From: Cryobacterium roopkundense
GTDB taxonomy: Bacteria; Actinomycetota; Actinomycetes; Actinomycetales; Microbacteriaceae
Assembly (NCBI RefSeq): GCF_014200405.1
Contig: NZ_JACHBQ010000001.1
Location: 2,604,001-2,668,000 of the forward strand
Length of the DNA stretch: 64,000 bases
Direction: 5' to 3'
The position numbers and the translations under genes are program-made. A model generated the notes under the pieces. That model worked only from the letters and a program-made list of their open reading frames with translations. It was not told where the DNA came from and did no database searches. Shown here piece after piece: positions 1 through 64,000 of the stretch (position 1 is its first letter; the number at the start of each line of letters is the position of its first letter).

Positions 1-1
1 C

Positions 2-925
2 GATCAGAACGCCATCGAAGTGACCGATGTCACCAAGCGCTTTGGCACGAACCTAGCGTTGAAGGGCGTGAGCTTCACGGTCGCCCGCGGCAGCGTCTTC
101 GGCGTCATCGGCCCGAACGGGGCCGGCAAGACCACCCTCATGCGCACCCTCCTCGACATCATCCGGGCCACGTCTGGGCGCGCGGCCGTTCTCGGAACGG
201 ACTCGCGCAATGCCGGCCCGGAACTACGCAGACGCATCGGTTATCTGCCCGGCGACCTCGTGCTGGAGGGGCGCGTCAGCGGAGCGCGCCTACTGAAGCA
301 CTACGCGGACATCTCTGGTCCTGTGCGGGAGGGGCGGATCGAGCAACTCGCAGACCGCCTCAAGCTCGACCTGAATCGGCCCGTGCGCAACCTCTCCAAG
401 GGGAACAAGCAGAAGCTCGGCGTCATTCAGGCCTTCATGCACGAACCGGAGTTGCTCGTTCTCGACGAGCCGACTAGCGGCCTCGATCCGCTCATGCAGC
501 AGGAATTTCTGGGTCTGGTGCAGGAGGCGAGCGAGGCCGGCCAGACCGTGTTCCTGTCCTCGCATGTGATCAGCGAGATCCAGCAAGCCGCGGATGAGGT
601 CGCGATTCTGCGCGACGGTCGAATCGTGACGATTGCGAGCGTGGAGGAGCTGCGGAACTCCGCTATCCGGCACCTGCGCATGAGCGCGACGGGCCTCGGC
701 ACTGCGCAACTCGCCGCGAGGTTAGGCGGGCTGCCCGGCCTCGGCGACCTCGATTGCACTCTCACCGCCACCGGGGCCACCGAAGCGACCGCCACCCTTC
801 GCGGGGATCTCCAGCCCTTCGTGCAGGCCATCGGCACGCTGACCCTCACGGACCTTGTGCTTGAAGAACCGGACCTCGAAGAATCCGTACTCAAGCTGTA
901 TTCCTCACCGGAGGTCGACTCATGA
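2..925 (+). CDS. ABC-2 type transporter ATP-binding protein (5' end outside window)
   Basis: This is the ATPase subunit of an ABC-2 exporter and would power the permease encoded next. The reading frame is open back to the window edge, so the true start lies upstream. A GTG at 20 is probably internal, because residues before it (AIEVTDVTKRFG) already fit the usual N-terminal beta strand. Walker A is GPNGAGKTT, the signature is the variant LSKGNKQK, and Walker B is LLVLDEPTSGLDP, followed by a switch histidine in SSHVISEI. An extension of about 90 residues after the ATPase core is common in drug- or antibiotic-exporter ATPases of this type. Its stop overlaps the next start (ATGA), so the two genes are translationally coupled. 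The substrate cannot be read from the sequence. Confidence 0.9.
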   Translation, partial: DQNAIEVTDVTKRFGTNLALKGVSFTVARGSVFGVIGPNGAGKTTLMRTLLDIIRATSGRAAVLGTDSRNAGPELRRRIGYLPGDLVLEGRVSGARLLKHYADISGPVREGRIEQLADRLKLDLNRPVRNLSKGNKQKLGVIQAFMHEPELLVLDEPTSGLDPLMQQEFLGLVQEASEAGQTVFLSSHVISEIQQAADEVAILRDGRIVTIASVEELRNSAIRHLRMSATGLGTAQLAARLGGLPGLGDLDCTLTATGATEATATLRGDLQPFVQAIGTLTLTDLVLEEPDLEESVLKLYSSPEVDS

Positions 926-1773
926 CCCAGCCTGTGCTGCGGCCACGCCCCCTCCGCGCGATTCCCACCGTGCAACGGGCTCGCTTCCCCCTCTTCAGCA
1001 AGGTCTTCAGCGACAGCTGGCGCTCGCTACTCGCCTGGAGCCTGGGCCTCGTGGCCGCCGCCTCGCTGTACCTGCCCATCTATCCGAGCATGGGCGGCAG
1101 CGCCCAGATGCAGGACCTCATCGACACCCTGCCGAAGGAGCTCGTGCGGAGCCTCAACTACGACCAGATCGGCACGGGCCCCGGGTATGCCCAAGCCACG
1201 ATCTTCGGGCTGATCGCCTACCTACTGCTCGGCATCGCCGTCATCAGCTGGGGGGCCGCGGCCCTCGGCGGTGACGAGGAGTCCGGACAACTCGAGCTGA
1301 CTCTCGCGCATGCAGTCACCCGAGTGCAGGTTGCCGTGGCGCGCTTCGCGGCCCTCGCCGTGAAGGTCCTTGCGCTGTCTCTCTTTCTGGGCGCGCTCGT
1401 GCTGTTCTGGAATTCCCCAGCCCAACTCGACATCGACGCCGTCAACCTGCTCGGCACCTGCCTGCTGTTCGCCGGGCTCATCCTGCTCAGCGGAACCGCG
1501 GCGCTCCTCTGCGGCGCAGTGGGTGGTCGACGTGTCTGGGGAGTTGGCGGCGGCGCCTTCGTGGCCGTGCTGGGGTATGTGCTCAACGCCCTAGGCAACC
1601 AGAGCGCCGACCTGGAGTGGCTGCACGCACTGTCGCCCTACAACTGGGTGTTCGGCCACAACCCGCTCTCTAACGGAGCCGATTGGGCAACAGTGGGTCT
1701 CTTGTTCGCCGCGTCGGTCGTGCTCGCCGTCGCCACGGCCCTCGTTGTGCGGCAGCGCGATGTGGGAGTGTAA
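922..1773 (+). CDS. ABC-2 type transporter permease
   Basis: This 283-residue integral membrane protein is the partner of the preceding ATPase; the start overlaps the ATPase stop by 4 bp. About six hydrophobic segments are visible, beginning with SLLAWSLGLVAAASLYL. A conserved soluble stretch after the second, GGDEESGQLELTLAHAVTR, is typical of the ABC-2 permease family, where a D/EE-x-G-T/Q-LE-LL motif precedes the third helix. It is a half-size protein, so the working exporter would be a dimer. No extracytoplasmic domain is visible to suggest a substrate. Confidence 0.88.
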   Translation: MTQPVLRPRPLRAIPTVQRARFPLFSKVFSDSWRSLLAWSLGLVAAASLYLPIYPSMGGSAQMQDLIDTLPKELVRSLNYDQIGTGPGYAQATIFGLIAYLLLGIAVISWGAAALGGDEESGQLELTLAHAVTRVQVAVARFAALAVKVLALSLFLGALVLFWNSPAQLDIDAVNLLGTCLLFAGLILLSGTAALLCGAVGGRRVWGVGGGAFVAVLGYVLNALGNQSADLEWLHALSPYNWVFGHNPLSNGADWATVGLLFAASVVLAVATALVVRQRDVGV

Positions 1774-1845
1774 CCGAATCATCCGCTCAGAACGCGTACC
1801 CTTGACGGGTGACCGCGACTTTCGCGGAACCCTGAAAGGCCACTC

Positions 1846-2181
1846 GTGGACACCATCCAGCTCCAGCACTTCGCCGCCGTCGCGGAGGTGTTGAATTTCA
1901 CTCACGCGGCCAAGAAGCTGAACGTGCCCCGCATGACCGTAAGCCTGTCCGTGAAGAATCTCGAGGCCGAACTCGGCTACGCCCTCTTCGACCGCAGCAC
2001 GGATGTGACCCGGCTCACGAAGGCCGGCGTGGCCCTGCTCTCCGACATCCACTACGAGGCCGAAAAGAACGCCCCGCCGCCCCGTCCGCCTGGCGGCAAG
2101 GCCAAGGCGTCCAAAGGCAAGGGCCGCACGCCCGCCGTCAAGGGAGTTCCGCGGGTCGGCAAGAAGCGCCAGTCCCGCTAG
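1846..2181 (+). CDS. Short LysR-type HTH protein with basic C-terminal tail
   Basis: The 111-residue product starts at GTG after an AAAGG ribosome site. Residues 1-68 are a recognisable LysR-family winged HTH (MDTIQLQHFAAVAEVLNFTHAA, then FDRST..RLTKAG). The whole effector-binding domain of normal LysR proteins (about 300 residues) is missing. In its place is a 40-residue tail rich in Lys, Arg, Pro and Gly, like actinobacterial histone-like tails. It could be a degraded LysR regulator whose frame reads into unrelated sequence, or a genuine small DNA-binding protein. The tail is compositionally coherent and ends cleanly, which favours a real protein. Targets are unknown. Confidence 0.6.
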   Translation: MDTIQLQHFAAVAEVLNFTHAAKKLNVPRMTVSLSVKNLEAELGYALFDRSTDVTRLTKAGVALLSDIHYEAEKNAPPPRPPGGKAKASKGKGRTPAVKGVPRVGKKRQSR

Positions 2182-2300
2182 CTTCTCCGAACCCCGGGCG
2201 CTCGCCCTATAACCGGAGTATTCTCGAACACACCGTGTCGAACGGCCACTCGACGCGGCCTGTCGCGAGAAACCGGTTCTACGAGGCGGCCCGGCGGGCG

Positions 2301-3965
2301 CTACAGCTCGGTGACCCGGCCGGCCTCCACAAAGAAGTGGCGGTCCGTGTGCACGTTGGCGAGCATCCGTCGGTCGTGGGTCACGAGAAGCAGCGTTCCC
2401 TCGTAGGACTCGAGGGCCTGTTCGAGCTGCTCGATCGCAGCTAGGTCGAGGTGGTTGGTGGGCTCGTCGAGCACGAGCAGGTTTATTCCCCGGGCTTGCA
2501 GCAGGGCGAGTCCAGCACGCGTGCGCTCGCCCGGCGAGAGCTCATCGACGGGCCGGTTCACGTGGTCGGCCTTGAGTCCGAACTTGGCCAGCAGGGTGCG
2601 GACTTCGGCCGGCGACAGGTCGGGAACGAGCTCTTCGAAGCTCACTGCCAGCGGTTCGGCGCCAGCGAGCAGGGTACGGGCCTGGTCGATCTCACCGATC
2701 CGTACGCTCGCGCCGAGGCTGGCCGTGCCCTCGGTGGGCGTTGCCCGGCCGAGGAGGGCACGCAGCAGCGTGGTCTTGCCGGCACCGTTGGGGCCGGTGA
2801 TGCCGATCCGCTCGCCTGCGTTCACCTGCAGCGACACGGGACCGAGTACGAAGCCGCCCTGGCGCACCACGACGTTGGAGAGCGTCGACACGACGGCGCT
2901 CGAACGCGGTGCGGCCCCGATGGTGAACTCGAGCTGCCACTCCTTGCGGGGCTCCTCCACCTCTTCCATGCGCGCGATTCGGCTCTCCATCTGGCGCACC
3001 TTCTGGCCCTGCTTCTCGCTCGATTCCGCCGATGCCTTGCGACGGATCTTGTCGTTGTCGGGGGCCTTCTTCATGGCGTTCCGCACGCCCTGGCTCGACC
3101 ATTCGCGCTGAGTTCTGGCCCGACCCACGAGGTCGGCTTTCTTCGCCGCGAACTCGTCGAACTCTTCTCGCTTATGTCGCCTGGCCGTCTCTCGCTCCTC
3201 CAGGTAGGAGTCGTAGCCGCCGCCGAACACGCGGTTGGCGTTCTGGGCGAGGTCAAGTTCGAGCACGCGGGTGACAGAGCGGGCGAGGAATTCACGGTCG
3301 TGGCTCACGAGAACGACGCCGCCACGCAGCCCGCGCACGAAGGCCTCGAGCCGCTCGAGTCCATCGAGGTCGAGGTCGTTGGTGGGTTCGTCGAGCAACA
3401 CGATGTCGAAGCGCGACAACAGCAGTGCGGCGAGCCCCACCCTCGCCGCCTGGCCGCCCGAGAGCGATGTCATCAGGGCGTCACCCGCCACATCGGATCC
3501 GAGCGCCAGCCCCAGCTCGGCGAGCACGACGGGCAGCCGGTCGTCGAGGTCGGCCGCACCGCTCGCGAGCCAACGGTCGAGCGCCGCGGAGTAGATGTCG
3601 GCCGGATCCTGGCCGTCGGCACGCGCCGAGGTGTCGCCGAGAGCGGACGCCGCGGCATCCATTTCGCGCGTGGCCTCGGCACAGCCGGTTCTCCGGGCGA
3701 TGAAGGCCGAAACCGTCTCTCCGGCAAGGCGTTCGTGCTCCTGTGGCAACCAGCCGATGAAGGCATCCGTCGGCACGAGGCTCACGGTTCCCTCCTGCGG
3801 CCGCAGGATTCCGGCGAGCAGCCGCAACAGCGTAGATTTTCCCGCGCCGTTCACGCCCACGACGCCGATGACGTCGCCGGGCGCGACCGTCAGGTCGAGG
3901 GAGTCAAAGAGTGTGCGGTGCGCGTACCCGCCGGCCAGGCCTTTGGCCACGAGTGTTCCGGTCAT
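2301..3965 (-). CDS. ABC-F family ATPase, two ATP-binding cassettes
   Basis: A soluble 554-residue protein with two ABC domains in tandem and no membrane segment, which is the ABC-F layout. Cassette 1 has GVNGAGKST, LSGGQAARVGLA and DIVLLDEPTNDLDL. Cassette 2 has GPNGAGKTT, LSPGERTRAGLA and NLLVLDEPTNHLDL. The two are joined by a charged linker of about 80 residues (KREEFDEFAAKKADLVGRARTQ onward) that matches the P-site tRNA interaction motif region. ABC-F proteins act on the ribosome, either in translation control or as antibiotic-resistance factors. Which applies here cannot be told from sequence alone. ATG start. Confidence 0.92.
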   Translation of the reverse strand: MTGTLVAKGLAGGYAHRTLFDSLDLTVAPGDVIGVVGVNGAGKSTLLRLLAGILRPQEGTVSLVPTDAFIGWLPQEHERLAGETVSAFIARRTGCAEATREMDAAASALGDTSARADGQDPADIYSAALDRWLASGAADLDDRLPVVLAELGLALGSDVAGDALMTSLSGGQAARVGLAALLLSRFDIVLLDEPTNDLDLDGLERLEAFVRGLRGGVVLVSHDREFLARSVTRVLELDLAQNANRVFGGGYDSYLEERETARRHKREEFDEFAAKKADLVGRARTQREWSSQGVRNAMKKAPDNDKIRRKASAESSEKQGQKVRQMESRIARMEEVEEPRKEWQLEFTIGAAPRSSAVVSTLSNVVVRQGGFVLGPVSLQVNAGERIGITGPNGAGKTTLLRALLGRATPTEGTASLGASVRIGEIDQARTLLAGAEPLAVSFEELVPDLSPAEVRTLLAKFGLKADHVNRPVDELSPGERTRAGLALLQARGINLLVLDEPTNHLDLAAIEQLEQALESYEGTLLLVTHDRRMLANVHTDRHFFVEAGRVTEL

Positions 3966-4008
3966 TCATCAATGATCTCATTGCCCGGTGCCCGCGGTGC
4001 CCGTGCTG

Positions 4009-4620
4009 TCATTGCCACTCGTCGCCGAGGGTCGCCAATGCCGAGACTGTGAGGTCGATGACGGCGGTGAGAAGCGCCTCGGCCGTCGAAGCCTGCAGCA
4101 GGGCGACCTGATCGAGTGGCCCAACCGGTGCAATCGCGGCGAGTTGCCAGATGGCGGCCACCGGGTCATGGGACAGCTCAACGTCCGCGGCCCACTGCTG
4201 GTCCACGAATTCGCTCGCCCGGGCGAGTGCCCGGCGCACGGTCTTCTCGGCCTCCTCACGCAGGGGCAGCAGGCTGTCGTCCCACTCCAGGTCGGCTACC
4301 TCCCGCACTCGGGCAAGCGGATGCGGGTCTTCCGCGAGCCATTCGACCACCTCGATGCGTCGATCACCCTGTGCGATCAGGGCCACAACGTTCTCGTCGG
4401 CCCCGACCTGAGTAATCCGGGCGACGGTGCCGTAGCGAAAACGGTGTTCCCCGCCGCCGACCTCCTGCCCCCGCTCGATCAGCACCACGCCGAATTCCGC
4501 AGGTTCCGCCTGCAGCACCCGGGCCAGCATCACGAGGTAGCGTTCCTCGAACACCCGCAGCTGGATGGGCATAAAGGGGAACAGCACGGATCCCAGCGGG
4601 AACATCGGCAAGTCGGTCAC
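4009..4620 (-). CDS. LON peptidase substrate-binding domain protein
   Basis: The 203-residue protein consists of a Lon N-terminal (substrate-binding) domain without the AAA or protease domains. The characteristic opening is LPMFPLGSVLFPFMPIQLRVFEERY, followed by EFGVVLIERGQEVGGG. Free-standing LON-domain proteins are common in Actinobacteria and have no established enzymatic role. It begins with GTG one base after the stop of the DUF2461 gene, so the two are almost certainly cotranscribed. Confidence 0.88.
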   Translation of the reverse strand: MTDLPMFPLGSVLFPFMPIQLRVFEERYLVMLARVLQAEPAEFGVVLIERGQEVGGGEHRFRYGTVARITQVGADENVVALIAQGDRRIEVVEWLAEDPHPLARVREVADLEWDDSLLPLREEAEKTVRRALARASEFVDQQWAADVELSHDPVAAIWQLAAIAPVGPLDQVALLQASTAEALLTAVIDLTVSALATLGDEWQ

Positions 4621-4621
4621 G

Positions 4622-5335
4622 TCAGGCGCGCCCTTCCGTCAGACTGCGAGTCAGTTCAAGGGATGCGAGCGGCACATTGAGGAATTCCACGAGCGGCGCG
4701 ATCACCCGGAAGCGTTCGACTACCGTGTCGAGAAATTCCGCGCCCTCGCTGGTGATTCCCGGCAGGTGCGCCGTGAGGGCCCAGCGCCGATTTCGGAGCA
4801 GGTCGGCCGCGGGGTGGTCGGCCGGGAAGCCTCGCGGCGCGCGCAGGAGCGGATCCCCGTCGAGGGGCTCGAACAGACCCGAGCGATCGCCGTCGCTGAG
4901 CAGGCCACGCAGCTCCCGCTCGTGGCTGACGATATGGTCGCGGATCGCCGACAGTTGCTCAGGCCGGGGGCTGTAGGCCCCGCCCGCAATCATGAGCGAG
5001 CGAGCGCCAACCTGCAGGAAAAACCCCGCGCCACCGGCAATGCCCTGCCGCGGCCAGTGCGCGGCCATGTGGGACTTGTAGGGGCTCTTATCCTTCGAAA
5101 ACCGCACATCGCGGTAGATGCGAAGCATCGCCTTGGCGGGTGGACGCACGTAGTCGGGGGCAAAGTCGGCCAGTCGATCGTTGACTGCGGCGGCCACCTC
5201 GAGCATGCGCGATTTGAGCTCGCTTTCGTAGGTCGGCTTGTGCTCGGCGAACCACTCCCGATCGTTGTGGTGTTCGAGTTCATCAAGAAAATCGAGGGCG
5301 GCCGCAGAGAAACGCACGTTCGTGATGGAGACCAT
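4622..5335 (-). CDS. DUF2461 domain protein
   Basis: The 237-residue protein matches the DUF2461 (TIGR02453) family throughout: FSAAALDFLDELEHHNDREWF at the start, RIYRDVRFSKDKSPYKSHMAAHW in the middle and GAYSPRPEQLSAIRDHI later. No biochemical function is known to me for this family. It is the first gene of a two-gene unit with the LON-domain gene. ATG start, divergent from the secreted protein on the other strand. Confidence 0.9.
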   Translation of the reverse strand: MVSITNVRFSAAALDFLDELEHHNDREWFAEHKPTYESELKSRMLEVAAAVNDRLADFAPDYVRPPAKAMLRIYRDVRFSKDKSPYKSHMAAHWPRQGIAGGAGFFLQVGARSLMIAGGAYSPRPEQLSAIRDHIVSHERELRGLLSDGDRSGLFEPLDGDPLLRAPRGFPADHPAADLLRNRRWALTAHLPGITSEGAEFLDTVVERFRVIAPLVEFLNVPLASLELTRSLTEGRA

Positions 5336-5488
5336 TTGGTCTTGAACTTACACCCGAATAGCCGAGTCGTTCCTGTACGAACGGGCCCATTGACGAGGCC
5401 GTGGAACGGGGCAACACTGACCCTCGAACGAGTCAATCCGCCCGGTTCGTACCGGTCTGCACCGCACCTTCACACGAGGGATGAGCCC

Positions 5489-7870
5489 ATGCGCACACCT
5501 GTCCGACGCAGAATGATCTGCTCCGCCATCCTCAGTGGAGCATTGGTCTGGGGCCTCCTTCCCGCCGTTCCGGCAGCCACGGCCGTGGACTTCTGCGCCA
5601 CTCCCCTCGAGAACCCCGTCGCCTGCGAGAACTCGAAGCCCGGCTCCCCTGCATCGCAGTGGGACGTTTCAGGTTCGGGCAGCGCTGCCATCCAAGGCTT
5701 CTCGACCGACATGAGCGTCAACCTCGGCGGCCGAATCGGCTTCAAGGTCGACACAACCGCGGCGGCATTCCGTATCGATATCTACCGGCTGGGCTTCTAC
5801 GGCGGTTCCGGCGCGCGTTCGATAACGACACTGTCGAGCACTGTCGCCCGCGACCAGCCCAATTGCCTGAGCAACTCGTCCACGGGACTCGTCGACTGCG
5901 GAAACTGGAGCGAATCGGCTTCCTGGACGGTGCCGGCCACGGCAGTCTCGGGTGTGTACATCGCGCGGCTCGTGCGCACCGACGGAACCTCGGGCGCGAG
6001 CCACATCGTCTTCGTGGTGCGCGACGACGCCAGCACATCGGACCTGCTCTTCCAGACCTCGGACACGACCTGGCAGGCCTATAACCAGTACGGCGGCAAT
6101 AGTCTCTACACGGGTTCCCCGGTCGGGCGAGCGTACAAGGTCAGCTACAACCGACCGGTCACGACGCGCGGCACCGGCGCGGAGGACGCCGTGTTCAACG
6201 CCGAGTACCCGATGATCCGCTGGATCGAAGCGAACGGGTACAACGTGAGCTACACGTCCGGAGTCGACAGCGACCGCCGCGGGGCACTCATCCGCAACCA
6301 CAAGACATTTCTCTCGGTGGGCCACGACGAGTATTGGTCGGGCCAGCAGCGTACCCAGGTGGAAGCTGCCCGCAGCGCGGGCGTCAACCTGGCATTCTTC
6401 AGCGGGAACGAGGTGTTCTGGAAGACCCGATGGGAGTCCTCGATCGACGGCTCCGGCACCACCTACCGCACGCTCGTGACCTATAAAGAGACCCAGGCGA
6501 ACGCCAAGATCGACCCGAACAGCGCCTGGACGGGCACGTGGCGAGACCCTCGATTCAGCCCGCCGGCCGACGGCGGTCGGCCGGAGAACGCCCTCACGGG
6601 AACGTCGTTCACGGCCAACTGCTGCACCACGCAGATGAAGGTGTCCGGCGCCTTCAAGAACCTGCGGTTCTGGCGCAACACCCGCGTCGCGGCGCTCGCG
6701 GCCGGCGCCACGACCCAGCTGGGCACCAACACCCTCGGCTATGAGTGGGACGGCGACCCCGACAACGGTGCCCGCCCCGCCGGCCTCGTGCCGATGTCGT
6801 CCACCACGGTCGGAGGGATGGATGTGCTTCAGGACTACGGCTCGACATATGCCACGGGCACGGCCATCCATGCCCTCACGCTGTATCGGGCCGCGAGCGG
6901 CGCACTCGTCTTCGGCGCCGGAACCGTACAGTGGTCCTGGGGTCTCGACGGCAGCCATGATCGAGGTTCCAGCACCCCGGACACCGCCATGGGCCAGGCT
7001 ACGGTGAACCTCTTCGCCGACATGGGCGCCCAGCCGGCCACCATCAAGTCGGGTCTCAGCGCGGCGCTGGCGTCGACAGACACGACACCCCCGACATCGG
7101 CCATTTCCTCGCCCGCGGCCGGATCCGTGCCGGCCAGCACCACGATTTCTGTCTCCGGAACCGCAGCAGACACCGGCGGCGTGGTCGGGGCGGTGGAAGT
7201 GTCCACGGACGGCGGGGGCAGCTGGCATCGGGCGAGCGGCACGAGCGCTTGGACGTACAGCTGGCGCACGCCGTCGTCGGGGTCGGCCACGATTCTCAGC
7301 CGTGCAAGCGACGACAGCGGGAGCGTGCAGACGTCGCCCACGTCACGCACCGTCACGGTCGCTTCGACGACCCCGATGCCCTGCCCGTGCTCGCTCTGGG
7401 CAAGTTCCACGGTCCCTACCGTGTTGTCGGACTCCGACAGGAGCGCGGTGGAACTCGGCGTGCGCTTCCGCTCGGACAGAGCCGGCTCGATCACCGGAAT
7501 CCGCTTCTATAAGGGAAGCGCGAACACCGGAACCCACCTCGGCCGGCTCTGGACCACGGGCGGCACCCAGCTGGCGTCTGCAACGTTCAGCGGTGAGACC
7601 TCGAGCGGCTGGCAGCAGGTGAACTTCGCCACCCCCGTTCCTGTCACCGCCGGCACAACCTACATTGCGTCGTACTACGCCCCTGTTGCCGCCTACTCCG
7701 CCGACACCGGCTTCTTCGCGATAACCGGCGTCGACCAGGGGCCGTTGCACGCCCCCTCCGACGCGTCCGGAAGCGCCAACGGCGTCTACCGTTACGGCTC
7801 GGGCGGAGGCTTCCCCACGAGCACGTACCAGTCCACGAACTACTGGGTAGACGTAGTGTTCGCCGGCTGA
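5489..7870 (+). CDS. Secreted N,N-dimethylformamidase beta-subunit-like protein with Ig-like and DUF4082 domains
   Basis: A 793-residue exported protein. The ATG at 5489 follows a GAGGG site and opens a signal peptide (RRRM, then a hydrophobic run, then VPAATAVDF). Residues of about 60-520 resemble the large subunit of dimethylformamidase (FRIDIYRLGFYGG, SDTTWQAYNQYGG, SVGHDEYWS, FFSGNEVFWKTRW). A bacterial Ig-like segment follows (STDTTPPTSAISSPAAGS, VEVSTDGGGSWH). The C-terminus is a DUF4082 module (GVRFRSDRAGSITGIRFYKG). Known dimethylformamidase is cytoplasmic and hydrolyses an amide. This exported multidomain form more likely acts on or binds an extracellular polymer. No membrane anchor or sortase motif was seen. 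Confidence 0.85.
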   Translation: MRTPVRRRMICSAILSGALVWGLLPAVPAATAVDFCATPLENPVACENSKPGSPASQWDVSGSGSAAIQGFSTDMSVNLGGRIGFKVDTTAAAFRIDIYRLGFYGGSGARSITTLSSTVARDQPNCLSNSSTGLVDCGNWSESASWTVPATAVSGVYIARLVRTDGTSGASHIVFVVRDDASTSDLLFQTSDTTWQAYNQYGGNSLYTGSPVGRAYKVSYNRPVTTRGTGAEDAVFNAEYPMIRWIEANGYNVSYTSGVDSDRRGALIRNHKTFLSVGHDEYWSGQQRTQVEAARSAGVNLAFFSGNEVFWKTRWESSIDGSGTTYRTLVTYKETQANAKIDPNSAWTGTWRDPRFSPPADGGRPENALTGTSFTANCCTTQMKVSGAFKNLRFWRNTRVAALAAGATTQLGTNTLGYEWDGDPDNGARPAGLVPMSSTTVGGMDVLQDYGSTYATGTAIHALTLYRAASGALVFGAGTVQWSWGLDGSHDRGSSTPDTAMGQATVNLFADMGAQPATIKSGLSAALASTDTTPPTSAISSPAAGSVPASTTISVSGTAADTGGVVGAVEVSTDGGGSWHRASGTSAWTYSWRTPSSGSATILSRASDDSGSVQTSPTSRTVTVASTTPMPCPCSLWASSTVPTVLSDSDRSAVELGVRFRSDRAGSITGIRFYKGSANTGTHLGRLWTTGGTQLASATFSGETSSGWQQVNFATPVPVTAGTTYIASYYAPVAAYSADTGFFAITGVDQGPLHAPSDASGSANGVYRYGSGGGFPTSTYQSTNYWVDVVFAG

Positions 7871-7925
7871 CGCCGAGCCCGCAGGCGCCGGGTCGAGTGT
7901 CGGTGGTGCCTGTCACACTTCTCTC

Positions 7926-9434
7926 ATGACAACCCCTATTGAAGTTGTTTTCGTTGATCTGGCCGGGGCGTTAGCCCGGTCAGATACGTCCGCGAAAGCG
8001 TTCGCGGAGCTGTCCGACGACGGGTCGGAGAGCACCCACCGGGCCATCGCCCGCCACCTACGTGAAGTCACCGCGGCCTACGCCCTCTCGGCGGCGAACA
8101 TGGCCAACCGATCCGACTGGACACTCGGCAGAGAAGGACTGTCACGAAAGAAGGGATACAACAGCCCCGAAGACTACGTACAAGCCCTCGGCGGAGGAGG
8201 AGGTGGCACCAAGGCAGACACCCGCCGCCTCATCGAGGCCGGCACCATGGCCACCGAAGCCGAAGCCGCCAGGGACAGGCAGGACGAGGCCGACCAACAG
8301 GCCCTCGAGCACCCGGAGGCCCCGCCGGTGGAGGTGCACCGGCCCTGGTTCGCTCCACTGGGCGACGCAGTCACCGACGGCACGCTCAGCGCCGAAGCCG
8401 CCACGGCCATTCGCCGGGGCCTCGGAGAACCGGCCATCGGTGTCACGGAGGAGATGCTGGCCGAAGCAGTTGCGCATCTCCTTACCGAGTGCCGCACTGT
8501 AAACGCCGACCAGGCCGCGAAGGCGGCCCGGCACTGCCGGGACTCGATTGACGCCGCCGGGATCGCCTCCCGCGCCGACGCCATGCGAGCCCGGCAATAC
8601 CTGCGGGCCGGCACTGGATAGGTACAGTGACAAGCCCGACGGCATGCTCCACGGCAGCTTTGAGCTCGATCCGGAGAACGGGGCGTACTTCAAGGACTTC
8701 CTGCAGCAGGTCATCGGTCCGCGCACCGGAGGACCCCGCTTCGTGGAGAAGGGCGAGAAGGAACGAGCGCAACGCATCATCGACGACCCCCGCTCAACCG
8801 ACCAGATCGCCGCCGAATCACTCATCGAGGCCATCAAGGTCGCAGCCGGCGCCGACCCGGGCACAATCTTCGGCCGCATTCGGCCGTCTGTGAAGCTCGT
8901 GGTGATGGAGGCACCGGCGCCCGCAACACCTTCCTCGGCGCTGGAGTTCCTTGGAGACGGATTCATCGAAGGAACCTCGAATGCGGCGACCGCCGCCACG
9001 ATCGACAGGGCCCTGTGCGACACCGGATTCACCCCGGTGCTGTTCGGCCGCGACGGATCGGTGCTCGACGTCGGACGGGAGCAACGGCTCTTTACGCAGC
9101 CGCAACGCGTGGCGTTGGCGCTTCGGGACGGCGGGTGCATGTGGAAGGACTGCCTGAAACCACCCAGCTTCTCCGAAGCACACCACCTGCACCAGTGGAA
9201 GGCCGACGGCGGACTCACCAACCTCGAGGACGGCATCCTGCTCTGCAGCCCCCACCACCTCCGCCTGCACAACGAAATCTCGACAGGCTCGATCCAAGCG
9301 GGTGGAAGATCATCCGCCTCGGCCAAGACTTCTGGTTGGTCCCACCGCCCGCCACCGATCCCGCCCAAACCCCCATCCACCTAGTCAGCAAATCGCCACT
9401 GAAGTTGGGGTCGCCGCTCCGGCTCCCGGCCTGA
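7926..9434 (+). pseudogene. DUF222/HNH endonuclease (13E12-repeat family), two frameshifts
   Basis: Three consecutive open segments in alternating frames together encode one DUF222-HNH protein. 7926 to about 8618 gives the DUF222 N-terminus. About 8605 to 9285 gives the middle and the HNH core (CMWKDCLKPPSFSEAHHLHQW, then GILLCSPHHLRLHN). About 9295 to 9434 gives the C-terminal tail (GWKIIRLGQDFWLVPPP). The first shift is a one-base insertion or two-base loss near 8605-8620. The second coincides with about 23 extra bases in a REP-like sequence at 9277-9300. HNH zinc and catalytic residues are still intact, so the damage looks recent. Function of the family is poorly known. Confidence 0.85.
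9284..9300. repeat. REP-like repeat, left copy
   Basis: The 17-mer caggctcgatccaagcg lies inside the broken HNH gene and is repeated in perfect inverted orientation at 9495-9511. With its flank (ctcgacaggctcgatc) it resembles the short palindromic REP-like sequences containing cgacaggctc that I recall from many actinobacterial genomes. Confidence 0.6.
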
Positions 9435-9494
9435 ACGACACGCGGCGCACCTGCAGTGAGATGGGACGTCCGGAGAACGACCCGCGCGGTCGAG

Positions 9495-9511
9495 CGCTTG
9501 GATCGAGCCTG
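9495..9511. repeat. REP-like repeat, right inverted copy
   Basis: Exact reverse complement of 9284-9300, 194 bp away, in the gap between the broken HNH gene and the photolyase gene. The pair could form a stem around the displaced HNH C-terminus. Confidence 0.6.
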
Positions 9512-9532
9512 AGCGCGGATAGAATCTGTGGT

Positions 9533-10996
9533 ATGACCGTGCCGCGTTTTTTGTTCGCCGACCAGCTGGGTCCGCACTATGACGACGGCGGAAGCATCGT
9601 GCTCGTCGAGGCCGCGGCCGTGCTCGGGCGGCGCACCTATCACCGAGCCAAGGCCCACCTGATACTGAGCGCCCTACGCCATCGGGCACGCGAGCTCGGC
9701 GATCGCGTGGAATTTCTGCGCACTGAGCACTACCGGGACGTGCTCACCGGCCGTGACCTGGAGGTGATCAACCCGACCTCCTGGGGTTCACGCGCTCTCG
9801 TGAACGAGCTGGGGGCTACCGTGTTACCCAGCCGGGGATTCGTGACGAGCGAAGAGGATTTTGCGCGATGGGCGGACGGGCGCCCCGCGTCACGGCTCGT
9901 GATGGAGCAGTTTTATCGCGCCGTGCGCACGTCGTCCGGCGTGCTCATGCGCGGGCCGGAGCCGGAGGGCGGCCGCTTTAACTTCGACCACGACAACCGT
10001 CAGCCGCCGCCGAAGGGGGCTGTCAGCCTCGGTCTGCCTGATCCGTGGGCTCCCGTCGAAGACGACATCGACGCCGAGGTGCGTCGGGACCTGGACCGGC
10101 TCGTTATCGAGGGGCGCGTGCACCTGATCGGCGACGACGGCCCGCGCCGATTCGCCGCCACCCGCGCGGAGGCACTTGCCGCCCTGCAGGATTTCATCGA
10201 CACCCGGTTGTCCGACTTCGGGCCGTTCGAAGACGCCTCTCTATTGGGCGACAGCGACATGGCCCATTCCCGGCTGAGCGTGCCCTTGAACCTCGGTCTG
10301 CTGCACCCTCAGGAGGTGATCGACGCAGTCGTTGCCGCCTACCATGAGGGCGGTGCGCCGCTGGCGAGCGTCGAGGCGGTGGTGCGCCAGATCATGGGGT
10401 GGCGAGACTGGGTCTGGCACCTGTATTGGCATCTGGGCCCCAACTATGTCGCCGAGAGCAATTTCCTCTCGGCCAACGAGCCGCTGCCCGAGGCATTCCT
10501 CACGCTGGACGGCAGCGCAGTGGAGGCGCGCTGCCTCAGCCATGTGCTCGACGAGGTTTCCCGCACCGGCTGGGCTCACCATATTCAGCGGCTGATGATT
10601 CTCGGAAACTGGTCACTGCAGCGCGGCTATCAACCGGCGGCGCTCTCGGACTGGTTCATCAACGCCTTTGTCGACGGCACGCCCTGGGTGATGCCGGCAA
10701 ACGTGGTGGGCATGTCCCAGCATGCCGATGGCGGAATGGTCGCGACGAAGCCGTACGCTTCGGGCGGGGCGTACATTGCCAAGATGACGGACTTCTGTGG
10801 CAGCTGTCGGTTCAATCCCAAGGTTCGCCTTGGACCCCAGGCCTGCCCGTTCACGGCCGGGTACTGGGCATTCCTCGACCGGGTTGAGCCCCGCATCCGC
10901 AGCAATCACCGCATGAGTCAACCGCTGGCTGGCCTGCGACGGTTGGTCGACCGCGAAGCTGTCGTCGCTCAGGAGCGCGAACGCACGCACTGGTAG
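9533..10996 (+). CDS. FeS-type bacterial cryptochrome/(6-4) photolyase (PhrB/CryPro class)
   Basis: This 487-residue flavoprotein would repair UV (6-4) photoproducts using light. Four cysteines at about residues 334, 422, 425 and 438 have the same spacing as the 4Fe-4S ligands of Agrobacterium PhrB. The paired histidines needed for (6-4) repair are at about 349-350 (WAHHIQRLMILGNW), again at the PhrB offset. The N-terminus (RFLFADQLGPH) is the family's Rossmann-like antenna domain, which binds a ribolumazine in characterised members. The ATG at 9533 was chosen because upstream in-frame sequence runs into the HNH remnant. It stands alone, downstream of a repeat-rich gap. Confidence 0.93.
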   Translation: MTVPRFLFADQLGPHYDDGGSIVLVEAAAVLGRRTYHRAKAHLILSALRHRARELGDRVEFLRTEHYRDVLTGRDLEVINPTSWGSRALVNELGATVLPSRGFVTSEEDFARWADGRPASRLVMEQFYRAVRTSSGVLMRGPEPEGGRFNFDHDNRQPPPKGAVSLGLPDPWAPVEDDIDAEVRRDLDRLVIEGRVHLIGDDGPRRFAATRAEALAALQDFIDTRLSDFGPFEDASLLGDSDMAHSRLSVPLNLGLLHPQEVIDAVVAAYHEGGAPLASVEAVVRQIMGWRDWVWHLYWHLGPNYVAESNFLSANEPLPEAFLTLDGSAVEARCLSHVLDEVSRTGWAHHIQRLMILGNWSLQRGYQPAALSDWFINAFVDGTPWVMPANVVGMSQHADGGMVATKPYASGGAYIAKMTDFCGSCRFNPKVRLGPQACPFTAGYWAFLDRVEPRIRSNHRMSQPLAGLRRLVDREAVVAQERERTHW

Positions 10997-11030
10997 CGCA
11001 CGTCTAAGGCAACGTGGCCGGTGCGGACAA

Positions 11031-12866
11031 TTAGGCGGCGGTGATGCCGAAGCTTTTGAGCTTGCGGTAAAGCGAGGAGCGCGCTATGCCGAGGGCCTGC
11101 GCGGTGAGCACCCGGTTACCGTCGGCCTCGTGCAGGGCGTTCACAATGAGGTCTCGCTCCCCGGCCTCCATGGGTGAAAGAAGACGGCGAGCGCCGCTGT
11201 GGCAATAGCCCGGCAAGTCTTCGGACTGGATCTCCCCGACGGGCCGCTTCACGAGGGCGGACTCGAGGGCCTCCTCGAGCTGGCGGATGTTGCGCGGCCA
11301 GGTGTAGCGGCACAGGACGCGCATCGCGGCGGCCCCGATGGTGACACCGCGCGGTCCGGTCAGGGTGGCCAACACACGGGTGGCGATCTGCGGCAGGTCA
11401 TCAAGGCGGTGACGGAGCGGTGCGACCGTGACTGATGCATCGAATCGCGCCAGCAGTTCGGCGAACGGCAGCCCGGGGTCGAGCGTGGGTCCGGTGACCG
11501 TTGCGGCTACCGTCACCGGCCAGCGACTCGCGGCGAGCGCAACCAGAAAACGATCGAGGCCCTCCGCCGCCTCTGCGGTGAGGTGGTCGATGTTGGTGAA
11601 CACGTAGAGCATTGGCCCCGACTCCGCGTGCAGCCCGGCATCGGCCGCGGGGAACGTCAGGGTATTCGCGGTCACGTCTTCGGCAGCCCACACCCTGCTG
11701 CGTCCCGCGGGGACGACGCGGTGATAGAGATCCACGATCAGGGAGAGCTTGCCGCTGCCTGACTCCCCCATCACGAGCAGCGTCTTCCGTTGGCGCAGCG
11801 CGTCGACGATTGCAGTCGCGGTGCGCTTGCCGAGAAGCGAGCGGTCAACGCCGTCGACGGCTGGATCCTCGACGGCTGCGTCGATGCTTGTCACAGGGGC
11901 TGCAGCGCGCGCCGGCGCCGCAGCAGCCTCTGAGACGATGTCGACGATCATCACGATGCCCGCCACGTTGTCTCCCACTCCCACCCGGGTACCCCGGATG
12001 TGCACGACCTTGCCCGAGAGCAGCTCGATCTGGTCGACCGGGGCGCCGCGGCCCATCGCGAGGTAGCGGCCGTGCTCGTGGATCGCCCATTGTTCGGCGG
12101 GTTCGAACAGGCTCTGCGCCACGGCGTTGCCCATCACCATCGTGCCGCCGATCGCCATCACGGCTCCGCGGCTGCGGGCATCCATTCGTACGTAGGCTTC
12201 GAACAGCGCCTGCTGGCGTTGGCTGCGATCCACGAGCAGATTGCGTTCGATTTCGTGGGCGGCCGACCGCACAAGCGAGCGCATCAGGGGGCTGGAGTCC
12301 TGGCTCAGGCAGCTGATATCGAGAACGCCCTCCACTCGTCCGGTCAGCGGGTCGTGAATCGGGCTCCCCGCGCAGGCGAAAGGCTGCAGGTGCTCGGTGA
12401 AGTGCTCAGGGCCCACGATGTAGAGCGACTGGCCAGACTCGATCACAGTGCCGATGCCGTTGGTCCCCACCGCGCCCTCGGCATAGTTGAAACCAGGGGC
12501 GAGTGAGACCTGGTCGAGCAGGGTTCCGATGGTCTTGTTGGTCTCCGAACGGCTGAGGATACGCGCGCGCGCATCGGTGAGCACGATGCTCAGCGGCATC
12601 TGGGCCATGTCGTCGCTCAGCCGGGCGATGACCGGTTTGGAGCAGCGCACCAGGCGCCCGGTCAGGTCGAGGTCGCTGTGGAAAACAGCCTGCGCGGTGG
12701 CCGCGTTGACGCCGGCCGAGAAGGAACGCTGCCAGGACGCGGCGACCACGCCGGCTACGTCTCCGGCGATCACCCCTGGCGCGGCGGGCGTATCGGCCGG
12801 CCCGAAGCGAAGAAAATCGGCGCGCGCCGCAGCAATCCTTAAACGCCGAGCGGCGGTTTCGGGCAT
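11031..12866 (-). CDS. AcoR-like GAF/AAA/Fis transcriptional regulator lacking GAFTGA
   Basis: The 611-residue regulator has a GAF sensor at about 60-215 (GTNGIGTVIESGQSLYIVGPEHF), a PAS-like segment at about 225-310, a degenerate AAA+ domain at about 340-550 with Walker A GESGSGK at 367-373, and a Fis-type HTH at the C-terminus (ALGIARSSLYRKL). The GAFTGA loop that contacts sigma-54 is absent and the Walker B region reads PMLYVFTNID. It is probably a sigma-54-independent activator, as is common in Actinobacteria. It is divergent from the carboxylase operon, with a palindrome between them, so local control of that operon is likely. Strong AAAGGAG ribosome site before the ATG. Confidence 0.88.
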   Translation of the reverse strand: MPETAARRLRIAAARADFLRFGPADTPAAPGVIAGDVAGVVAASWQRSFSAGVNAATAQAVFHSDLDLTGRLVRCSKPVIARLSDDMAQMPLSIVLTDARARILSRSETNKTIGTLLDQVSLAPGFNYAEGAVGTNGIGTVIESGQSLYIVGPEHFTEHLQPFACAGSPIHDPLTGRVEGVLDISCLSQDSSPLMRSLVRSAAHEIERNLLVDRSQRQQALFEAYVRMDARSRGAVMAIGGTMVMGNAVAQSLFEPAEQWAIHEHGRYLAMGRGAPVDQIELLSGKVVHIRGTRVGVGDNVAGIVMIVDIVSEAAAAPARAAAPVTSIDAAVEDPAVDGVDRSLLGKRTATAIVDALRQRKTLLVMGESGSGKLSLIVDLYHRVVPAGRSRVWAAEDVTANTLTFPAADAGLHAESGPMLYVFTNIDHLTAEAAEGLDRFLVALAASRWPVTVAATVTGPTLDPGLPFAELLARFDASVTVAPLRHRLDDLPQIATRVLATLTGPRGVTIGAAAMRVLCRYTWPRNIRQLEEALESALVKRPVGEIQSEDLPGYCHSGARRLLSPMEAGERDLIVNALHEADGNRVLTAQALGIARSSLYRKLKSFGITAA

Positions 12867-12928
12867 ATCGACTCCTTTGTGGACTCTGCAAGCATGCCCC
12901 TTGGATGGCCGAGAGCGCTAGCCAACGG

Positions 12929-12947
12929 GTGTCCCAATGTGGGACAC
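12929..12947. promoter_or_regulatory. Candidate operator/activator site for the carboxylase operon
   Basis: GTGTCCCAATGTGGGACAC is a perfect palindrome with 7-bp arms and a 5-bp centre. It lies 63 bp upstream of the AcoR-like start and about 88 bp upstream of the carboxylase start. Position and symmetry fit a dimeric Fis-type HTH binding site. This is inference. Confidence 0.5.
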
Positions 12948-13034
12948 GCTGCCGGTTACGGCCTGGGGCACGCTGGAGTCCGCGGCCCCTTCGAGAGCCG
13001 CCGGGTCATTCCACACCAACGCAAAGGAGCGCTC

Positions 13035-14891
13035 ATGGAACGTTTGATCAATATCGACAACGGCGGCACACTCACGGACATCGTGGTGGGAAGCGGAACG
13101 GATTTCACGTTCACGAAAACCCTCACAACACCCGTCGACCTGTCGCAGTGCCTCTTCGACGCCATGACTAAGGCGTCGACTCAGCTGTTCGGCGAGCCCA
13201 ACCTCGCCGAACTGCTCCACTCCACCCGCCACATCCGCTACTCGTCGACGCAGGGCACCAACGCTCTCGTCGAACGCAAGGGACCGCTGATCGGACTCAT
13301 CACCGATGATCCCGAACTCGCAGCCACCCTGCGGGCCACCGAAAAGTCGGCTGGCCTCTTCGACGACCTCATCGGCGGACGGATCGCGGTCGTCTCCACC
13401 ACCGGCTCGCTGGACGAGCTCGCAAGCGAACTCGTTCTGGAGATCAACCGGCTGACCACCGCCGGCGCCGAACGCCTCGTTGTGGCCGCGAGCAGCCTCG
13501 AACGCGAGCACCTCTACAAACGCACGATGCTCAAGAACTTTCCGCGACACCTGCTCGGCTCCGTTCCCATCCTGTTCTCCAGGGAATTCGCCTCCGACAC
13601 GTCGAGGGACCGCCAGATCTGGTCGGGGATCCTCAACTCGTTCCTGCACCCCACAGTCGAGCGCTTTCTCTACAGCGCCGAGCACCGCCTGCGTGCGTAC
13701 AAGGTGAAGAACCCGCTCTTGATCTACCGCAACGACGGCGCCTCTTCCCGCGTCGCCAAGTCGGTGGCCCTCAAGACGTACTCCTCCGGACCCCGCGGCG
13801 GACTTGAAGGGACCCGCGCCCTCGCCGAGGCCTACGGCCTCACCAACGTGCTGATGATCGACGTCGGCGGCACCACGACCGACGTGGGCGTCGTGAACGA
13901 CGCCACGATTTCGGTGGACCGCCGCGGCTCGATCCAGGGTGTCGACATCTCCTACGAAATGAGCAACGTGCATTCCACCGGTGTGGGCGGCAGCTCGATC
14001 ATCGCCGTGCACGACGGCGCGATCACCGTGGGACCCGAGAGCGTGGGCGCCGCTCCCGGCCCCGCATGCTTCGGGTTCGGCGGCACCCAGGCCACCATCA
14101 CCGACGTCAACCTGCTGCTCGGCGTGCTCGATCCCGAGACCTACCTGAACGGCGAAATGGCACTCGACGCCGAACGGTCCCGCGCCGTGATCACCAGGAC
14201 CGTGGCCGAGCCACTCGGAATCACCCTCGAGGAGGCCCTCGTGCGCATGGAAGAAACCTACTCACAGCGCCTCGCGCAGTCCTTCGCCGGTCTCGTGCTC
14301 CCGACCGGCGAAACGACCCTGGCTGCGTTCGGCGGCGGCGGACCGATGAGCGCGTGCAGCGCCGCCCAGATCGCCGGTGTTCACCACGTCCTGGTACCGC
14401 GCCTCGCCGCGGTGTTCTCCGCCTATGGCATCAGCTTCTCCGACATCGCCCAGACGTATGAAACCGACGTCACCGGCTTCACGCCCGAGGCCATCGAGGC
14501 CGCGAAGCAGACGATGACAGCGGATGCCGGCCGGGACATGTTCCAGGAAGGTCACGAGCTCAGCGCCTGCGACCTCGATTGGAAGGACATCTGCGAGGAC
14601 GGCAGCGAGATCCTGTCACTGACGGCCACATTCCGCCTGCCGCACCCGACGCTCACGGGCGGTTCCCCCGCCGACGCGACCGTCGCCGTGGCGAGTGGAA
14701 CACGCCAGGTGCGCTCGGGCGCCGACCAGATCGACACTGTGTCGGTCTACCAGCTCGACGAGCAGGCACCGGGGGCCGCGGCAGCCGGTCCGGCCATCGT
14801 CGAAGGCCCGTTCTTCACCGCCCGGGTTCCCCTGGGCTGGAGTCTGAAGATTTCCACGGCCGGCGACCTGCAGCTGACCGACATCCGCTGA
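13035..14891 (+). CDS. HyuA-like subunit (alpha type) of acetophenone/acetone carboxylase-like enzyme
   Basis: A 618-residue hydantoinase A/oxoprolinase-family protein with the ASKHA-type phosphate loop near the start (NIDNGGTLTDIVVG), a second loop MIDVGGTTTDVGVV, and GPESVGAAPGPACFGFGG. Its size (about 66 kDa) matches the smaller of the two HyuA-like subunits of acetophenone carboxylase. In such enzymes these subunits bind ATP and activate bicarbonate or the ketone enolate. The start was set at ATG 13035 because it follows AAAGGAGC and because the upstream extension is non-conserved intergenic sequence. It is the first gene of a five-gene operon. The substrate is not readable. Confidence 0.85.
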   Translation: MERLINIDNGGTLTDIVVGSGTDFTFTKTLTTPVDLSQCLFDAMTKASTQLFGEPNLAELLHSTRHIRYSSTQGTNALVERKGPLIGLITDDPELAATLRATEKSAGLFDDLIGGRIAVVSTTGSLDELASELVLEINRLTTAGAERLVVAASSLEREHLYKRTMLKNFPRHLLGSVPILFSREFASDTSRDRQIWSGILNSFLHPTVERFLYSAEHRLRAYKVKNPLLIYRNDGASSRVAKSVALKTYSSGPRGGLEGTRALAEAYGLTNVLMIDVGGTTTDVGVVNDATISVDRRGSIQGVDISYEMSNVHSTGVGGSSIIAVHDGAITVGPESVGAAPGPACFGFGGTQATITDVNLLLGVLDPETYLNGEMALDAERSRAVITRTVAEPLGITLEEALVRMEETYSQRLAQSFAGLVLPTGETTLAAFGGGGPMSACSAAQIAGVHHVLVPRLAAVFSAYGISFSDIAQTYETDVTGFTPEAIEAAKQTMTADAGRDMFQEGHELSACDLDWKDICEDGSEILSLTATFRLPHPTLTGGSPADATVAVASGTRQVRSGADQIDTVSVYQLDEQAPGAAAAGPAIVEGPFFTARVPLGWSLKISTAGDLQLTDIR

Positions 14892-14933
14892 ATCTCCCAA
14901 CCCATTTTGTTTCCCCAGAAAGGTAAGAACACA

Positions 14934-15401
14934 ATGCGCGTTCCCATGACGGAGTACCTCTTTATAGACCTCGACACCGAACGGTGGATCTGCCGCGTCT
15001 GCGCTCACGATTTCGGCGATGCCCGCGGCAACTACAAGGAGGGAACCCTGGTCTACGACCGGGACCCTCGCGAGATCCATCCCCCGGTCATCGACCCGGA
15101 GAAGTACGAGTTCACGTTCTCCCCCGACCCGACGTTCTGCCGCATCCTGGAGTTCTACTGCCCCACCTGCGGCACCCAGATTGAGGCCGAATACCTGCCG
15201 CCAGGGCACCCGCCCACCGTCGACATGCTCTGGGACATCGATTCCCTCCGCGAGAAGTGGGAAGCCCACGGCGGCAACCCTGAAGAGGTCGTGAACTACG
15301 GTCCCGGCGAGAACGCCGTCACTGACCTGAGCGCTCGTTTCGACTCCGTCGGCGGCCACTCGCACGCACATAGCGGCACCACCACGACTGAAGGGCACTG
15401 A
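14934..15401 (+). CDS. Small zinc-type subunit of acetone/acetophenone carboxylase-like enzyme
   Basis: A 155-residue protein resembling the gamma subunit of acetone carboxylase (the small 15-kDa subunit of acetophenone carboxylase). Cysteines lie in a C-x2-C pair at 20-23 (WICRVC) and a C-x6-C-x2-C cluster at 69-79 (TFCRILEFYCPTC), forming a probable zinc site. The conserved WICRVCAHDFGDARGNYKEG is characteristic. The C-terminus ends in a histidine-rich, non-conserved tail (GGHSHAHSG). The stop lies 2 bp before the next GTG start, so coupling is tight. Presence of this subunit separates a carboxylase from ordinary hydantoinase or oxoprolinase gene pairs. Confidence 0.85.
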   Translation: MRVPMTEYLFIDLDTERWICRVCAHDFGDARGNYKEGTLVYDRDPREIHPPVIDPEKYEFTFSPDPTFCRILEFYCPTCGTQIEAEYLPPGHPPTVDMLWDIDSLREKWEAHGGNPEEVVNYGPGENAVTDLSARFDSVGGHSHAHSGTTTTEGH

Positions 15402-15403
15402 CC

Positions 15404-17530
15404 GTGAAACGCATATCGGTAGACATCGGCGGCACGTTCAGTGACTGCTTCTTCGTGTGGGACGACATCTACATCGAGTCGAAGGCTCTCACGACGCACC
15501 ACAACCTGGCGCTGGGCTTCAACGAGGCTCTCGATCGGGCCTGCGACCGGGCCGGGATCTCACGGGAAACCGCGCTCAAAGAGGTCGACTCCGTGCGCTA
15601 CGCCACGACCCTCGGCACCAACGCCCTGATCGAGGGCAAGGGGCCGCGGGTGGCGGCCATCGTCACCCACGGCTTCGAAGACACGATTCCGCTGTCCCGG
15701 GGCCGCGGCTACGGCGAGGGCCTCGACGGTGTAAAGCAGGGCGACATGCCCGACGCCCAACGCCCAGACCCGCTCGTGCCGCGCCGCCTCATCCGCTCGG
15801 TCAAGGAACGCATCGACTCGGTCGGCGAGGTGCTCGTGCCGCTGATGTACGACGACGTGCGCACCCAGGTGCGCGATCTCGTGAACAACGGTGCCGAGGC
15901 GATCGTGATCGCTCTGACCAATGCCACCGAGAATTCGGTGCACGAAGACCGCATCCTCGAGATCATCCTCGAGGAGTACCCCACTCACGAGCTCGGCTCA
16001 ATCCCCGTGCTGCTCAGCAGCCAGGTGTCTGGGCGCAAGGGCGAGTACGTGCGGGCCATGGCCACGATCGTGGACGCGTTCCTGCACGAGACCATGTTCC
16101 ACGCCCTCAACCAGCTGTCCAACAACCTGCGTGACTCGGGTTATGAGAAGCCGATGCTCGTGATCCACAACTCGGGCGGCATGGCGCAGCCCAACTCGAC
16201 GGATGCCCTGCAGACGATTCACTCCGGACCGATCGCCGGTGTCGGCGCGGCCCAGCACCTCTCCGAGAGCACCGGGCTCGGCGACGTGGTGTCGATGGAC
16301 ATGGGCGGCACCTCGTTTGACATCGGACTCGTGCCGGAGGGCGGCGTGCGACACTACGACTTCCAGCCCACCATCGGCCGCTGGATGGTCTCGGCGCCGA
16401 TGATCCACCTCAACACCCTCGGCGCGGGCGGTGGATCGATCGCCGCGTACAACCGGATTCACCACGCCATTCAGATCGGACCGGAGTCCGCCGGCTCCGA
16501 CCCGGGCCCGGCCTGCTACGACCGCGGTGGCCTGCGCCCCACTGTCACCGACGCCGACCTGGTGCTCGGCTATCTCGATCCTGACAACTACGCGAACGGC
16601 CACATCAAGCTCAACAAGAAGCGGTCGATCTACGTGATCGACGAGACGCTCTCCGACGAGCTCGACCTCGACGCGGTCGAGGTCGCCAAGGTGATCAAGA
16701 AGACCGTCGACGAGCAGATGGCTATCGGCATTGAGAAGGAGCTGCGCTCGCGCGGCGGACTGATCGAGGACTACACGATGCTCGCCTACGGCGGCAACGG
16801 CCCCCTGCACGCCTGCGGAATCGCGGCGAGCGCGGGTATCAGCCGCATCCTGTTTCCGCCGTTCGCGTCCGTGTTTTCCGCTCTCGGCGCCGGCAACATG
16901 CGGCCGCTGCACATCCACGAGCGCAGCGCCTACGTCGTGCTGTACGAGGCCATCAAGCGCAGCCTCTACAACAAGTACGAGGCCCTCAACGGCTACATCG
17001 CCGAACTCGAGGAAAAGGGCGCCGAGGACCTCGTGCGCCAGGGTTACGACAGAGCGGATGTTCGCTACCGGCTCGAGATGGACATGCGCTACGGCAATCA
17101 GCTCGTCACCACCGCCGTGGCATTCGATATCAACCGCGTCAACGGCGTCGCCGACGTGCTGCACCTCATCAAGACGTTCTCGGAGATCTTCGGCGAGCGT
17201 TACGGCGAGGGCACCCAGGCGCCCGAGGCCGGCATCCGCGTGCAGACCATTCGGGTGGCGTCCTACATCGAGGGTGAGGTGATTGCGTTCGAGTCGATCG
17301 AAACCGGTGGCGAGAAGACCAAGCCGGCGCCGGTCACCCACCGCAAAGTGCACTTCACGAGCATCACCGGGGCAGTCGACACCCCCGTCTACGACGCCGA
17401 TGCCCTCAAGCACGAGTACGTCATCCACGGACCGGCGATCGTGACCACGGAAAACACCACCTACCTGGTGGAACCGGGTTGGCGCCTCGAACCGACAGTG
17501 CAGGGGGCCGTATGGCTGCTGAGCGACTGA
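15404..17530 (+). CDS. HyuA-like subunit (large) of acetophenone/acetone carboxylase-like enzyme
   Basis: A 708-residue hydantoinase A/oxoprolinase-family protein resembling the beta subunit of acetone carboxylase. It has N-terminal SVDIGGTFSDCFFV, TLGTNALIEGKGPR, VSMDMGGTSFDIGLVPEGG and GPESAGSDPGPACYDRGG, all family hallmarks of the ATP-binding fold. At about 77 kDa it corresponds to the second HyuA-like subunit, which would pair with the 618-residue subunit encoded upstream as alpha/alpha-prime do in acetophenone carboxylase. It starts at GTG, 2 bp after the zinc-subunit stop. All motifs look intact. Confidence 0.88.
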   Translation: MKRISVDIGGTFSDCFFVWDDIYIESKALTTHHNLALGFNEALDRACDRAGISRETALKEVDSVRYATTLGTNALIEGKGPRVAAIVTHGFEDTIPLSRGRGYGEGLDGVKQGDMPDAQRPDPLVPRRLIRSVKERIDSVGEVLVPLMYDDVRTQVRDLVNNGAEAIVIALTNATENSVHEDRILEIILEEYPTHELGSIPVLLSSQVSGRKGEYVRAMATIVDAFLHETMFHALNQLSNNLRDSGYEKPMLVIHNSGGMAQPNSTDALQTIHSGPIAGVGAAQHLSESTGLGDVVSMDMGGTSFDIGLVPEGGVRHYDFQPTIGRWMVSAPMIHLNTLGAGGGSIAAYNRIHHAIQIGPESAGSDPGPACYDRGGLRPTVTDADLVLGYLDPDNYANGHIKLNKKRSIYVIDETLSDELDLDAVEVAKVIKKTVDEQMAIGIEKELRSRGGLIEDYTMLAYGGNGPLHACGIAASAGISRILFPPFASVFSALGAGNMRPLHIHERSAYVVLYEAIKRSLYNKYEALNGYIAELEEKGAEDLVRQGYDRADVRYRLEMDMRYGNQLVTTAVAFDINRVNGVADVLHLIKTFSEIFGERYGEGTQAPEAGIRVQTIRVASYIEGEVIAFESIETGGEKTKPAPVTHRKVHFTSITGAVDTPVYDADALKHEYVIHGPAIVTTENTTYLVEPGWRLEPTVQGAVWLLSD

Positions 17531-17582
17531 CCACCCCCTTCACTTTTTCTTCAGCGAACGCAAGCAAAGGAGCTTGAGCACA

Positions 17583-19931
17583 ATGACACTGACAACAGAC
17601 GAATTCGTACCGGCCGGCCAGCAGGACGACGATTCCCGCGGCAATGATTCCCAGGAGCTCACCACCCAGGAGCAGCAGTGGGTCGACAAGTTCATGGATG
17701 AGACCACCCTCTTCCTCGGACCAGACCCGGCAATCATGCGCCACCACGAGATCATGCCCAGAACGGCATACGAAGAGGAATGCATCAGCCAGGGCATCAA
17801 CCCGCTCGAGATCGACCGCATCCGCAAGCGCCTCGCCGGCGCCCTCGACGAAGCCTTCGAGATGTGTGAGAGCATGGGCGCCGCCCCCGGCGCCAAATGG
17901 GCCGATCTGTCCTGCGCCGTGTATACCGCGGAGGGCGACGTGACGTATCTCTCCAACCGCGGCGTCATCGCCTTCTCTGCGGTGCTGCACCACCCCATCC
18001 GCTACATCATGAAGAACTGGAAAGACGAGCCCACCGTCGGCATCAACGAGGGTGACGGCTTCTTCCACAACGACTCCCGCTTCGGCATGGTGCACAACAC
18101 CGACCAGTCGATGCTCGTGCCCGTGATTCGCGGCGGAATCATAATCGCCTGGGTGGGCGCCACCATCCACGAGGGAGAGAACGGCGCCTGCGAACCGGGC
18201 GGCATGCCGTCGGGCTCGGAGACACCGTTCGATGACGGGCTGCGCGCCTCCCCGATCAAGATCGTGGAGAAGGGGCACCTGCGCCGCGACCTGCTCACCT
18301 TCCTGCAGCACTCCACCCGCGACCCCAAGCTCATGCTCGCCGATATCAAGGTGAAGATGGGCGCCGTCAAGCGCATCATGGACACCGTCGACCGCCTGAT
18401 CGACGAGGTCGGCCAGGAAACCTTCGTGGCGTCCCTTCGCGTCACCGTGGAGGACGTGGAGACCGAGGTGAAGCGCCGCATCGGCGAACTGCCCGACGGC
18501 ACTGTCACTTTCAACCAGTTCGTGGACTCCACCCTCAAGGAGAACATCCTGATCAAGTTCGCCTGCAAGATCACCATCAAGGGCGAACGCATGATCGTCG
18601 ACCTCACCGGAACGGGCCCCGAGATCCTGAACCGGGCCATCAACTCTCCGCTCGCGTCGACCAAGTCGTTTATGGCCCAGGCGATCTTGTCGTACTGGTG
18701 GCCGGATCTGCCCCGCTCGACCGGTGCCCTGTCGCCGATCGAGGTCATCACCGAGGAACACAGCTGGGCGGATGCGGGCTACGACGCTCCGGTCGGACAG
18801 TCGCTGCAGGCGTCCTTCCGCGGTTTCTCGGCCCTGCAGACGGCCTTCGCGAAGATGCAGTTCTCGTCCCCCCAGAAGTACTCGAACGTGGTCGCCCCCT
18901 GGTTCAACCAGATCAACGACTTCCTCTGGGGTGGCACCACGCAGAACGGCGAGCAGGTGGGCAACCTGTGCGCCGACCTCAACGGCATGGGCGGCGGCGC
19001 GAAGGCGTTCCGCGACGGTGAAGACGCCGTGGCTCCGCTGTTCTGCGCGATGGCCGACATCGGCGAGCAGGAGGTGATGGAAGAAGAGGTTCCGTTCCTG
19101 CAGCTCGTGAGCAAGCGTATGGTGCGCGACAACCAGGGCTTCGGCAAGTTCCGCGGTGGCATGGGCTACGAGATGATCGTGGCCTCGCGCGGCACGCCGA
19201 GCTGGGGGTTCATGACCGTGACGAGCGGCTCGAAGTTCTCCTCGGTCCCCGGCATGTTCGGCGGTTACGGCTGCCCCGTCTACCCGCTCGCCATGGTCAA
19301 GGGCATCAACATCTACGACATCATCCAGAAGGATCCCACCCAGTTCAACCTGTCGATGGAACGCGTGATGAACGAGCAGCCCTTCGAGGGCGGCGACTAC
19401 CAGTCCGCGCACATGGGACTGCAGTTCGACGTGGCCAAGGAGGGCGAGCTGTATATGATCGCCCAGGGCGCCGGCGGTGGCTACGGCGACGTGCTCGAAC
19501 GCGACCCTGAGCTCGTGGTGACCGACCTTGAGCTCGACCGGATCTCGGCCCACACGGCGTCGACGATGTACGGCGTGGTCTGGGAGCCCGAGACCTACGT
19601 GGTGCACGAGCAGGCCACGATCGAACTCCGCGCCCAGATGCGCCAGGACCGCATCAACCGCGGTACCCCCTACAAGGAATTCATCCAGGAATTCGTGAAG
19701 GAGGAGCCGCCGGCCGAGCTGTTGTACTTCGGCTCATGGGGCCAAGACAACGACGAGGAACTGTTGGCGACCCACTGGGGCGGACTTGAGCCCGAGCGGG
19801 TGAAGGGCAAGCTCGAGGACCTGCCGCTCATCATGGTTCCCGACCGCCGGGTGCTGAAGATCAGCAAGCTTGAGGCGCGCGTACGCGAACTCGAAGAGAA
19901 ATACGGCGAAGTGGTCGAGCACAAGTCCTGA
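17583..19931 (+). CDS. HyuB-like subunit of acetophenone/acetone carboxylase-like enzyme
   Basis: A 782-residue hydantoinase B/oxoprolinase-family protein resembling the alpha subunit of acetone carboxylase. Landmarks include VTYLSNRGVIAFSAVLHHPIR, EGDGFFHNDSRFG, GGIIIAWVGATIHEGENGA and QGAGGGYGDVLERDPELV. The ATG at 17583 is preceded by AAAGGAG. About 50 bp separate it from the previous gene, so it probably belongs to the same transcript. The C-terminal region ends in a coiled, charged segment (LEARVRELEEKYGEVVEHKS). With the three genes before it this makes a full set of large subunits for a biotin-independent ATP-dependent ketone carboxylase. Confidence 0.88.
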   Translation: MTLTTDEFVPAGQQDDDSRGNDSQELTTQEQQWVDKFMDETTLFLGPDPAIMRHHEIMPRTAYEEECISQGINPLEIDRIRKRLAGALDEAFEMCESMGAAPGAKWADLSCAVYTAEGDVTYLSNRGVIAFSAVLHHPIRYIMKNWKDEPTVGINEGDGFFHNDSRFGMVHNTDQSMLVPVIRGGIIIAWVGATIHEGENGACEPGGMPSGSETPFDDGLRASPIKIVEKGHLRRDLLTFLQHSTRDPKLMLADIKVKMGAVKRIMDTVDRLIDEVGQETFVASLRVTVEDVETEVKRRIGELPDGTVTFNQFVDSTLKENILIKFACKITIKGERMIVDLTGTGPEILNRAINSPLASTKSFMAQAILSYWWPDLPRSTGALSPIEVITEEHSWADAGYDAPVGQSLQASFRGFSALQTAFAKMQFSSPQKYSNVVAPWFNQINDFLWGGTTQNGEQVGNLCADLNGMGGGAKAFRDGEDAVAPLFCAMADIGEQEVMEEEVPFLQLVSKRMVRDNQGFGKFRGGMGYEMIVASRGTPSWGFMTVTSGSKFSSVPGMFGGYGCPVYPLAMVKGINIYDIIQKDPTQFNLSMERVMNEQPFEGGDYQSAHMGLQFDVAKEGELYMIAQGAGGGYGDVLERDPELVVTDLELDRISAHTASTMYGVVWEPETYVVHEQATIELRAQMRQDRINRGTPYKEFIQEFVKEEPPAELLYFGSWGQDNDEELLATHWGGLEPERVKGKLEDLPLIMVPDRRVLKISKLEARVRELEEKYGEVVEHKS

Positions 19932-19949
19932 CCTTGACTTGATCCGTGG

Positions 19950-19979
19950 CTGCGGGACCGTCTCCTTACGGTCCCGCAG
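19950..19979 (+). terminator. Hairpin between carboxylase genes 4 and 5
   Basis: ctgcgggaccgt and acggtcccgcag form a perfect 12-bp stem with a 6-nt loop, 18 bp after the HyuB-like stop. There is no T tract after it, so it may attenuate or protect the transcript rather than end it. The fifth gene starts 39 bp downstream. Confidence 0.65.
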
Positions 19980-20018
19980 TCACGGGTCGAACTACGTGAA
20001 CCAACGACAGGAGACACC

Positions 20019-20828
20019 GTGACCACCTCGCTGACCAACGTCATCGCCCGGCCGCCCACTGGGCGCGCCCGCGCCGTGCTGCTCGATAGCCATGACTACG
20101 CCCAGGCCGTGCTGCTGCAGGGCAAACCGGTGCCATGGCTCGAGCCGATGGCGTACTCCAACTTCTTCGGACAGGCCCAGGCACTGCTCAAGTCGGATGT
20201 CGCCTTGCTCAGCCTCGACCGCCTGTACGCCCATCAGCTTGCGGCCAACCCCCACCTCCAGTCGGCGATGAGCGCCAAGACTCGCACCGGTTACGCGCTG
20301 CGCACCCTGCTCGCCGACCCCGACGTTCTCTCGTACGTCACGGAATTCGCCGCGACCTTCAGCCAGACGCAGCGCGCGCCGATCGTGCTGCAGATTCCGT
20401 CTCCCATGCAGTGGCTCGCCCGTACACACCACTTCTCCGGCACAACGGATGTCTCCGGTCTCGATGCCGACGACGGCGAGAACGCGTCGATGTACGTGGC
20501 GGATTGGCTGCGCAGCTTCGCGGGCCTGAACATCGCGGGCGTGCTGATGGACGCCCGCACGCTGCCCGGCGCGGGCAACACTGCCCCGGTTTCCCTCGAC
20601 ACGTATTCACCCATCGCCAACGTCACGGAGCACTACCGGTGGACTCTGGCGCTGCGCACCGCGGGCGCCATCGACGTGCATGGGGCATCCGCTTCGGGCG
20701 CCATCATCCGTGCAGACTTCTGGCTGGAGGAGGGCCATTCCCTGCCAGACGGCGACTTCCTCCTCGGCGAGATTCCTGCCGGGGCGGTGCCGGAGGAGGT
20801 ACTCAATCGAATCCTCGCGCTGATCTGA
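20019..20828 (+). CDS. Unrecognised fifth protein of the carboxylase locus
   Basis: A 269-residue soluble protein starting at GTG after an AGGAG site. I do not recognise a family with confidence. Visible landmarks are PVPWLEPMAYSNFFGQAQ, LQIPSPMQWLARTHHF, a possible acidic loop DADDGENASMYVADWL, and NIAGVLMDARTL. Alternating strands and helices with LQIPSP and AGVLMD would fit a TIM barrel, as in the uroporphyrinogen decarboxylase/methionine synthase superfamily. Its place at the operon end parallels the epsilon subunit (apcE, about 34 kDa) required by acetophenone carboxylase, but homology is not shown. An intact frame and same strand support a functional link with the carboxylase. Confidence 0.7.
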   Translation: MTTSLTNVIARPPTGRARAVLLDSHDYAQAVLLQGKPVPWLEPMAYSNFFGQAQALLKSDVALLSLDRLYAHQLAANPHLQSAMSAKTRTGYALRTLLADPDVLSYVTEFAATFSQTQRAPIVLQIPSPMQWLARTHHFSGTTDVSGLDADDGENASMYVADWLRSFAGLNIAGVLMDARTLPGAGNTAPVSLDTYSPIANVTEHYRWTLALRTAGAIDVHGASASGAIIRADFWLEEGHSLPDGDFLLGEIPAGAVPEEVLNRILALI

Positions 20829-20831
20829 GGG

Positions 20832-21986
20832 CTACCCTCGCGTCGGCTGCTCAGTCGCGCCCGGGATCAGGCGCTCGACGCGCAGGCGGTTGAAGAGTTC
20901 CGTGAAGGAACGTTCGGTGCGCCGATAGCCGAGGAAGCCGGCCTCCCGGCTCTTGCTCATGTCGGTCATCACCTCGATGTTGCGGCCAAGGTCGCCGTCG
21001 GTGTGCCACCAGGATGCGAGGCGTGTGCTGTCGGGCTCGATCAGGTCGTATTTCTCCGCGATCGAGCGCCACTCACTCTCGGCGTCGGCCATCTGCGTAT
21101 CCAACGGCCGCGGTTCCCCCACGAACCCTTCGGGCTCAACCCCGAAGTAGGCGGCGAGGCGCGGCCACATGGAACGCCAACGGAAAATGTCGCCGTTCGC
21201 GATGTTGTAGGCCTGGTTTTCCACGCCGGGAGTGCTGGCGGCCCACACCATCTGGTCGGCGAGCAGGCCGGCATCCGTCATGTCGGTCACCCCGTTCCAC
21301 TGGGTCTCCGATCCCGGAAAGATGAACGGGCGATTGAATTCGCGGCTGATGGTCGCCTGCACGGCAATCGTGGACCCCATATTCATAGCGTTGCCCACGG
21401 CGTGCCCCACCACGGTGTGGGCGCGGTGTACTGACCAGGCGAACCCCTGGCGCGCGGCTGCGGCCCACAGCTCGTCTTCCTGGGCATAGTAGAAGTTGTT
21501 GACCGGCAGTCGCGGTTCTTCCTCGTGGAAGGGCGTGTCGGCCATTTCGCCGGCCGCGTAGGCCTCGAACGGGCCCAGGTAGTGCTTGAGCCCGGTCATC
21601 AGGGCGACGTGCTCGACTCTGGTGTGCTTCAGCGCTGCGAGCAGGTCGCGGAGCATTCCCGCGTTCACGTCGATGTTGGCGGCCTCGGTCTCTTGCCGGG
21701 ACCACGCGGTGAAGAACACGTGGGTGGGGTGCTCGTCGCGCAGGGCGCGCTCCAGGTCCGTGGCAGATCGCAGGTCGGCCTGGACGTGGGTGGTTCCCTC
21801 AACTGCGGCACCGGCAGATCGGGACAGGGTCGTGACCGGCCATCCGTCGACCAGGAGCCGATCACGCACGGCGGAACCGGCTATTCCGGTCGCCCCTACG
21901 ACGAGCGCACGGTGGGGCAGAGAAGAGGGAGTGGAAACGATGGGTGGATCCTTCTGTCGGGGGCGGGGACGAAGTGGATGCTTCAT
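20832..21986 (-). CDS. PRISE-type SDR (progesterone 5-beta-reductase/iridoid synthase-like enone reductase)
   Basis: A 384-residue atypical short-chain dehydrogenase. It carries the nucleotide-binding ALVVGATGIAGSAV, the family signature LMTGLKHYLGPFEAY and the active-site NFYYAQEDEL, where the tyrosine and upstream lysine are the PRISE catalytic pair. PRISE enzymes reduce activated C=C bonds of enones with NADPH. ATG 21986 is the in-frame start chosen; residues before ALVVG are poorly conserved. Its stop lies only 3 bp from the stop of the convergent fifth carboxylase gene. It could act on the same ketone or enone substrates, but this rests on position only. Confidence 0.85.
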   Translation of the reverse strand: MKHPLRPRPRQKDPPIVSTPSSLPHRALVVGATGIAGSAVRDRLLVDGWPVTTLSRSAGAAVEGTTHVQADLRSATDLERALRDEHPTHVFFTAWSRQETEAANIDVNAGMLRDLLAALKHTRVEHVALMTGLKHYLGPFEAYAAGEMADTPFHEEEPRLPVNNFYYAQEDELWAAAARQGFAWSVHRAHTVVGHAVGNAMNMGSTIAVQATISREFNRPFIFPGSETQWNGVTDMTDAGLLADQMVWAASTPGVENQAYNIANGDIFRWRSMWPRLAAYFGVEPEGFVGEPRPLDTQMADAESEWRSIAEKYDLIEPDSTRLASWWHTDGDLGRNIEVMTDMSKSREAGFLGYRRTERSFTELFNRLRVERLIPGATEQPTRG

Positions 21987-22089
21987 GCCACTGTCGATAT
22001 ATAACGCCTTGCGACGTCGCGTATTCCACGTTCGTGTTCGCAGAGCGGGGTTCAGGCTGGCCACGTCCTGGCCTTACCGCCCCGATGCT

Positions 22090-22311
22090 CTAACGCGGCA
22101 GGCGCCCCCACACGAAGTACGTGATGGGGCCGACGAAGTTGACGGCGATGACACCCGCCCAGATGGCTTTGCGGCCGCGCACCGAAGCCGCCGGTCGCCG
22201 GGCCAGATCGTTCCAGGCCGCGGCCGCCAAGGTGAGCTGCACAGCCGTCCCCATGATGGTCGCGGTCTTGTGAGCCGGATCGAGATCGCGGAAACTCTGT
22301 ACCTTCTTCAT
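22090..22311 (-). CDS. Small membrane protein, PLDc_N-like
   Basis: A 73-residue protein with two hydrophobic segments (AVQLTLAAAAWNDLA and the stronger IWAGVIAVNFVGPITYFVWG). The second resembles the PLDc_N domain (phospholipase D-nuclease N-terminal) with its W/N-x-x-GP-x-x-YF pattern. The ATG at 22311 follows GAGGAA. It lies 117 bp downstream of the rhodopsin gene on the same strand and may be cotranscribed. Role unknown. Confidence 0.65.
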   Translation of the reverse strand: MKKVQSFRDLDPAHKTATIMGTAVQLTLAAAAWNDLARRPAASVRGRKAIWAGVIAVNFVGPITYFVWGRLPR

Positions 22312-22428
22312 GCGTTCCTCCACTGCCGGCGCCGGTGTGCCCCCCAGTATCGTCAGGTGCCGGGCTGCGCACAAGGGCCCGGTCGAACGGTCATCCGTTC
22401 AGCCGAGCCCTGATGCGATTGCCGATGG

Positions 22429-23274
22429 TTACTGTGCGTTGCCCGCAGGCTTGGCTGCCGAGGTTACCTCGCGCGCGTCCTCCATGGACAGTTCGTCCAG
22501 GGCGAACGCCGAGTCATCGGCGAACGACTTGATGCGGGCTACACGGTAGATGATGAGGCCGTAGAGGCACTTGGCCAGAATGTCGGCCACGGAGTAACCG
22601 ATCTGCTTGCCGACCCAGGCGTCTGCACCGTCCGCACCGATTGCGGGCAGGAGGTAGGCGATCGGATACACGCCCCAGGTCGCCAGGAGCAGCACGCGCA
22701 ATCGGCTGATTGTCTTGCGCACAGCCGGCGGCTGGCGGTCGAGAGATTTCGTCAGCTCGACGAACAGGACCCAGAGGATGTAGACGAACGGGATGGTGGA
22801 GAGGAACCCGAAGATGCCGCGGGTGAGGTTGTCACCGCTGATCTCACCCGGGTAGCCGAGTGCGATCATCAGAGCGGATGCCGGGATGAGCCGAACCAGC
22901 AGACTGGTTTGCATCTTCCGGGCAAGGGCCAGAACGGCGATGAGCTCAAGCAGGAGCAGCGGCACCGTCAAGAGCCAGTCGACATAGCGGTAGCCCTCGT
23001 TGAATCCGGCGCCGGCCGCCTGCGTATACATGCCCTTGCCGCCGACGGCATCCGTCACAAAGGCTTCCGTGAACGAATTGAAGATGCGGAAGTAGTGATA
23101 CGCCGCGATACCGCAGACGATCGCGGCCACCGTGATGGCTTGGCGGTAGCGCGGGAGAATCCGCTTCAGGCTGATGATGAGAAATACTGATGTGAACAGC
23201 TGTGCGGCGATGACGAGCGAGAAAATGTTGTAAACGGTGTCGTATTGTGACTGGGTGAGGGAATCAGGTATCAC
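22429..23274 (-). CDS. Microbial rhodopsin, outward proton pump of the xanthorhodopsin/actinorhodopsin type
   Basis: A 281-residue seven-helix retinal protein. Helix C reads RYVDWLLTVPLLLLELI: Asp99 (proton acceptor), Thr103 and Glu110 (donor) give the D-T-E pattern of proteorhodopsin-like proton pumps. Lys235 in helix G (DILAKCLYG) would bind retinal, with Asp231 as counterion partner. Helix B keeps a histidine (AYHYFRI, His60). A longer B-C loop with FNEGYRYVDW points to the xanthorhodopsin/actinorhodopsin side. Leu107 matches the green-absorbing tuning state (proteorhodopsin Leu105). Gly156 in helix E may correspond to the glycine that opens a carotenoid antenna site in xanthorhodopsin. 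The retinal genes crtY-blh are at 39.2-41.4 kb. Confidence 0.95.
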   Translation of the reverse strand: MIPDSLTQSQYDTVYNIFSLVIAAQLFTSVFLIISLKRILPRYRQAITVAAIVCGIAAYHYFRIFNSFTEAFVTDAVGGKGMYTQAAGAGFNEGYRYVDWLLTVPLLLLELIAVLALARKMQTSLLVRLIPASALMIALGYPGEISGDNLTRGIFGFLSTIPFVYILWVLFVELTKSLDRQPPAVRKTISRLRVLLLATWGVYPIAYLLPAIGADGADAWVGKQIGYSVADILAKCLYGLIIYRVARIKSFADDSAFALDELSMEDAREVTSAAKPAGNAQ

Positions 23275-23403
23275 GATGTCCTTCTGCGAACGAGAATGTT
23301 ACGGCGGATGGGAGAGTGTGATGTGCGGTGAGTGGATGGTTACCTGAAATTGCTTTCAGTTATCTGTGATCTTACGCCGAGCTATCCTCAGTTAACCCTC
23401 TTT

Positions 23404-23420
23404 CCCCCCGGTCAGGGGGG
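23404..23420 (+). terminator. Hairpin with T-rich tail in the MFS gene leader
   Basis: CCCCCC and GGGGGG flank a 5-base loop and are followed by caattttgtttactttt. It looks like an intrinsic terminator but lies 50 bp upstream of the MFS start with no gene before it on this strand. It may be an attenuator or the 5' end of the leader RNA. Confidence 0.5.
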
Positions 23421-23470
23421 CAATTTTGTTTACTTTTCCCCACCCCGACAGGACGACAAAAGGACCCCTC

Positions 23471-24715
23471 GTGACCTCTCCCTCGCTCGGCATGGCGACA
23501 GGACACATCCCCGCTCAGAGGCGTGTCGTGAAGGTACTGGTCGCCGGGCAGATTCTCGGCGGAATCGGAATGGGCGCCACCCTCTCACTGGGCGCCCTGC
23601 TGGCCGCCGAGCTGTCCGGCTCCAGTGCGTGGTCGGGCATGGCGGCCACGATGAGCACCCTGGGAGCAGCCCTCGTGGCGGTACCTCTGGCCCGATTGGC
23701 GCAGGCCCGCGGCAGACGCGTCTCTCTCTCAACCGGTGCCCTAACAGCCGGTACCGGTGCCGTACTCGCCATCACAGCGGTTACCGTGAACTCCTTCCCG
23801 CTGCTCCTGCTCGCCCTGATGCTTCTAGGCGCGGGCTCCGCCACCAACTTGCAGGCGCGATTTGCCGCCACGGACCTCGCCAATCCGCGATTCCGCGCCC
23901 GGGATCTCTCTCTCGTCGTCTGGTCGACGACCATCGGGGCCGTGCTCGGCCCCAACCTGTTCGGCCCCGGCGAAGTCGTCGGCGCCGCCCTCGGGCTCCC
24001 ACCCCTGACGGGCGCGTTCGTTTTCTCGCTGCTCGCCACCGTCGCCGCAGCCCTCGTCTATTCGCTCGGGCTGCGTCCGGATCCCCTGCTCACCGCGCTC
24101 GCAGGGCGCGCAGCGTCGGCGCCAGCCGGTCCCCCGCGGGGCGGCCTCGCCATCGTGCGGACAAATTCTCTTGCCCGCTATGCCGTGGTGGTGATCGCGC
24201 TGAGTCACATGACCATGGTGGCGCTGATGTCCATGGCGCCCATTCATCTCCGAGACCACGGCGCGACCCTCACCATCGTCGGCCTCACCATCAGCCTGCA
24301 CGTGGCAGGCATGTACGCCCTGTCGCCCATTTTCGGCTGGCTCTCCGACCGGATCGGCCGGCTTCCCGTTATTCTGGGCGGACAGGCGCTCCTCCTGATT
24401 GCTTTGACCATCGCTTGGCGCAGCGACGGGTCCCAGACAACCATGACGTACAGTCTCATCTTTCTCGGTCTCGGCTGGTCGGCATCCGTCGTGGCCGGCT
24501 CGGCCCTTGTGTCCGAAGCCGTCGGAGTGCACGACCGCGCCGGCCTGCAGGGGTTCTCAGACCTGTCAATGAACGCGGCGGGCGCGCTCGGCGGAGCGCT
24601 GGCCGGCCCACTGCTGATCAGCGTGGGCTACTCCGGCCTGGGCGTCACAGCCATGGTGCTGGTGGCGGTTGTCGTCGCGTCGTCTCTAGCGCGACTCGCG
24701 TCTCGACGCGTCTGA
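23471..24715 (+). CDS. MFS transporter
   Basis: A 414-residue major facilitator protein with about 12 hydrophobic segments. The loop between helices 2 and 3 is weakly conserved (PLARLAQARGRRVSLSTGAL). The loop between helices 8 and 9, GWLSDRIGRLPVILGG, is a good copy of the MFS G-x-x-x-D-R-x-G-R signature. The start is GTG 23471 after AAAAGGA. The longer frame back to 23426 would overlap the leader hairpin region. Closest general type is a drug-efflux or YfkF-like MFS; substrate not determinable. It is convergent with the holin-like gene. Confidence 0.85.
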   Translation: MTSPSLGMATGHIPAQRRVVKVLVAGQILGGIGMGATLSLGALLAAELSGSSAWSGMAATMSTLGAALVAVPLARLAQARGRRVSLSTGALTAGTGAVLAITAVTVNSFPLLLLALMLLGAGSATNLQARFAATDLANPRFRARDLSLVVWSTTIGAVLGPNLFGPGEVVGAALGLPPLTGAFVFSLLATVAAALVYSLGLRPDPLLTALAGRAASAPAGPPRGGLAIVRTNSLARYAVVVIALSHMTMVALMSMAPIHLRDHGATLTIVGLTISLHVAGMYALSPIFGWLSDRIGRLPVILGGQALLLIALTIAWRSDGSQTTMTYSLIFLGLGWSASVVAGSALVSEAVGVHDRAGLQGFSDLSMNAAGALGGALAGPLLISVGYSGLGVTAMVLVAVVVASSLARLASRRV

Positions 24716-24719
24716 ACCC

Positions 24720-24735
24720 CGGGACGTCAGTCCCG
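24720..24735. terminator. Short bidirectional hairpin between convergent genes
   Basis: CGGGAC-GTCA-GTCCCG forms a 6-bp perfect stem between the MFS stop and the tail of the convergent holin-like gene. No T tract; weak candidate. Confidence 0.35.
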
Positions 24736-25143
24736 AACGTTGGACGCCTGGCCGCGAGAATTCTTGGTTCCCTTGACCGCCTCACGCAGGAAGATCATGG
24801 GCAAGAAGAACGTTGCCAGAGCCGTCACCAGCCAGACGATCAGCGTGCCCAGAATCCATGTCTGCCAGCCCGTGATGACCAGACCATTCGAGATGAGCGA
24901 GGCGATCAGCAGGGCGGCAAACGTCGACAACAGGCCGACCCCGCCCAGGAAGGCCGGTGCGTTTCTCGCCGTCATCTTGGTCATGAACGGCGCCAGAATG
25001 CTCTGCACTCCGGCGAAGATCAGCACCGTCACAAGGAATCCCTGCCAGGTGAGAACGAAGTCTTGAAGAAGCAGAGAGGCTACCCAGAGGCCGAGAGCCG
25101 CCGAACCGACAAAGATTGCTGCCCGAATAAGAAAGCGGATCAT
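24727..25143 (-). CDS. Four-helix membrane protein, phage holin family-like
   Basis: A 138-residue protein with four hydrophobic helices (FLIRAAIFVGSAALGLWVASLLL, FLVTVLIFAGVQSILAPFM, FLGGVGLLSTFAALLIASLI, WILGTLIVWLVTALATFFLPM). It resembles small actinobacterial proteins annotated as phage holin family or superfamily IV 4TMH, which are not known to act in lysis. The ATG follows a strong GGAAGGA. No phage genes are nearby, so a true holin role is unlikely. Confidence 0.7.
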   Translation of the reverse strand: MIRFLIRAAIFVGSAALGLWVASLLLQDFVLTWQGFLVTVLIFAGVQSILAPFMTKMTARNAPAFLGGVGLLSTFAALLIASLISNGLVITGWQTWILGTLIVWLVTALATFFLPMIFLREAVKGTKNSRGQASNVRD

Positions 25144-25256
25144 GGCTGACTTCCTTCCTTGCAACGTGGATGCGGCCGAAAAACCCGCCGCGATTACGCG
25201 GCCAGAATACTGCGGCTGCGCACTCTTCGCCATGGGCGGGTGTTCTCCGACACAGG

Positions 25257-25352
25257 GTGCAGCACTTCTCCTCGGTCGACGAGTACGTCGCGTCGTTTCC
25301 GACGGATGTCCAGACCGCGCTTCTGGAGATTCGTCGGGTGATCCGAAGGGCG
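25257..25352 (+). pseudogene. Fragment of a DUF1801 (YdhG-like) gene
   Basis: About 32 codons (VQHFSSVDEYVASFPTDVQT, then ALLEIRRVIRRA) match the N-terminus of DUF1801 proteins. Similarity stops and the frame runs into the convergent glycosylase gene. The remaining two thirds of the family are absent, so this is a remnant. Confidence 0.55.
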
Positions 25353-25359
25353 CAGCGAG

Positions 25360-25929
25360 CTAGGCCTTCTTCGCTGCGGCTTTGACTGCCTGTTTCGTCG
25401 CGCGAACCCGGGCAAGCGTCTCGGCATCCACGATGTCGGCGACAGAACGGAAGCACCCGTCTTCTCCGTAGGCGCCTGCGGCTTCTCGCCAGCCCGGAGC
25501 CGTGAGGTCGCGCTGCTTGCCCAGCAGGGCCAGAAAGATCCTGGCCTTCTGCTCACCGAATCCGGGCAGAGCCTTCAGCCGGCGGAGGATCTCCGCGCCG
25601 TCAGGCGAACCGTCCGTCCAGAGGGAGGCGGTGTTCCCATTCCAGTCGCTCACGATGGCCTCGGCGACGGCCTGGGTTCGCGCCGCCATCGACCCCGGGT
25701 ACCGGTGCACGGCGGGTGACGTGCGGAATACCTCAGCGAAGGCATCCGCTTCGAAGTCGGCGATCGCCTTCGGCTCCAGAGTACCGATCCGGTCGCGAAT
25801 CTTCGCTGGCCCGGCGAAAGCGGTCTCCATGGCTACCTGCTGGTCGAGGAGCATTCCCACCAGGAGGGCAAACGGATCTTCGCTCAGGAGGGTGTCGGCG
25901 GCGTCATCGCCCGTGATGTGCAGCGTCAT
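25360..25929 (-). CDS. HhH-GPD family base-excision DNA glycosylase-like protein
   Basis: A 189-residue protein of the small actinobacterial HhH-GPD family (TIGR03252 type). The N-terminal core is FALLVGMLLDQQVAMETAFAGP. The helix-hairpin-helix is LKALPGFGEQKARIFLALLGKQ, where LPGFGEQKA is the DNA-backbone-binding hairpin. The catalytic aspartate expected after the hairpin is not obvious, as in many members of this uncharacterised family. The C-terminus is lysine-rich (KQAVKAAAKKA). ATG start. Confidence 0.8.
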   Translation of the reverse strand: MTLHITGDDAADTLLSEDPFALLVGMLLDQQVAMETAFAGPAKIRDRIGTLEPKAIADFEADAFAEVFRTSPAVHRYPGSMAARTQAVAEAIVSDWNGNTASLWTDGSPDGAEILRRLKALPGFGEQKARIFLALLGKQRDLTAPGWREAAGAYGEDGCFRSVADIVDAETLARVRATKQAVKAAAKKA

Positions 25930-26054
25930 GGACCAAGAATACCCGGGATTGATCGAGAGGGTTCGAGGAGCCCTCCCCGGGCATTGCGTTACGGACAGAT
26001 AAAGCTTGCTGGAAATCCGCTCCCTTGTGCCGTTCTCTGCGGCAGGATGGGGCT

Positions 26055-27713
26055 ATGGATATACCAGCGATACCCCTGCTGCGCGTTCGCAATCTTGCCG
26101 TCTCCTTCCGCACGACGGCGGGGGAGGTCGACGCGGTGCGCGGTGTGTCCTTTGATATACCGCAGGGCGAGACCCTGGCGATCGTGGGTGAGTCCGGTTC
26201 CGGCAAGTCGACAACGGCCATGGCCATCATCGGGCTGCTGCCCGCAAACGGGCGAGTGACCGGCGGGAGCATCGAGTTCAACGGCCGGGAGTTGATCGGT
26301 CTTCCCGAATCGGAGATGCGCGGTATCCGCGGTGCCGCTATCGGGCTGGTGCCTCAAGACCCGATGTCGAACCTGAATCCGGTCTCCCGCATCGGGACCC
26401 AGGTCGCCGAAACCCTGCTCGTGCATGGCAAGGCGACGCGCAAGAACGTGCAGGCGCGCGTTATCGAAACCCTCGCAGCAGCGGGACTGCCGAATGCTGC
26501 AGAACGCGCGCGGCAGTATCCCCACGAATTCTCCGGTGGCATGCGCCAGCGGGCCCTCATCGCCATCGCGCTGGCCTGCGCTCCGCGCCTGCTCATCGCC
26601 GATGAGCCGACGAGCGCCCTCGACGTGACAGTGCAGCGAACCATTCTGGATCAGATCGACCGGATGACTGCAGAGTTGGGCTCGAGCGTGCTGCTCATCA
26701 CGCACGACCTCGGACTCGCGGCCGAACGCGCGTCACAGTTGGTGGTCATGCACCGCGGACTTGTGGTCGAGACGGGCCCGGCTGCGCAGCTGCTGCGCGA
26801 TCCCCAGCACGAGTACACCCGCGCGCTGGTCGCCGCAGCACCGAGCGTTGCAGCCATTCGCGCCCAGTCCGGAGCACTGCGCGCCGTGGCGCGGCTTGCG
26901 GAGGCTCCGGCCGGCACCCGCGCCGCACCCGACAACATCGTCGAAGTGCGGGGACTCACGAAGAATTATCCAGTTCGCGGGCAACGTGAACCGTTCGTCG
27001 CCGTCGACAACGTCTCCTTCGATATTCCGCGCGGGCAGACCGTTGCCATTGTCGGTGAGTCCGGTTCCGGCAAGACGACGACGGCACGGATGCTGCTGCG
27101 CGTCTTCGATCCGACCTCCGGGTCGATCGCGTTCAACGGCCAGGACGTCGCCCAACTCACCAAGAAGGCGTTGCGCGATTTTCGAGAACGGGTGCAACCG
27201 ATATTCCAGGACCCGTATTCCTCGCTGAACCCGTCGTTCACGATCGGACGAATCATCGAAGAACCCCTCGTGGCCTACAAGCGAGGCTCACAAGCGGAAC
27301 GTCGCGCCCGAGTGACGGACCTGCTCGATCAGGTGGCGCTTCCCACGAGCATGCTGCGCCGCTACCCGAGCGAGCTGTCGGGCGGCCAGCGTCAACGGGT
27401 CGCCATTGCCCGGGCCATCGCCCTCAACCCCGACCTCATTGTCTGTGACGAACCTGTCTCCGCCCTCGACGTGCTCGTGCAGGCGCAGATTCTTGACCTG
27501 CTCGGGGAACTACAGAACCGCCTCGGACTCAGCTACCTGTTCATCTCGCACGACCTGGCCGTCGTGCGACTGATCAGCGATCAGGTGTGCGTCATGAAAG
27601 ACGGAGCGATCGTTGAAGCAGCGCCGTCTGAGGAGCTGTTCAGCGACCCCCAGCATCCGTACACTCGCATGTTGCTGTCCTCCATCCCGGGCAACGAGCT
27701 GCAGATCGCCTGA
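26055..27713 (+). CDS. Peptide/nickel-type ABC transporter, fused double ATPase (DppD-DppF)
   Basis: A 552-residue protein with two complete nucleotide-binding domains. Domain 1 has GESGSGKST, SGGMRQRALIAIALA and LLIADEPTSALDVTVQ. Domain 2 has GESGSGKTT, LSGGQRQRVAIARAIA and LIVCDEPVSALDVLVQ. Both halves end in the HPYT/HEYT motif of oligopeptide ATPases (PQHEYTRAL, PQHPYTRML). It would energise the permeases encoded convergently at 27.7-29.7 kb. The ATG at 26055 was chosen over an upstream in-frame start because conservation begins at PLLRVRNLAVSF. Confidence 0.93.
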   Translation: MDIPAIPLLRVRNLAVSFRTTAGEVDAVRGVSFDIPQGETLAIVGESGSGKSTTAMAIIGLLPANGRVTGGSIEFNGRELIGLPESEMRGIRGAAIGLVPQDPMSNLNPVSRIGTQVAETLLVHGKATRKNVQARVIETLAAAGLPNAAERARQYPHEFSGGMRQRALIAIALACAPRLLIADEPTSALDVTVQRTILDQIDRMTAELGSSVLLITHDLGLAAERASQLVVMHRGLVVETGPAAQLLRDPQHEYTRALVAAAPSVAAIRAQSGALRAVARLAEAPAGTRAAPDNIVEVRGLTKNYPVRGQREPFVAVDNVSFDIPRGQTVAIVGESGSGKTTTARMLLRVFDPTSGSIAFNGQDVAQLTKKALRDFRERVQPIFQDPYSSLNPSFTIGRIIEEPLVAYKRGSQAERRARVTDLLDQVALPTSMLRRYPSELSGGQRQRVAIARAIALNPDLIVCDEPVSALDVLVQAQILDLLGELQNRLGLSYLFISHDLAVVRLISDQVCVMKDGAIVEAAPSEELFSDPQHPYTRMLLSSIPGNELQIA

Positions 27714-27732
27714 CGCGGCCGGGACCGGATGA

Positions 27733-28674
27733 CTAGGCGCGGCGGCCTCGCGGGTCCAGGGACTCCCGCAGTGCTTCCCCGAAGAGGGTGAAGCCCAGGG
27801 CCGTTATCGCAATGCAGATACCGGGCAGGAAGGCCAACTGGGGCGCGATTGCCAGGTCGTTCTGCGCGTAGGTCAACATGCGGCCCCATTCGGCGGTTTC
27901 CGGTCGCCCGCCACCGAGGCCGAGGAACGACAGAGCGGCCGCATCGATCACGGCCGTGGCCAGACTCAACGTGCCCTGCACCACGACAGGTCCGAGGCTG
28001 TTGGGAAGCACATGGCTCATGGTGACGGTGCGGCGGCTCAGTCCGAGCGTTTGGGCTGCGAGCACGTAGTCAGCGGTGCGCTGCTGCAACATCGACGACC
28101 GCAGCAATCGCGCGAAAATGGGCACCTGACTGGCCCCGATGGCGATCATGATCGCGAGCGGCCCCTGGCCGAGCACGGCGGCGATGCTCACGGCGAGGAG
28201 CAGGTTCGGCACCGATAGCAGAATATCGACGAGCCGCATGAGAACGTTGTCTACCCAGCCGCCGAATGCCCCGGCGACGATGCCGATGAGCATCCCGCCG
28301 GCGAGCCCGAGCGCGGTGGACACGAGCCCGATGACCAATGACGCCCGGGCGCCCCAGATCAGTTTGGACAAGACGTCGCCGCCGAAGCGGTCGAGTCCAA
28401 GAGGGTAGCCAGGCACCTCTCCGATTCCGGGGATGCGGGTGGGGCGGATCTCGCGCTGCCCGGGAAGATCCTCACCGCCGTACGGCGCTAGCCAGGGCGC
28501 GAGCAACGCGACGAGCACGAAGAGCAACACGATGATCGCACCGGCGACGGCCTGAGGATTGCGGCGGAGCCGTTGGAAGGCATCCGCCCACAGGCTGGAA
28601 CCGTGGTCGGCTCTGTCACGCTTCGGCGGTTGCGGAGCGCCGCCTGCGACGGAAGGAGGGATCACCGAGCTCAT
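27733..28674 (-). CDS. Peptide-type ABC transporter permease (DppC-like)
   Basis: A 313-residue inner-membrane permease. It has an N-terminal cytoplasmic stretch, a first helix (AGAIIVLLFVLVALLAPWLAPYG), the periplasmic segment RIPGIGEVPGYPLGLDRFGGDVLSKLIWGARASL typical of DppC/OppC, and the EAA-type loop VLAAQTLGLSRRTVTMSHVLPNSLGPVVV, which contacts the ATPase. The start overlaps the upstream permease stop by 4 bp. It is the last gene of the binding protein-permease-permease unit. Confidence 0.92.
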   Translation of the reverse strand: MSSVIPPSVAGGAPQPPKRDRADHGSSLWADAFQRLRRNPQAVAGAIIVLLFVLVALLAPWLAPYGGEDLPGQREIRPTRIPGIGEVPGYPLGLDRFGGDVLSKLIWGARASLVIGLVSTALGLAGGMLIGIVAGAFGGWVDNVLMRLVDILLSVPNLLLAVSIAAVLGQGPLAIMIAIGASQVPIFARLLRSSMLQQRTADYVLAAQTLGLSRRTVTMSHVLPNSLGPVVVQGTLSLATAVIDAAALSFLGLGGGRPETAEWGRMLTYAQNDLAIAPQLAFLPGICIAITALGFTLFGEALRESLDPRGRRA

Positions 28675-29675
28675 TGCACACGCACCCTGGGGTCGATAAG
28701 ACTGTAACTGAGGTCCACGAGCAGATTGATCACGGCATAGAGCACCGCGATGAAGAGGATGAATCCCTGCAAGACAGGAAAGTCCCTCGAGAAAATTGCT
28801 TGAGCAAGAAACCGCCCAATGCCGCTGAACGCGAAGACAGTTTCGGTCAGCACCGCCCCCGAAATCAACAGTCCCAGCTGCAGGCCGATGGTCGTGACGA
28901 CCGGAAGAAGCGCGTTTCGCAACACGAAGCGGTCCCGGATGGTGCGCTCGAGAATCCCCTTCGCGCGCGCCGTTCGCACGTAGTCGGCGCTGGCAACTTC
29001 GAGCACGGATGCCCGGGTGATGCGCACGATGATGGCCAGCGGGATGGTGCCCAGCGCGATGCCCGGCAGGATCAGATGCATGAATGCGTCCCAGGCCGCG
29101 TCATATTCGGCGGTCAGCAGGCCGTCAAGCACCCAAAAGCCGGTGAAGTGCGTGGCGTCGATGCGCGAGTCCTGTCTCCCATCCGGGGGAAACCATCCCA
29201 ACTGCACCGCGAACACCCACTTGAGAATAAAAGCGAGGAAGAACACCGGGATCGTGATGCCGATCAGGCTCACCACCACGGATACGTGGTCCGCTGCCTT
29301 GCCGTAGTACTTCGCCGCGATGTAGCCGAGGGGCACACCGATCCCGATGGCGAAGATGAGAGCCACGAGGGTGAGCTCGATGGTGGCGGGAAACCGCAGG
29401 GCGAACTCATCGAGAACAGGACGCCCGGTCTCAATGGACACCCCGAAGTCACCCGTCAGGATGCGCTTCATGTAGGTCAGGTACTGCTCCACCACGGGCT
29501 CGTTGAACCCATAGAGCTCGTTGATCTCGGCGATTGCCTCCGGTGTGGCACGCTCGCCGAGGAGCGCGGTGGCCGGACCGCCGGGGAGGCTGCGCACCCA
29601 CAGGAACAAGAGCAGGGACAACCCGAACAGTGTGGGAATCACCAAAGCGATTCGTTTTGCGATAACGCGGAGCAC
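28671..29675 (-). CDS. Peptide-type ABC transporter permease (DppB-like)
   Basis: A 334-residue permease with the DppB N-terminus (RVIAKRIALVIPTLFGLSLLLFLWVRSLPGGPA), LYGFNEPVVEQYLTYMKRILTGDFGVSI and the EAA loop YVRTARAKGILERTIRDRFVLRNALLPVV. GTG 29675 follows a GGAAGG site and is preferred to the longer frame. It is located between the binding-protein gene and the DppC-like gene on the same strand. Confidence 0.92.
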   Translation of the reverse strand: MLRVIAKRIALVIPTLFGLSLLLFLWVRSLPGGPATALLGERATPEAIAEINELYGFNEPVVEQYLTYMKRILTGDFGVSIETGRPVLDEFALRFPATIELTLVALIFAIGIGVPLGYIAAKYYGKAADHVSVVVSLIGITIPVFFLAFILKWVFAVQLGWFPPDGRQDSRIDATHFTGFWVLDGLLTAEYDAAWDAFMHLILPGIALGTIPLAIIVRITRASVLEVASADYVRTARAKGILERTIRDRFVLRNALLPVVTTIGLQLGLLISGAVLTETVFAFSGIGRFLAQAIFSRDFPVLQGFILFIAVLYAVINLLVDLSYSLIDPRVRVQ

Positions 29676-29762
29676 AACAACCTTCCGAACCTCGTGGGGA
29701 GGGTGCCGAAGCACTCTCCCCACGACCAGAACAACCGACTCAGATGAGAACTGTGGCGGCGC

Positions 29763-31424
29763 CTACTTGGTGAGCACGATCATGTTGAAGACCTCGTCGT
29801 TGACCGGGCTGACGGGGTAGCTTTCCACCCGGTCCGAGAACGCGAGCGACGGTGCGGGGTGAGCGAGAGGAATGGCCGGGATGAATTCGGCGATGGTCTC
29901 GTTGATGACTTCGTACATCGGAACCTGCTCCTCCAGGCTGCTGATGCCGCGAGCCTCGGTGAGCGCGGCGAACAACTCGGGATTGTCGAAACCGAATTCG
30001 AGGGAGGACGTGCCGAAGAACACTCCCACGAAGTTGTCGGTGTCGTTGTAATCGCCCGTCCAGCCGAGAAGGTGGATGCCGTGGTTCTCCGAGCCCTGGA
30101 TACGGTCCAGGTAGTCGGGGCTCCACGCGTTCGGCTGCGGGTCGATCGTGATGCCGATCGCTCCCAGCTGGGCGCTGATGTTGGTGAAGACCTCTTCCGG
30201 GGTCGGCATGTAGGGCCGCGAGACTCCGGTCGGGTAGTTGAACTGCAACGTGAAGCCGTCGGGGTAGCCGGCGTCGGCGAGGAGTTGCTTGGCAGCTTCC
30301 TGGTCGTAGTCATATGTCGTTACGTCGTCGTTGTAGCCGGCGACAACGGGCGGTATGAACTGGGTGGCCAGCTGCGTGCCTTCCGGAAGCGTCTGGTCGA
30401 TCAGCTGCTGCTTGTCGATGGCCAGGGAGATTGCTTCACGCACCCGCACGTCCTGAAGCTCAGGTACTGACTGGTTGATTCCAAGGTAGAGGATCGTGAA
30501 CGGGTCGCGCGGAACGATCTGGAATCCCGCTGTCTCGAGGGCGACGGTGTCTGCCGGAGCGACGAGGTCGTATCCGTCGATGCTGCCGGCCTCGAGCGAC
30601 TGGCGACGAGCCTGCGGGTCATCGATCACGCGGAAGATGATCGACTGAACGTCACCCTGCTCGCCCCAATAGTCGGAGTATGCGCTGAGCTCAAGCTGTG
30701 AACCGATCTCCCACGAGTCGAAGGCAAAAGGCCCCGTTCCCGTGGGGTGGCCCTGCGCGTACTCGCTCAACGCCGGGGCTTCCTCCGACCCGCCGATGTC
30801 GTCGGCGGCGAATTCCTCGAGCGCGGTGGGGCTCTGCATGGAGAAGGCCGGCAGCGACAGGGCCGCGATGAAGCCGGCGAAGGGCTGGGCGAGAGTCACG
30901 GTGACCTCGCCGGTATCTCCTGTGCTGCAGCTGTCGTAGACAGCACCTTCGGGGTTATCGGCGTAGGCACGGAACAGGTTGCCGTAGTAGTACGCCACGC
31001 TCGGGCTCTGGGCGATCCCGGTGAAGTTGAACCAGCGATCGAAGTTGAAGCAGACGGCCTCGGCATCAAAATCGGTGCCGTCGTGGAAGGTCACGCCCTC
31101 CTTGAGCGCGAACGTGTACGACAGGCCGTCGTCCGACTGGTCCCAAGACTCGGCCAGGAGGGGTGCGGGGTCGGCGGTGCCCGGGGCGACACCGACCAGG
31201 CCTTCAAAGATCTGCCGTGAGACGCGGAAGGATTCGCCGTCGCTGGCGAATGCAGGATCGAGGCTGGCAGGGTCGCTGGACGCGGCGAAGACGAATGTGC
31301 TGTCGACATCGCCCGCCGCGGTATCGTCCCGGTCGCTCTGTACACAGCCCGTAAGAAATAGTGCGGACGCCACGACTGTGGCCGTGGCCATCAGCCCCCG
31401 ACGCCGAGTCTCCATTGTGAACAC
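29763..31424 (-). CDS. Peptide-type ABC transporter substrate-binding lipoprotein
   Basis: A 553-residue family 5 solute-binding protein anchored by lipid: the signal peptide ends in the lipobox LTGC. Family landmarks are ASSDPASLDPAFASDGESF, ITYTFALKEG-like LSYTFALKEGVTFHDGTDFDA and HPTGTGPFAFDSW. The start is GTG 31424, about 12 bases after AGGGGG; an ATG three codons in is possible. First gene of the transporter operon. Peptide or another oligomer is the likely substrate, but family 5 proteins are diverse. Confidence 0.92.
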   Translation of the reverse strand: MFTMETRRRGLMATATVVASALFLTGCVQSDRDDTAAGDVDSTFVFAASSDPASLDPAFASDGESFRVSRQIFEGLVGVAPGTADPAPLLAESWDQSDDGLSYTFALKEGVTFHDGTDFDAEAVCFNFDRWFNFTGIAQSPSVAYYYGNLFRAYADNPEGAVYDSCSTGDTGEVTVTLAQPFAGFIAALSLPAFSMQSPTALEEFAADDIGGSEEAPALSEYAQGHPTGTGPFAFDSWEIGSQLELSAYSDYWGEQGDVQSIIFRVIDDPQARRQSLEAGSIDGYDLVAPADTVALETAGFQIVPRDPFTILYLGINQSVPELQDVRVREAISLAIDKQQLIDQTLPEGTQLATQFIPPVVAGYNDDVTTYDYDQEAAKQLLADAGYPDGFTLQFNYPTGVSRPYMPTPEEVFTNISAQLGAIGITIDPQPNAWSPDYLDRIQGSENHGIHLLGWTGDYNDTDNFVGVFFGTSSLEFGFDNPELFAALTEARGISSLEEQVPMYEVINETIAEFIPAIPLAHPAPSLAFSDRVESYPVSPVNDEVFNMIVLTK

Positions 31425-31797
31425 GTGAATTTTCTACCCCCTAGTGAAATGCCACGATGCGTGACAACTAAACTCGCGAACCGCCACCATTGGCGAACCG
31501 ACTTAGGTTGAGGCTATGCGCAAGTTGTTTCGAAAGCATTACCTCCCCCCGAATGTGGCATAACGTTTCGACAACGGTCCCGAAAAACAAGAGTGCCGAT
31601 CAGAGGCATTTTGCCCCCGTCTTCCTGGCCCTCACCGCGCTCTCACCGTCCCTTTCCGCCACCTTCTCCTGCCCTCCTCCTCTCTCGCGTCGCGCTGGCA
31701 AAACCGGCTTATGCGACCGGTATACCGCTGGCGCGAGCAGGTTTCGGGCGCCCGACGCAGCGAGCGCCGCCTCCCCCTGCCACGACTTGGGTCTCGT
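31425..31797. other. Non-coding gap between transporter operon and GNAT gene
   Basis: No convincing gene is visible on either strand. The part next to 31425 must hold the promoter of the binding-protein operon. Positions of about 31615-31690 are strongly pyrimidine-rich on the plus strand. No hairpin with a T tract was seen. Confidence 0.5.
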
Positions 31798-32214
31798 CTA
31801 GTCGGGGATGATCCGCTTGCCGAAGCTCACGGCCTCATCGGCCGCGTAACCGAGCGCCCGATAGAAGGCGATGGCGCGTTCATTGCCGGCCCTGATCTGG
31901 AGGTTGACTTTGGGGCAGCCGCGTTTCAGGAGCAGCCGCTCGACCTCACCCATCAGCCGCCGGCCGAAGCCCGCCCCCTGATGTTCGGGAGACACGGCAA
32001 GGTAGTTGACCCACCCTCGGTGCCCGTCGTAACCCGCCATAATGCTGCCCATAACGGCATCCTGAACAGTACCCACGAGGAAAAGCTCAGGTTGTACGGC
32101 GAGCTTGCGCTCAATGTCCACGAGGGGGTTATTCTGGGGCCGCGTGAGGCCACAGTCCGTCCACAACTGCACGACGGCATCGGTATCGGCGGCGTTGAAC
32201 GGGCGCATGATCAT
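31798..32214 (-). CDS. GNAT acetyltransferase, YpeA type
   Basis: A 138-residue protein matching the YpeA subfamily of GCN5-related N-acetyltransferases in length and sequence: MIMRPFNAADTDAVVQLW, NNPLVDIERKL, then the acetyl-CoA loop VSPEHQGAGFGRRLM and VNLQIRAGNERAIAFYRALGY. The start was set at ATG 32214, since upstream residues are non-conserved. The acetyl acceptor is unknown. Confidence 0.88.
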   Translation of the reverse strand: MIMRPFNAADTDAVVQLWTDCGLTRPQNNPLVDIERKLAVQPELFLVGTVQDAVMGSIMAGYDGHRGWVNYLAVSPEHQGAGFGRRLMGEVERLLLKRGCPKVNLQIRAGNERAIAFYRALGYAADEAVSFGKRIIPD

Positions 32215-32246
32215 GGTGACCAGTCTCGCAGCCGGCCGGCAGCTCG

Positions 32247-32708
32247 CTATCCGTGCGCCCGGCGACGCCACCAACGCCGGAGAGCCGCCCATGCACCGGT
32301 CGACCACAGCGCCCAGACGACGAGAAGCGGTTGGAAAAGCAAGCGGATGAAGCGATCCCGATCGGTGTTGAGCCCGAACGCATCGGTGCCGGTCGTAAAC
32401 TGCGAGATGTTTCCGGGAAAGATGATGATGAAGAAGCCCGCGACGACCAACCCCACGAGCACACGATGCTTCGCGAGGACGAGCAGGGCGATGCCGAGGG
32501 CGATCTCAACAGCTCCAGAACCGAGAACGACCAGGTCTGGTTGCAGCGGCACCCACGCCGGTACCTGCGCCTGAAACGACTCCCTGGCGACTGTCAAGTG
32601 GGTGATTCCGGCGAAGCCCAAGGCCAGCCCGAGAGCGATGCGCCCGACGGTGCGGAGGATGGACGCGCGTCCGGCCTTCTGGGGATCCTGCGACGCCTGC
32701 TGAGTCAT
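32247..32708 (-). CDS. DoxX family membrane protein
   Basis: A 153-residue protein with four hydrophobic helices: VGRIALGLALGFAGITHL, LVVLGSGAVEIALGIALLVL, VLVGLVVAGFFIIIFPGN, LLFQPLLVVWALWSTG. The first helix with its AGITHL and the GAVEIALGIAL helix are DoxX features. ATG 32708 was chosen; GTG 32714 is two codons longer. Located just upstream of, and same strand as, the acetyltransferase gene. Exact role unknown. Confidence 0.82.
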   Translation of the reverse strand: MTQQASQDPQKAGRASILRTVGRIALGLALGFAGITHLTVARESFQAQVPAWVPLQPDLVVLGSGAVEIALGIALLVLAKHRVLVGLVVAGFFIIIFPGNISQFTTGTDAFGLNTDRDRFIRLLFQPLLVVWALWSTGAWAALRRWWRRRAHG

Positions 32709-32806
32709 TCTCACACGCTAACACCCGCGAAACAGGCCGCCCAATGACATGGGCGAGCCCGTGCGCGACGCGTGACGACTCTCGGTTGATTTGATATTCT
32801 GGGCTC

Positions 32807-33079
32807 ATGTGCCGGAACATCTATACGCTGCATAATTTCGAGCCAGCCGCCACCGACGATGAGGTGCATGCGGCTGCCCTGCAGTTCGTGCGCAAGATCA
32901 CCGGATCCACGAAGCCGTCGAACGCTAATGCAGCGGCTTTTGATCGCGCCGTTGAGGAGATCGCACACACCTCGCGGCATCTGCTTGAGGACCTGGTGAG
33001 CGCGGCACCTCCCAAGAACCGTGAAGTCGAAGCGGAGAAGGCCAAAGCCCGCTCCGCGAAACGGTTCGCAGCCGCTTGA
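32807..33079 (+). CDS. DUF2277 domain protein
   Basis: A 90-residue protein that matches DUF2277 along its length: the invariant start MCRNIYTLHNFEPAATDDEV, the core ALQFVRKITGSTKPS and HLLEDLVSAAPPKNREVEAEKAKAR. The single cysteine at position 2 is typical. Function unknown. Confidence 0.9.
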   Translation: MCRNIYTLHNFEPAATDDEVHAAALQFVRKITGSTKPSNANAAAFDRAVEEIAHTSRHLLEDLVSAAPPKNREVEAEKAKARSAKRFAAA

Positions 33080-33275
33080 TTTGGAAGAGGCTGGACACGA
33101 GCCCGCGACGCCGGTAGCCGGACGAGGCTGGCTCGGGGCAGGATCGCCTACGCCTGAGGACGCCGCCAATCCGTCGCCAGAAGTCCAACTACCCAGTCGT
33201 CTTCCCTGGCACGGCGCCCCGTGGCGCCAAGCCGCAGGACGCCTTCGACGTGAAACCCGCGCGTCACGGCGAGGC

Positions 33276-33323
33276 CTATCGCTCATCACGGACGAACCGA
33301 CCAGCCAACTTGATACAGCCACC
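33276..33323 (+). pseudogene. Possible relic of an ABC ATPase (Walker B only)
   Basis: One frame encodes LSLITDEPTSQLDTAT, close to the Walker B/D-loop of MacB-like or bacteriocin-type ABC ATPases. Walker A and the signature are not visible in the 290-bp gap. It may be a remnant or chance. Confidence 0.25.
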
Positions 33324-33370
33324 CCGCTCGGGTCGCGCTCCCCATCTACGACCTCGCGCCTGACGTCGCT

Positions 33371-34045
33371 TTACTCCCTGCCGTCCTCAAGCGGGATGAG
33401 CATGGTGCGGAACGGACCGGCAACGGCGTGCAGATCCCAGATGCGATCGGCGACGCCGTCGATGCCGTTGGCGAGCTGAAGCTGTGGGATGCCGCCAGGA
33501 ATCACCAGTTGATTGACACGGATGCCTTCAGTGTCGAGGGCATCGTGGAGCATCTCGCCGTAGGCGCTCTCGGCCGGGAAAGCGACCGATGTGCCGGCGA
33601 AGTCGGCGCGGGCCTTCACCGACGTTCCGCCATTGATCATGATGATGCTGCCGCTGCCTGCCTGCCGCATCGCGGGGAGCACCGCACGCACCGCGTGGAT
33701 GAGTCCGAGGGCCGAGAACTGCAGTGCTTCCAACGCCAGCTCGGGAGTCATCTCCAGCACCGGCTTCAGGTAGTCGCGCGACGGCAGCGGGCTATATTGC
33801 AGCGCGGTGATCGGCCCGAGCTCTGCCGCGGCACGCGCAAGGGCAGCTTCGAGCGTCGCCGGAATGCGGACATCCGCGGCGTAGGCACTCGCGGTGAAGC
33901 CGGCAGCTGTGAGGTCGGCTGCCAGAGCGTCGAGTTTCGACTGGTTCCTGGCGATCAGGGCAATTGAGAAGCCTTCGCGCCCGAACCTGCGCGCAACGGC
34001 TGCGCCGAGTCCAGGTCCGGCTCCGATGATGGCGATGACGGGCAC
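33371..34045 (-). CDS. Atypical SDR-family oxidoreductase
   Basis: A 224-residue Rossmann-fold protein with the SDR cofactor motif IIGAGPGLGAAVARRF and a typical second strand (ALIARNQSKLDAL). The standard catalytic Y-x-x-x-K is absent: the equivalent helix reads AESAYGEMLHDAL, with leucine where lysine should be. The serine region is GSIIMINGGTS. It may be an NADP-binding protein with altered or no dehydrogenase activity. Convergent with DUF2277. Confidence 0.82.
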   Translation of the reverse strand: MPVIAIIGAGPGLGAAVARRFGREGFSIALIARNQSKLDALAADLTAAGFTASAYAADVRIPATLEAALARAAAELGPITALQYSPLPSRDYLKPVLEMTPELALEALQFSALGLIHAVRAVLPAMRQAGSGSIIMINGGTSVKARADFAGTSVAFPAESAYGEMLHDALDTEGIRVNQLVIPGGIPQLQLANGIDGVADRIWDLHAVAGPFRTMLIPLEDGRE

Positions 34046-34099
34046 GATGGTCTCCTTCGTTTGATGCCGCTGTGACGACTATCGCGACAAGCTTGAGCC

Positions 34100-34135
34100 T
34101 AAACGTTGAACCTGAACTCCACCACGTTCCGTCAC
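34100..34135 (-). repeat. Diverged second copy of the 3' end of ychF
   Basis: On the minus strand this reads VVEFRFNV followed by TAG, exactly the C-terminus of the intact YchF at 37350. Over 28 aligned bases there are two mismatches, and both are synonymous in the ychF frame (AAC/AAT and TTC/TTT); a further short match follows with one gap. No other ychF sequence is attached. It forms a direct repeat with 37351-37386 around 3.2 kb of accessory DNA. Confidence 0.7.
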
Positions 34136-34274
34136 AGGGAGGCGCCGCGCGTCTCAACGACGGACACTGGCGACGGGATGCTCGCACAGGGAAGGGACTT
34201 CGACTTCGCCGCGAACGGGAACGCCGACCCCGCCACGACTCATGTATGTACGAACGAACGACCGTCCATGACCC

Positions 34275-34979
34275 TCAGGCGGCTTCGAGGACGAAGAAGA
34301 TGAAGGACAGGAACGCTGTCCTCTCGCCGTTGAGGATGCGCGGTGGAAGGAGCTCGTCTGGTGCATCCGGAGAAGGCGCTGGTTCGCTCACTGTGGCGAC
34401 AACGTATCCCGCCGACGTGAAGGCATCGAACATCGCGTGAAGTGGCCGGTGCCAGAACGTCAGGACCGCAGGCTTGCCACTGAACTCGTAATCCTCCGAG
34501 TACTGCCGGATGGCGAAGTAGTCCTCGGTTGGCTGGGTGATCACGTTGACCGTGGGGTGATTGACCGACAGGATCAGGCGACCGCCCGGCTTCAGCACGC
34601 GCCGAAGTTCGGCAAGCGGGGCTGACCAGTCCTCCAGATAGTGAAAGACCAAGGAGGAGACGACGTCATCGAAGGAGTCATCGGCGAAAGGCAGGGGCTG
34701 ACTGAGGTCGGCCACAGAGAGGTCCACGGTCGAGCCCAAACGCTGTCGTGCCAGTTCGAGCATCGCCGGGCTGGCGTCGAACCCCGTCATGATGGCGCCC
34801 TTCGCGCTCAATGCCGCGGACAGGGGCCCGGAGCCGCATCCTGCGTCCAAGACCCGGCGGCCGTTCACGTTGCCGGCGAGCGCGATCATCGCCGGCCGTT
34901 CGTAATGGGCGTTGAGAAGGCAGGACTCGTTCTCCGCCGAGTAGCTATCGGCGAAACCCTCATAATGGTCGGGTTTCAT
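34275..34979 (-). CDS. Class I SAM-dependent methyltransferase
   Basis: A 234-residue methyltransferase. Motif I is VLDAGCGSGPLSAAL, the acidic residue of motif II is GFDASPAMLELAR, motif IV is SFDDVVSSLVFHYLEDW, followed by ELRRVLKPGGRLILSVNHP. This fits the Methyltransf_11 (UbiE-like) group. The tryptophan-rich segment after the core (YEFSGKPAVLTFWHRPLH) is typical of small-molecule methyltransferases. The substrate is unknown. It lies within the 3.2-kb segment bounded by the ychF-tail repeats. Confidence 0.88.
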   Translation of the reverse strand: MKPDHYEGFADSYSAENESCLLNAHYERPAMIALAGNVNGRRVLDAGCGSGPLSAALSAKGAIMTGFDASPAMLELARQRLGSTVDLSVADLSQPLPFADDSFDDVVSSLVFHYLEDWSAPLAELRRVLKPGGRLILSVNHPTVNVITQPTEDYFAIRQYSEDYEFSGKPAVLTFWHRPLHAMFDAFTSAGYVVATVSEPAPSPDAPDELLPPRILNGERTAFLSFIFFVLEAA

Positions 34980-35074
34980 GATTCCCTTCTATCGGTCAAC
35001 ACGCATGGTCCGTGCGGTCGGCCCGCTTCCAACAAGCTGGGTGTCGCGCGACCTTCTTTCTCCATCCGCTCAAC

Positions 35075-36082
35075 CTATCCCGCGCACCCAACCGCTGGCT
35101 TGGGTCGCCCGAGATGACCGACACGCTCCGCCTCTGCTACTCGGGGCTGACTCCTGGCCAGGTAGGTTTCGAGCTGCGCGTGCAATTTGAGGAACCCCTC
35201 GTCTGAGCGCGGGCGGAACCACCTGTTGAATTGTGCCGGGAGAAGCAGCACGCCGCTGCTGGGGCTGCCCGACGGGGAAATCAGGTGCAGGTCGATGGCT
35301 CGCAGATAGCGCCATCTCACCCTGGCAATCGACACCCCAACGGCGTCGACACGTGACCACGGAATCGTCGCCACGTTGTTGCGCTTCCCCCAGAACTGAT
35401 CCCACACTCGGAGCCCATCCTCATCAACCGTGACGACTGCACGGAATGTGACGTCGTTCCAGGACGTCAGAACGGACTCGGGGTCGGCGCAGGCGATTTG
35501 CGAGGATACCTGACCCGATTTGAAGACCACGAATGTAGCATTCGGATGCTCACCTTCGAGTTCGGCGTGCAGCCGCAGCGCAGCTCTGTCGGCCAACGGA
35601 TGCGTCACGGCAGCAGCGAGAAGGACCACCAAAGCGAGACATGCCAAGACCGCCGTCCCCACGAACCACACGAACTCATTGGGTGATGCGAAAACAACCG
35701 AAACGGCGGCGCCGCAGTAAATTCCGGCGGCCAGCACCGTCCCGGCAACCACAGTCCACCGCCACGAGGCGGACCGGAGAGAACCATCCGGTTTCAGATG
35801 TCCGGCGACGGGTACGCGGCGATACGGTCGCCGCTTGATTCCACGGTTGGACCTGTCCCTGAGATCGAAGTACACCCTGGGCGGAAGACAAAGCGCTAGA
35901 CAAACAGCCAACGTGGCGCCCAACCACTTCGGAGGACTACCGACGAACATCACTGCGGCGCCGATGAGCAGGAGTATCCCGACAATCCCGCTCCAGACCG
36001 CCATGATGAATTCGCTACGATCCCGGCGCGCCCACAACGCGAGTGCTGCTCGAATTTCCCCCCACGTTCTCGTGCGTGCCAT
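35075..36082 (-). CDS. Membrane protein of unknown function
   Basis: A 335-residue protein that I do not recognise. It has four predicted helices as two pairs (SEFIMAVWSGIVGILLLIGAAVMF with LGATLAVCLALCLPP; RWTVVAGTVLAAGIYCGAAVSVVF with VWFVGTAVLACLALVVLLAAAV). A soluble C-terminal part of about 160 residues follows (LHAELEGEHPNATFVVFKSG onward), with a PH-like pattern (EDGLRVWDQFWGKRNNVATIPWSRV). ATG 36082 gives MARTRTWGEI; nearby alternatives are 36091 and GTG 36103. Located in the 3.2-kb accessory segment between the methyltransferase gene and the decayed toxin-antitoxin genes. Confidence 0.65.
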   Translation of the reverse strand: MARTRTWGEIRAALALWARRDRSEFIMAVWSGIVGILLLIGAAVMFVGSPPKWLGATLAVCLALCLPPRVYFDLRDRSNRGIKRRPYRRVPVAGHLKPDGSLRSASWRWTVVAGTVLAAGIYCGAAVSVVFASPNEFVWFVGTAVLACLALVVLLAAAVTHPLADRAALRLHAELEGEHPNATFVVFKSGQVSSQIACADPESVLTSWNDVTFRAVVTVDEDGLRVWDQFWGKRNNVATIPWSRVDAVGVSIARVRWRYLRAIDLHLISPSGSPSSGVLLLPAQFNRWFRPRSDEGFLKLHAQLETYLARSQPRVAEAERVGHLGRPKPAVGCAG

Positions 36083-36285
36083 GAGGCTCATACTATCGAT
36101 CACGACGATTCAAGCCTTGGGTCCCTTCGCCGCCTCACGGTCGAAGCGAGCGCGCGCTGTGGCCAATTCAGGAAAATCATCCGGTCTGCGACACACTCGA
36201 CCCAGAAATCCAGCCTGACGGCGCCTCGGGAGTTGGATCTCCTGAGTTGGCCACCACACCCACGGACCTTCCTGAGCCGAGGCAG

Positions 36286-36622
36286 TTACCCGGCGTCAGG
36301 GTCGAGCGCAGCCCGAGCTTGGCAGACCATCGGTGCGAGCGACCTCTGCCAGGCCGGTAGATCCACGGTCGATCTGGTCGTACTGATGGATGATGAAGTT
36401 TCGGTTCGCGACGGCCAACGCCCATTCGATCCCATCGGGGGCGAGCACATCGAGCCGCATCATTCGATTTGCGGCCTCGCCGAGCTTCATCATCAGCGAG
36501 TCCCCTGCCTCCTGCAGAAGTCAATCAGCGAGAAACGCATCCTTGCCACGCTCGACAACCTCCGCGGACCGATCGAGCCAGCCATCGATGTGCAGCAGCT
36601 CCGTGGCAGTCTTGCGATCCAC
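36286..36622 (-). pseudogene. Decayed HepT (HEPN/DUF86) toxin
   Basis: The frame opens with GTG overlapping the stop of the MntA remnant (TAGTGG) and encodes MDRKTATELLHIDGWLDRSA before an in-frame TGA. It resumes as LLQEAGDSLMMKLGEAANRM. The HEPN RNase motif R-x4-H-x-Y is intact as RNFIIHQY. After HQYDQID the frame is lost, and VDLPAWQRSLAPMVCQARAA in a second frame restores a family-like C-terminus ending at TAA 36286. The TGA probably came from CGA; the later shift looks like a small deletion. HepT is a ribonuclease silenced when MntA adds AMP to the motif tyrosine. Confidence 0.75.
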
Positions 36623-37194
36623 TAAAGCAACACCGCGTCTCGCCGAATGTCGTCGTGCAGGGCGGCATTGAGTCCGCGGTAAGAGATGAGGCCCCCTTAC
36701 GATTTCAGTGAGATGCCCATATCTAAGTGGCGCATGACCGTCTGCAATGGAGCAATCGCTATCTCACTGAAATCGTAAAGGGGAGATGAGGTCGATTTCC
36801 CGGTCGAGTATCTGTTCGATCAGTCGCTTGAACCTGATAAACGCGAAAGAGGACGTGCCTGGCGGCGCGTCCACGAGAAGGTCGATATCTGAGTCCTGGC
36901 GAGCCTCGCCCCGCGCCACCGAGCCGAACACCGCGAGCCGCAGGTAGCCACATTCCACCGCCAGCGCTTTGAGCACGGGGGAGCCGCATCCAGCAATTCT
37001 TCGGGACGAACGATCTCAAGGTCGGGCGCGTTCCTGAGTTGCTGGCGGACCGCCGGCTGCGAGATGCCCAACGCGTCGCCGATCTGCTGCTGACTCATCC
37101 CCGTGGCGACCATCGCGCGAAGAGCGATGACACGACGCAACCGCGCGCCATCCTCATCGCGCCGGGCATCCCGATACTCCGCCACCAGGGTCAT
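36622..37194 (-). pseudogene. Decayed HTH-MntA nucleotidyltransferase antitoxin, interrupted by a MITE
   Basis: Residues 1-70 are an HTH domain (GMSQQQIGDALGISQPAVRQQL). After AAP a one-base loss in a C run near 36978 shifts the frame to a minimal nucleotidyltransferase, LRLAVFGSVARGEARQDSDI, with an intact GS-x10-DxD motif. The frame then hits a 91-bp insertion after DLIS. Removing the insertion and one copy of its 9-bp target duplication restores DLISYRGLNAALHDDIRRDA followed by VLL and TAG, the usual family ending. Repaired length would be 157 residues. It precedes and overlaps the HepT remnant. Confidence 0.8.
36692..36782. mobile_element. 91-bp MITE with terminal inverted repeats and 9-bp target duplication
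   Basis: Terminal inverted repeats of about 22 bp share the perfect 18-mer ttacgatttcagtgagat (36697-36714; reverse complement at 36761-36778). The element is flanked by gagatgagg at 36683-36691 and again at 36783-36791. It has no coding capacity. Excising it with one flank restores the reading frame and the expected protein ending of the nucleotidyltransferase gene. The parent transposase is not in this window. Confidence 0.85.
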
Positions 37195-37290
37195 AAGACA
37201 ATCTTATTCCCCACGATTCACCCCGTCGAGCCACTAATAATGACTCTTCCCGGCCTTCGATGCGGCCTAGTGAATCCACGATACGCCAAG

Positions 37291-37326
37291 AAAAAAGCGG
37301 TGACCGGCACGGGCGCCGATCACCGC
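37291..37326 (-). terminator. Rho-independent terminator of ychF
   Basis: On the minus strand a 12-bp stem (GCGGTGATCGGC with GCCGGTCACCGC, one G-T pair), 6-nt loop, then TTTTTT. It lies 24 bp after the ychF stop. Confidence 0.9.
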
Positions 37327-37349
37327 CTCAAGTCCTGTACGCGACTCAG

Positions 37350-38423
37350 CTAAACATTAAACCTGAACTCCACCACGTCTCCGTCTTGCATGACGTATTC
37401 CTTGCCCTCGATGCGAGCCTTGCCCTTGGAGCGGGCCTCGGCGATCGAGCCGGCCTCCATGAGGTCTTCGAAGGAGAAGATTTCGGCCTTGATGAAACCC
37501 TTCTGGAAGTCGGTGTGAATCACACCGGCGGCCTGCGGGGCGGTCCAGCCCTTGTGGATGGTCCAGGCGCGGCACTCTTTCGGACCGGCCGTGAGGTAGG
37601 TCTGCAGGCCGAGGGTATCGAAGCCGATGCGGGCGAGCTGATCGAGCCCGCTCTCGGCCTGGCCCGTGGAGGCGAGCATCTCGGCGGCGTCTTCCGCGTC
37701 GAGCTCGCTAAGCTCTGACTCGAGCTTCGCGTCGAGGAACACCGCGTTCGCGGGGGCGACAAGAGCCGCGAGGGTGTCGAGCTTGGCCTGGTCCTGCAGC
37801 ACGGCCTCGTCGACGTTGAAGACGTAGATGAACGGCTTGGCCGTCAGCAGACCGAGTTCGCGGATGGGCTCGATGTCGAGCTTGGCAGCGGACAGCGGCT
37901 GGCCGGCATCGAGGATCGCCTGCGCCTTGAGGGCGGTCTCGAGAACGAGCGGCGCCAGCTTGCGGCCCTTGACCTCCTTCTCGAAGCGCAGCACGGCTTT
38001 CTCAAGGGTCTGGAGGTCGGCGAGGATCAGCTCGGTGTTGATGGTCTCCATGTCACCCGCCGGGTTGACGGCGCCGTCGACGTGCACCACGTCGGGGTCA
38101 GCGAATCCGCGAATGACCTGGGCGATGGCATCCGCTTCACGGATGTTCGCGAGGAACTTGTTGCCGAGCCCCTCCCCCTCACTGGCGCCGCGCACGATGC
38201 CGGCGATGTCGACGAATGACACGGGCGCGGGCAGCAGGGTCTTGCTGCCGTAGATCGTGGCGAGCGCCGCGAGGCGAGAGTCGGGAAGGTTGACAATCCC
38301 CACGTTCGGCTCGATCGTGGCGAACGGGTAGTTCGCCGCCAGCACGTTGTTCTTGGTGAGGGCGTTGAAGAGGGTTGACTTGCCAACATTGGGCAGTCCG
38401 ACGATTGCAATAGTAAGAGCCAC
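37350..38423 (-). CDS. ychF: YchF/Obg-family redox-regulated ATPase
   Basis: A 357-residue P-loop NTPase with [17 protein letters not shown] (G1), [22 protein letters not shown] (G3), an N-x-D-E variant of G4 (YVFNVDEA), as in YchF, which prefers ATP, and a C-terminal TGS domain ending [10 protein letters not shown]. The family is universal and associates with ribosomes and stress responses. GTG start at 38423; an upstream extension reads non-conserved sequence. Its last codons are duplicated at 34100-34135. A clear terminator follows. Confidence 0.95.
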
Positions 38424-38486
38424 GAGAGACCATTCTACCGGCTGCGTCGCGCGGGCCCTGTCGGTGGCGCATGAGAGCATTGCACC

Positions 38487-39101
38487 GTGCTGAACTTCAC
38501 CGCAATCGACTTTGAAACCGCTAACTCGTCCGGCGCCTCGGCGTGCTCGGTGGGGCTCGTCAAGGTGCGCGACGGTGTGGTCATCGACAAGATCTACTGG
38601 CTCATCAAGCCGCCGACCGGACACGATGCCTTTCTCTCGTGGAACATGAAGATCCACGGGATTCATCCATCGGATGTGATCGGTGCCGACTCATGGGCCA
38701 GGCAGCTTCCCAAGCTGGTCGCGTTTGCCGGCGGCGACACCCTCGTGGCCCACAACGCCAGCTTCGACCTGGGTGTCATCAAGACGGCATCCACCGTGAC
38801 CGGGCAACCGATTCCTAACTTCAGCTATCTCTGCAGTCTGCAGGTGGCCCGTCGCACGTACCACCTCGACTCGTATCGACTACCCCTGGCCGCCATGGCG
38901 GCGGGCTTCGACGATTTCGACCACCACAACGCTCTAGCGGATGCCGAGGCGTGCGCCGCAATTATCATCCACTCGGCAGCGCGACACGAGGCGGCCACGC
39001 TCGAGCAGCTGGCCCACATCACCCGGGTGAAGATGGGGGCCATCGGGCCCATCGCCATCCGCGAGCGAGCCGCCACCCACGGGCCGATGGCGCTGAACTG
39101 A
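38487..39101 (+). CDS. DEDDh 3'-5' exonuclease (DnaQ-like)
   Basis: A 204-residue exonuclease domain protein. ExoI is FTAIDFETANSS (Asp, Glu), ExoII is LVAHNASFDLGVI (Asp), and ExoIII is HHNALADAEACA (His and Asp), so all metal-binding residues of the DEDDh family are present. The short C-terminus has no BRCT or helicase module. It would trim or proofread DNA or RNA ends; the specific role is unknown. GTG start, divergent from ychF. Confidence 0.9.
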   Translation: MLNFTAIDFETANSSGASACSVGLVKVRDGVVIDKIYWLIKPPTGHDAFLSWNMKIHGIHPSDVIGADSWARQLPKLVAFAGGDTLVAHNASFDLGVIKTASTVTGQPIPNFSYLCSLQVARRTYHLDSYRLPLAAMAAGFDDFDHHNALADAEACAAIIIHSAARHEAATLEQLAHITRVKMGAIGPIAIRERAATHGPMALN

Positions 39102-39247
39102 GCGGAGCGCACGCCCCGACAGCCCCCGGCTCAACTGCCTGACGTGTGACCCTCGGACGGGCTGAAATCGCCCGGTCGCCGCACCGCTAGGATCGGCCCC
39201 GAACCGCGCAGAACTGGCACGTTGTCAGGCGTGCGTGCCGGAGGAAC

Positions 39248-40480
39248 ATGAACCATGTCCTGGATGCCGATGTCGTCATTCTCGGCGCGGGCTGCGCCGG
39301 ACTCTCCCTGGCCAGTCGCCTCGCGCAAGCCCACAGCGCGGTGCGAGTCGTGCTGGTCGATCCCCGCACGAGCTACCAGGACGATCGCAGCTGGTGCTTC
39401 TGGCGCCCGGACCACCACGACCTCTCCGATCTCGTCTCGGCCCGCTGGTCGGCGTGGCGGTTCTCGGATGCCACCGACCGCGCGGCCCTGCACCGGGTTG
39501 CAGGCCTGAGCTATCAATACATCCGCAGCATCGACTTCTATACCCGCGCCCGCGAGCAGATTGCCGCCGCGCCGAGCATCGATCTTCGGTTGGGAGTGGC
39601 GGGCGGCGCGATCAGCGTCGTCGGCGACCATCTGCTGGTGCAGACGACCCACGGCCCCCTGCTGGCCCGTGACGTGATCGACACCAGACCTCGGCAGCAG
39701 GGCGCCATCGTGTACCAGAGCTTTGTCGGGGTCGAGCTGCACAGCACAGCACCCCATGGCCTGGATCCGGCGGAAGTCACCCTGATGGGCTCGATGGCAG
39801 CGGATGCGATCGGACTGCGTTTCGTCTACGCCCTGCCCCTCGATCAGCACCGCGTGATACTCGAATGGACCCGGTTTGGCGCAACGCCAACCCCCCGGGC
39901 GCAGCTGCTCGCCGAACTCGACACTGTGGTGAACGCGCACTCGCTCGGCGACGCCACCCGGGTGCGAACGGAGGGCGGCGTGCTGGCCATGGGGCTGGTT
40001 CCCGACTCCCAACCGACTCTCCCGGGCGTCGTGTTCGCCGGCAATGCCGGCGGCGCGCTGCGCGCCGCCTCGGGTTACGGATTCCTGCGAATGCAACGCT
40101 GGGCGCAGGCCTGCGCCGATCGGCTGATCGCGGGAGTACCGGCCGTGGGGCATCCGCCGGAGCCGTGGGCGAGAGCGACCCTGGACCGACTCTTCCTCCA
40201 GGCCATTCGTCGACACCCCGAGCGAACCGCGGAGTACTTCCTCGCACTCGCCGAGGGCGTTCCCCCTGCCAGCCTGCTGAGATTTCTCAGCGATGGCGCC
40301 CGAACATCCGACTACGCGCGCATCATCGGTAGCCTGCCCAAGCGTCCGTTCATCGCTGAGATCGGTCGACGAACCATCTACTCGCCGCCACCGGCGACGC
40401 TGCGTCCCGCTGCAGCGATGCCGGCGGCCGGCTCGCTGCCGCCGCGAGTCACCCTCACCCGAAGCGAGGCGGCCTCGTGA
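39248..40480 (+). CDS. crtY: Lycopene beta-cyclase, CrtY type
   Basis: A 410-residue flavoprotein cyclase that closes both ends of lycopene to give beta-carotene, the precursor of retinal. The N-terminal dinucleotide fold is ADVVILGAGCAGLSLASRLA. The CrtY-specific SWCFWRPDHHDLSDLV follows, with PRQQGAIVYQSFVGVEL and FVYALPLDQHRVILEWTRF further on. The ATG is preceded by GGAGGA. The last bases overlap the blh start (GTGA), so the pair makes beta-carotene and cleaves it. No phytoene synthase or desaturase gene is in the window; lycopene must come from elsewhere. Confidence 0.93.
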   Translation: MNHVLDADVVILGAGCAGLSLASRLAQAHSAVRVVLVDPRTSYQDDRSWCFWRPDHHDLSDLVSARWSAWRFSDATDRAALHRVAGLSYQYIRSIDFYTRAREQIAAAPSIDLRLGVAGGAISVVGDHLLVQTTHGPLLARDVIDTRPRQQGAIVYQSFVGVELHSTAPHGLDPAEVTLMGSMAADAIGLRFVYALPLDQHRVILEWTRFGATPTPRAQLLAELDTVVNAHSLGDATRVRTEGGVLAMGLVPDSQPTLPGVVFAGNAGGALRAASGYGFLRMQRWAQACADRLIAGVPAVGHPPEPWARATLDRLFLQAIRRHPERTAEYFLALAEGVPPASLLRFLSDGARTSDYARIIGSLPKRPFIAEIGRRTIYSPPPATLRPAAAMPAAGSLPPRVTLTRSEAAS

Positions 40481-41442
40481 CCGGCAGCACTGCCACCGGT
40501 CGCGTCACGAGCCGCACGGTCCCCGCAGAGACCATGGTTTTCTGCTCTCTCGCGCTTGTCGTGCTGGTCGTCGTCGCACTGCGCCTGCCGCTTCCGCCCT
40601 TACTGGTGCAGATCGGGGTGATGGGTATCCTGGTCGCCGTTCTCGGGCTTCCGCACGGAGCCCTCGATCCATTGATCGCCCGCCGCGCCGGACTGTGGGG
40701 AACACCGGCCGGGTTCGTCGGCTTCAACCTCCTGTACATAGCCGTGGTGATCGCCGTGGTGGGGTTGTGGCTGCTCGCGCCACCGCTGAGCCTCGTGGTT
40801 TTCCTGCTGGTCTCTGCCATGCATTTCGGGTCGGACTGGAACTCGCACCATGCACCGTGGCTGCGGTTCCTCAGTGGTTTCGGACTGCTGACCCTGCCGG
40901 CGTTGGCCCACGAGGCCGACGTGTCCGCCGCCTACACCCTGCTCGCCGGGTCTGGTGGCGGGCTGGTCGCCCAGATCCAGGCCGACCTCGGCCTCCTCGC
41001 CATCGCGGGCATGCTCGCCGGGGCCATCGTCGCCGCGCGTCGCCGCCCCCACGAATCGGTGGAGATCATCCTGGCCGGGGCCCTCGCGCTCCTGGCCCCT
41101 CCCCTGATCTTTTTCACGCTGTATTTTTGCGCCCTGCACAGCTTTCGGCACCTCAAAGCCGGCCTGCGCGCCGAGCGCGGCGGGGGTCGGTTGGCGGTGG
41201 CCATCACCGCCGTTTACACGGCGGCACCGCTCCTCGTCGTCGGCTATCTGCTCGTCACCTTCACGTCTGCGGCCAACCTCGCCTCCGACGTGCTGCAGGT
41301 GGTTTTCATCGGTTTGGCAGGCCTCACCGTTCCACACATGATGGTGGTCACGTTCGAGAAGTACCGTCTGGCCCGGCCTGTGGGCCCACCGAAACCGGGA
41401 CATGCCGCTCTCTCTGCGGCGCAGCGGGCGCCCTCACCCTGA
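40477..41442 (+). CDS. blh: Brp/Blh family beta-carotene 15,15'-dioxygenase
   Basis: A 321-residue membrane protein that would cleave beta-carotene to two retinal molecules. Four iron-ligand histidines fit the family: His60 (GLPHGALDP), His116 (SAMHFGSDW), and His221 and His225 (LHSFRHLKAG). The closing GLTVPHMMVVTFEKY is also typical. About eight hydrophobic segments are seen. It is translationally coupled to crtY. The retinal would serve the rhodopsin encoded at 22.4-23.3 kb, the only retinal protein gene visible here. Confidence 0.93.
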   Translation: MTGSTATGRVTSRTVPAETMVFCSLALVVLVVVALRLPLPPLLVQIGVMGILVAVLGLPHGALDPLIARRAGLWGTPAGFVGFNLLYIAVVIAVVGLWLLAPPLSLVVFLLVSAMHFGSDWNSHHAPWLRFLSGFGLLTLPALAHEADVSAAYTLLAGSGGGLVAQIQADLGLLAIAGMLAGAIVAARRRPHESVEIILAGALALLAPPLIFFTLYFCALHSFRHLKAGLRAERGGGRLAVAITAVYTAAPLLVVGYLLVTFTSAANLASDVLQVVFIGLAGLTVPHMMVVTFEKYRLARPVGPPKPGHAALSAAQRAPSP

Positions 41443-41471
41443 TTGTCGGTGGCCGCTGACAGACTTGAACC

Positions 41472-42872
41472 ATGGAAACGGTTCTCACTCTGATTGTCGG
41501 CCTCATCGTGGGCGGAGCCCTCGGGGCTCTCGCCACCGCCGCGCTTCTGCGGCGCCGCGTAGCACCGTGGCAGCGCGACTCGGAGGACAGCGCCGGCGCC
41601 GAGGCTCCCGAGATCATCGAAGCGCGCCATCAGGTGGCCATCGCCGAGGTGCGCTCCCGGGAGGCCACCGTGCAGGCGCTTCTTCGAGAAGAACTCGCCG
41701 CGCAAAACGCCACAGTCGACGGGCTCCGAACCCAGGTAACGGATGCCCGGCAGCAGTATCGCGAATTGATCGAGCGCCAGCACGCCGACCAGTCCGCCCG
41801 TGCGCAGCGTGACGAAGGCGAAAGCCGGGTGCTTCAGGCGCTCGCCCCCGTAACCGACAGCCTGCAGCAGATGCAGAAGAAGGTGGCGGAGCTCGAGGCG
41901 CAGCGCAGCCTGCAGCACGGCGAGCTGAGCTCGCAACTGCGTTCGGCCACCGAGGCTGAGGAACGGCTGCGCAGCACCGCCGAAACACTGGCCTCGGCCC
42001 TGCACGCCAATAACACCCGGGGAGTCTGGGGAGAAACGCAGCTGCGAAGCGTGGTGGAAGCGGCCGGACTGATCGAACGCGTCGACTTCGACCTGCAGTC
42101 GAGCATCACGTCTGACGCCGGGGCCGGCCGTCCCGACATGGTTGTGCACCTCCCCGGCGGCAAAAACATCGCCGTCGATGCGAAAGTGCCGTTCACGGCA
42201 TTTCTGGAGGCTAGCCAGATTCCGCGCACGGCAACCGGGGTCGAGGGCGCCCAACGCGGCGTACACATGAAAGCCCACGTGAAAGCGGTGCGCGATCACA
42301 TCACGACGCTCGGCAGCAAGGCCTATTGGCAGGGCCTCGACGCCTCACCGGAGATCGTCATCGCCTTCATCCCGAGTGAATCCCTCGTGTCGTCTGCGCT
42401 CGAAGCAGACCCGTCACTCATGGAATTCGCATTCAGCAAACGCGTGGCCCTCGCCTCACCCGTCACCCTGTGGTCGGTTCTGAAGACAGTGGCATTCAGC
42501 TGGCAGCAGGACGTTCTTACGCACGACGCCAAGGTGCTCTTCGACCTGAGCCGGGAGCTGTACACCCGGCTGAACACGACGGCGACCCACATCGAGAAGC
42601 TCGGACGGTCGATCGAACGCACGGTCAAGGATTACAACGGCTTCGTCGGCTCCATGGAGCGCCAGGTTTTGCCCACTGCGCGCAAGTTGAACGCCCTCGA
42701 TGAGTCGAAGGTACTGGCTCCGCTCGCCACAATCGACGAGACTCCGCGCGCACTCACGGCGTATGAGTTCGTTGCGGAACTCGAGGCAGCAGACCTCGAT
42801 TCGGCTCACCTCAGTTCAGGCGAACTCAGTGCAGCTGAACTCAGTGCAGCTGAACTCGATTTTCGGAGCTGA
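41472..42872 (+). CDS. rmuC: DNA recombination protein RmuC
   Basis: A 466-residue RmuC protein with an N-terminal membrane anchor (METVLTLIVGLIVGGALGALA), a long coiled coil at about 45-175 (RDEGESRVLQALAPVTDSLQ, then QMQKKVAELEAQR), and the nuclease-like RmuC core (GVWGETQLRSVVEAAGL, PDMVVHLPGGKNIAVDAKVP, SPEIVIAFIPSES). It limits inversions at short inverted repeats in E. coli. The extreme C-terminus is a short repeat (GELSAAELSAAELDFRS) encoded by tandem 15-mers. It follows blh by 29 bp, probably as a separate unit. Confidence 0.92.
   Translation: METVLTLIVGLIVGGALGALATAALLRRRVAPWQRDSEDSAGAEAPEIIEARHQVAIAEVRSREATVQALLREELAAQNATVDGLRTQVTDARQQYRELIERQHADQSARAQRDEGESRVLQALAPVTDSLQQMQKKVAELEAQRSLQHGELSSQLRSATEAEERLRSTAETLASALHANNTRGVWGETQLRSVVEAAGLIERVDFDLQSSITSDAGAGRPDMVVHLPGGKNIAVDAKVPFTAFLEASQIPRTATGVEGAQRGVHMKAHVKAVRDHITTLGSKAYWQGLDASPEIVIAFIPSESLVSSALEADPSLMEFAFSKRVALASPVTLWSVLKTVAFSWQQDVLTHDAKVLFDLSRELYTRLNTTATHIEKLGRSIERTVKDYNGFVGSMERQVLPTARKLNALDESKVLAPLATIDETPRALTAYEFVAELEAADLDSAHLSSGELSAAELSAAELDFRS
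42822..42851 (+). repeat. Two tandem 15-bp units in the rmuC tail
   Basis: gaactcagtgcagct is repeated exactly twice with a degenerate unit on each side, encoding ELSAA repeats at the RmuC C-terminus. Confidence 0.8.
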
Positions 42873-42954
42873 CGCCGCACCACAGTCATCACACAGCCCG
42901 CCGCACGTCGACCAGGGTCGCAGTACGGCGGGCCAGGTTGAGCTCAGTGCACGC

Positions 42955-43941
42955 CTAGAGCCACTTCTCCGCGAGGTGCTCGGCGATCACGCGGCGAGCC
43001 GTACCCGAACGAGAGCGCAGCACGATGCTCTCGGTGCGGATCATCGGGCCCTTGCGACGAACACCGTCGACGAGTCCACCGTCGGTCACGCCGGTGGCCA
43101 CGAAAAACGTGTTGTTTCCGCTGACCATGTCGTCGAGTTCCAGCAGCTTGTCCACGTCGAGCCCCGCCGCAACGCCGCCGGCGCGCTCCGCGTCGTCCTT
43201 CGGGGCGAGACGCCCCTGCATGTAGCCCCCCAGGGCCTTGAGCGCACAGGCCGTCGTGATGCCCTCGGGGCTGCCGCCGATGCCCACGCACATGTCGATG
43301 CGGGTCTCGTAGCGGGCCGCGTTGATTCCGCCGGCCACGTCACCGTCGAGCATGAGGCGCGTGCCGGCACCCGCGGTGCGGATCGCGTCGATGAGGCCGG
43401 CGTGACGGGGGCGGTCGAGCACGGCGACGGTCATTTCGCCGACCGGCTTGTTCATGGCCTTGGCCAACTCACGCAGGTTGTCGCCGATGGACTGGTCGAG
43501 GCTGACGACTCCGCGGCCGGCCCCTCCGGTGACGATCTTGTCCATGTAGAAAATCGACGAGGCATCCAGCATCGTGCCCCGGTCGGACACGGCGATCACG
43601 GACACCGCGTTCTGCCGACCGGCGGCCGTGAGGCTCGTACCGTCGATCGGGTCGACGGCGATGTCGCAGGCCGGGCCGCGACCGTTGCCGACTCGTTCGC
43701 CGTTGAAGAGCATCGGGGCTTCGTCTTTTTCGCCCTCACCGATCACGATGAGTCCGTCGAAGTTGACGGTGCCGAGGAAGACGCGCATGGCGTCTACGGC
43801 TGCTTTGTCGGCGGCGTTCTTGTCTCCGCGGCCGATGAAGGGCACAGCACGAATGGCTGCGGCCTCGGTTGCGCGCACGAGTTCCATGGCGAGGTTGCGG
43901 TCGGGGTGCTGGTAGAGGGTGGCGGTCTCAGTGCTGTTCAC
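42955..43941 (-). CDS. glpX: Fructose-1,6-bisphosphatase class II
   Basis: A 328-residue GlpX phosphatase for gluconeogenesis. The metal- and phosphate-binding motifs are GEGEKDEAPML, ACDIAVDPIDGTSLTA, LDGDVAGGINAA and GIGGSPEGI. Length is normal for the family. GTG 43941 follows GGAGGACC. It lies 140 bp downstream of the GntP gene on the same strand but is probably an independent housekeeping gene. Confidence 0.95.
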   Translation of the reverse strand: MNSTETATLYQHPDRNLAMELVRATEAAAIRAVPFIGRGDKNAADKAAVDAMRVFLGTVNFDGLIVIGEGEKDEAPMLFNGERVGNGRGPACDIAVDPIDGTSLTAAGRQNAVSVIAVSDRGTMLDASSIFYMDKIVTGGAGRGVVSLDQSIGDNLRELAKAMNKPVGEMTVAVLDRPRHAGLIDAIRTAGAGTRLMLDGDVAGGINAARYETRIDMCVGIGGSPEGITTACALKALGGYMQGRLAPKDDAERAGGVAAGLDVDKLLELDDMVSGNNTFFVATGVTDGGLVDGVRRKGPMIRTESIVLRSRSGTARRVIAEHLAEKWL

Positions 43942-44081
43942 GGAAGGTCCTCCCGGACGTTGTTCGACATGGGTGTTGGCGGATGCACGGTGGATCGCGC
44001 GGATTGTCCGCCCGAGCCACCCTATCGCGACCGGTGCGGGGAATCGGGTCCACCTTCCGGCCCGCAGCGCACACGGCCCGC

Positions 44082-45551
44082 TCAGGCTCCAGCAGCGCCG
44101 ACCAGAATCCAGAGCAGGCCGACAATGAGGAAGCCGGCGACCCCGAGCGCAGTTGTCAGTACGGTCCATGTGCGGAGTCCGTCGGTGACGCTCAACCCGA
44201 GATATCGCGTGACCACCCAGAAGCCGGAGTCGTTGACGTGTGACAGGCCGAGGGAGCCGAAGGCGATGGAGAGCGTGATGAGCGCAACCTGAACGGGGGA
44301 ATAATCCGAGGACGCAACCGTCTCGGCAACCAGTCCCGCGGTCGTGAGGATCGCGACGGTCGCCGATCCCTGGGAGACGCGCAAGACGAGCGCGATGAGA
44401 AAGGCGAGAACCAGAACGGGCAGCCCCGTGGCCGCGAGGGTGTCGGACAGCGCGGTGCCGACGCCGCTTTCTGTCAGCACGCGGGCGAATGCGCCACCGG
44501 CCCCGGTGACCAGGATGACGATCGCCGCGGGAGGTAACGCGGCCTCGAGTACCTCCCCTGTGTGGGAGAGCGACCACCCTCGACGCACAGTGAGCAGGTA
44601 GAACGCGAGAGCCAGTGCGACCAACAGCGCGAAGACTGGATTGCCGATGAATGCGAACAGCGGGCGAAGGCCACTCTCGACGGGCAGCAGGGTCGATGCG
44701 ACCGTTCCGGACATGATCAGAACGAGAGGAACCAGAATGAGCGTGAGGATAGTTCCCGCCGTAGGCGGCGCTTCCGTTCTCGTCAACGTTCCGACTCGGC
44801 CAGAGCCGCCGCCCGAACCGTTCGGGGGCGTCCCTGCGGAGTCGCCGGATTCGGACGCGCCGAACAGCGCGAACTGCTTCGCGGTGGCGGGCAGCATGAC
44901 GAAATCACGACGGTTGAGCCACTTGGCTACGAAGTGGGCGAGCAGGCCCAGGGGAAGCGCGATCGCGAGCCCGAGGATGGTGACCCACCCGAGGTCGGTG
45001 CCGAGGAGTGCTGATCCACCCACGATTCCGGGATGCGGCGGCACGGCAACGTGCACGGTCAACATGATGGCCGCCACCGGCAGGCCGAACTTGACCGGGT
45101 TGAGTCCGGCGATCTTCGAGAAGCCGTAGATGATCGGCACCAGAATAATGAAGCCCACGTCGAAGAAGACGGGAATCGCCAGCACGAGCGCCGAGGCGGT
45201 GAGGGCGGCAGCGACGCGCTTCGGCCCGAGCAGGGTCGTGAAGCGCCCGGCCAGGCTGGCCGCACCTCCGGACACCTCTATCAAGCGTCCGAGCATGGCG
45301 CCGAGGGCCACCAGAATGGCCACGGTTCCGAGGGTCCCGCCCATTCCCGCCACGATGGTGGGAATGATGCCCAGCCGCTCGGGGGCGTCGGCGGTCGCCG
45401 GGATCGTGGCGAGCGGGATACCGGCGGCGAGCGCCACCAGGATGCTCACGAGAAGCAGGGCAACGAATGCCTGCACCTTGAATTTGATGATGAGCACGAG
45501 CAGCAGGGCGATTCCTGCGGTGGCGATGCCTAACAGTACGGCGGTTTCCAT
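44082..45551 (-). CDS. GntP family sugar-acid permease
   Basis: A 489-residue transporter with about 12-14 hydrophobic segments. GntP features are VPPHPGIVGGSALLGTDLG, GAGGAFARVLTESGVG and the closing SHVNDSGFWVVTRYLGLSV. Family members import gluconate and related sugar acids with protons. Its position after the tetronate kinase and dehydrogenase genes suggests threonate, erythronate or a similar four-carbon acid as substrate. The start is ATG with an AAAGGAG site. Confidence 0.93.
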   Translation of the reverse strand: METAVLLGIATAGIALLLVLIIKFKVQAFVALLLVSILVALAAGIPLATIPATADAPERLGIIPTIVAGMGGTLGTVAILVALGAMLGRLIEVSGGAASLAGRFTTLLGPKRVAAALTASALVLAIPVFFDVGFIILVPIIYGFSKIAGLNPVKFGLPVAAIMLTVHVAVPPHPGIVGGSALLGTDLGWVTILGLAIALPLGLLAHFVAKWLNRRDFVMLPATAKQFALFGASESGDSAGTPPNGSGGGSGRVGTLTRTEAPPTAGTILTLILVPLVLIMSGTVASTLLPVESGLRPLFAFIGNPVFALLVALALAFYLLTVRRGWSLSHTGEVLEAALPPAAIVILVTGAGGAFARVLTESGVGTALSDTLAATGLPVLVLAFLIALVLRVSQGSATVAILTTAGLVAETVASSDYSPVQVALITLSIAFGSLGLSHVNDSGFWVVTRYLGLSVTDGLRTWTVLTTALGVAGFLIVGLLWILVGAAGA

Positions 45552-45641
45552 CGGTGTCTCCTTTGACGAACGAGCTGAATGTGACCATCGAGCTGAATGC
45601 GGATGGTTTGGTTGGAACTGCCTGGCGCGAGCCCTGAGTGG

Positions 45642-46562
45642 CTAGACCGCGGCGCGGGGAGCGATCACGCGAATCACGGCGGAGTCATCGTGCGCAGCCA
45701 GGCCGCCGGCTTGCCCGAGGAGATAGACCTGCTCGGCCGCCGCCGCCACGGGCGTTGCGAGGCCGAAACCACGCGCAGCCGCAGTCACGATGCCCATGTC
45801 CTTCACGAAGATGTCGAGTCGGCTGAGCACCTCCGCTCCGTCTTCTGTGTAGGCATCGAGCATGCGCGGCCCCCGGTTGGCGAGCATGAAGGAGCCGGCG
45901 GCACCTGCCGAGAGCGTGGCGAGAGTGCTCTCCACGTTGAGCCCGAGTGCTTCCGCAAGCGCGAGCGCCTCGGCGGCAACGGCAATATGCACGCCGCAAA
46001 GCAGCTGGTTGACGGTCTTGAAGGCCTGGCCGTCTCCAGCCTTGTCACCGATCACGCTGAGGGTCGAGGCGAGCAGGTCCAACACGGGCCTGGCCTGTTC
46101 GCGGGCGCTCGGCTCCGCACCGACCACGATGAGCAGGTCGCCCAGGCCCGCACGCACCGGTCCGCCGCTGAGCGGCGCGTCCACGAGTTGCACGCCACTC
46201 TCGGCGAGTCGGCCAGCGACCGAGACGACGTCATCGATTCCGACCGTGCTGGTCATGATGACGACGGCGCCGGGCATGAGCACGTCGGCGATGCCAGCGT
46301 CTCCGAACAGAACCTCGCGCAGTTGCTGGCCATTTCGCACCGCGAGCAACACGGCGTTCACGCCTTCGGCCGCACCTCGGGCCGAGTCGAACGGCGTGAT
46401 GCCGGCATCCGCGGCCAGGGCCAGGCGAGCCGGGGCGATATCGAAGCCGTGCACGGTCAGCTCGGAGGCCAGCCTGGTCGCCATAGGCAGTCCCATCGCC
46501 CCCAGACCGAGGACGGCGACCCGATAGGAAGAAGGTGTGGCTGCGGGCGTGGATATGGTCAT
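45642..46562 (-). CDS. 3-hydroxyacid dehydrogenase, L-threonate dehydrogenase (LtnD)-like
   Basis: A 306-residue beta-hydroxyacid dehydrogenase. The cofactor loop is VAVLGLGAMGLPMATRLA, the substrate loop is VDAPLSGGPVRAGLGDLLIVV, and the catalytic lysine is in DGQAFKTVNQLLCGVH. In tetronate catabolism such enzymes oxidise C2 of L-threonate or D-erythronate, and a DUF1537 kinase then phosphorylates the 2-oxo product. The start overlaps the kinase stop by 4 bp. Exact sugar acid not determinable. Confidence 0.9.
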   Translation of the reverse strand: MTISTPAATPSSYRVAVLGLGAMGLPMATRLASELTVHGFDIAPARLALAADAGITPFDSARGAAEGVNAVLLAVRNGQQLREVLFGDAGIADVLMPGAVVIMTSTVGIDDVVSVAGRLAESGVQLVDAPLSGGPVRAGLGDLLIVVGAEPSAREQARPVLDLLASTLSVIGDKAGDGQAFKTVNQLLCGVHIAVAAEALALAEALGLNVESTLATLSAGAAGSFMLANRGPRMLDAYTEDGAEVLSRLDIFVKDMGIVTAAARGFGLATPVAAAAEQVYLLGQAGGLAAHDDSAVIRVIAPRAAV

Positions 46563-48028
46563 CGGTGGGCTCCGGTCTCTGCGGCATCGCTGCACGCGTT
46601 GGTCTGTGCGGTGGCGCTCAAGGTTGCGACCACCTGGGCGAGCGAGTCGTCGTCGCCGACGTTGCCGGCAAAAACTATGTAGGGAATACCGGCCGCCGGA
46701 CCGTCCACGGGCTCCCAGAGAGAGACGATTCCCGGCAGCATGGGCCCGCGAACGATGGCACGACGGATGCCGAGGCCCTCGCTCGCCACATCGCTGGAGG
46801 TTATGCCGCCCTTGGCGATGACGAACCGCGGTGAACGCACCGCCAGAGCACCCCGTACGACGGTGACCACCGCCGCGGAAACGCGGCGGGAGATATCGAG
46901 GCTCGCAGCCGGATCATCCGCTTTCAGCAGCAGCCGACTCGTGTGAAGAATCACGTCTCCGGTGCGCAGCTGCCCGGCGACCCGGGCGACGACTGTCTCG
47001 AGATAGGCGGCCGCGTCGGATTCGTCGATGGCCCGGGCAACGTCGAGTTCGATTGTTGTCGCGCTCGGTCGCGCGGCCACGAGGGCAGCAAGCTGACGAG
47101 TGGTCACGCCCACGTGGGAGCCGACAACGATGAGCCCGCCCCCCGGTGCCGGATCGGCACCGTGATAGACCTCGGCCGCCGTCAGGGGTGCGCGACTCTC
47201 TTGGCCGATCCGGGCACGAACGAACGGCGGACCCACGCGGTAGAGCAGCTTCTTACCGGTGTCCTCGGCCAGATGCAGTCCGAGCGCAAGCAAACGGAGG
47301 TCGTCTTCGGTCACGGCGTCGGCACAAATCGGTGTCGCCCTGGTGGCGGGCGCAATGGCGGCAGCAATGGCCGCCGCTCCCGACCGGATGATGGTGAGGT
47401 CGAGCACAATGACGTCGGCGGCACGAACACGTCCGCCGGTCTTCTCCTGCACGTAGCCGGGAAGGTCTGAGTGCACGAAGCCAAACGTGGAATCTCGGGC
47501 GAACTCCGTCTCGGCCACGGGGGTCAGTCCGTCGGCCAGGCGCATGTAGTGCACTCCGCCGATCGTTACGCGGTCAGCGTCGGGGAAGGCCGGGACCATG
47601 ACCACACCATCGATCGCCACACCGCTCGTCGAGAGGAGTTCCTCGGCGATGACATCGGTTTCAAGAGGGTAGTGGCCGCGCAGCGTGGAATCACTTCGAC
47701 TGACGAACCCGATGGATCGACCAGTGCGTTCCGCTGCGGCAACAGCGTTCCGCACAATTTCACGGTTTCGGGCCGCGGCCGTGTCGGCGTCGAGGCTGCG
47801 CGTGTTGGTGAGCACGTAGAGGGCCGCGGCCCCCTGTCCGAACGCCCACTCGAAGTCGTTCGGTGCCCAGCTCGTCAGCACCGGAAGATCGGACACCGAC
47901 TGGGTTCCCGTGGGATCGTCGTCGAGAACAACGAGGATGCGACGGGTCTCGGCTACGCGCTCAGCGACCTCGGCAGCCGACACGCGCACGTCAGCGGGAT
48001 AGGCGGCGAGGATTTGGCGTTCGTCCAT
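46559..48028 (-). CDS. Four-carbon acid sugar kinase (DUF1537; OtnK/DtnK-like)
   Basis: A 489-residue kinase. The N-terminal domain has LVVLDDDPTGTQSVSDLPVLT and FVSRSDSTLRGHYPLE, and the nucleotide-binding C-terminal domain has FVIAKGGITSSDVASEGLGI and PYIVFAGNVGDDDSL. Known members phosphorylate 3-oxo-tetronate or D-threonate at O4. It is the first gene of the kinase-dehydrogenase-permease operon, with AAAGGAG before the ATG and a palindromic GntR-type site just upstream. Confidence 0.93.
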   Translation of the reverse strand: MDERQILAAYPADVRVSAAEVAERVAETRRILVVLDDDPTGTQSVSDLPVLTSWAPNDFEWAFGQGAAALYVLTNTRSLDADTAAARNREIVRNAVAAAERTGRSIGFVSRSDSTLRGHYPLETDVIAEELLSTSGVAIDGVVMVPAFPDADRVTIGGVHYMRLADGLTPVAETEFARDSTFGFVHSDLPGYVQEKTGGRVRAADVIVLDLTIIRSGAAAIAAAIAPATRATPICADAVTEDDLRLLALGLHLAEDTGKKLLYRVGPPFVRARIGQESRAPLTAAEVYHGADPAPGGGLIVVGSHVGVTTRQLAALVAARPSATTIELDVARAIDESDAAAYLETVVARVAGQLRTGDVILHTSRLLLKADDPAASLDISRRVSAAVVTVVRGALAVRSPRFVIAKGGITSSDVASEGLGIRRAIVRGPMLPGIVSLWEPVDGPAAGIPYIVFAGNVGDDDSLAQVVATLSATAQTNACSDAAETGAHR

Positions 48029-48065
48029 GGTCTCGATACTCCTTTGTAAGCCACTGCCAGATGTC

Positions 48066-48080
48066 AGCTGTCAGACAGCT
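48066..48080. promoter_or_regulatory. Palindromic operator candidate for the GntR regulator
   Basis: AGCTGTCAGACAGCT is a perfect 15-bp palindrome, 38 bp upstream of the kinase start and 42 bp downstream of the GntR stop. The core has the GT..AC spacing seen in FadR-subfamily operators. Assignment to the adjacent regulator is inference. Confidence 0.55.
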
Positions 48081-48121
48081 TACAGACTGAAACAATGAAG
48101 TCAAGAGTTCGCCGGGCTCAG

Positions 48122-48826
48122 CTAACGGGAACGCAGCACGAACGTGCGCAGATCCGCAAGCGTCTGATCCATGTGGCTGTCCATCGCCATGCGACTTGCT
48201 TCCGGATCGCCGGCGCCGAGCGCGGTCAACACGCTCGAGTGTTGCTCGATTGCGTGGGTCTGAATCTCGGTTACCCGGGAGGTTTCGGTGCGCCGCTCGG
48301 CCATCTCGCGAGTGAGCGGCTCGAACAGTACTCCGAGAATCACGTTGCCAGACGCGTGCAGAATGATGTCGTGGAATGCGAGATCGGCGCGAACAAAAGC
48401 GTCGACATCACCACGTTCGTGCGCGTCCCGCATGTGATCGAGTTCGCTCGAGAGTGCGTGCAGGTCTTCCGCGGTGCACCGACTTGCGGCGAGAGCCGCC
48501 GCCCCCGTCTCAAACATGCGCCGCACCTCGAGGAGTTGTACGGCTACGTCAACATCGCTCGTGCCAGCCGCAGCCATGCGCAGCACGGCAGCGAGGGAGG
48601 TCCATCGGGACACCGGGTTCACGAAGCTGCCGGTTCCTGAGACGACGCGCACAACACCCATGGCCTGGAGAGTCTTCATCGCTTCTCGCACCGTCATGCG
48701 GCTCACGTCGTGGGTGTCGCCAATGTCCGCCTCGCTGGGAAGCCCAGCATCGATTGCGAGGGAGCCCCGAATAATTTGGTCGAGCAGGTCGTCGGCAACG
48801 ACGCTGACGAGGGATTTACGTGCCAC
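48122..48826 (-). CDS. GntR-family regulator, FadR subfamily
   Basis: A 234-residue regulator. The N-terminal winged HTH is LLDQIIRGSLAIDAGLPSEAD, then VSRMTVREAMKTLQAMGVVRV. The C-terminal FCD domain carries metal or ligand residues (FVRADLAFHDIILHASGN, HSSVLTALGAGD). GTG 48826 follows GGAGG; the longer frame adds non-conserved residues. It is immediately upstream of the tetronate operon on the same strand and is probably its repressor, released by a sugar acid. Confidence 0.9.
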   Translation of the reverse strand: MARKSLVSVVADDLLDQIIRGSLAIDAGLPSEADIGDTHDVSRMTVREAMKTLQAMGVVRVVSGTGSFVNPVSRWTSLAAVLRMAAAGTSDVDVAVQLLEVRRMFETGAAALAASRCTAEDLHALSSELDHMRDAHERGDVDAFVRADLAFHDIILHASGNVILGVLFEPLTREMAERRTETSRVTEIQTHAIEQHSSVLTALGAGDPEASRMAMDSHMDQTLADLRTFVLRSR

Positions 48827-48996
48827 GGAACCTCCATCAGATAGCTGTTGTCCGACATTCGGACCGGGTTCCATTGTGCCCCGTCTCCGCAGAGTCGTGC
48901 GGCCACGGGCAATTCCGTGCAGCGGAAACGTGGAGACGATGCGCCACGGTCGTCGCTAGACTTGCCCCGAAACCCGCACACTTTCGAGGAGATGTT

Positions 48997-50022
<1,026 letters not shown>

Positions 50023-50085
50023 CCTTAAGCACAAGCACCATTCGGCACGCCGTCCACCCCGGTCGGCCCGTGAAAGGTTTTCAGC

Positions 50086-50715
50086 GTGACCAGCGACAGC
50101 ACTCCGGACCAGACTCCCCGCGATCGACGGCCTCGGCCGCAGTTCGGGGAACTCGCTCCGGAGGGCTGGGTCTGGGAACCGCCGAAAGACCCGCAGGCGA
50201 GTGAACGGGTGACCCCGGACGTTTCATCGGCGGGGGCCGCCCTGCCGCCGGCCCCACACCCGGCCCCCGCCTCCCCGGCCGGCACCCCGGCCAGCACCCC
50301 CACGGGCGGTGCCTGGGCCGGGCCGCCGGCACTCGGCACCCGCACCGTTCCCGGCTGGGACCGACCCGTGACCCTGGGGCTGCTCGTACTCGGCCTCTTC
50401 GGCACCTTCGTCGCGATTTCGATTCTGAATTCGCTCCCGCAGGCCATCCAGATGATGTACACGCAGGAGGACCTCGGCACCTACGCCGCTGCCGCCACTG
50501 TCGAAGGCACCCTGATGGGCGGCGCCGTGGCCCAGGCCGCGCTGTGGGCGGCTACCGCGGCGCTCTCCATCAGGCTTCTCATCCGCGGCCACCGCGGGTT
50601 CTACGTGCCGCTGATCGGCGGCTTCCTGTCGCTCATCCTGATCTTCATCTTCATGGGCGTCGTGCTCTCCGGGGACGCCACGCTTCTGAACTCCATCGCC
50701 AGCTCCCCGCGCTAA
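50086..50715 (+). CDS. Proline-rich membrane protein, DUF6264-like
   Basis: A 209-residue protein. The first 90 residues are disordered and rich in Pro and Ala (PRPQFGELAPEGWVWEPP near the start), and three or four hydrophobic helices follow (VTLGLLVLGLFGTFVAISIL; ALWAATAALSIRLLI; FYVPLIGGFLSLILIFIFMGVVL). The FGELAPEGW start and helix pattern match what I recall as DUF6264 in Microbacteriaceae. GTG start. Function unknown. Confidence 0.75.
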   Translation: MTSDSTPDQTPRDRRPRPQFGELAPEGWVWEPPKDPQASERVTPDVSSAGAALPPAPHPAPASPAGTPASTPTGGAWAGPPALGTRTVPGWDRPVTLGLLVLGLFGTFVAISILNSLPQAIQMMYTQEDLGTYAAAATVEGTLMGGAVAQAALWAATAALSIRLLIRGHRGFYVPLIGGFLSLILIFIFMGVVLSGDATLLNSIASSPR

Positions 50716-50748
50716 CGGAAGCGATCCGGCGGGGCACCAACCGAAGGC

Positions 50749-51843
50749 CTATTGTGCGGACTCTGCCCGGCCACCGATGGCACGGGCATCCGTGTTGCCG
50801 TTGAGGTCCTTGCGCAGCTCCTTGGGCAGCGAGAAGATCAGGTCTTCCTGGGCCGTCTTGACGGGCTCAACGTCGTTGTACCCGGCGTCGGCGAGGGCCT
50901 GAAGAAGTTCATCCACGAGTTCCTCTGGGACGGATGCCCCACTCGTGACGCCCACTGTGCGCACGCCGTCGAGCCACTCCTGCTTGACCTCGCTGGCGAA
51001 GTCCACCCGATAGGCGGCCTTGGCACCGTACTCGAGCGCCACCTCCACGAGGCGCACCGAGTTGGACGAGTTGGCGGACCCCACCACGATCACGAGGTCG
51101 GAGTCGGTGGCGACCTTCTTGATGGCCACCTGCCGGTTCTGCGTGGCGTAGCAGATGTCGTCACTCGGCGGGTCCTGCAGGTTCGGGAAGCGGGCGCGCA
51201 GACGGCGCACCGTCTCCATGGTCTCGTCGACACTGAGCGTGGTCTGCGAGAGCCAGACGACCCGGTCGGGGTCGCGCACGACAACTGTGTCGGCCTCGTC
51301 GGGACTCCCGACGAGTGTCGTGTGCTCGGGGGCCTCCCCCGCAGTGCCCTCGACCTCCTCATGGCCTTCGTGGCCGATGAGCAGAATCTGAAAGTCGTCG
51401 CGGGCGAAGCGCACGGCTTCGCGGTGCACCTTTGTCACGAGCGGGCACGTGGCATCGATGGCCTGCAGCCCGCGGGCCGCGGCGGCGTCAACCACGGCCG
51501 GTGACACGCCGTGCGCGCTGAAGACAATGTGGGCGCCGCGGGGAACTTCGTCGACTTCCTCGACAAAGATTGCACCCTTGTTCTCCAGCTCGGAGACCAC
51601 GTGGATGTTGTGCACGATCTGCTTGCGCACGTAGACGGGGGCGCCGTAATGCTCCAGCGCCTTCTCCACGGCGATGACCGCCCGGTCGACGCCGGCGCAG
51701 TACCCGCGCGGGGCGGCGAGCAGCACCCGCTTGTGTCCGACGACGGGGGTATCCTTGAGCCTGTTGCGCGCGCTCGGAATCCGAGGCATGCCGAGGCCGA
51801 CTGAGGGCTGCTGCGTGGTGCTCTGCTTTGTACTAGTGGTCAC
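50749..51843 (-). CDS. ispH: 4-hydroxy-3-methylbut-2-enyl diphosphate reductase
   Basis: A 364-residue 4Fe-4S enzyme that performs the last step of the MEP pathway, making IPP and DMAPP. Cluster cysteines lie in [25 protein letters not shown] and the Cys of [11 protein letters not shown]. The diphosphate-binding NSSNSVRL is present, as is the GTSTPE-region variant [14 protein letters not shown]. The N-terminus has a non-conserved extension of about 35 residues, so an internal start is possible. Divergent from xseA. Its products feed undecaprenyl, carotenoid and thus retinal synthesis. Confidence 0.95.
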
Positions 51844-51891
51844 CGCACCAGTCTAGGCGCGACGACTGGACACACCGTGGGAGGAATGCGC

Positions 51892-53172
51892 TTGACAAAT
51901 CCAAGCACGACGACGAACAACAACACGCCCGCCGCCGGGCCGGGAACGGCCCCGGCCACCGTCGAGACGCCGTGGCCCGTGGCGCTGCTCTCCAATAAGA
52001 TTCGCGGCTACATCGAACGCCTCGGCACTGTGTGGGTCGAAGGCGAAGTCACCCAATGGGGCGCGAGCGGCGGAAACGTGTATGGCAAGCTCAAAGACCT
52101 CTCCGAAGACGCCACCGTGAGCTTCACCATCTGGTCGTCGGTTCGCTCCCGCCTCACCGGCGACTTCGCTCAGGGCGACCGTGTCGTCGCCCTCGTCAAG
52201 CCGAGCTACTGGGTCAAGGGCGGCACGCTCACCATGCAGGTCTTCGAGCTGCGTCACGTGGGTCTCGGCGACCTGCTCGAACGGCTCGAACGGCTGCGCA
52301 AGCAGTTGGCCGGCGAGGGGCTCTTCGACGCCTCGCGCAAGAAGCCACTCCCGTTCCTGCCGCACTGCATCGGCCTCGTCACGGGCAAAGACTCGGACGC
52401 CGAGAAAGACGTCATCCGCAACGCCCAGCTGCGCTGGCCGGCCGTCACCTTCCGAGTCGCCCACGCGATCGTGCAGGGCGACCGCGCCGCGGGCGAAATC
52501 GTGTCGGCCATCCAGCGACTCGACGCCGACCCGGAGGTTGACGTCATCATCGTCGCCCGCGGTGGCGGTGACTTCCAAAACTTGCTCGCATTCAGCGACG
52601 AAGGAGTCGTGCGGGCCGCCGCTGCCTGCTCGACCCCGCTCGTGAGCGCCATCGGGCACGAGGCCGACCGTCCGCTCCTCGACGAGGTCGCGGACCTTCG
52701 GGCTTCGACGCCGACGGATGCCGCGAAGCGCGTCGTGCCCGACGTCACGGACGAGCTCAACCGCGTGCAACAGGCCAAGGCTCGCCTCAGTACCCGGCTC
52801 ACCGGCATTCTCTCGCAGGAGGTCGACCGACTCACCCAGCTGCGGTCCCGGCCGGTCCTCGCCGGCACCGACTGGATCATCGATTCCCGGTCGGAAGACC
52901 TCACCCGCTACGTGGCCAGGGGCGCGGAGCTCGTGGAGCGCACCGTGGAGCGCGCGGCCAGTGTGGTCCTCGACCTGCGGTCGCAGTTGCGCGCCCTGTC
53001 TCCCCAGGGCACCCTCGACCGCGGCTACGCCATCGTTCAGCTCGATACCGGCCACGTACTCCACACCCCCGAACAGGCTCGGGCGGGTACCCCTCTGCTG
53101 ATCACGCTCGCGCGCGGCACCGTGAACGCCACCGCCACCGAGTCGGCGCCCGACGTCGCACCGACGAAATAG
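51892..53172 (+). CDS. xseA: Exodeoxyribonuclease VII large subunit
   Basis: A 426-residue XseA. The N-terminal OB domain is [22 protein letters not shown]. The catalytic region includes [38 protein letters not shown] and [28 protein letters not shown]. The C-terminus is shorter than in E. coli, as in other Actinobacteria. The start is set at TTG 51892 because GGGAGGA lies 6 bases before it; ATG 51886 and GTG 51877 are in frame but badly spaced. It is followed by xseB after 1 bp. Confidence 0.93.
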
Positions 53173-53173
53173 A

Positions 53174-53431
53174 ATGGATTCCATGACCCAGTCGGCGAAA
53201 GACCAGAGCTTTCAGGAGCTCAGCTACGAACAGGCTCGGGACGAACTCGTCCGCGTCGTGAACCAGCTCGAGCAGGGTTCGAACACCCTCGAAGACTCGC
53301 TCGCCCTGTGGGAACGCGGCGAAGCGCTCGCCCGGCGCTGCGAAGACTGGCTGATCGGCGCGAAGGCCCGTCTCGATGCGGCTCGTGCCGGTCAGGTCAC
53401 CGCCGCATCCGCTGACGAAGCCGGAAAATGA
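53174..53431 (+). CDS. xseB: Exodeoxyribonuclease VII small subunit
   Basis: An 85-residue helical subunit with the family pattern [20 protein letters not shown], then [22 protein letters not shown]. It binds XseA to form ExoVII, which degrades single-stranded DNA. Start ATG 53174; a second ATG three codons later is possible. The stop overlaps the next start. Confidence 0.93.
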
Positions 53432-54075
53432 CCAAAGCACCGCGCGCGCCCCGAGTGGTCGCCGAGCTCGGGCGCCCGGAGACCCCACAGGAAACTGCCG
53501 ACCGCAAGGCCGAGAATTCCCGCAAGTACCGGGCACGCAAGACCATCAACAACCTCGTGCTGTCGCTTCTCGTCACCGTCGCCGCGGTCCTGATGATTGT
53601 TCTCCTCGTACCGCGCAACGACCAGCCGATCGACAGGGCCGTGGACTTCACCACGATCGCCGCCCAGCTGCAACCGACGATCGACGAGCCGCTCGTCGTG
53701 CCGGTTCTGCCCGAAGGCTGGACCGCGAACTCGGCCGAGTGGCGTTCCGGAAGCACTGTCGCCGTGCCCTCCTGGTATATCGGCTTGGTGACGGCGAACA
53801 ACCAGTTCATCGGATTCAGCCAGGCCGTCGACGCGAACCCCACCTGGCGGGCCCAGCAGGTGAAGTCAGAGGCCCCCGTCGACACCGTCACGATCGACGG
53901 CGTCACCTGGGACGTGTACCGCAACTCGGCTCCCGAGGCCGATCGGGGCAACTTCGATCAGGCCCTCATTACGACGGCTGGGGCGAGCACCTACGCGCTC
54001 ATCGGCACCGCCTCCACGGAGGATTTCGAGACCATCGCCCGCCAGATGGCCCCCGCCATCAGCGCCAACCAATAG
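53428..54075 (+). CDS. DUF4245 domain membrane-anchored protein
   Basis: A 215-residue protein with a short cytoplasmic N-terminus ([21 protein letters not shown]), one helix ([20 protein letters not shown]) and an extracytoplasmic domain with the DUF4245 landmarks [36 protein letters not shown] and [12 protein letters not shown]. Conserved beside xseAB in many Actinobacteria; function unknown. Its stop codon lies within the first unit of a 16-bp tandem repeat. Confidence 0.9.
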
Positions 54076-54113
54076 CCGTGCCAACCAATAGCCGTGCCAA
54101 CCAGCAGCCGTGC
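54066..54113 (+). repeat. Tandem 16-bp repeat, three units
   Basis: caaccaatagccgtgc occurs twice exactly and a third time with two changes. The DUF4245 stop codon is in unit 1; further partial units reach the carbonic anhydrase start region. Confidence 0.9.
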
Positions 54114-54141
54114 GAACAAGTGCCAACAAGTGAGTGAGCCC

Positions 54142-54780
54142 ATGAGCGACCGCCTGACCCCACCCGCAGCCTGGGCCGAAATGCGCGACGGCAACGAGCG
54201 CTTCGTTGCCGGCGACCCCCGCCACCGCCAGGACGTCGATCGTCGGGCCGAGCTGTCCGACAAGCAGACCCCGCACGCTGCCCTCTTCGGCTGCAGTGAC
54301 TCCCGACTCGCGGCCGAGATCATCTTCGACCAGGGACTCGGCGACCTATTCGTCGTGCGCAACGCCGGTCAGATCATCTCCGAAACGGTGCTCGGTTCGC
54401 TCGAATACGCGGTCGAAGTGCTCCACGTGCCCCTCATCGTCGTTCTCGGTCACGACCAGTGCGGTGCCGTTCGCGCCGCCATCGATTCGCAGGCCGAAGA
54501 CGCCCCCCTCCTCCCGGTTCACATCAGCAACATCATCGAGAAGATCGTGCCAGCCGTGCGCCGCGTGAGCCAGGCAGCGGATGCCGACTACGTCGACCGA
54601 GCCACGATCGACGCCGGCGTCGTTGGCCGGGAACACCTGCGCGATACAGTCGCGGAGCTGCTCGAGAAGTCCGAGGTGATCAGCGAAGCGATCGCAGCCG
54701 GTACATTGGCTATCGTCGGCGCAAATTACCGACTGCTCGTCGGCAATGCCGACCCGCACATCATCGTCGGCGTGATTTAA
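54142..54780 (+). CDS. Beta-carbonic anhydrase
   Basis: A 212-residue zinc enzyme interconverting CO2 and bicarbonate. Zinc ligands are Cys51 (FGCSDSR), His104 and Cys107 (LGHDQCG); the Asp53-Arg55 dyad is intact. [21 protein letters not shown] is the usual dimer segment. ATG 54142 is preceded by the 16-bp repeat cluster. It is cytoplasmic, with no signal. It could supply bicarbonate for carboxylases, including the 13-20 kb enzyme, but the location gives no direct link. Confidence 0.94.
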
Positions 54781-54863
54781 CACCCGCGTCTCTCCAGTTT
54801 TCACAATCGCGCACCGAAGCGCACAGCACCAAACTCAATGAGCACCGAAAGGTAATGCATACA

Positions 54864-56279
54864 GTGGTGGACACCTCCGTAAACGCCGGCTACCGGATCG
54901 AACACGACACGATGGGCGAGGTCCGCGTTCCAACGGATGCGCTCTACGGCCCCCAGACGCAGCGCGCCGTCGAGAACTTCCCCATCTCCGGCGCCGGACT
55001 CGAATCGGCGCAGATCGCCGCCCTCGCCCGCATCAAGAAGTCCGCTGCCCTCGCGAACGCGCAGCTCGGCGTTCTCGACCGGGACATCGCCGACGCGATC
55101 GCCGCGGCAGCCGATGAGGTCACCACGGGCCGCTACGACAGCGAGTTCCCGATCGACGTCTACCAGACCGGCAGCGGCACCTCCTCGAACATGAACATGA
55201 ACGAGGTCATCGCGACTCTCGCGACGCGCAGCCTCGGCCGCCCGGTGCACCCGAACGACCACGTGAACGCGAGCCAGTCCTCCAACGACGTCTTTCCCAC
55301 GTCGGTTCACATCGCCGTCACGAGCGCCCTCATCGACGAGCTCATCCCGTCCCTCGACCACCTCGCCGTTTCCCTCGAGGCCAAGGCGGAACTGTGGAAG
55401 GGCGCGGTCAAGGCCGGTCGCACCCACCTGATGGATGCCACCCCCGTCACGCTCGGCCAGGAGTTCGGTGGCTACGCCCGCCAGATGCGTCTCGGCATCG
55501 AGCGCGTGCGCTCGGCACTCCCCCGCGTCGCCGAAGTACCCCTCGGCGGCACCGCCGTCGGCACCGGCATCAACACCCCCGCCGGCTTCCCGCAGCTCGT
55601 CATCGAGCTGCTCGTCACCGAAACCGAGCTGCCCATCACGGAGGCACGCGACCACTTCGAGGCGCAGGCGAACCGTGACGGCCTCGTTGACGCATCCGGT
55701 GCCCTCCGCACCATCGCCGTGAGCCTCACCAAGATCTGCAACGACCTGCGCTGGATGGGCTCTGGCCCCAACACGGGCTTCGGCGAGCTCAACATCCCCG
55801 ACCTGCAGCCTGGATCCTCCATCATGCCCGGCAAGGTCAACCCGGTCATCCCGGAAGCCGTGCTCATGGTGTGCTCGCGTGTCATCGGCAACGACGCCAC
55901 CATCGCCTGGTCCGGCGCCTCGGGTTCCTTCGAGCTCAACGTGGCCATCCCCGTGATGGGCACCGCGCTGCTCGAGTCGATCCGCCTGCTCACGAACGCC
56001 ACTCGCGTTCTCGCCGACAAGACTGTCGACGGCCTTGAGGCCAACCTCGAGCACGCTCGCGCCCTGGCCGAGAAGTCCCCCTCGATCGTCACGCCCCTCA
56101 ACCGGGTCATTGGCTACGAGGCTGCCGCCAAGGTCGCCAAGAAGGCCGTGGCCGAAGGCCTCACCGTGCGCGAGAGCGTCATCGCCCTCGGTCATGTGGA
56201 GCGCGGCGAGCTCACCCTCGCCGAGCTCGACGTGGCCCTCGACGTCCTGAGCATGACCCGTCCCCCCCAAAAGAAGTAA
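54864..56279 (+). CDS. fumC: Fumarate hydratase class II
   Basis: A homotetrameric, iron-independent TCA-cycle fumarase of about 471 residues. Signatures are [50 protein letters not shown] and the fumarate lyase motif [15 protein letters not shown]. The start is uncertain: GTG 54864 is well spaced from AAAGG, whereas ATG 54855 lies only 2-3 bases from it. Conservation begins at [14 protein letters not shown]. Ends in a convergent region with two large hairpins. Confidence 0.95.
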
Positions 56280-56320
56280 CACCCCCCGTCGGACCAGAAA
56301 CGCCCACCCCTCCCCCTCGA

Positions 56321-56350
56321 GCCGCCGCCTTCCCGAAAGGGAGCGGCGGC
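56321..56350 (+). terminator. GC-rich hairpin after fumC
   Basis: GCCGCCGC and GCGGCGGC with an inner TCCC-GAAA-GGGA form a strong stem with a 2-nt bulge, about 40 bp after the fumC stop. No T tract. Confidence 0.6.
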
Positions 56351-56378
56351 GGAGGGTGAAGTGCGGGGTGTCGAGTTA

Positions 56379-56435
56379 TGAGAATTCCCCGGCAGGGTCC
56401 GAGCGCTTCATTCGGACCCCGCCGGGGAATTCTCA
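56379..56435. terminator. Long inverted repeat between convergent fumC and phoH
   Basis: Arms 56379-56402 and 56412-56435 are 24 bp each with one mismatch, around a 9-nt loop. Each arm holds gaattccccggc. Its position in a convergent gap suggests a bidirectional terminator, although a REP-like origin is possible. Confidence 0.7.
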
Positions 56436-56511
56436 TTGTCTGAGCTGAGGAGCGGTTTACCCGCCGCCGACGCGGTTTACCCGCCACCGACGCAGAACCC
56501 GCTGAAGTGGA

Positions 56512-57858
56512 CTAAATCTCGTTCCCTTCCAGCATTTCCGTAACCAGTGCCGCAATCGCACTACGCTCAGACCGCGTCAACGTCATGTGCGCAAACAGCG
56601 GATGTCCCTTGAGCGTCTCGATCACCGACGCCACGCCGTCGAATCGCCCGACGCGAAGGTTGTCGCGCTGCGCCACGTCGTGGGTCAGCACCACGCGCGA
56701 ATTCTGCCCGATGCGACTCAGCACCGTCAGCAGCACGTTGCGTTCCAGCGACTGCGCCTCGTCCACGATCACGAAGGCGTCGTGCAGCGACCGCCCGCGA
56801 ATGTGGGTGAGGGGAAGCACCTCCAGGATTCCGCGCTCCATCACCTCCTCGAGCACGTTCTCGGACACGAGGGCACCGAGCGTGTCGAAGACCGCCTGCC
56901 CCCAGGGTCCCATTTTCTCGCTCTGGTCTCCCGGCAGGAACCCCAGCTCCTGACCGCCCACGGCGTAGAGGGGCCGGAAAACCATGATCTTGCGGTACTG
57001 CTGGCGCTCCAGCACAGCTTCGAGGCCCGCGCAGAGCGCGAGCGCGCTCTTTCCGGTACCGGCACGGCCGCCGAGTGACAGGATGCCGATTTCAGGGTCG
57101 AGCAGCAGGTCGATCGCAAGGCGTTGTTCGGCCGAACGTCCGTGCAGCCCGAACAGCTCACGGTCGCCGCGCACGAGTTTGACCTCGCCCTTGCCTGTCA
57201 CGCGGCCCAGGGCCGAGCCGCGGTCGGAGTGGATGACGAGCCCGGTGTTGATAGGCATGTCCTGAACTAGTCGGGTGGTCAGCGTCTCCTTGTCGTACAG
57301 TTCGCTGATCTGATTGGAGCCGAGCGTGATCTCGTCCATGCCGGTCCAGCCGGAGTCCACGGCCAGCTCGTGCCGGTATTCGTCGGCGGCCAGGCCGAGC
57401 GAGGCGGCCTTGACACGCAGCGGCAGGTCCTTGGAGACGACGGTGACGGCCACGCCCTCCTTGGCGAGGTTCAGGGCCACCGCCAGAATGCGCGAGTCGT
57501 TGTCGCCGAGTTGCATGCCCGACGGGAGCACAGACATGTTCGAGTGGTTGAGTTCGACTCGAAGGGTACCCCCCTCTCCGACCGGGATGGGAAAGTCCAG
57601 GCGTTCGTGCTTGAGGCGCAGATCGTCGAGGTTGCGCAGGGCTTGCCTCGCGAAGTACCCGATCTCCGGGTCGTTGCGCTTGGCCTCAAGCTCGGAAATC
57701 ACCACCACTGGCAGAACGACCGCATGTTCTGCGAAGCGGAAGATCGCCTTCGGATCGGAGAGCAAAACCGATGTGTCGAGAACGTAGGTGCGTTCTATTT
57801 GCTCCGTGGAGTTCTCCACGTGATCGGAAGACTGGTACTCGGTTCGATTAGCGATCAT
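56512..57858 (-). CDS. PIN-PhoH ATPase (PhoH2 type)
   Basis: A 448-residue fusion of an N-terminal PIN ribonuclease domain ([42 protein letters not shown]) and a C-terminal PhoH ATPase ([43 protein letters not shown]). PhoH2 proteins unwind and cleave RNA. Acidic PIN residues and the Walker motifs are all present. ATG 57858 follows GGGAG. Convergent with fumC. Confidence 0.93.
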
Positions 57859-58061
57859 AACCACTCCCACCATGCGTCAAACTGGACGCGATCTTAACTT
57901 GGCGAGCGGCCACGAGCATTATTCGAGGCGTACAGGTGGCCGTCTCGATCAGGTCTCATACCTGATGAATCCGACGGTACGACCCCGCGCGCCGAAAGGG
58001 AATACGACACGCCATTTCGAAACCAGACGTTCACATACTTGGCATCTGACCATGCCACTTG

Positions 58062-59183
58062 TCAGTACGTGGCAGCCGTCGAATACGAGGTGAGCGCCCC
58101 CCGCAACATGTCGAGGGTGTCGTTCGACAGTGCGGCATGCACGCTCAACCGCACGGTGCCGCCACGGGTGGTCACCGTGACTCCGTGGTTATGCAGGCTC
58201 GCCTGCAGCAGTGTGAGCTGTTCCGGGGGTGGCTCCAGCACGACGATGCCTGCGCGTTCGCGTTCGTCACGTGACGACACGACGGGCACAGCGTACTCGT
58301 CGGCGAGGTCAATGATCTGGGTCACATTCTCCGCGACGGCCGTTTCAATCCCCGCGATTCCCACCGAAGCAAGGTCTTCGAGGGCCGCCGAGAACCTGGC
58401 TTCCGCGATCGGGTCCCCGTTGCCCACGCGGAAGGCCGCGGCGCTCTGGCTCGGCGGCAGCACCTCGTCCCACGGCTCGTCAACGTCCGTTCCCACGTAG
58501 CCGGAGAAAACCGGCACAAGGGTATCGACCGCTCGGTCACTCAGCGCAAGGAATCCGGTTCCCCAGCCCGCTCGGATCCATTTCTGCCCTCCGGATGCGA
58601 CAACGTCGGCGACAGCGAAGGGCGCGTCCACGACGCCGAAGCCCTGGATCGCGTCGACGATCAGCAAGCGGTCGCCGATCACCTGGCGGATGCCGTCCAG
58701 GTCGGCGCGATGCCCGGTTCTGGCATCCACGAGACTGACGACCACGGCGGAGATGGCAGTCGTGAGCTGGGATTTGATCAGCCCCGGAGTCACCCGGTCC
58801 CCCTCGGTTTCCAGCCAGACTGGCGACACCACATGCAGTGCCTCGGCGGCTCGGGCGGCCGCAAACGGCGCGCTGGGAAAGTCGCCAGGGGAAACCAGCA
58901 CGCCGCCGGTGAGACCGAAGATGGCCTGCATGAGGCCCGACGTCGTATTGGGTTGCATGGCGACCTGGTCAGGCCGAAACCCGGTCACGGCGGCCACGGC
59001 CTCGCGGGCGCGAGCATCCTGCCCGCGGAGGTTATCGAGGCTACCGAACCGGGCGTGGGAGAGCACGTCGAACTGGCCGAGCATCTCTGCCGCGACCGCG
59101 GTCGACACGGGACCGACCCGCGCGTAGTCGAGGTACCCCGGCTCTTCGGTGAAGCCGTCTGTGAAGCGTGTCAGGGCTGTCAT
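58062..59183 (-). CDS. Class V aminotransferase-fold PLP enzyme (kynureninase/IscS-like)
   Basis: A 373-residue PLP protein of the class V group. The phosphate-binding segment is MQPNTTSGLMQAIFGLTGG, the aspartate is in RLLIVDAIQGFGVVDAPF, and the PLP lysine is in DVVASGGQKWIRAGWGTGFLAL. The closing TTRGGTVRLSVHAALSNDTLDML is typical. No cysteine loop for sulfur transfer is apparent, so it is more likely a lyase, kynureninase-like enzyme or epimerase than a desulfurase. Substrate unknown. Confidence 0.85.
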   Translation of the reverse strand: MTALTRFTDGFTEEPGYLDYARVGPVSTAVAAEMLGQFDVLSHARFGSLDNLRGQDARAREAVAAVTGFRPDQVAMQPNTTSGLMQAIFGLTGGVLVSPGDFPSAPFAAARAAEALHVVSPVWLETEGDRVTPGLIKSQLTTAISAVVVSLVDARTGHRADLDGIRQVIGDRLLIVDAIQGFGVVDAPFAVADVVASGGQKWIRAGWGTGFLALSDRAVDTLVPVFSGYVGTDVDEPWDEVLPPSQSAAAFRVGNGDPIAEARFSAALEDLASVGIAGIETAVAENVTQIIDLADEYAVPVVSSRDERERAGIVVLEPPPEQLTLLQASLHNHGVTVTTRGGTVRLSVHAALSNDTLDMLRGALTSYSTAATY

Positions 59184-59230
59184 GCGCGCACCTTTCGGTC
59201 AGTCGTCGGCGGCACAGAACTCACCACGAC

Positions 59231-60016
59231 TCAGCCGCCGAATCGGCGATGGCGTCGGGCGAAGTCGCGCAGCGCCCGCAGAAAATCGACCTGTCGAAGG
59301 TCAGGGCCGAGGGCTTCCACAAAGTAGAACTCGCTGTGTGCGCTCTGCCACAGCATGAAGTCACTCAATCGCTGCTCGCCGGACGTGCGAATGACGAGAT
59401 CCGGGTCCGGCTGGCCGCCCGTGTACAGGTGCTGACCGATCAGTTCCGGGGTAAGGGTCTCGGCCAGGTCCTCAAGGGTGCCGCCGTGCGCATGGTGGGT
59501 TGCCACGATGCTGCGCATCGCATCCGTGATCTCGGTTCGGCCGCCATAACCGACGGCAAGGTTGATGTGGAGCCCCTGCTTGCCCGCCGTGCGGGTTTGA
59601 GCGGCGTCCAGTGCCGCCGTGAGCGGCTCGGGAAGGCCCACCTGCGACCCCACCTGCTGCACGCGCCAATCGCGGTAATGCGACAGTTCCTCGGCCAGCT
59701 CGGCAATGATCTCGATGAGGTCGGCGAGTTCGTCGCTCGGGCGCTGGGTGAGATTGTCGGACGACAACAGATACAGCGTGACGACCGAGATGCCGAGATC
59801 ATCACACCATTCGAGGAACTCGCGCATCTTCGCCGCCCCCGCCCGGTGGCCGTGCGCGGCCGAATCGAAGCCCAGTTGTTTGGCCCAGCGGCGGTTGCCA
59901 TCAATGATCATGGCGACGTGGCGGGGCATGTGCGCCGTCGTTAGCCCGCGCCGCAGACGCCGTTCGTACAAGCGATAGAGGAGTCCGCGAAAGGAGGGAG
60001 GCTGGCGATTCTGCAC
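59231..60016 (-). CDS. uppS: cis-prenyl transferase (decaprenyl/undecaprenyl diphosphate synthase)
   Basis: A 261-residue isoprenyl transferase that makes the lipid carrier for cell-wall synthesis. It contains HVAMIIDGNRRWAKQLG (catalytic Asp), GHRAGAAKMREFLEWC, LYLLSSDNLTQRPSDEL and DLVIRTSGEQRLSDFMLWQSAHSEFYFVE. GTG start. Divergent from the PAQR gene. It draws on the isoprenoids produced through IspH. Confidence 0.94.
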   Translation of the reverse strand: MQNRQPPSFRGLLYRLYERRLRRGLTTAHMPRHVAMIIDGNRRWAKQLGFDSAAHGHRAGAAKMREFLEWCDDLGISVVTLYLLSSDNLTQRPSDELADLIEIIAELAEELSHYRDWRVQQVGSQVGLPEPLTAALDAAQTRTAGKQGLHINLAVGYGGRTEITDAMRSIVATHHAHGGTLEDLAETLTPELIGQHLYTGGQPDPDLVIRTSGEQRLSDFMLWQSAHSEFYFVEALGPDLRQVDFLRALRDFARRHRRFGG

Positions 60017-60084
60017 ACGATTACGCTAGTCCTATCCGGGGGGATTCTCGGCAACGGCCGCCCAGGTTGTCGTAGTCTGGCTTC

Positions 60085-60786
60085 ATGGCTCCCCCGCACT
60101 CCAGGCCCAATCTGCCGCTCATCGATGCAGCGGATGCGCATCCGGAAGACGTGAAACCCACTTGGCGCGGCTGGATTCATGCCGGAACCTTCCCCGTGAC
60201 GATAGTCGCGGGAATTGTTTTACTCGTTGTCGCCGAGGGTCCGGCAGCCAAGTGGAGTTCGGCCGTTTTCGTGCTCAGCTCCATGCTGCTGTTCGGAAAT
60301 TCGGCGCTCTATCACCGCTTCAACTGGAAGCCCCGCACCCGAATCCTGCTCAAACGTATTGATCACGCGAACATTTTTCTGCTCATCGCCGGCTCGTACA
60401 CGCCGATCACGGTGCTCGCCCTGCCGCCCGAGAAATCGATCATACTGCTGACTATCGTCTGGACAGGAGCCCTTCTGGGCATCGCGTTCCGGGTCTTCTG
60501 GATCCACGCGCCCCGCTGGCTCTACGTGCCGCTCTATCTGCTGCTCGGCTATGGTGCACTCATCTTCATAGTGGACTTCTTCGACGCCAACGCCGTGATG
60601 ATGACCCTGATCCTGATCGGCGGGCTCTGCTACACCGTGGGTGCGGTCATCTACGCCCTCAAGAAGCCGAATCCCGTTCCCGGCGTCTTCGGGTTCCACG
60701 AGATCTTCCATACCCTCACGGTGTTGGCGTTCCTCTGCCACTTCGTCGCCATCACGATCATCGCCACACACCCGCTGTACCCGTAG
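60085..60786 (+). CDS. PAQR/hemolysin III family membrane protein
   Basis: A 233-residue protein with seven hydrophobic segments. Family landmarks are SMLLFGNSALYHRFNW, LKRIDHANIFLLIAGSYTPI and FGFHEIFHTLTVLAFLCHFVAI, which hold the putative zinc-site Ser, His and Asp. Bacterial members are usually annotated as hemolysin III, but cytolysis is not established; homologues act as lipid hydrolases or stress sensors. Confidence 0.9.
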   Translation: MAPPHSRPNLPLIDAADAHPEDVKPTWRGWIHAGTFPVTIVAGIVLLVVAEGPAAKWSSAVFVLSSMLLFGNSALYHRFNWKPRTRILLKRIDHANIFLLIAGSYTPITVLALPPEKSIILLTIVWTGALLGIAFRVFWIHAPRWLYVPLYLLLGYGALIFIVDFFDANAVMMTLILIGGLCYTVGAVIYALKKPNPVPGVFGFHEIFHTLTVLAFLCHFVAITIIATHPLYP

Positions 60787-60803
60787 GTACCCGTCAGGGC
60801 AGT

Positions 60804-60818
60804 GCCCGGTAGCCGGGC
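60804..60818. terminator. Hairpin between convergent PAQR and small membrane protein genes
   Basis: GCCCGG-TAG-CCGGGC, a 6-bp perfect stem in the 37-bp convergent gap. No T tract. Confidence 0.45.
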
Positions 60819-60823
60819 TGGCG

Positions 60824-61066
60824 CTACTCCGGCTTGGTGTCGGCATCCCTTTCGGCCATTTCAGCCTGCAGACGTGCCTTGATTTCTTCCCGATACGTTG
60901 TGCGGCGGACGCGTTTCACCATGTCCAGCCCCAGGAACACTGTTGCCACTCCGACGAAGGCTATGGCGAAGAAGCCGACGACGCCGGGGGTCACCGTGTT
61001 CGGATCGGGCTCACCCGGGGTCTGGGTGGCCATCATGAAGCCGAGGTGCACAATCAGCGAAGTCAT
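60824..61066 (-). CDS. Small single-helix membrane protein downstream of mca
   Basis: An 80-residue protein with one or two hydrophobic stretches (SLIVHLGFMMA; VVGFFAIAFVGVATVFLGLDMV) and a basic then acidic C-terminal tail (KRVRRTTYREEIKARLQAEM). It overlaps the stop of mca by 4 bp, so the pair is coupled. Such genes often follow mca in Actinobacteria; function unknown. Confidence 0.8.
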   Translation of the reverse strand: MTSLIVHLGFMMATQTPGEPDPNTVTPGVVGFFAIAFVGVATVFLGLDMVKRVRRTTYREEIKARLQAEMAERDADTKPE

Positions 61067-61929
61067 GAGGTGCTCTCCACGCCGGCGAAAAGGTCGGATT
61101 CGGGCATAACGGTTTCTACTTTCGATTCAATGAGTTGGAAGTCTTCGAAGGGCCACGCTTCGCGCACAAGGTCATTCGGCCAGAAGAAAAAGCTGCTGTC
61201 GGGCGAGACTTGGCTGGCATGCGAACGCAACGCAGCGTCGCGCGCGTCCAGAAAGTCGCCGACCGGCACGTGTGTCGTGGCGAGCTTCGGGTAGTCCTTC
61301 ATGCGCTCGCGGGCAGCTTCGAGCGGCTCCAGAAGATCCGAATCGGGTTCGATCACACTGAGCGCAAGATACATGGCGTCGATACGCTCGAGGTTGAAAA
61401 TGCGATCGTAGTAGAGCTTGTCGACCTGCCACGGCTCTCCGGAGTTCGGGAACTGAGTCGGGTCAGCTGCGGCCTGGTAGGCGGCCAAGGACACTTCGTG
61501 GCAGCGGATGTGATCGGGATGCGGGTACCCGCCGTTTTCGTCGTAGGTGACGAGCACCTGGGGACGAAACTCGCGAATGATGTTCACGAGTGGTTCGGTC
61601 GAGATCTCCAGCGGTATGCCGGCGAACGAATCGGCGGGCACTGAGCCGTCATCGTTCATGCCGGAGTCGACATAGCCGAGCCAGCGATGCTGCACCCCGA
61701 GGTGCTGCTGAGCGCCCTGCATTTCCAAGCGACGAAGCCCGGTCAGGTCGCGTTCGGCCATCGCATGCCCCTCGAGGGCTGGGTTGAGAATGCTTCCGCG
61801 TTCGCCGCCGGTGCAGCTCACGACGAGCACCTCCACGCCGATACCGCTGTAGTAGGCATACGTCGCCGCACCCTTGCTCGACTCGTCGTCGGGATGTGCG
61901 TGCACTGCCAAAAGTCGTAGCGTCACCAT
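61063..61929 (-). CDS. mca: Mycothiol conjugate amidase
   Basis: A 288-residue LmbE-type zinc amidase that cleaves mycothiol S-conjugates, releasing mercapturic acids for export and glucosamine-inositol for reuse. The zinc site is AVHAHPDDESSKGAA plus the His of PHPDHIRCH; YDENGGYPHPDHI is the family signature. At 288 residues it fits Mca; the related deacetylase MshB is distinguished by details I cannot fully test here. The ATG follows TGAGGAG. Confidence 0.93.
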   Translation of the reverse strand: MVTLRLLAVHAHPDDESSKGAATYAYYSGIGVEVLVVSCTGGERGSILNPALEGHAMAERDLTGLRRLEMQGAQQHLGVQHRWLGYVDSGMNDDGSVPADSFAGIPLEISTEPLVNIIREFRPQVLVTYDENGGYPHPDHIRCHEVSLAAYQAAADPTQFPNSGEPWQVDKLYYDRIFNLERIDAMYLALSVIEPDSDLLEPLEAARERMKDYPKLATTHVPVGDFLDARDAALRSHASQVSPDSSFFFWPNDLVREAWPFEDFQLIESKVETVMPESDLFAGVESTS

Positions 61930-61996
61930 ACTCCTCAGGAATGCCGGATAACCTTAGGTTCTAGCCTAATCGTTGAGCCGGGAGTGTGAAATCGCA

Positions 61997-62458
61997 GTGT
62001 CCCTGAAGCAGGAGTCCGTGAAGCAGGAGCCGGTAGACAAGGAGTCCGTGAATCGGGAGCCCGGGCTTGGCGACCTTGAATCCAGGTACGGCCGCACGCC
62101 GGCCACCCGCAGGCGGGACCGGCGTCTGCTCTGGGGGCTCGGCGGCGTCTTCGCGCTGGTCCTCGTGGCGTGGGTCGTCTGGACCGGCCTCGACGGCACC
62201 TCGGAGAAGATCGAGGCGCGCGACACCCGTCACACGATCATCGACGAGCACAGCGTGAGCGTGACGTTCGAGGTGTCCATGCCCGTCAACTCCCCCGCGA
62301 GTTGCGCTGTGCAATCGCTCAACGAGAGCTTCACCGTCGTAGGGTGGAAGGTCATCGACCTGGCCCCTTCGGAACTCTACACGCGTTCCTTCACCGAGGT
62401 TGTACACACCACCGAACTCAGCAACACGGGTTTGATTTACAAGTGCTGGCTGACCTAA
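61997..62458 (+). CDS. DUF4307 domain membrane protein
   Basis: A 153-residue protein with a cytoplasmic N-terminus, one transmembrane helix (LLWGLGGVFALVLVAWVVW) and an outer domain (SVTFEVSMPVNSPASCAVQS, then ESFTVVGWKVIDL), the DUF4307 pattern. It is typically found between mca and greA in Actinobacteria. The first 20 residues are a five-residue repeat (KQESV, KQEPV, DKESV, NREPG). GTG 61997 was chosen, 12 bases after GGGAG. Confidence 0.88.
   Translation: MSLKQESVKQEPVDKESVNREPGLGDLESRYGRTPATRRRDRRLLWGLGGVFALVLVAWVVWTGLDGTSEKIEARDTRHTIIDEHSVSVTFEVSMPVNSPASCAVQSLNESFTVVGWKVIDLAPSELYTRSFTEVVHTTELSNTGLIYKCWLT
62006..62065 (+). repeat. Four tandem 15-bp units in the DUF4307 gene
   Basis: Units begin aagcaggagtccgtg and diverge over four copies, keeping the reading frame and giving a charged pentapeptide repeat at the N-terminus. 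Confidence 0.85.
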
Positions 62459-62517
62459 AATGGGCTATTCGCCCTGACACAGTTGGGGCGTCGACTATAT
62501 CTGCGGCTCCAGCACTG

Positions 62518-62574
62518 CAGCCGGAAACCCCTACAGCCGGAACCACTGCAGCCGGAACCACTGCAGCCGAGCAC
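62518..62574 (+). repeat. Tandem 15-bp repeat upstream of greA
   Basis: cagccggaaccactg occurs twice exactly, with a degenerate unit before and a partial one after, in the 133-bp gap just before the greA ribosome site. Confidence 0.85.
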
Positions 62575-62591
62575 AACAAAGGAGATCACCC

Positions 62592-63080
62592 GTGACTACC
62601 GACACAACGGTCACCTGGCTTACCCAGGAGGCGCACGACCGTCTCGCGACCGAACTGGCCAACCTCAGCACCCTCGGGCGCGACGACATCGCCAAGAAGA
62701 TCGAATCGGCGCGGGAAGAGGGCGACCTCAAGGAAAACGCCGGCTACCACGCCGCGAAAGAAGAGCAGGGCAAGATGGAGGCGCGCATCCGCACGCTCAC
62801 CGTGCTGCTGCGCCATGCCGAGGTAGGACACGCGCCGGAGAGCACCGGCGTCGTCGTGCCCGGCACTGTCATCACGGCCACCATTGCGGGCGACCCGAGC
62901 CGTTTCCTCATTGGGAGCCGTGAAATCGGCGGCAGTAGCGACCTCGACGTGTTCAGCGAGCAGAGCCCTCTCGGAGCGGCCATTCTCGGGCTGAAAATCG
63001 GCGCGAAGACAAGTTACACGACTCCGAGCGGCAAGCAAATCGCCGTGGAGATCTCGAACGTCGAAACCTTCACCGGCTAA
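62592..63080 (+). CDS. greA: Transcription elongation factor GreA
   Basis: A 162-residue GreA, which stimulates cleavage of backtracked RNA by RNA polymerase. The coiled-coil domain has LTQEAHDRLATELANL and the acidic tip SAREEGDLKENAGYHAAKEEQ. The C-terminal FKBP-like domain has SEQSPLGAAILGLKIG. GTG start with AAAGGAG. Convergent with ilvA. Confidence 0.95.
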   Translation: MTTDTTVTWLTQEAHDRLATELANLSTLGRDDIAKKIESAREEGDLKENAGYHAAKEEQGKMEARIRTLTVLLRHAEVGHAPESTGVVVPGTVITATIAGDPSRFLIGSREIGGSSDLDVFSEQSPLGAAILGLKIGAKTSYTTPSGKQIAVEISNVETFTG

Positions 63081-63094
63081 CACGCCATACGCCT

Positions 63095-64000
63095 TCAGTC
63101 GATGTGCGGGTCGAACCCGGCCTCTCGCAGGGCTGCCACCACTTCTTCACGGTGCTCAGGCCCGCGGGTCTCGACGCTCACGTCGAGTTCCACCTCACTG
63201 AGCTGCAGGCCCACGCCATGGCGGGTGTGCAGCACTTCAATCACGTTCGCGTGCACCTCGGCGAGCAACTGCGAGACCCGAGCGAGCTGGCCCGGACGAT
63301 CCGGCAGCATGATGCGCAGGGTGAGGTAGCGACCCGAAGCCGCGAGACCGTGGCTGATGACGCGCTGCATCAGCAAGGGGTCGATGTTGCCACCGGAGAG
63401 TATCGCCACCGTGGGACCGGCGGCCCTGATCTTGCCGGCAAGGATTGCCGCCACGGCCACGGCACCGGCCGGCTCGACCACGAGCTTGGCCCGCTCCAGC
63501 AGCACCAGCAGGGCACGTGCGGTGTCGTCCTCGCTCACGGTGACCACTTCGTCGACGGTTTCTCGAATGATCTCAAAGTTGAGCAGGCCCGGCTTGGCCA
63601 CGGCGATGCCGTCCGCGATGGTCGGCAGGATAGAGATGGCCACCGGTTCACCCGCTGCCAGCGACGGAGGGTAGGCGGCCGCATTCTCTGCCTGCACGCC
63701 TATCACTCGGATCCGACGTCCGTCTCGCGCGGCGGCCTGCTTGAGAACGCTCGCGACCCCGGAGAGCAGGCCGCCGCCCCCGATGGGTACGACGACGGTT
63801 TCGAGGTCGGGAACCTGATCGAGTATTTCGAGGCCCAGGGTACCCTGGCCAGCCACGACATCCGCGTGGTCGAAGGGCGGAATCAGGATGGCACCCGTCT
63901 CGCGGGCGTATTCGGCTGCGGCGAGGAGCGGTTCCGTCACGGTGTGACCGCGCAGAATCACATCGGCCCCGTAGGCCCGGGTGGCTTGCAGTTTGGGCAG
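63095..64000 (-). CDS. ilvA: Threonine ammonia-lyase (N-terminal part outside window)
   Basis: The C-terminal 301 residues of a PLP-dependent threonine deaminase, which makes 2-oxobutyrate for isoleucine synthesis. The frame is open to the window edge (KLQATRAYGADVILRG), so the start and PLP lysine lie beyond it. The PLP-phosphate loop VVVPIGGGGLLSGVAS is present, as are VEPAGAVAVAAIL and ILSGGNIDP. A single C-terminal ACT-type domain (YLTLRIMLPDRPGQLARVSQ) suggests the shorter catabolic or YbiB-type form rather than the two-domain E. coli IlvA. Confidence 0.92.
   Translation of the reverse strand: MPKLQATRAYGADVILRGHTVTEPLLAAAEYARETGAILIPPFDHADVVAGQGTLGLEILDQVPDLETVVVPIGGGGLLSGVASVLKQAAARDGRRIRVIGVQAENAAAYPPSLAAGEPVAISILPTIADGIAVAKPGLLNFEIIRETVDEVVTVSEDDTARALLVLLERAKLVVEPAGAVAVAAILAGKIRAAGPTVAILSGGNIDPLLMQRVISHGLAASGRYLTLRIMLPDRPGQLARVSQLLAEVHANVIEVLHTRHGVGLQLSEVELDVSVETRGPEHREEVVAALREAGFDPHID

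Follow-up and report, generated by a model that had tools for sequence, protein, structure and literature searches.

A five-gene operon of Cryobacterium roopkundense that probably encodes a ketone carboxylase on the acetophenone carboxylase plan, for a ketone other than acetophenone

Analysis of a 64,000-nucleotide stretch of the Cryobacterium roopkundense genome (the window) revealed five intact open reading frames on the + strand at 13035–20828, all of them open throughout and at the coordinates given in a preliminary description. They comprise genes for an alpha' subunit (ApcA-like, HyuA fold; 13035–14891, ATG start, 618 aa, 65.4 kDa), a gamma subunit (ApcB-like; 14934–15401, ATG, 155 aa, 17.6 kDa, CxxC at 20 and 76), an alpha subunit (ApcC-like, HyuA fold; 15404–17530, GTG, 708 aa, 77.1 kDa), a beta subunit (ApcD-like, HyuB fold; 17583–19931, ATG, 782 aa, 86.9 kDa) and an epsilon-like subunit (ApcE-like by fold, with a predicted URO-D-type barrel; 20019–20828, GTG, 269 aa, 28.9 kDa). 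The sizes of 65, 18, 77 and 87 kDa of the first four proteins agree with those first proposed, the fifth measuring 29 kDa, and the two HyuA-like proteins, the HyuB-like protein and the zinc-type (Acetone_carb_G) protein were borne out by Pfam matches far above the cut-offs; the two HyuA matches are the only ones genome-wide. The spacing had been called tight: the common strand stands, but with gaps of 42, 2, 52 and 87 bp the tightness applies only loosely. Within the window no tRNA gene was found, and scans for promoters (1 site vs a mean of 0.8) and terminators (4 sites vs a mean of 4.9) gave results similar to those for shuffled sequences.

Upstream, on the − strand, lies a divergent gene for a 611-aa regulator (11031–12866) with a GAF domain, an AAA+ lid and a Fis-type HTH, a homolog of which occurs in 34 of 48 related loci. 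Its Walker A motif (GESGSGK) is present and the GAFTGA motif is absent; therefore, the regulator is probably sigma-54-independent. A perfect palindrome, GTGTCCCA-ATG-TGGGACAC (12929–12947), is a candidate operator whose core lies 105 bp upstream of the start codon of alpha'; the core pattern recurs in 30 of 45 loci, and a narrower pattern has a single place in the genome. Tabulation of regulator against operator over the related loci (26, 1, 4 and 14) gave a Fisher p of 2e-7, which is indicative only, because related loci are not independent; one locus (L030) was entered without regulator although a homolog is present. Judging from these sequence features, the regulator and the palindrome probably control the operon.

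Comparison with solved structures revealed 5L9W, the core of the acetophenone carboxylase (Apc) of Aromatoleum aromaticum, as the top PDB match for alpha (chain B, E 9.6e-144), alpha' (chain b, named Apc 'alpha' in the entry, E 3.4e-80), beta (chain A, E 7.4e-80) and gamma (chain C, E 4.5e-33; PF08882 domain), outranking acetone carboxylase and the hydantoinases for every core subunit. Published criteria for the Apc plan are gene order, an alpha fingerprint, R/KERiDsxG, without a counterpart in alpha', and the ATP-site motifs (PMC5214803). The order alpha', gamma, alpha, beta, epsilon is that of apcABCDE; alpha carries KERIDSVG where alpha' has GGRIAVVS, and DxGGT and GxxPGP are kept in both. 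Four cysteines of gamma, a probable zinc site, are kept as well, as is the D/H/D/H metal set of beta in the alignment. In the tree, acetone carboxylases and hydantoinases formed a group (support 100/99) with alpha and alpha' outside it; alpha grouped with Apc alpha (98/94), whereas alpha' joined ApcA weakly, on long branches (91/86 and 90/49). The phylogeny proposed earlier for the two HyuA-like subunits thus placed neither in the acetone carboxylase/hydantoinase group, and the preference for the acetophenone carboxylase plan over that of acetone carboxylase was upheld jointly by gene order, motifs, tree and closest solved structures.

The acetone carboxylase AcxABC (5SVB, 5M45) has HyuA, HyuB and gamma homologs and a long beta in common with the operon, but consists of three subunits in the order acxABC without alpha' or epsilon, none of which fits here; identity to L118 (29, 24 and 28%) was lower than to Apc, and AcxABC lies on the other side of the tree. 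Reading the operon as an acetone carboxylase was rejected on PDB matches, gene order and tree, and a hydantoinase was rejected on the same three grounds; the operon has neither the two-gene alpha/beta layout of hydantoinases and oxoprolinases nor their place in the Hyd group. An ATP-dependent amidohydrolase of the oxoprolinase, hydantoinase or caprolactamase type would account for the HyuA/HyuB domains, for relatives that their sources name hydantoinase (among the matches listed, the best 120 of 8000 candidates scored) and for a caprolactamase alpha model reaching 406 bits on alpha (cut-off 1000). Such an enzyme is nevertheless scarcely credible, given the tree position of alpha and alpha', the beta-keto-acid genes near 13 of 48 loci, and the presence of gamma, alpha' and epsilon, none of which the published scheme gives to hydantoinases (PMC5214803).

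The A. aromaticum enzyme (ApcABCDE; core 5L9W, epsilon 9FOU) shares with the operon the gene order, the ATP motifs, the gamma cysteines, the D/H/D/H site of beta, the alpha fingerprint and, as predicted here, the epsilon fold. A betaproteobacterial Apc was about 35, 31, 51 and 29% identical in alpha, alpha', gamma and beta, respectively. The A. aromaticum enzyme differs in its ketone pocket and in a shorter beta: the 782 aa found here, including an N-terminal extension of ~70 residues, compare with 684–686 in Apc and come near the 776–804 of acetone carboxylase.

The fifth gene had been described as unrecognised, and sequence searches left it so: the 269-aa protein had no match in Pfam or NCBIfam at E 0.001, including the ApcE model NF042977, and hhalign against ApcE (40- and 26-row alignments) gave a probability of 0.1 and E 0.42, and hence no detectable sequence relation to ApcE. 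Its PDB sequence matches, chlorophyll-binding proteins at best (E 0.033), were disregarded as weak. For the confident predicted model, a URO-D-type barrel, the top Foldseek match was 9FOU, the crystal structure of ApcE, with modest TM-scores of 0.57/0.53; by Z, this match ties with URO-D. The epsilon of acetophenone carboxylase is a loosely bound fifth subunit, and by its predicted fold the fifth protein looks like an ApcE-like subunit without detectable sequence homology.

Examination of 48 related loci revealed alpha', gamma and alpha together in all 48 and epsilon in 45, the exceptions (L034, L036 and L052) ending at a contig end. Since the subunits recur together in related loci, the five-gene array is not due to chance. 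The clade includes Cryobacterium, Arthrobacter and Rhodococcus, and Cryobacterium sp. MLB-32 carries an alpha' 94% identical to that of the window. A Marinobacter locus (L047) lies on a 9.7 kb contig, pointing to transfer or contamination. Among 301 genomes of the R. ruber family, 16 contained the clade alpha' at E 1e-150, and a gamma-type (PF08882) match was found in 20, including all 16. The remaining four matches lie at an Apc-like alpha'/alpha/beta set (L124) or inside HyuB-like frames (L125–L127), and none of these sites showed a classical acxABC.

The predicted acetophenone pocket of Apc alpha, itself a prediction in the paper that names its residues (PMC5214803), reads LFNPIQT in Apc vs TIHPIHL here, so that five of seven predicted residues differ; four of these changes are telling, because other branches of the family often have T at the first position as well. 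TIHPIHL was common to 49 alpha sequences of the clade, 14 of which were listed singly. Scores against the curated NCBIfam models of acetophenone carboxylase (NF042960, NF042974, NF042975, NF042976 and NF042977) missed the equivalog cut-offs widely, at 314/1250, 137/250, 524/1500 and 299/1500 bits, whereas a betaproteobacterial Apc comes within 1–13% of the same cut-offs; the beta of 782 aa also departs from the length of about 685 expected of acetophenone carboxylase proper. A true acetophenone carboxylase making benzoylacetate would explain the identical subunit plan and best PDB matches, and related actinobacterial clusters are so named by annotation, but it is highly improbable in view of the scores, the altered pocket and an operon that, unlike apc-bal, contains no ligase. 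Because the scores fall far under the curated cut-offs and the pocket has changed, the operon is not acetophenone carboxylase itself.

Where Apc has a ligase, some relatives of the Cryobacterium operon have a CoA-transferase nearby instead. A 3-oxoacid CoA-transferase B occurred in 7 of the 48 related loci, a thiolase in 9 and either in 13, and the fetched flanks of the other 35 contained neither. In C. roopkundense itself an IclR/CoAT-A/CoAT-B/thiolase block lies at 324.8–328.4 kb, about 2.3 Mb from the operon, and since the genome has three other CoA-transferase-type gene pairs in all (6 matches), pairing of operon and block is not unique. This block suggests a fate for the carboxylation product. 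Three loci (L036, L053 and L061) contain an AMP-binding ligase instead, and an enone-reductase-like PRISE gene follows the operon in the window, with homologs in L023, L026 and L027. These genes, together with the breadth of the family, would suit an Apc-plan carboxylase for a larger (cyclic, terpenoid or alkyl-aryl) ketone rather than a small aliphatic one; we consider this unlikely, since PRISE homologs occur in only 4 of 45 loci and CoA-transferase and thiolase genes nearby in several genera fit short beta-keto acids more simply.

We conclude that the product of the operon is probably a ketone carboxylase that works with NTP and without biotin, is composed of five subunits as in Apc and acts on a ketone other than acetophenone; context and predicted pocket suggest that a small aliphatic methyl ketone (acetone or butanone, for example) is the most likely substrate. 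By analogy with the published Apc model, alpha, the presumed ketone kinase, would phosphorylate the enol form of the ketone and alpha', the presumed bicarbonate kinase, would phosphorylate bicarbonate, while beta and gamma would form the core of the complex and docking of epsilon, with its URO-D-type barrel, would bring the two activated substrates together. Ketone, bicarbonate and NTP would yield a beta-keto acid; its conversion to the CoA ester could fall to a 3-oxoacid CoA-transferase, and cleavage of that ester to an acyl-CoA and acetyl-CoA could fall to a PRK07516-type thiolase. Several points count against this reading: the long beta, an epsilon without sequence relation to ApcE and with a modest fold match that ties with URO-D, the weak grouping of alpha' with ApcA, the 35 loci flanked by neither CoA-transferase B nor thiolase, the AMP-binding ligase in three loci, and a CoA-transferase block that is distant and not unique.

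Ketone carboxylation in actinobacteria has a precedent in Rhodococcus rhodochrous B276, for which Clark and Ensign described in 1999 a nucleotide-dependent acetone carboxylase activity that is reported to use GTP, to accept a broad range of ketones and to have subunits of 85, 74 and 16 kDa. These reported sizes come near those of beta, alpha and gamma here, but three bands leave alpha' and epsilon unaccounted for. A tentative and rather doubtful idea identifies this broad-range, reportedly GTP-using enzyme with the clade, in which the pocket with its two histidines is near-invariant and the URO-D-type epsilon has diverged in sequence. The passages available to us from the acetone-carboxylase literature name no gene for an actinobacterial acetone carboxylase, including that of B276, and no record named R. 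rhodochrous B276 appeared in a scan of genomes that carry either of two peptide patterns exactly (44 loci of 72 stretches). Acetovanillone catabolism was rejected as a match: the carboxylase proposed for Rhodococcus GD02 is, in the available part of that report, biotin-dependent and three-component (PMC8461187), and hence a different system.

If the clade is the Rhodococcus enzyme, actinobacteria would use a five-subunit, two-kinase plan for aliphatic ketones, and proteobacteria a three-subunit enzyme for the same job; the clade may supply genes for an actinobacterial ketone-carboxylating activity. When the Apc structure was described, the Apc branch contained one characterised enzyme (PMC5214803), and the clade, with its altered pocket and diverged epsilon, adds a second and distinct case for testing. 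What epsilon does is obscure, and the clade makes its role accessible to comparison; a 'hypothetical protein' next to operons of this type is probably a required subunit.

The five same-strand ORFs of the preliminary description were confirmed as intact and in place at 13035–20828 (+), and encode proteins of 65.4, 17.6, 77.1, 86.9 and 28.9 kDa (alpha', gamma, alpha, beta and an epsilon-like fifth subunit). Pfam searches of the operon returned Hydantoinase_A twice, Acetone_carb_G and Hydantoinase_B, and no match for the fifth protein. Since the two HyuA proteins of the operon were the only Hydantoinase_A matches in the 4.53 Mb genome, the genome holds no further HyuA-subunit enzyme of the same family.

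Every core subunit had its best PDB match in acetophenone carboxylase (Apc; 5L9W), and acetone carboxylase (Acx) and hydantoinases (Hyd) scored lower. The 5L9W paper (PMC5214803) sets out criteria separating Apc, Acx and Hyd; by these, the operon agreed with Apc in gene order, alpha fingerprint and tree position, and departed from it in subunit length because beta is long. All four cysteines of gamma and the D/H/D/H set of beta were conserved. References for the tree and identities came from G083, a groundwater betaproteobacterium that is also the source of related locus L061: its near-equivalog Apc (L113; 1240, 245, 1490, 1388 and 391 bits versus cut-offs of 1250, 250, 1500, 1500 and 450) and its AcxABC-like set (L118). 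In the 50-row tree, alpha grouped with Apc alpha (support 98/94) and 15 Acx- or Hyd-like rows were set apart from it (100/99); the grouping of alpha' with ApcA was weaker (91/86 and 90/49), with long branches. Assignment of the operon to a putative Apc-plan ketone carboxylase, in a distinct and mainly actinobacterial clade, is well supported, and the epsilon of this clade is probably an ApcE-like protein that escapes sequence search. G083 itself holds Apc, Acx-like and several clade-like sets, with 11 PF08882 matches, 7 of them spanning at least 94 of 113 positions, and is an apparent ketone-carboxylation specialist. PF08882 (gamma-type) matches lay within long HyuB-like frames at L119, L125, L126 and L127, which suggests a fusion of gamma to the beta subunit there.

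The ketone pocket of Apc alpha, as predicted in PMC5214803, consists of L81, F281, N282, P285, I333, Q344 and T345. These residues read LFNPIQT in 5L9W and the Apc of G083, and TIHPIHL in 49 alpha sequences including that of the window, with near variants TVHPIHL in L061 and L117 and TVHPVHL in L116. Because T in the first place is also frequent in other branches and H in the sixth also occurs in one Acx row, the distinctive part is I-H plus H-L jointly. The common replacement in this predicted pocket points to a single substrate class other than acetophenone.

Rhodococcus rhodochrous B276 reportedly has a nucleotide-dependent acetone carboxylase. Annotation-based publications describe apc1-4 together with fisR as an acetophenone carboxylase cluster of R. 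ruber Chol-4; for Paraconexibacter they describe an operon encoding the core complex, and for Rhodococcus IGTS8 one subunit gene. Locus L057 of R. ruber NBRC 15591, with alpha', gamma, alpha, beta, epsilon and regulator, fits the annotated Chol-4 cluster. The open-licence literature searched yielded no experimentally tested function for the clade. The window's genome is placed in Cryobacterium, since Cryobacterium sp. MLB-32 (L023) has an alpha' of 94% identity and a genome with a match at the same place is classified in that genus. Close alpha' proteins (80–94% identity) occurred in 13 of 36 same-genus genomes and in none of 23 genomes from other families of the order (best 33%). Among 396 genomes drawn from the phylum, alpha' reached E 1e-120 in three, counting the window's genome, although identity was no more than 40% in one of these; epsilon reached E 1e-10 in two. 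The operon is an accessory trait with patchy occurrence. The tree also nested a five-gene copy on a 9.7 kb Marinobacter contig (L047) among actinobacterial ones, reflecting either horizontal transfer or contamination.

The divergent regulator (11031–12866, −) combines GAF and AAA+ lid domains with a Fis-type HTH; it lacks a GAFTGA motif, and a Sigma54_activat search gave no match. The palindrome TGTCCCAATGTGGGACA (12929–12947) lies 105 bp upstream of the first start codon of the operon. TGTCC-N5-9-GGACA was present upstream in 30 of 45 loci, whereas chance sites numbered 6 across 0.94 Mb of these loci, and a narrower form had one genome-wide site, upstream of the operon. It accompanied the divergent regulator in 26 of 27 loci and occurred in 4 of 18 loci lacking it, one of the 4 being a gene-calling miss; ten loci, all without the divergent regulator, had a LuxR-type ATPase regulator. 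We infer that the palindrome is the candidate operator of the divergent regulator.

Upstream of the regulator, as in L023, lies a deoxyribodipyrimidine photo-lyase-related gene (9302–10996, +; PF04244), and 4565–7870 (+) encodes a 1101-aa protein with DUF4082 and a C-terminal N,N-dimethylformamidase beta-like domain (PF20254). Convergent with the operon is a PRISE-type (enone reductase-like) SDR gene (20832–22064, −) with homologs in L023, L026 and L027; a different reductase gene (ADH_N_2) sits between beta and epsilon in L061. A bacteriorhodopsin-like gene (22429–23274, −; PF01036) has homologs in four related loci.

In some related loci, the operon adjoins genes for 3-oxoacid CoA-transferase (TIGR02428/TIGR02429), a PRK07516-type thiolase and an IclR regulator. 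A CoA-transferase B homolog was present at 7 of the 48 loci and the thiolase at 9, so that 13 loci (including Cryobacterium, another Microbacteriaceae genome, Arthrobacter, Rhodococcus and Pseudonocardiales) had at least one of the two; neither was found in 35, within the sequenced stretch examined around each. The window's genome carries an IclR/CoA-transferase A/B/thiolase block at 324.8–328.4 kb, 73% (IclR), 89% (CoA-transferase B) and 87% (thiolase) identical to the genes upstream of the C. tagatosivorans operon (L025), and, at 3388.5 kb, a 68% homolog of the zinc alcohol dehydrogenase adjoining the operon in L055. The apc operon of A. aromaticum ends, according to PMC4729919, in a CoA ligase gene, whereas some relatives in the clade have CoA-transferase or thiolase genes nearby; AMP-binding ligases are present at L036, L053 and L061. 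The zinc alcohol dehydrogenase, CoA-transferase and thiolase genes are consistent with an alcohol-to-acetyl-CoA route, and it is plausible that downstream of the clade carboxylase such a pathway operates, in which an alcohol would be converted to a ketone, a beta-keto acid, a CoA ester and finally acetyl-CoA plus acyl-CoA.
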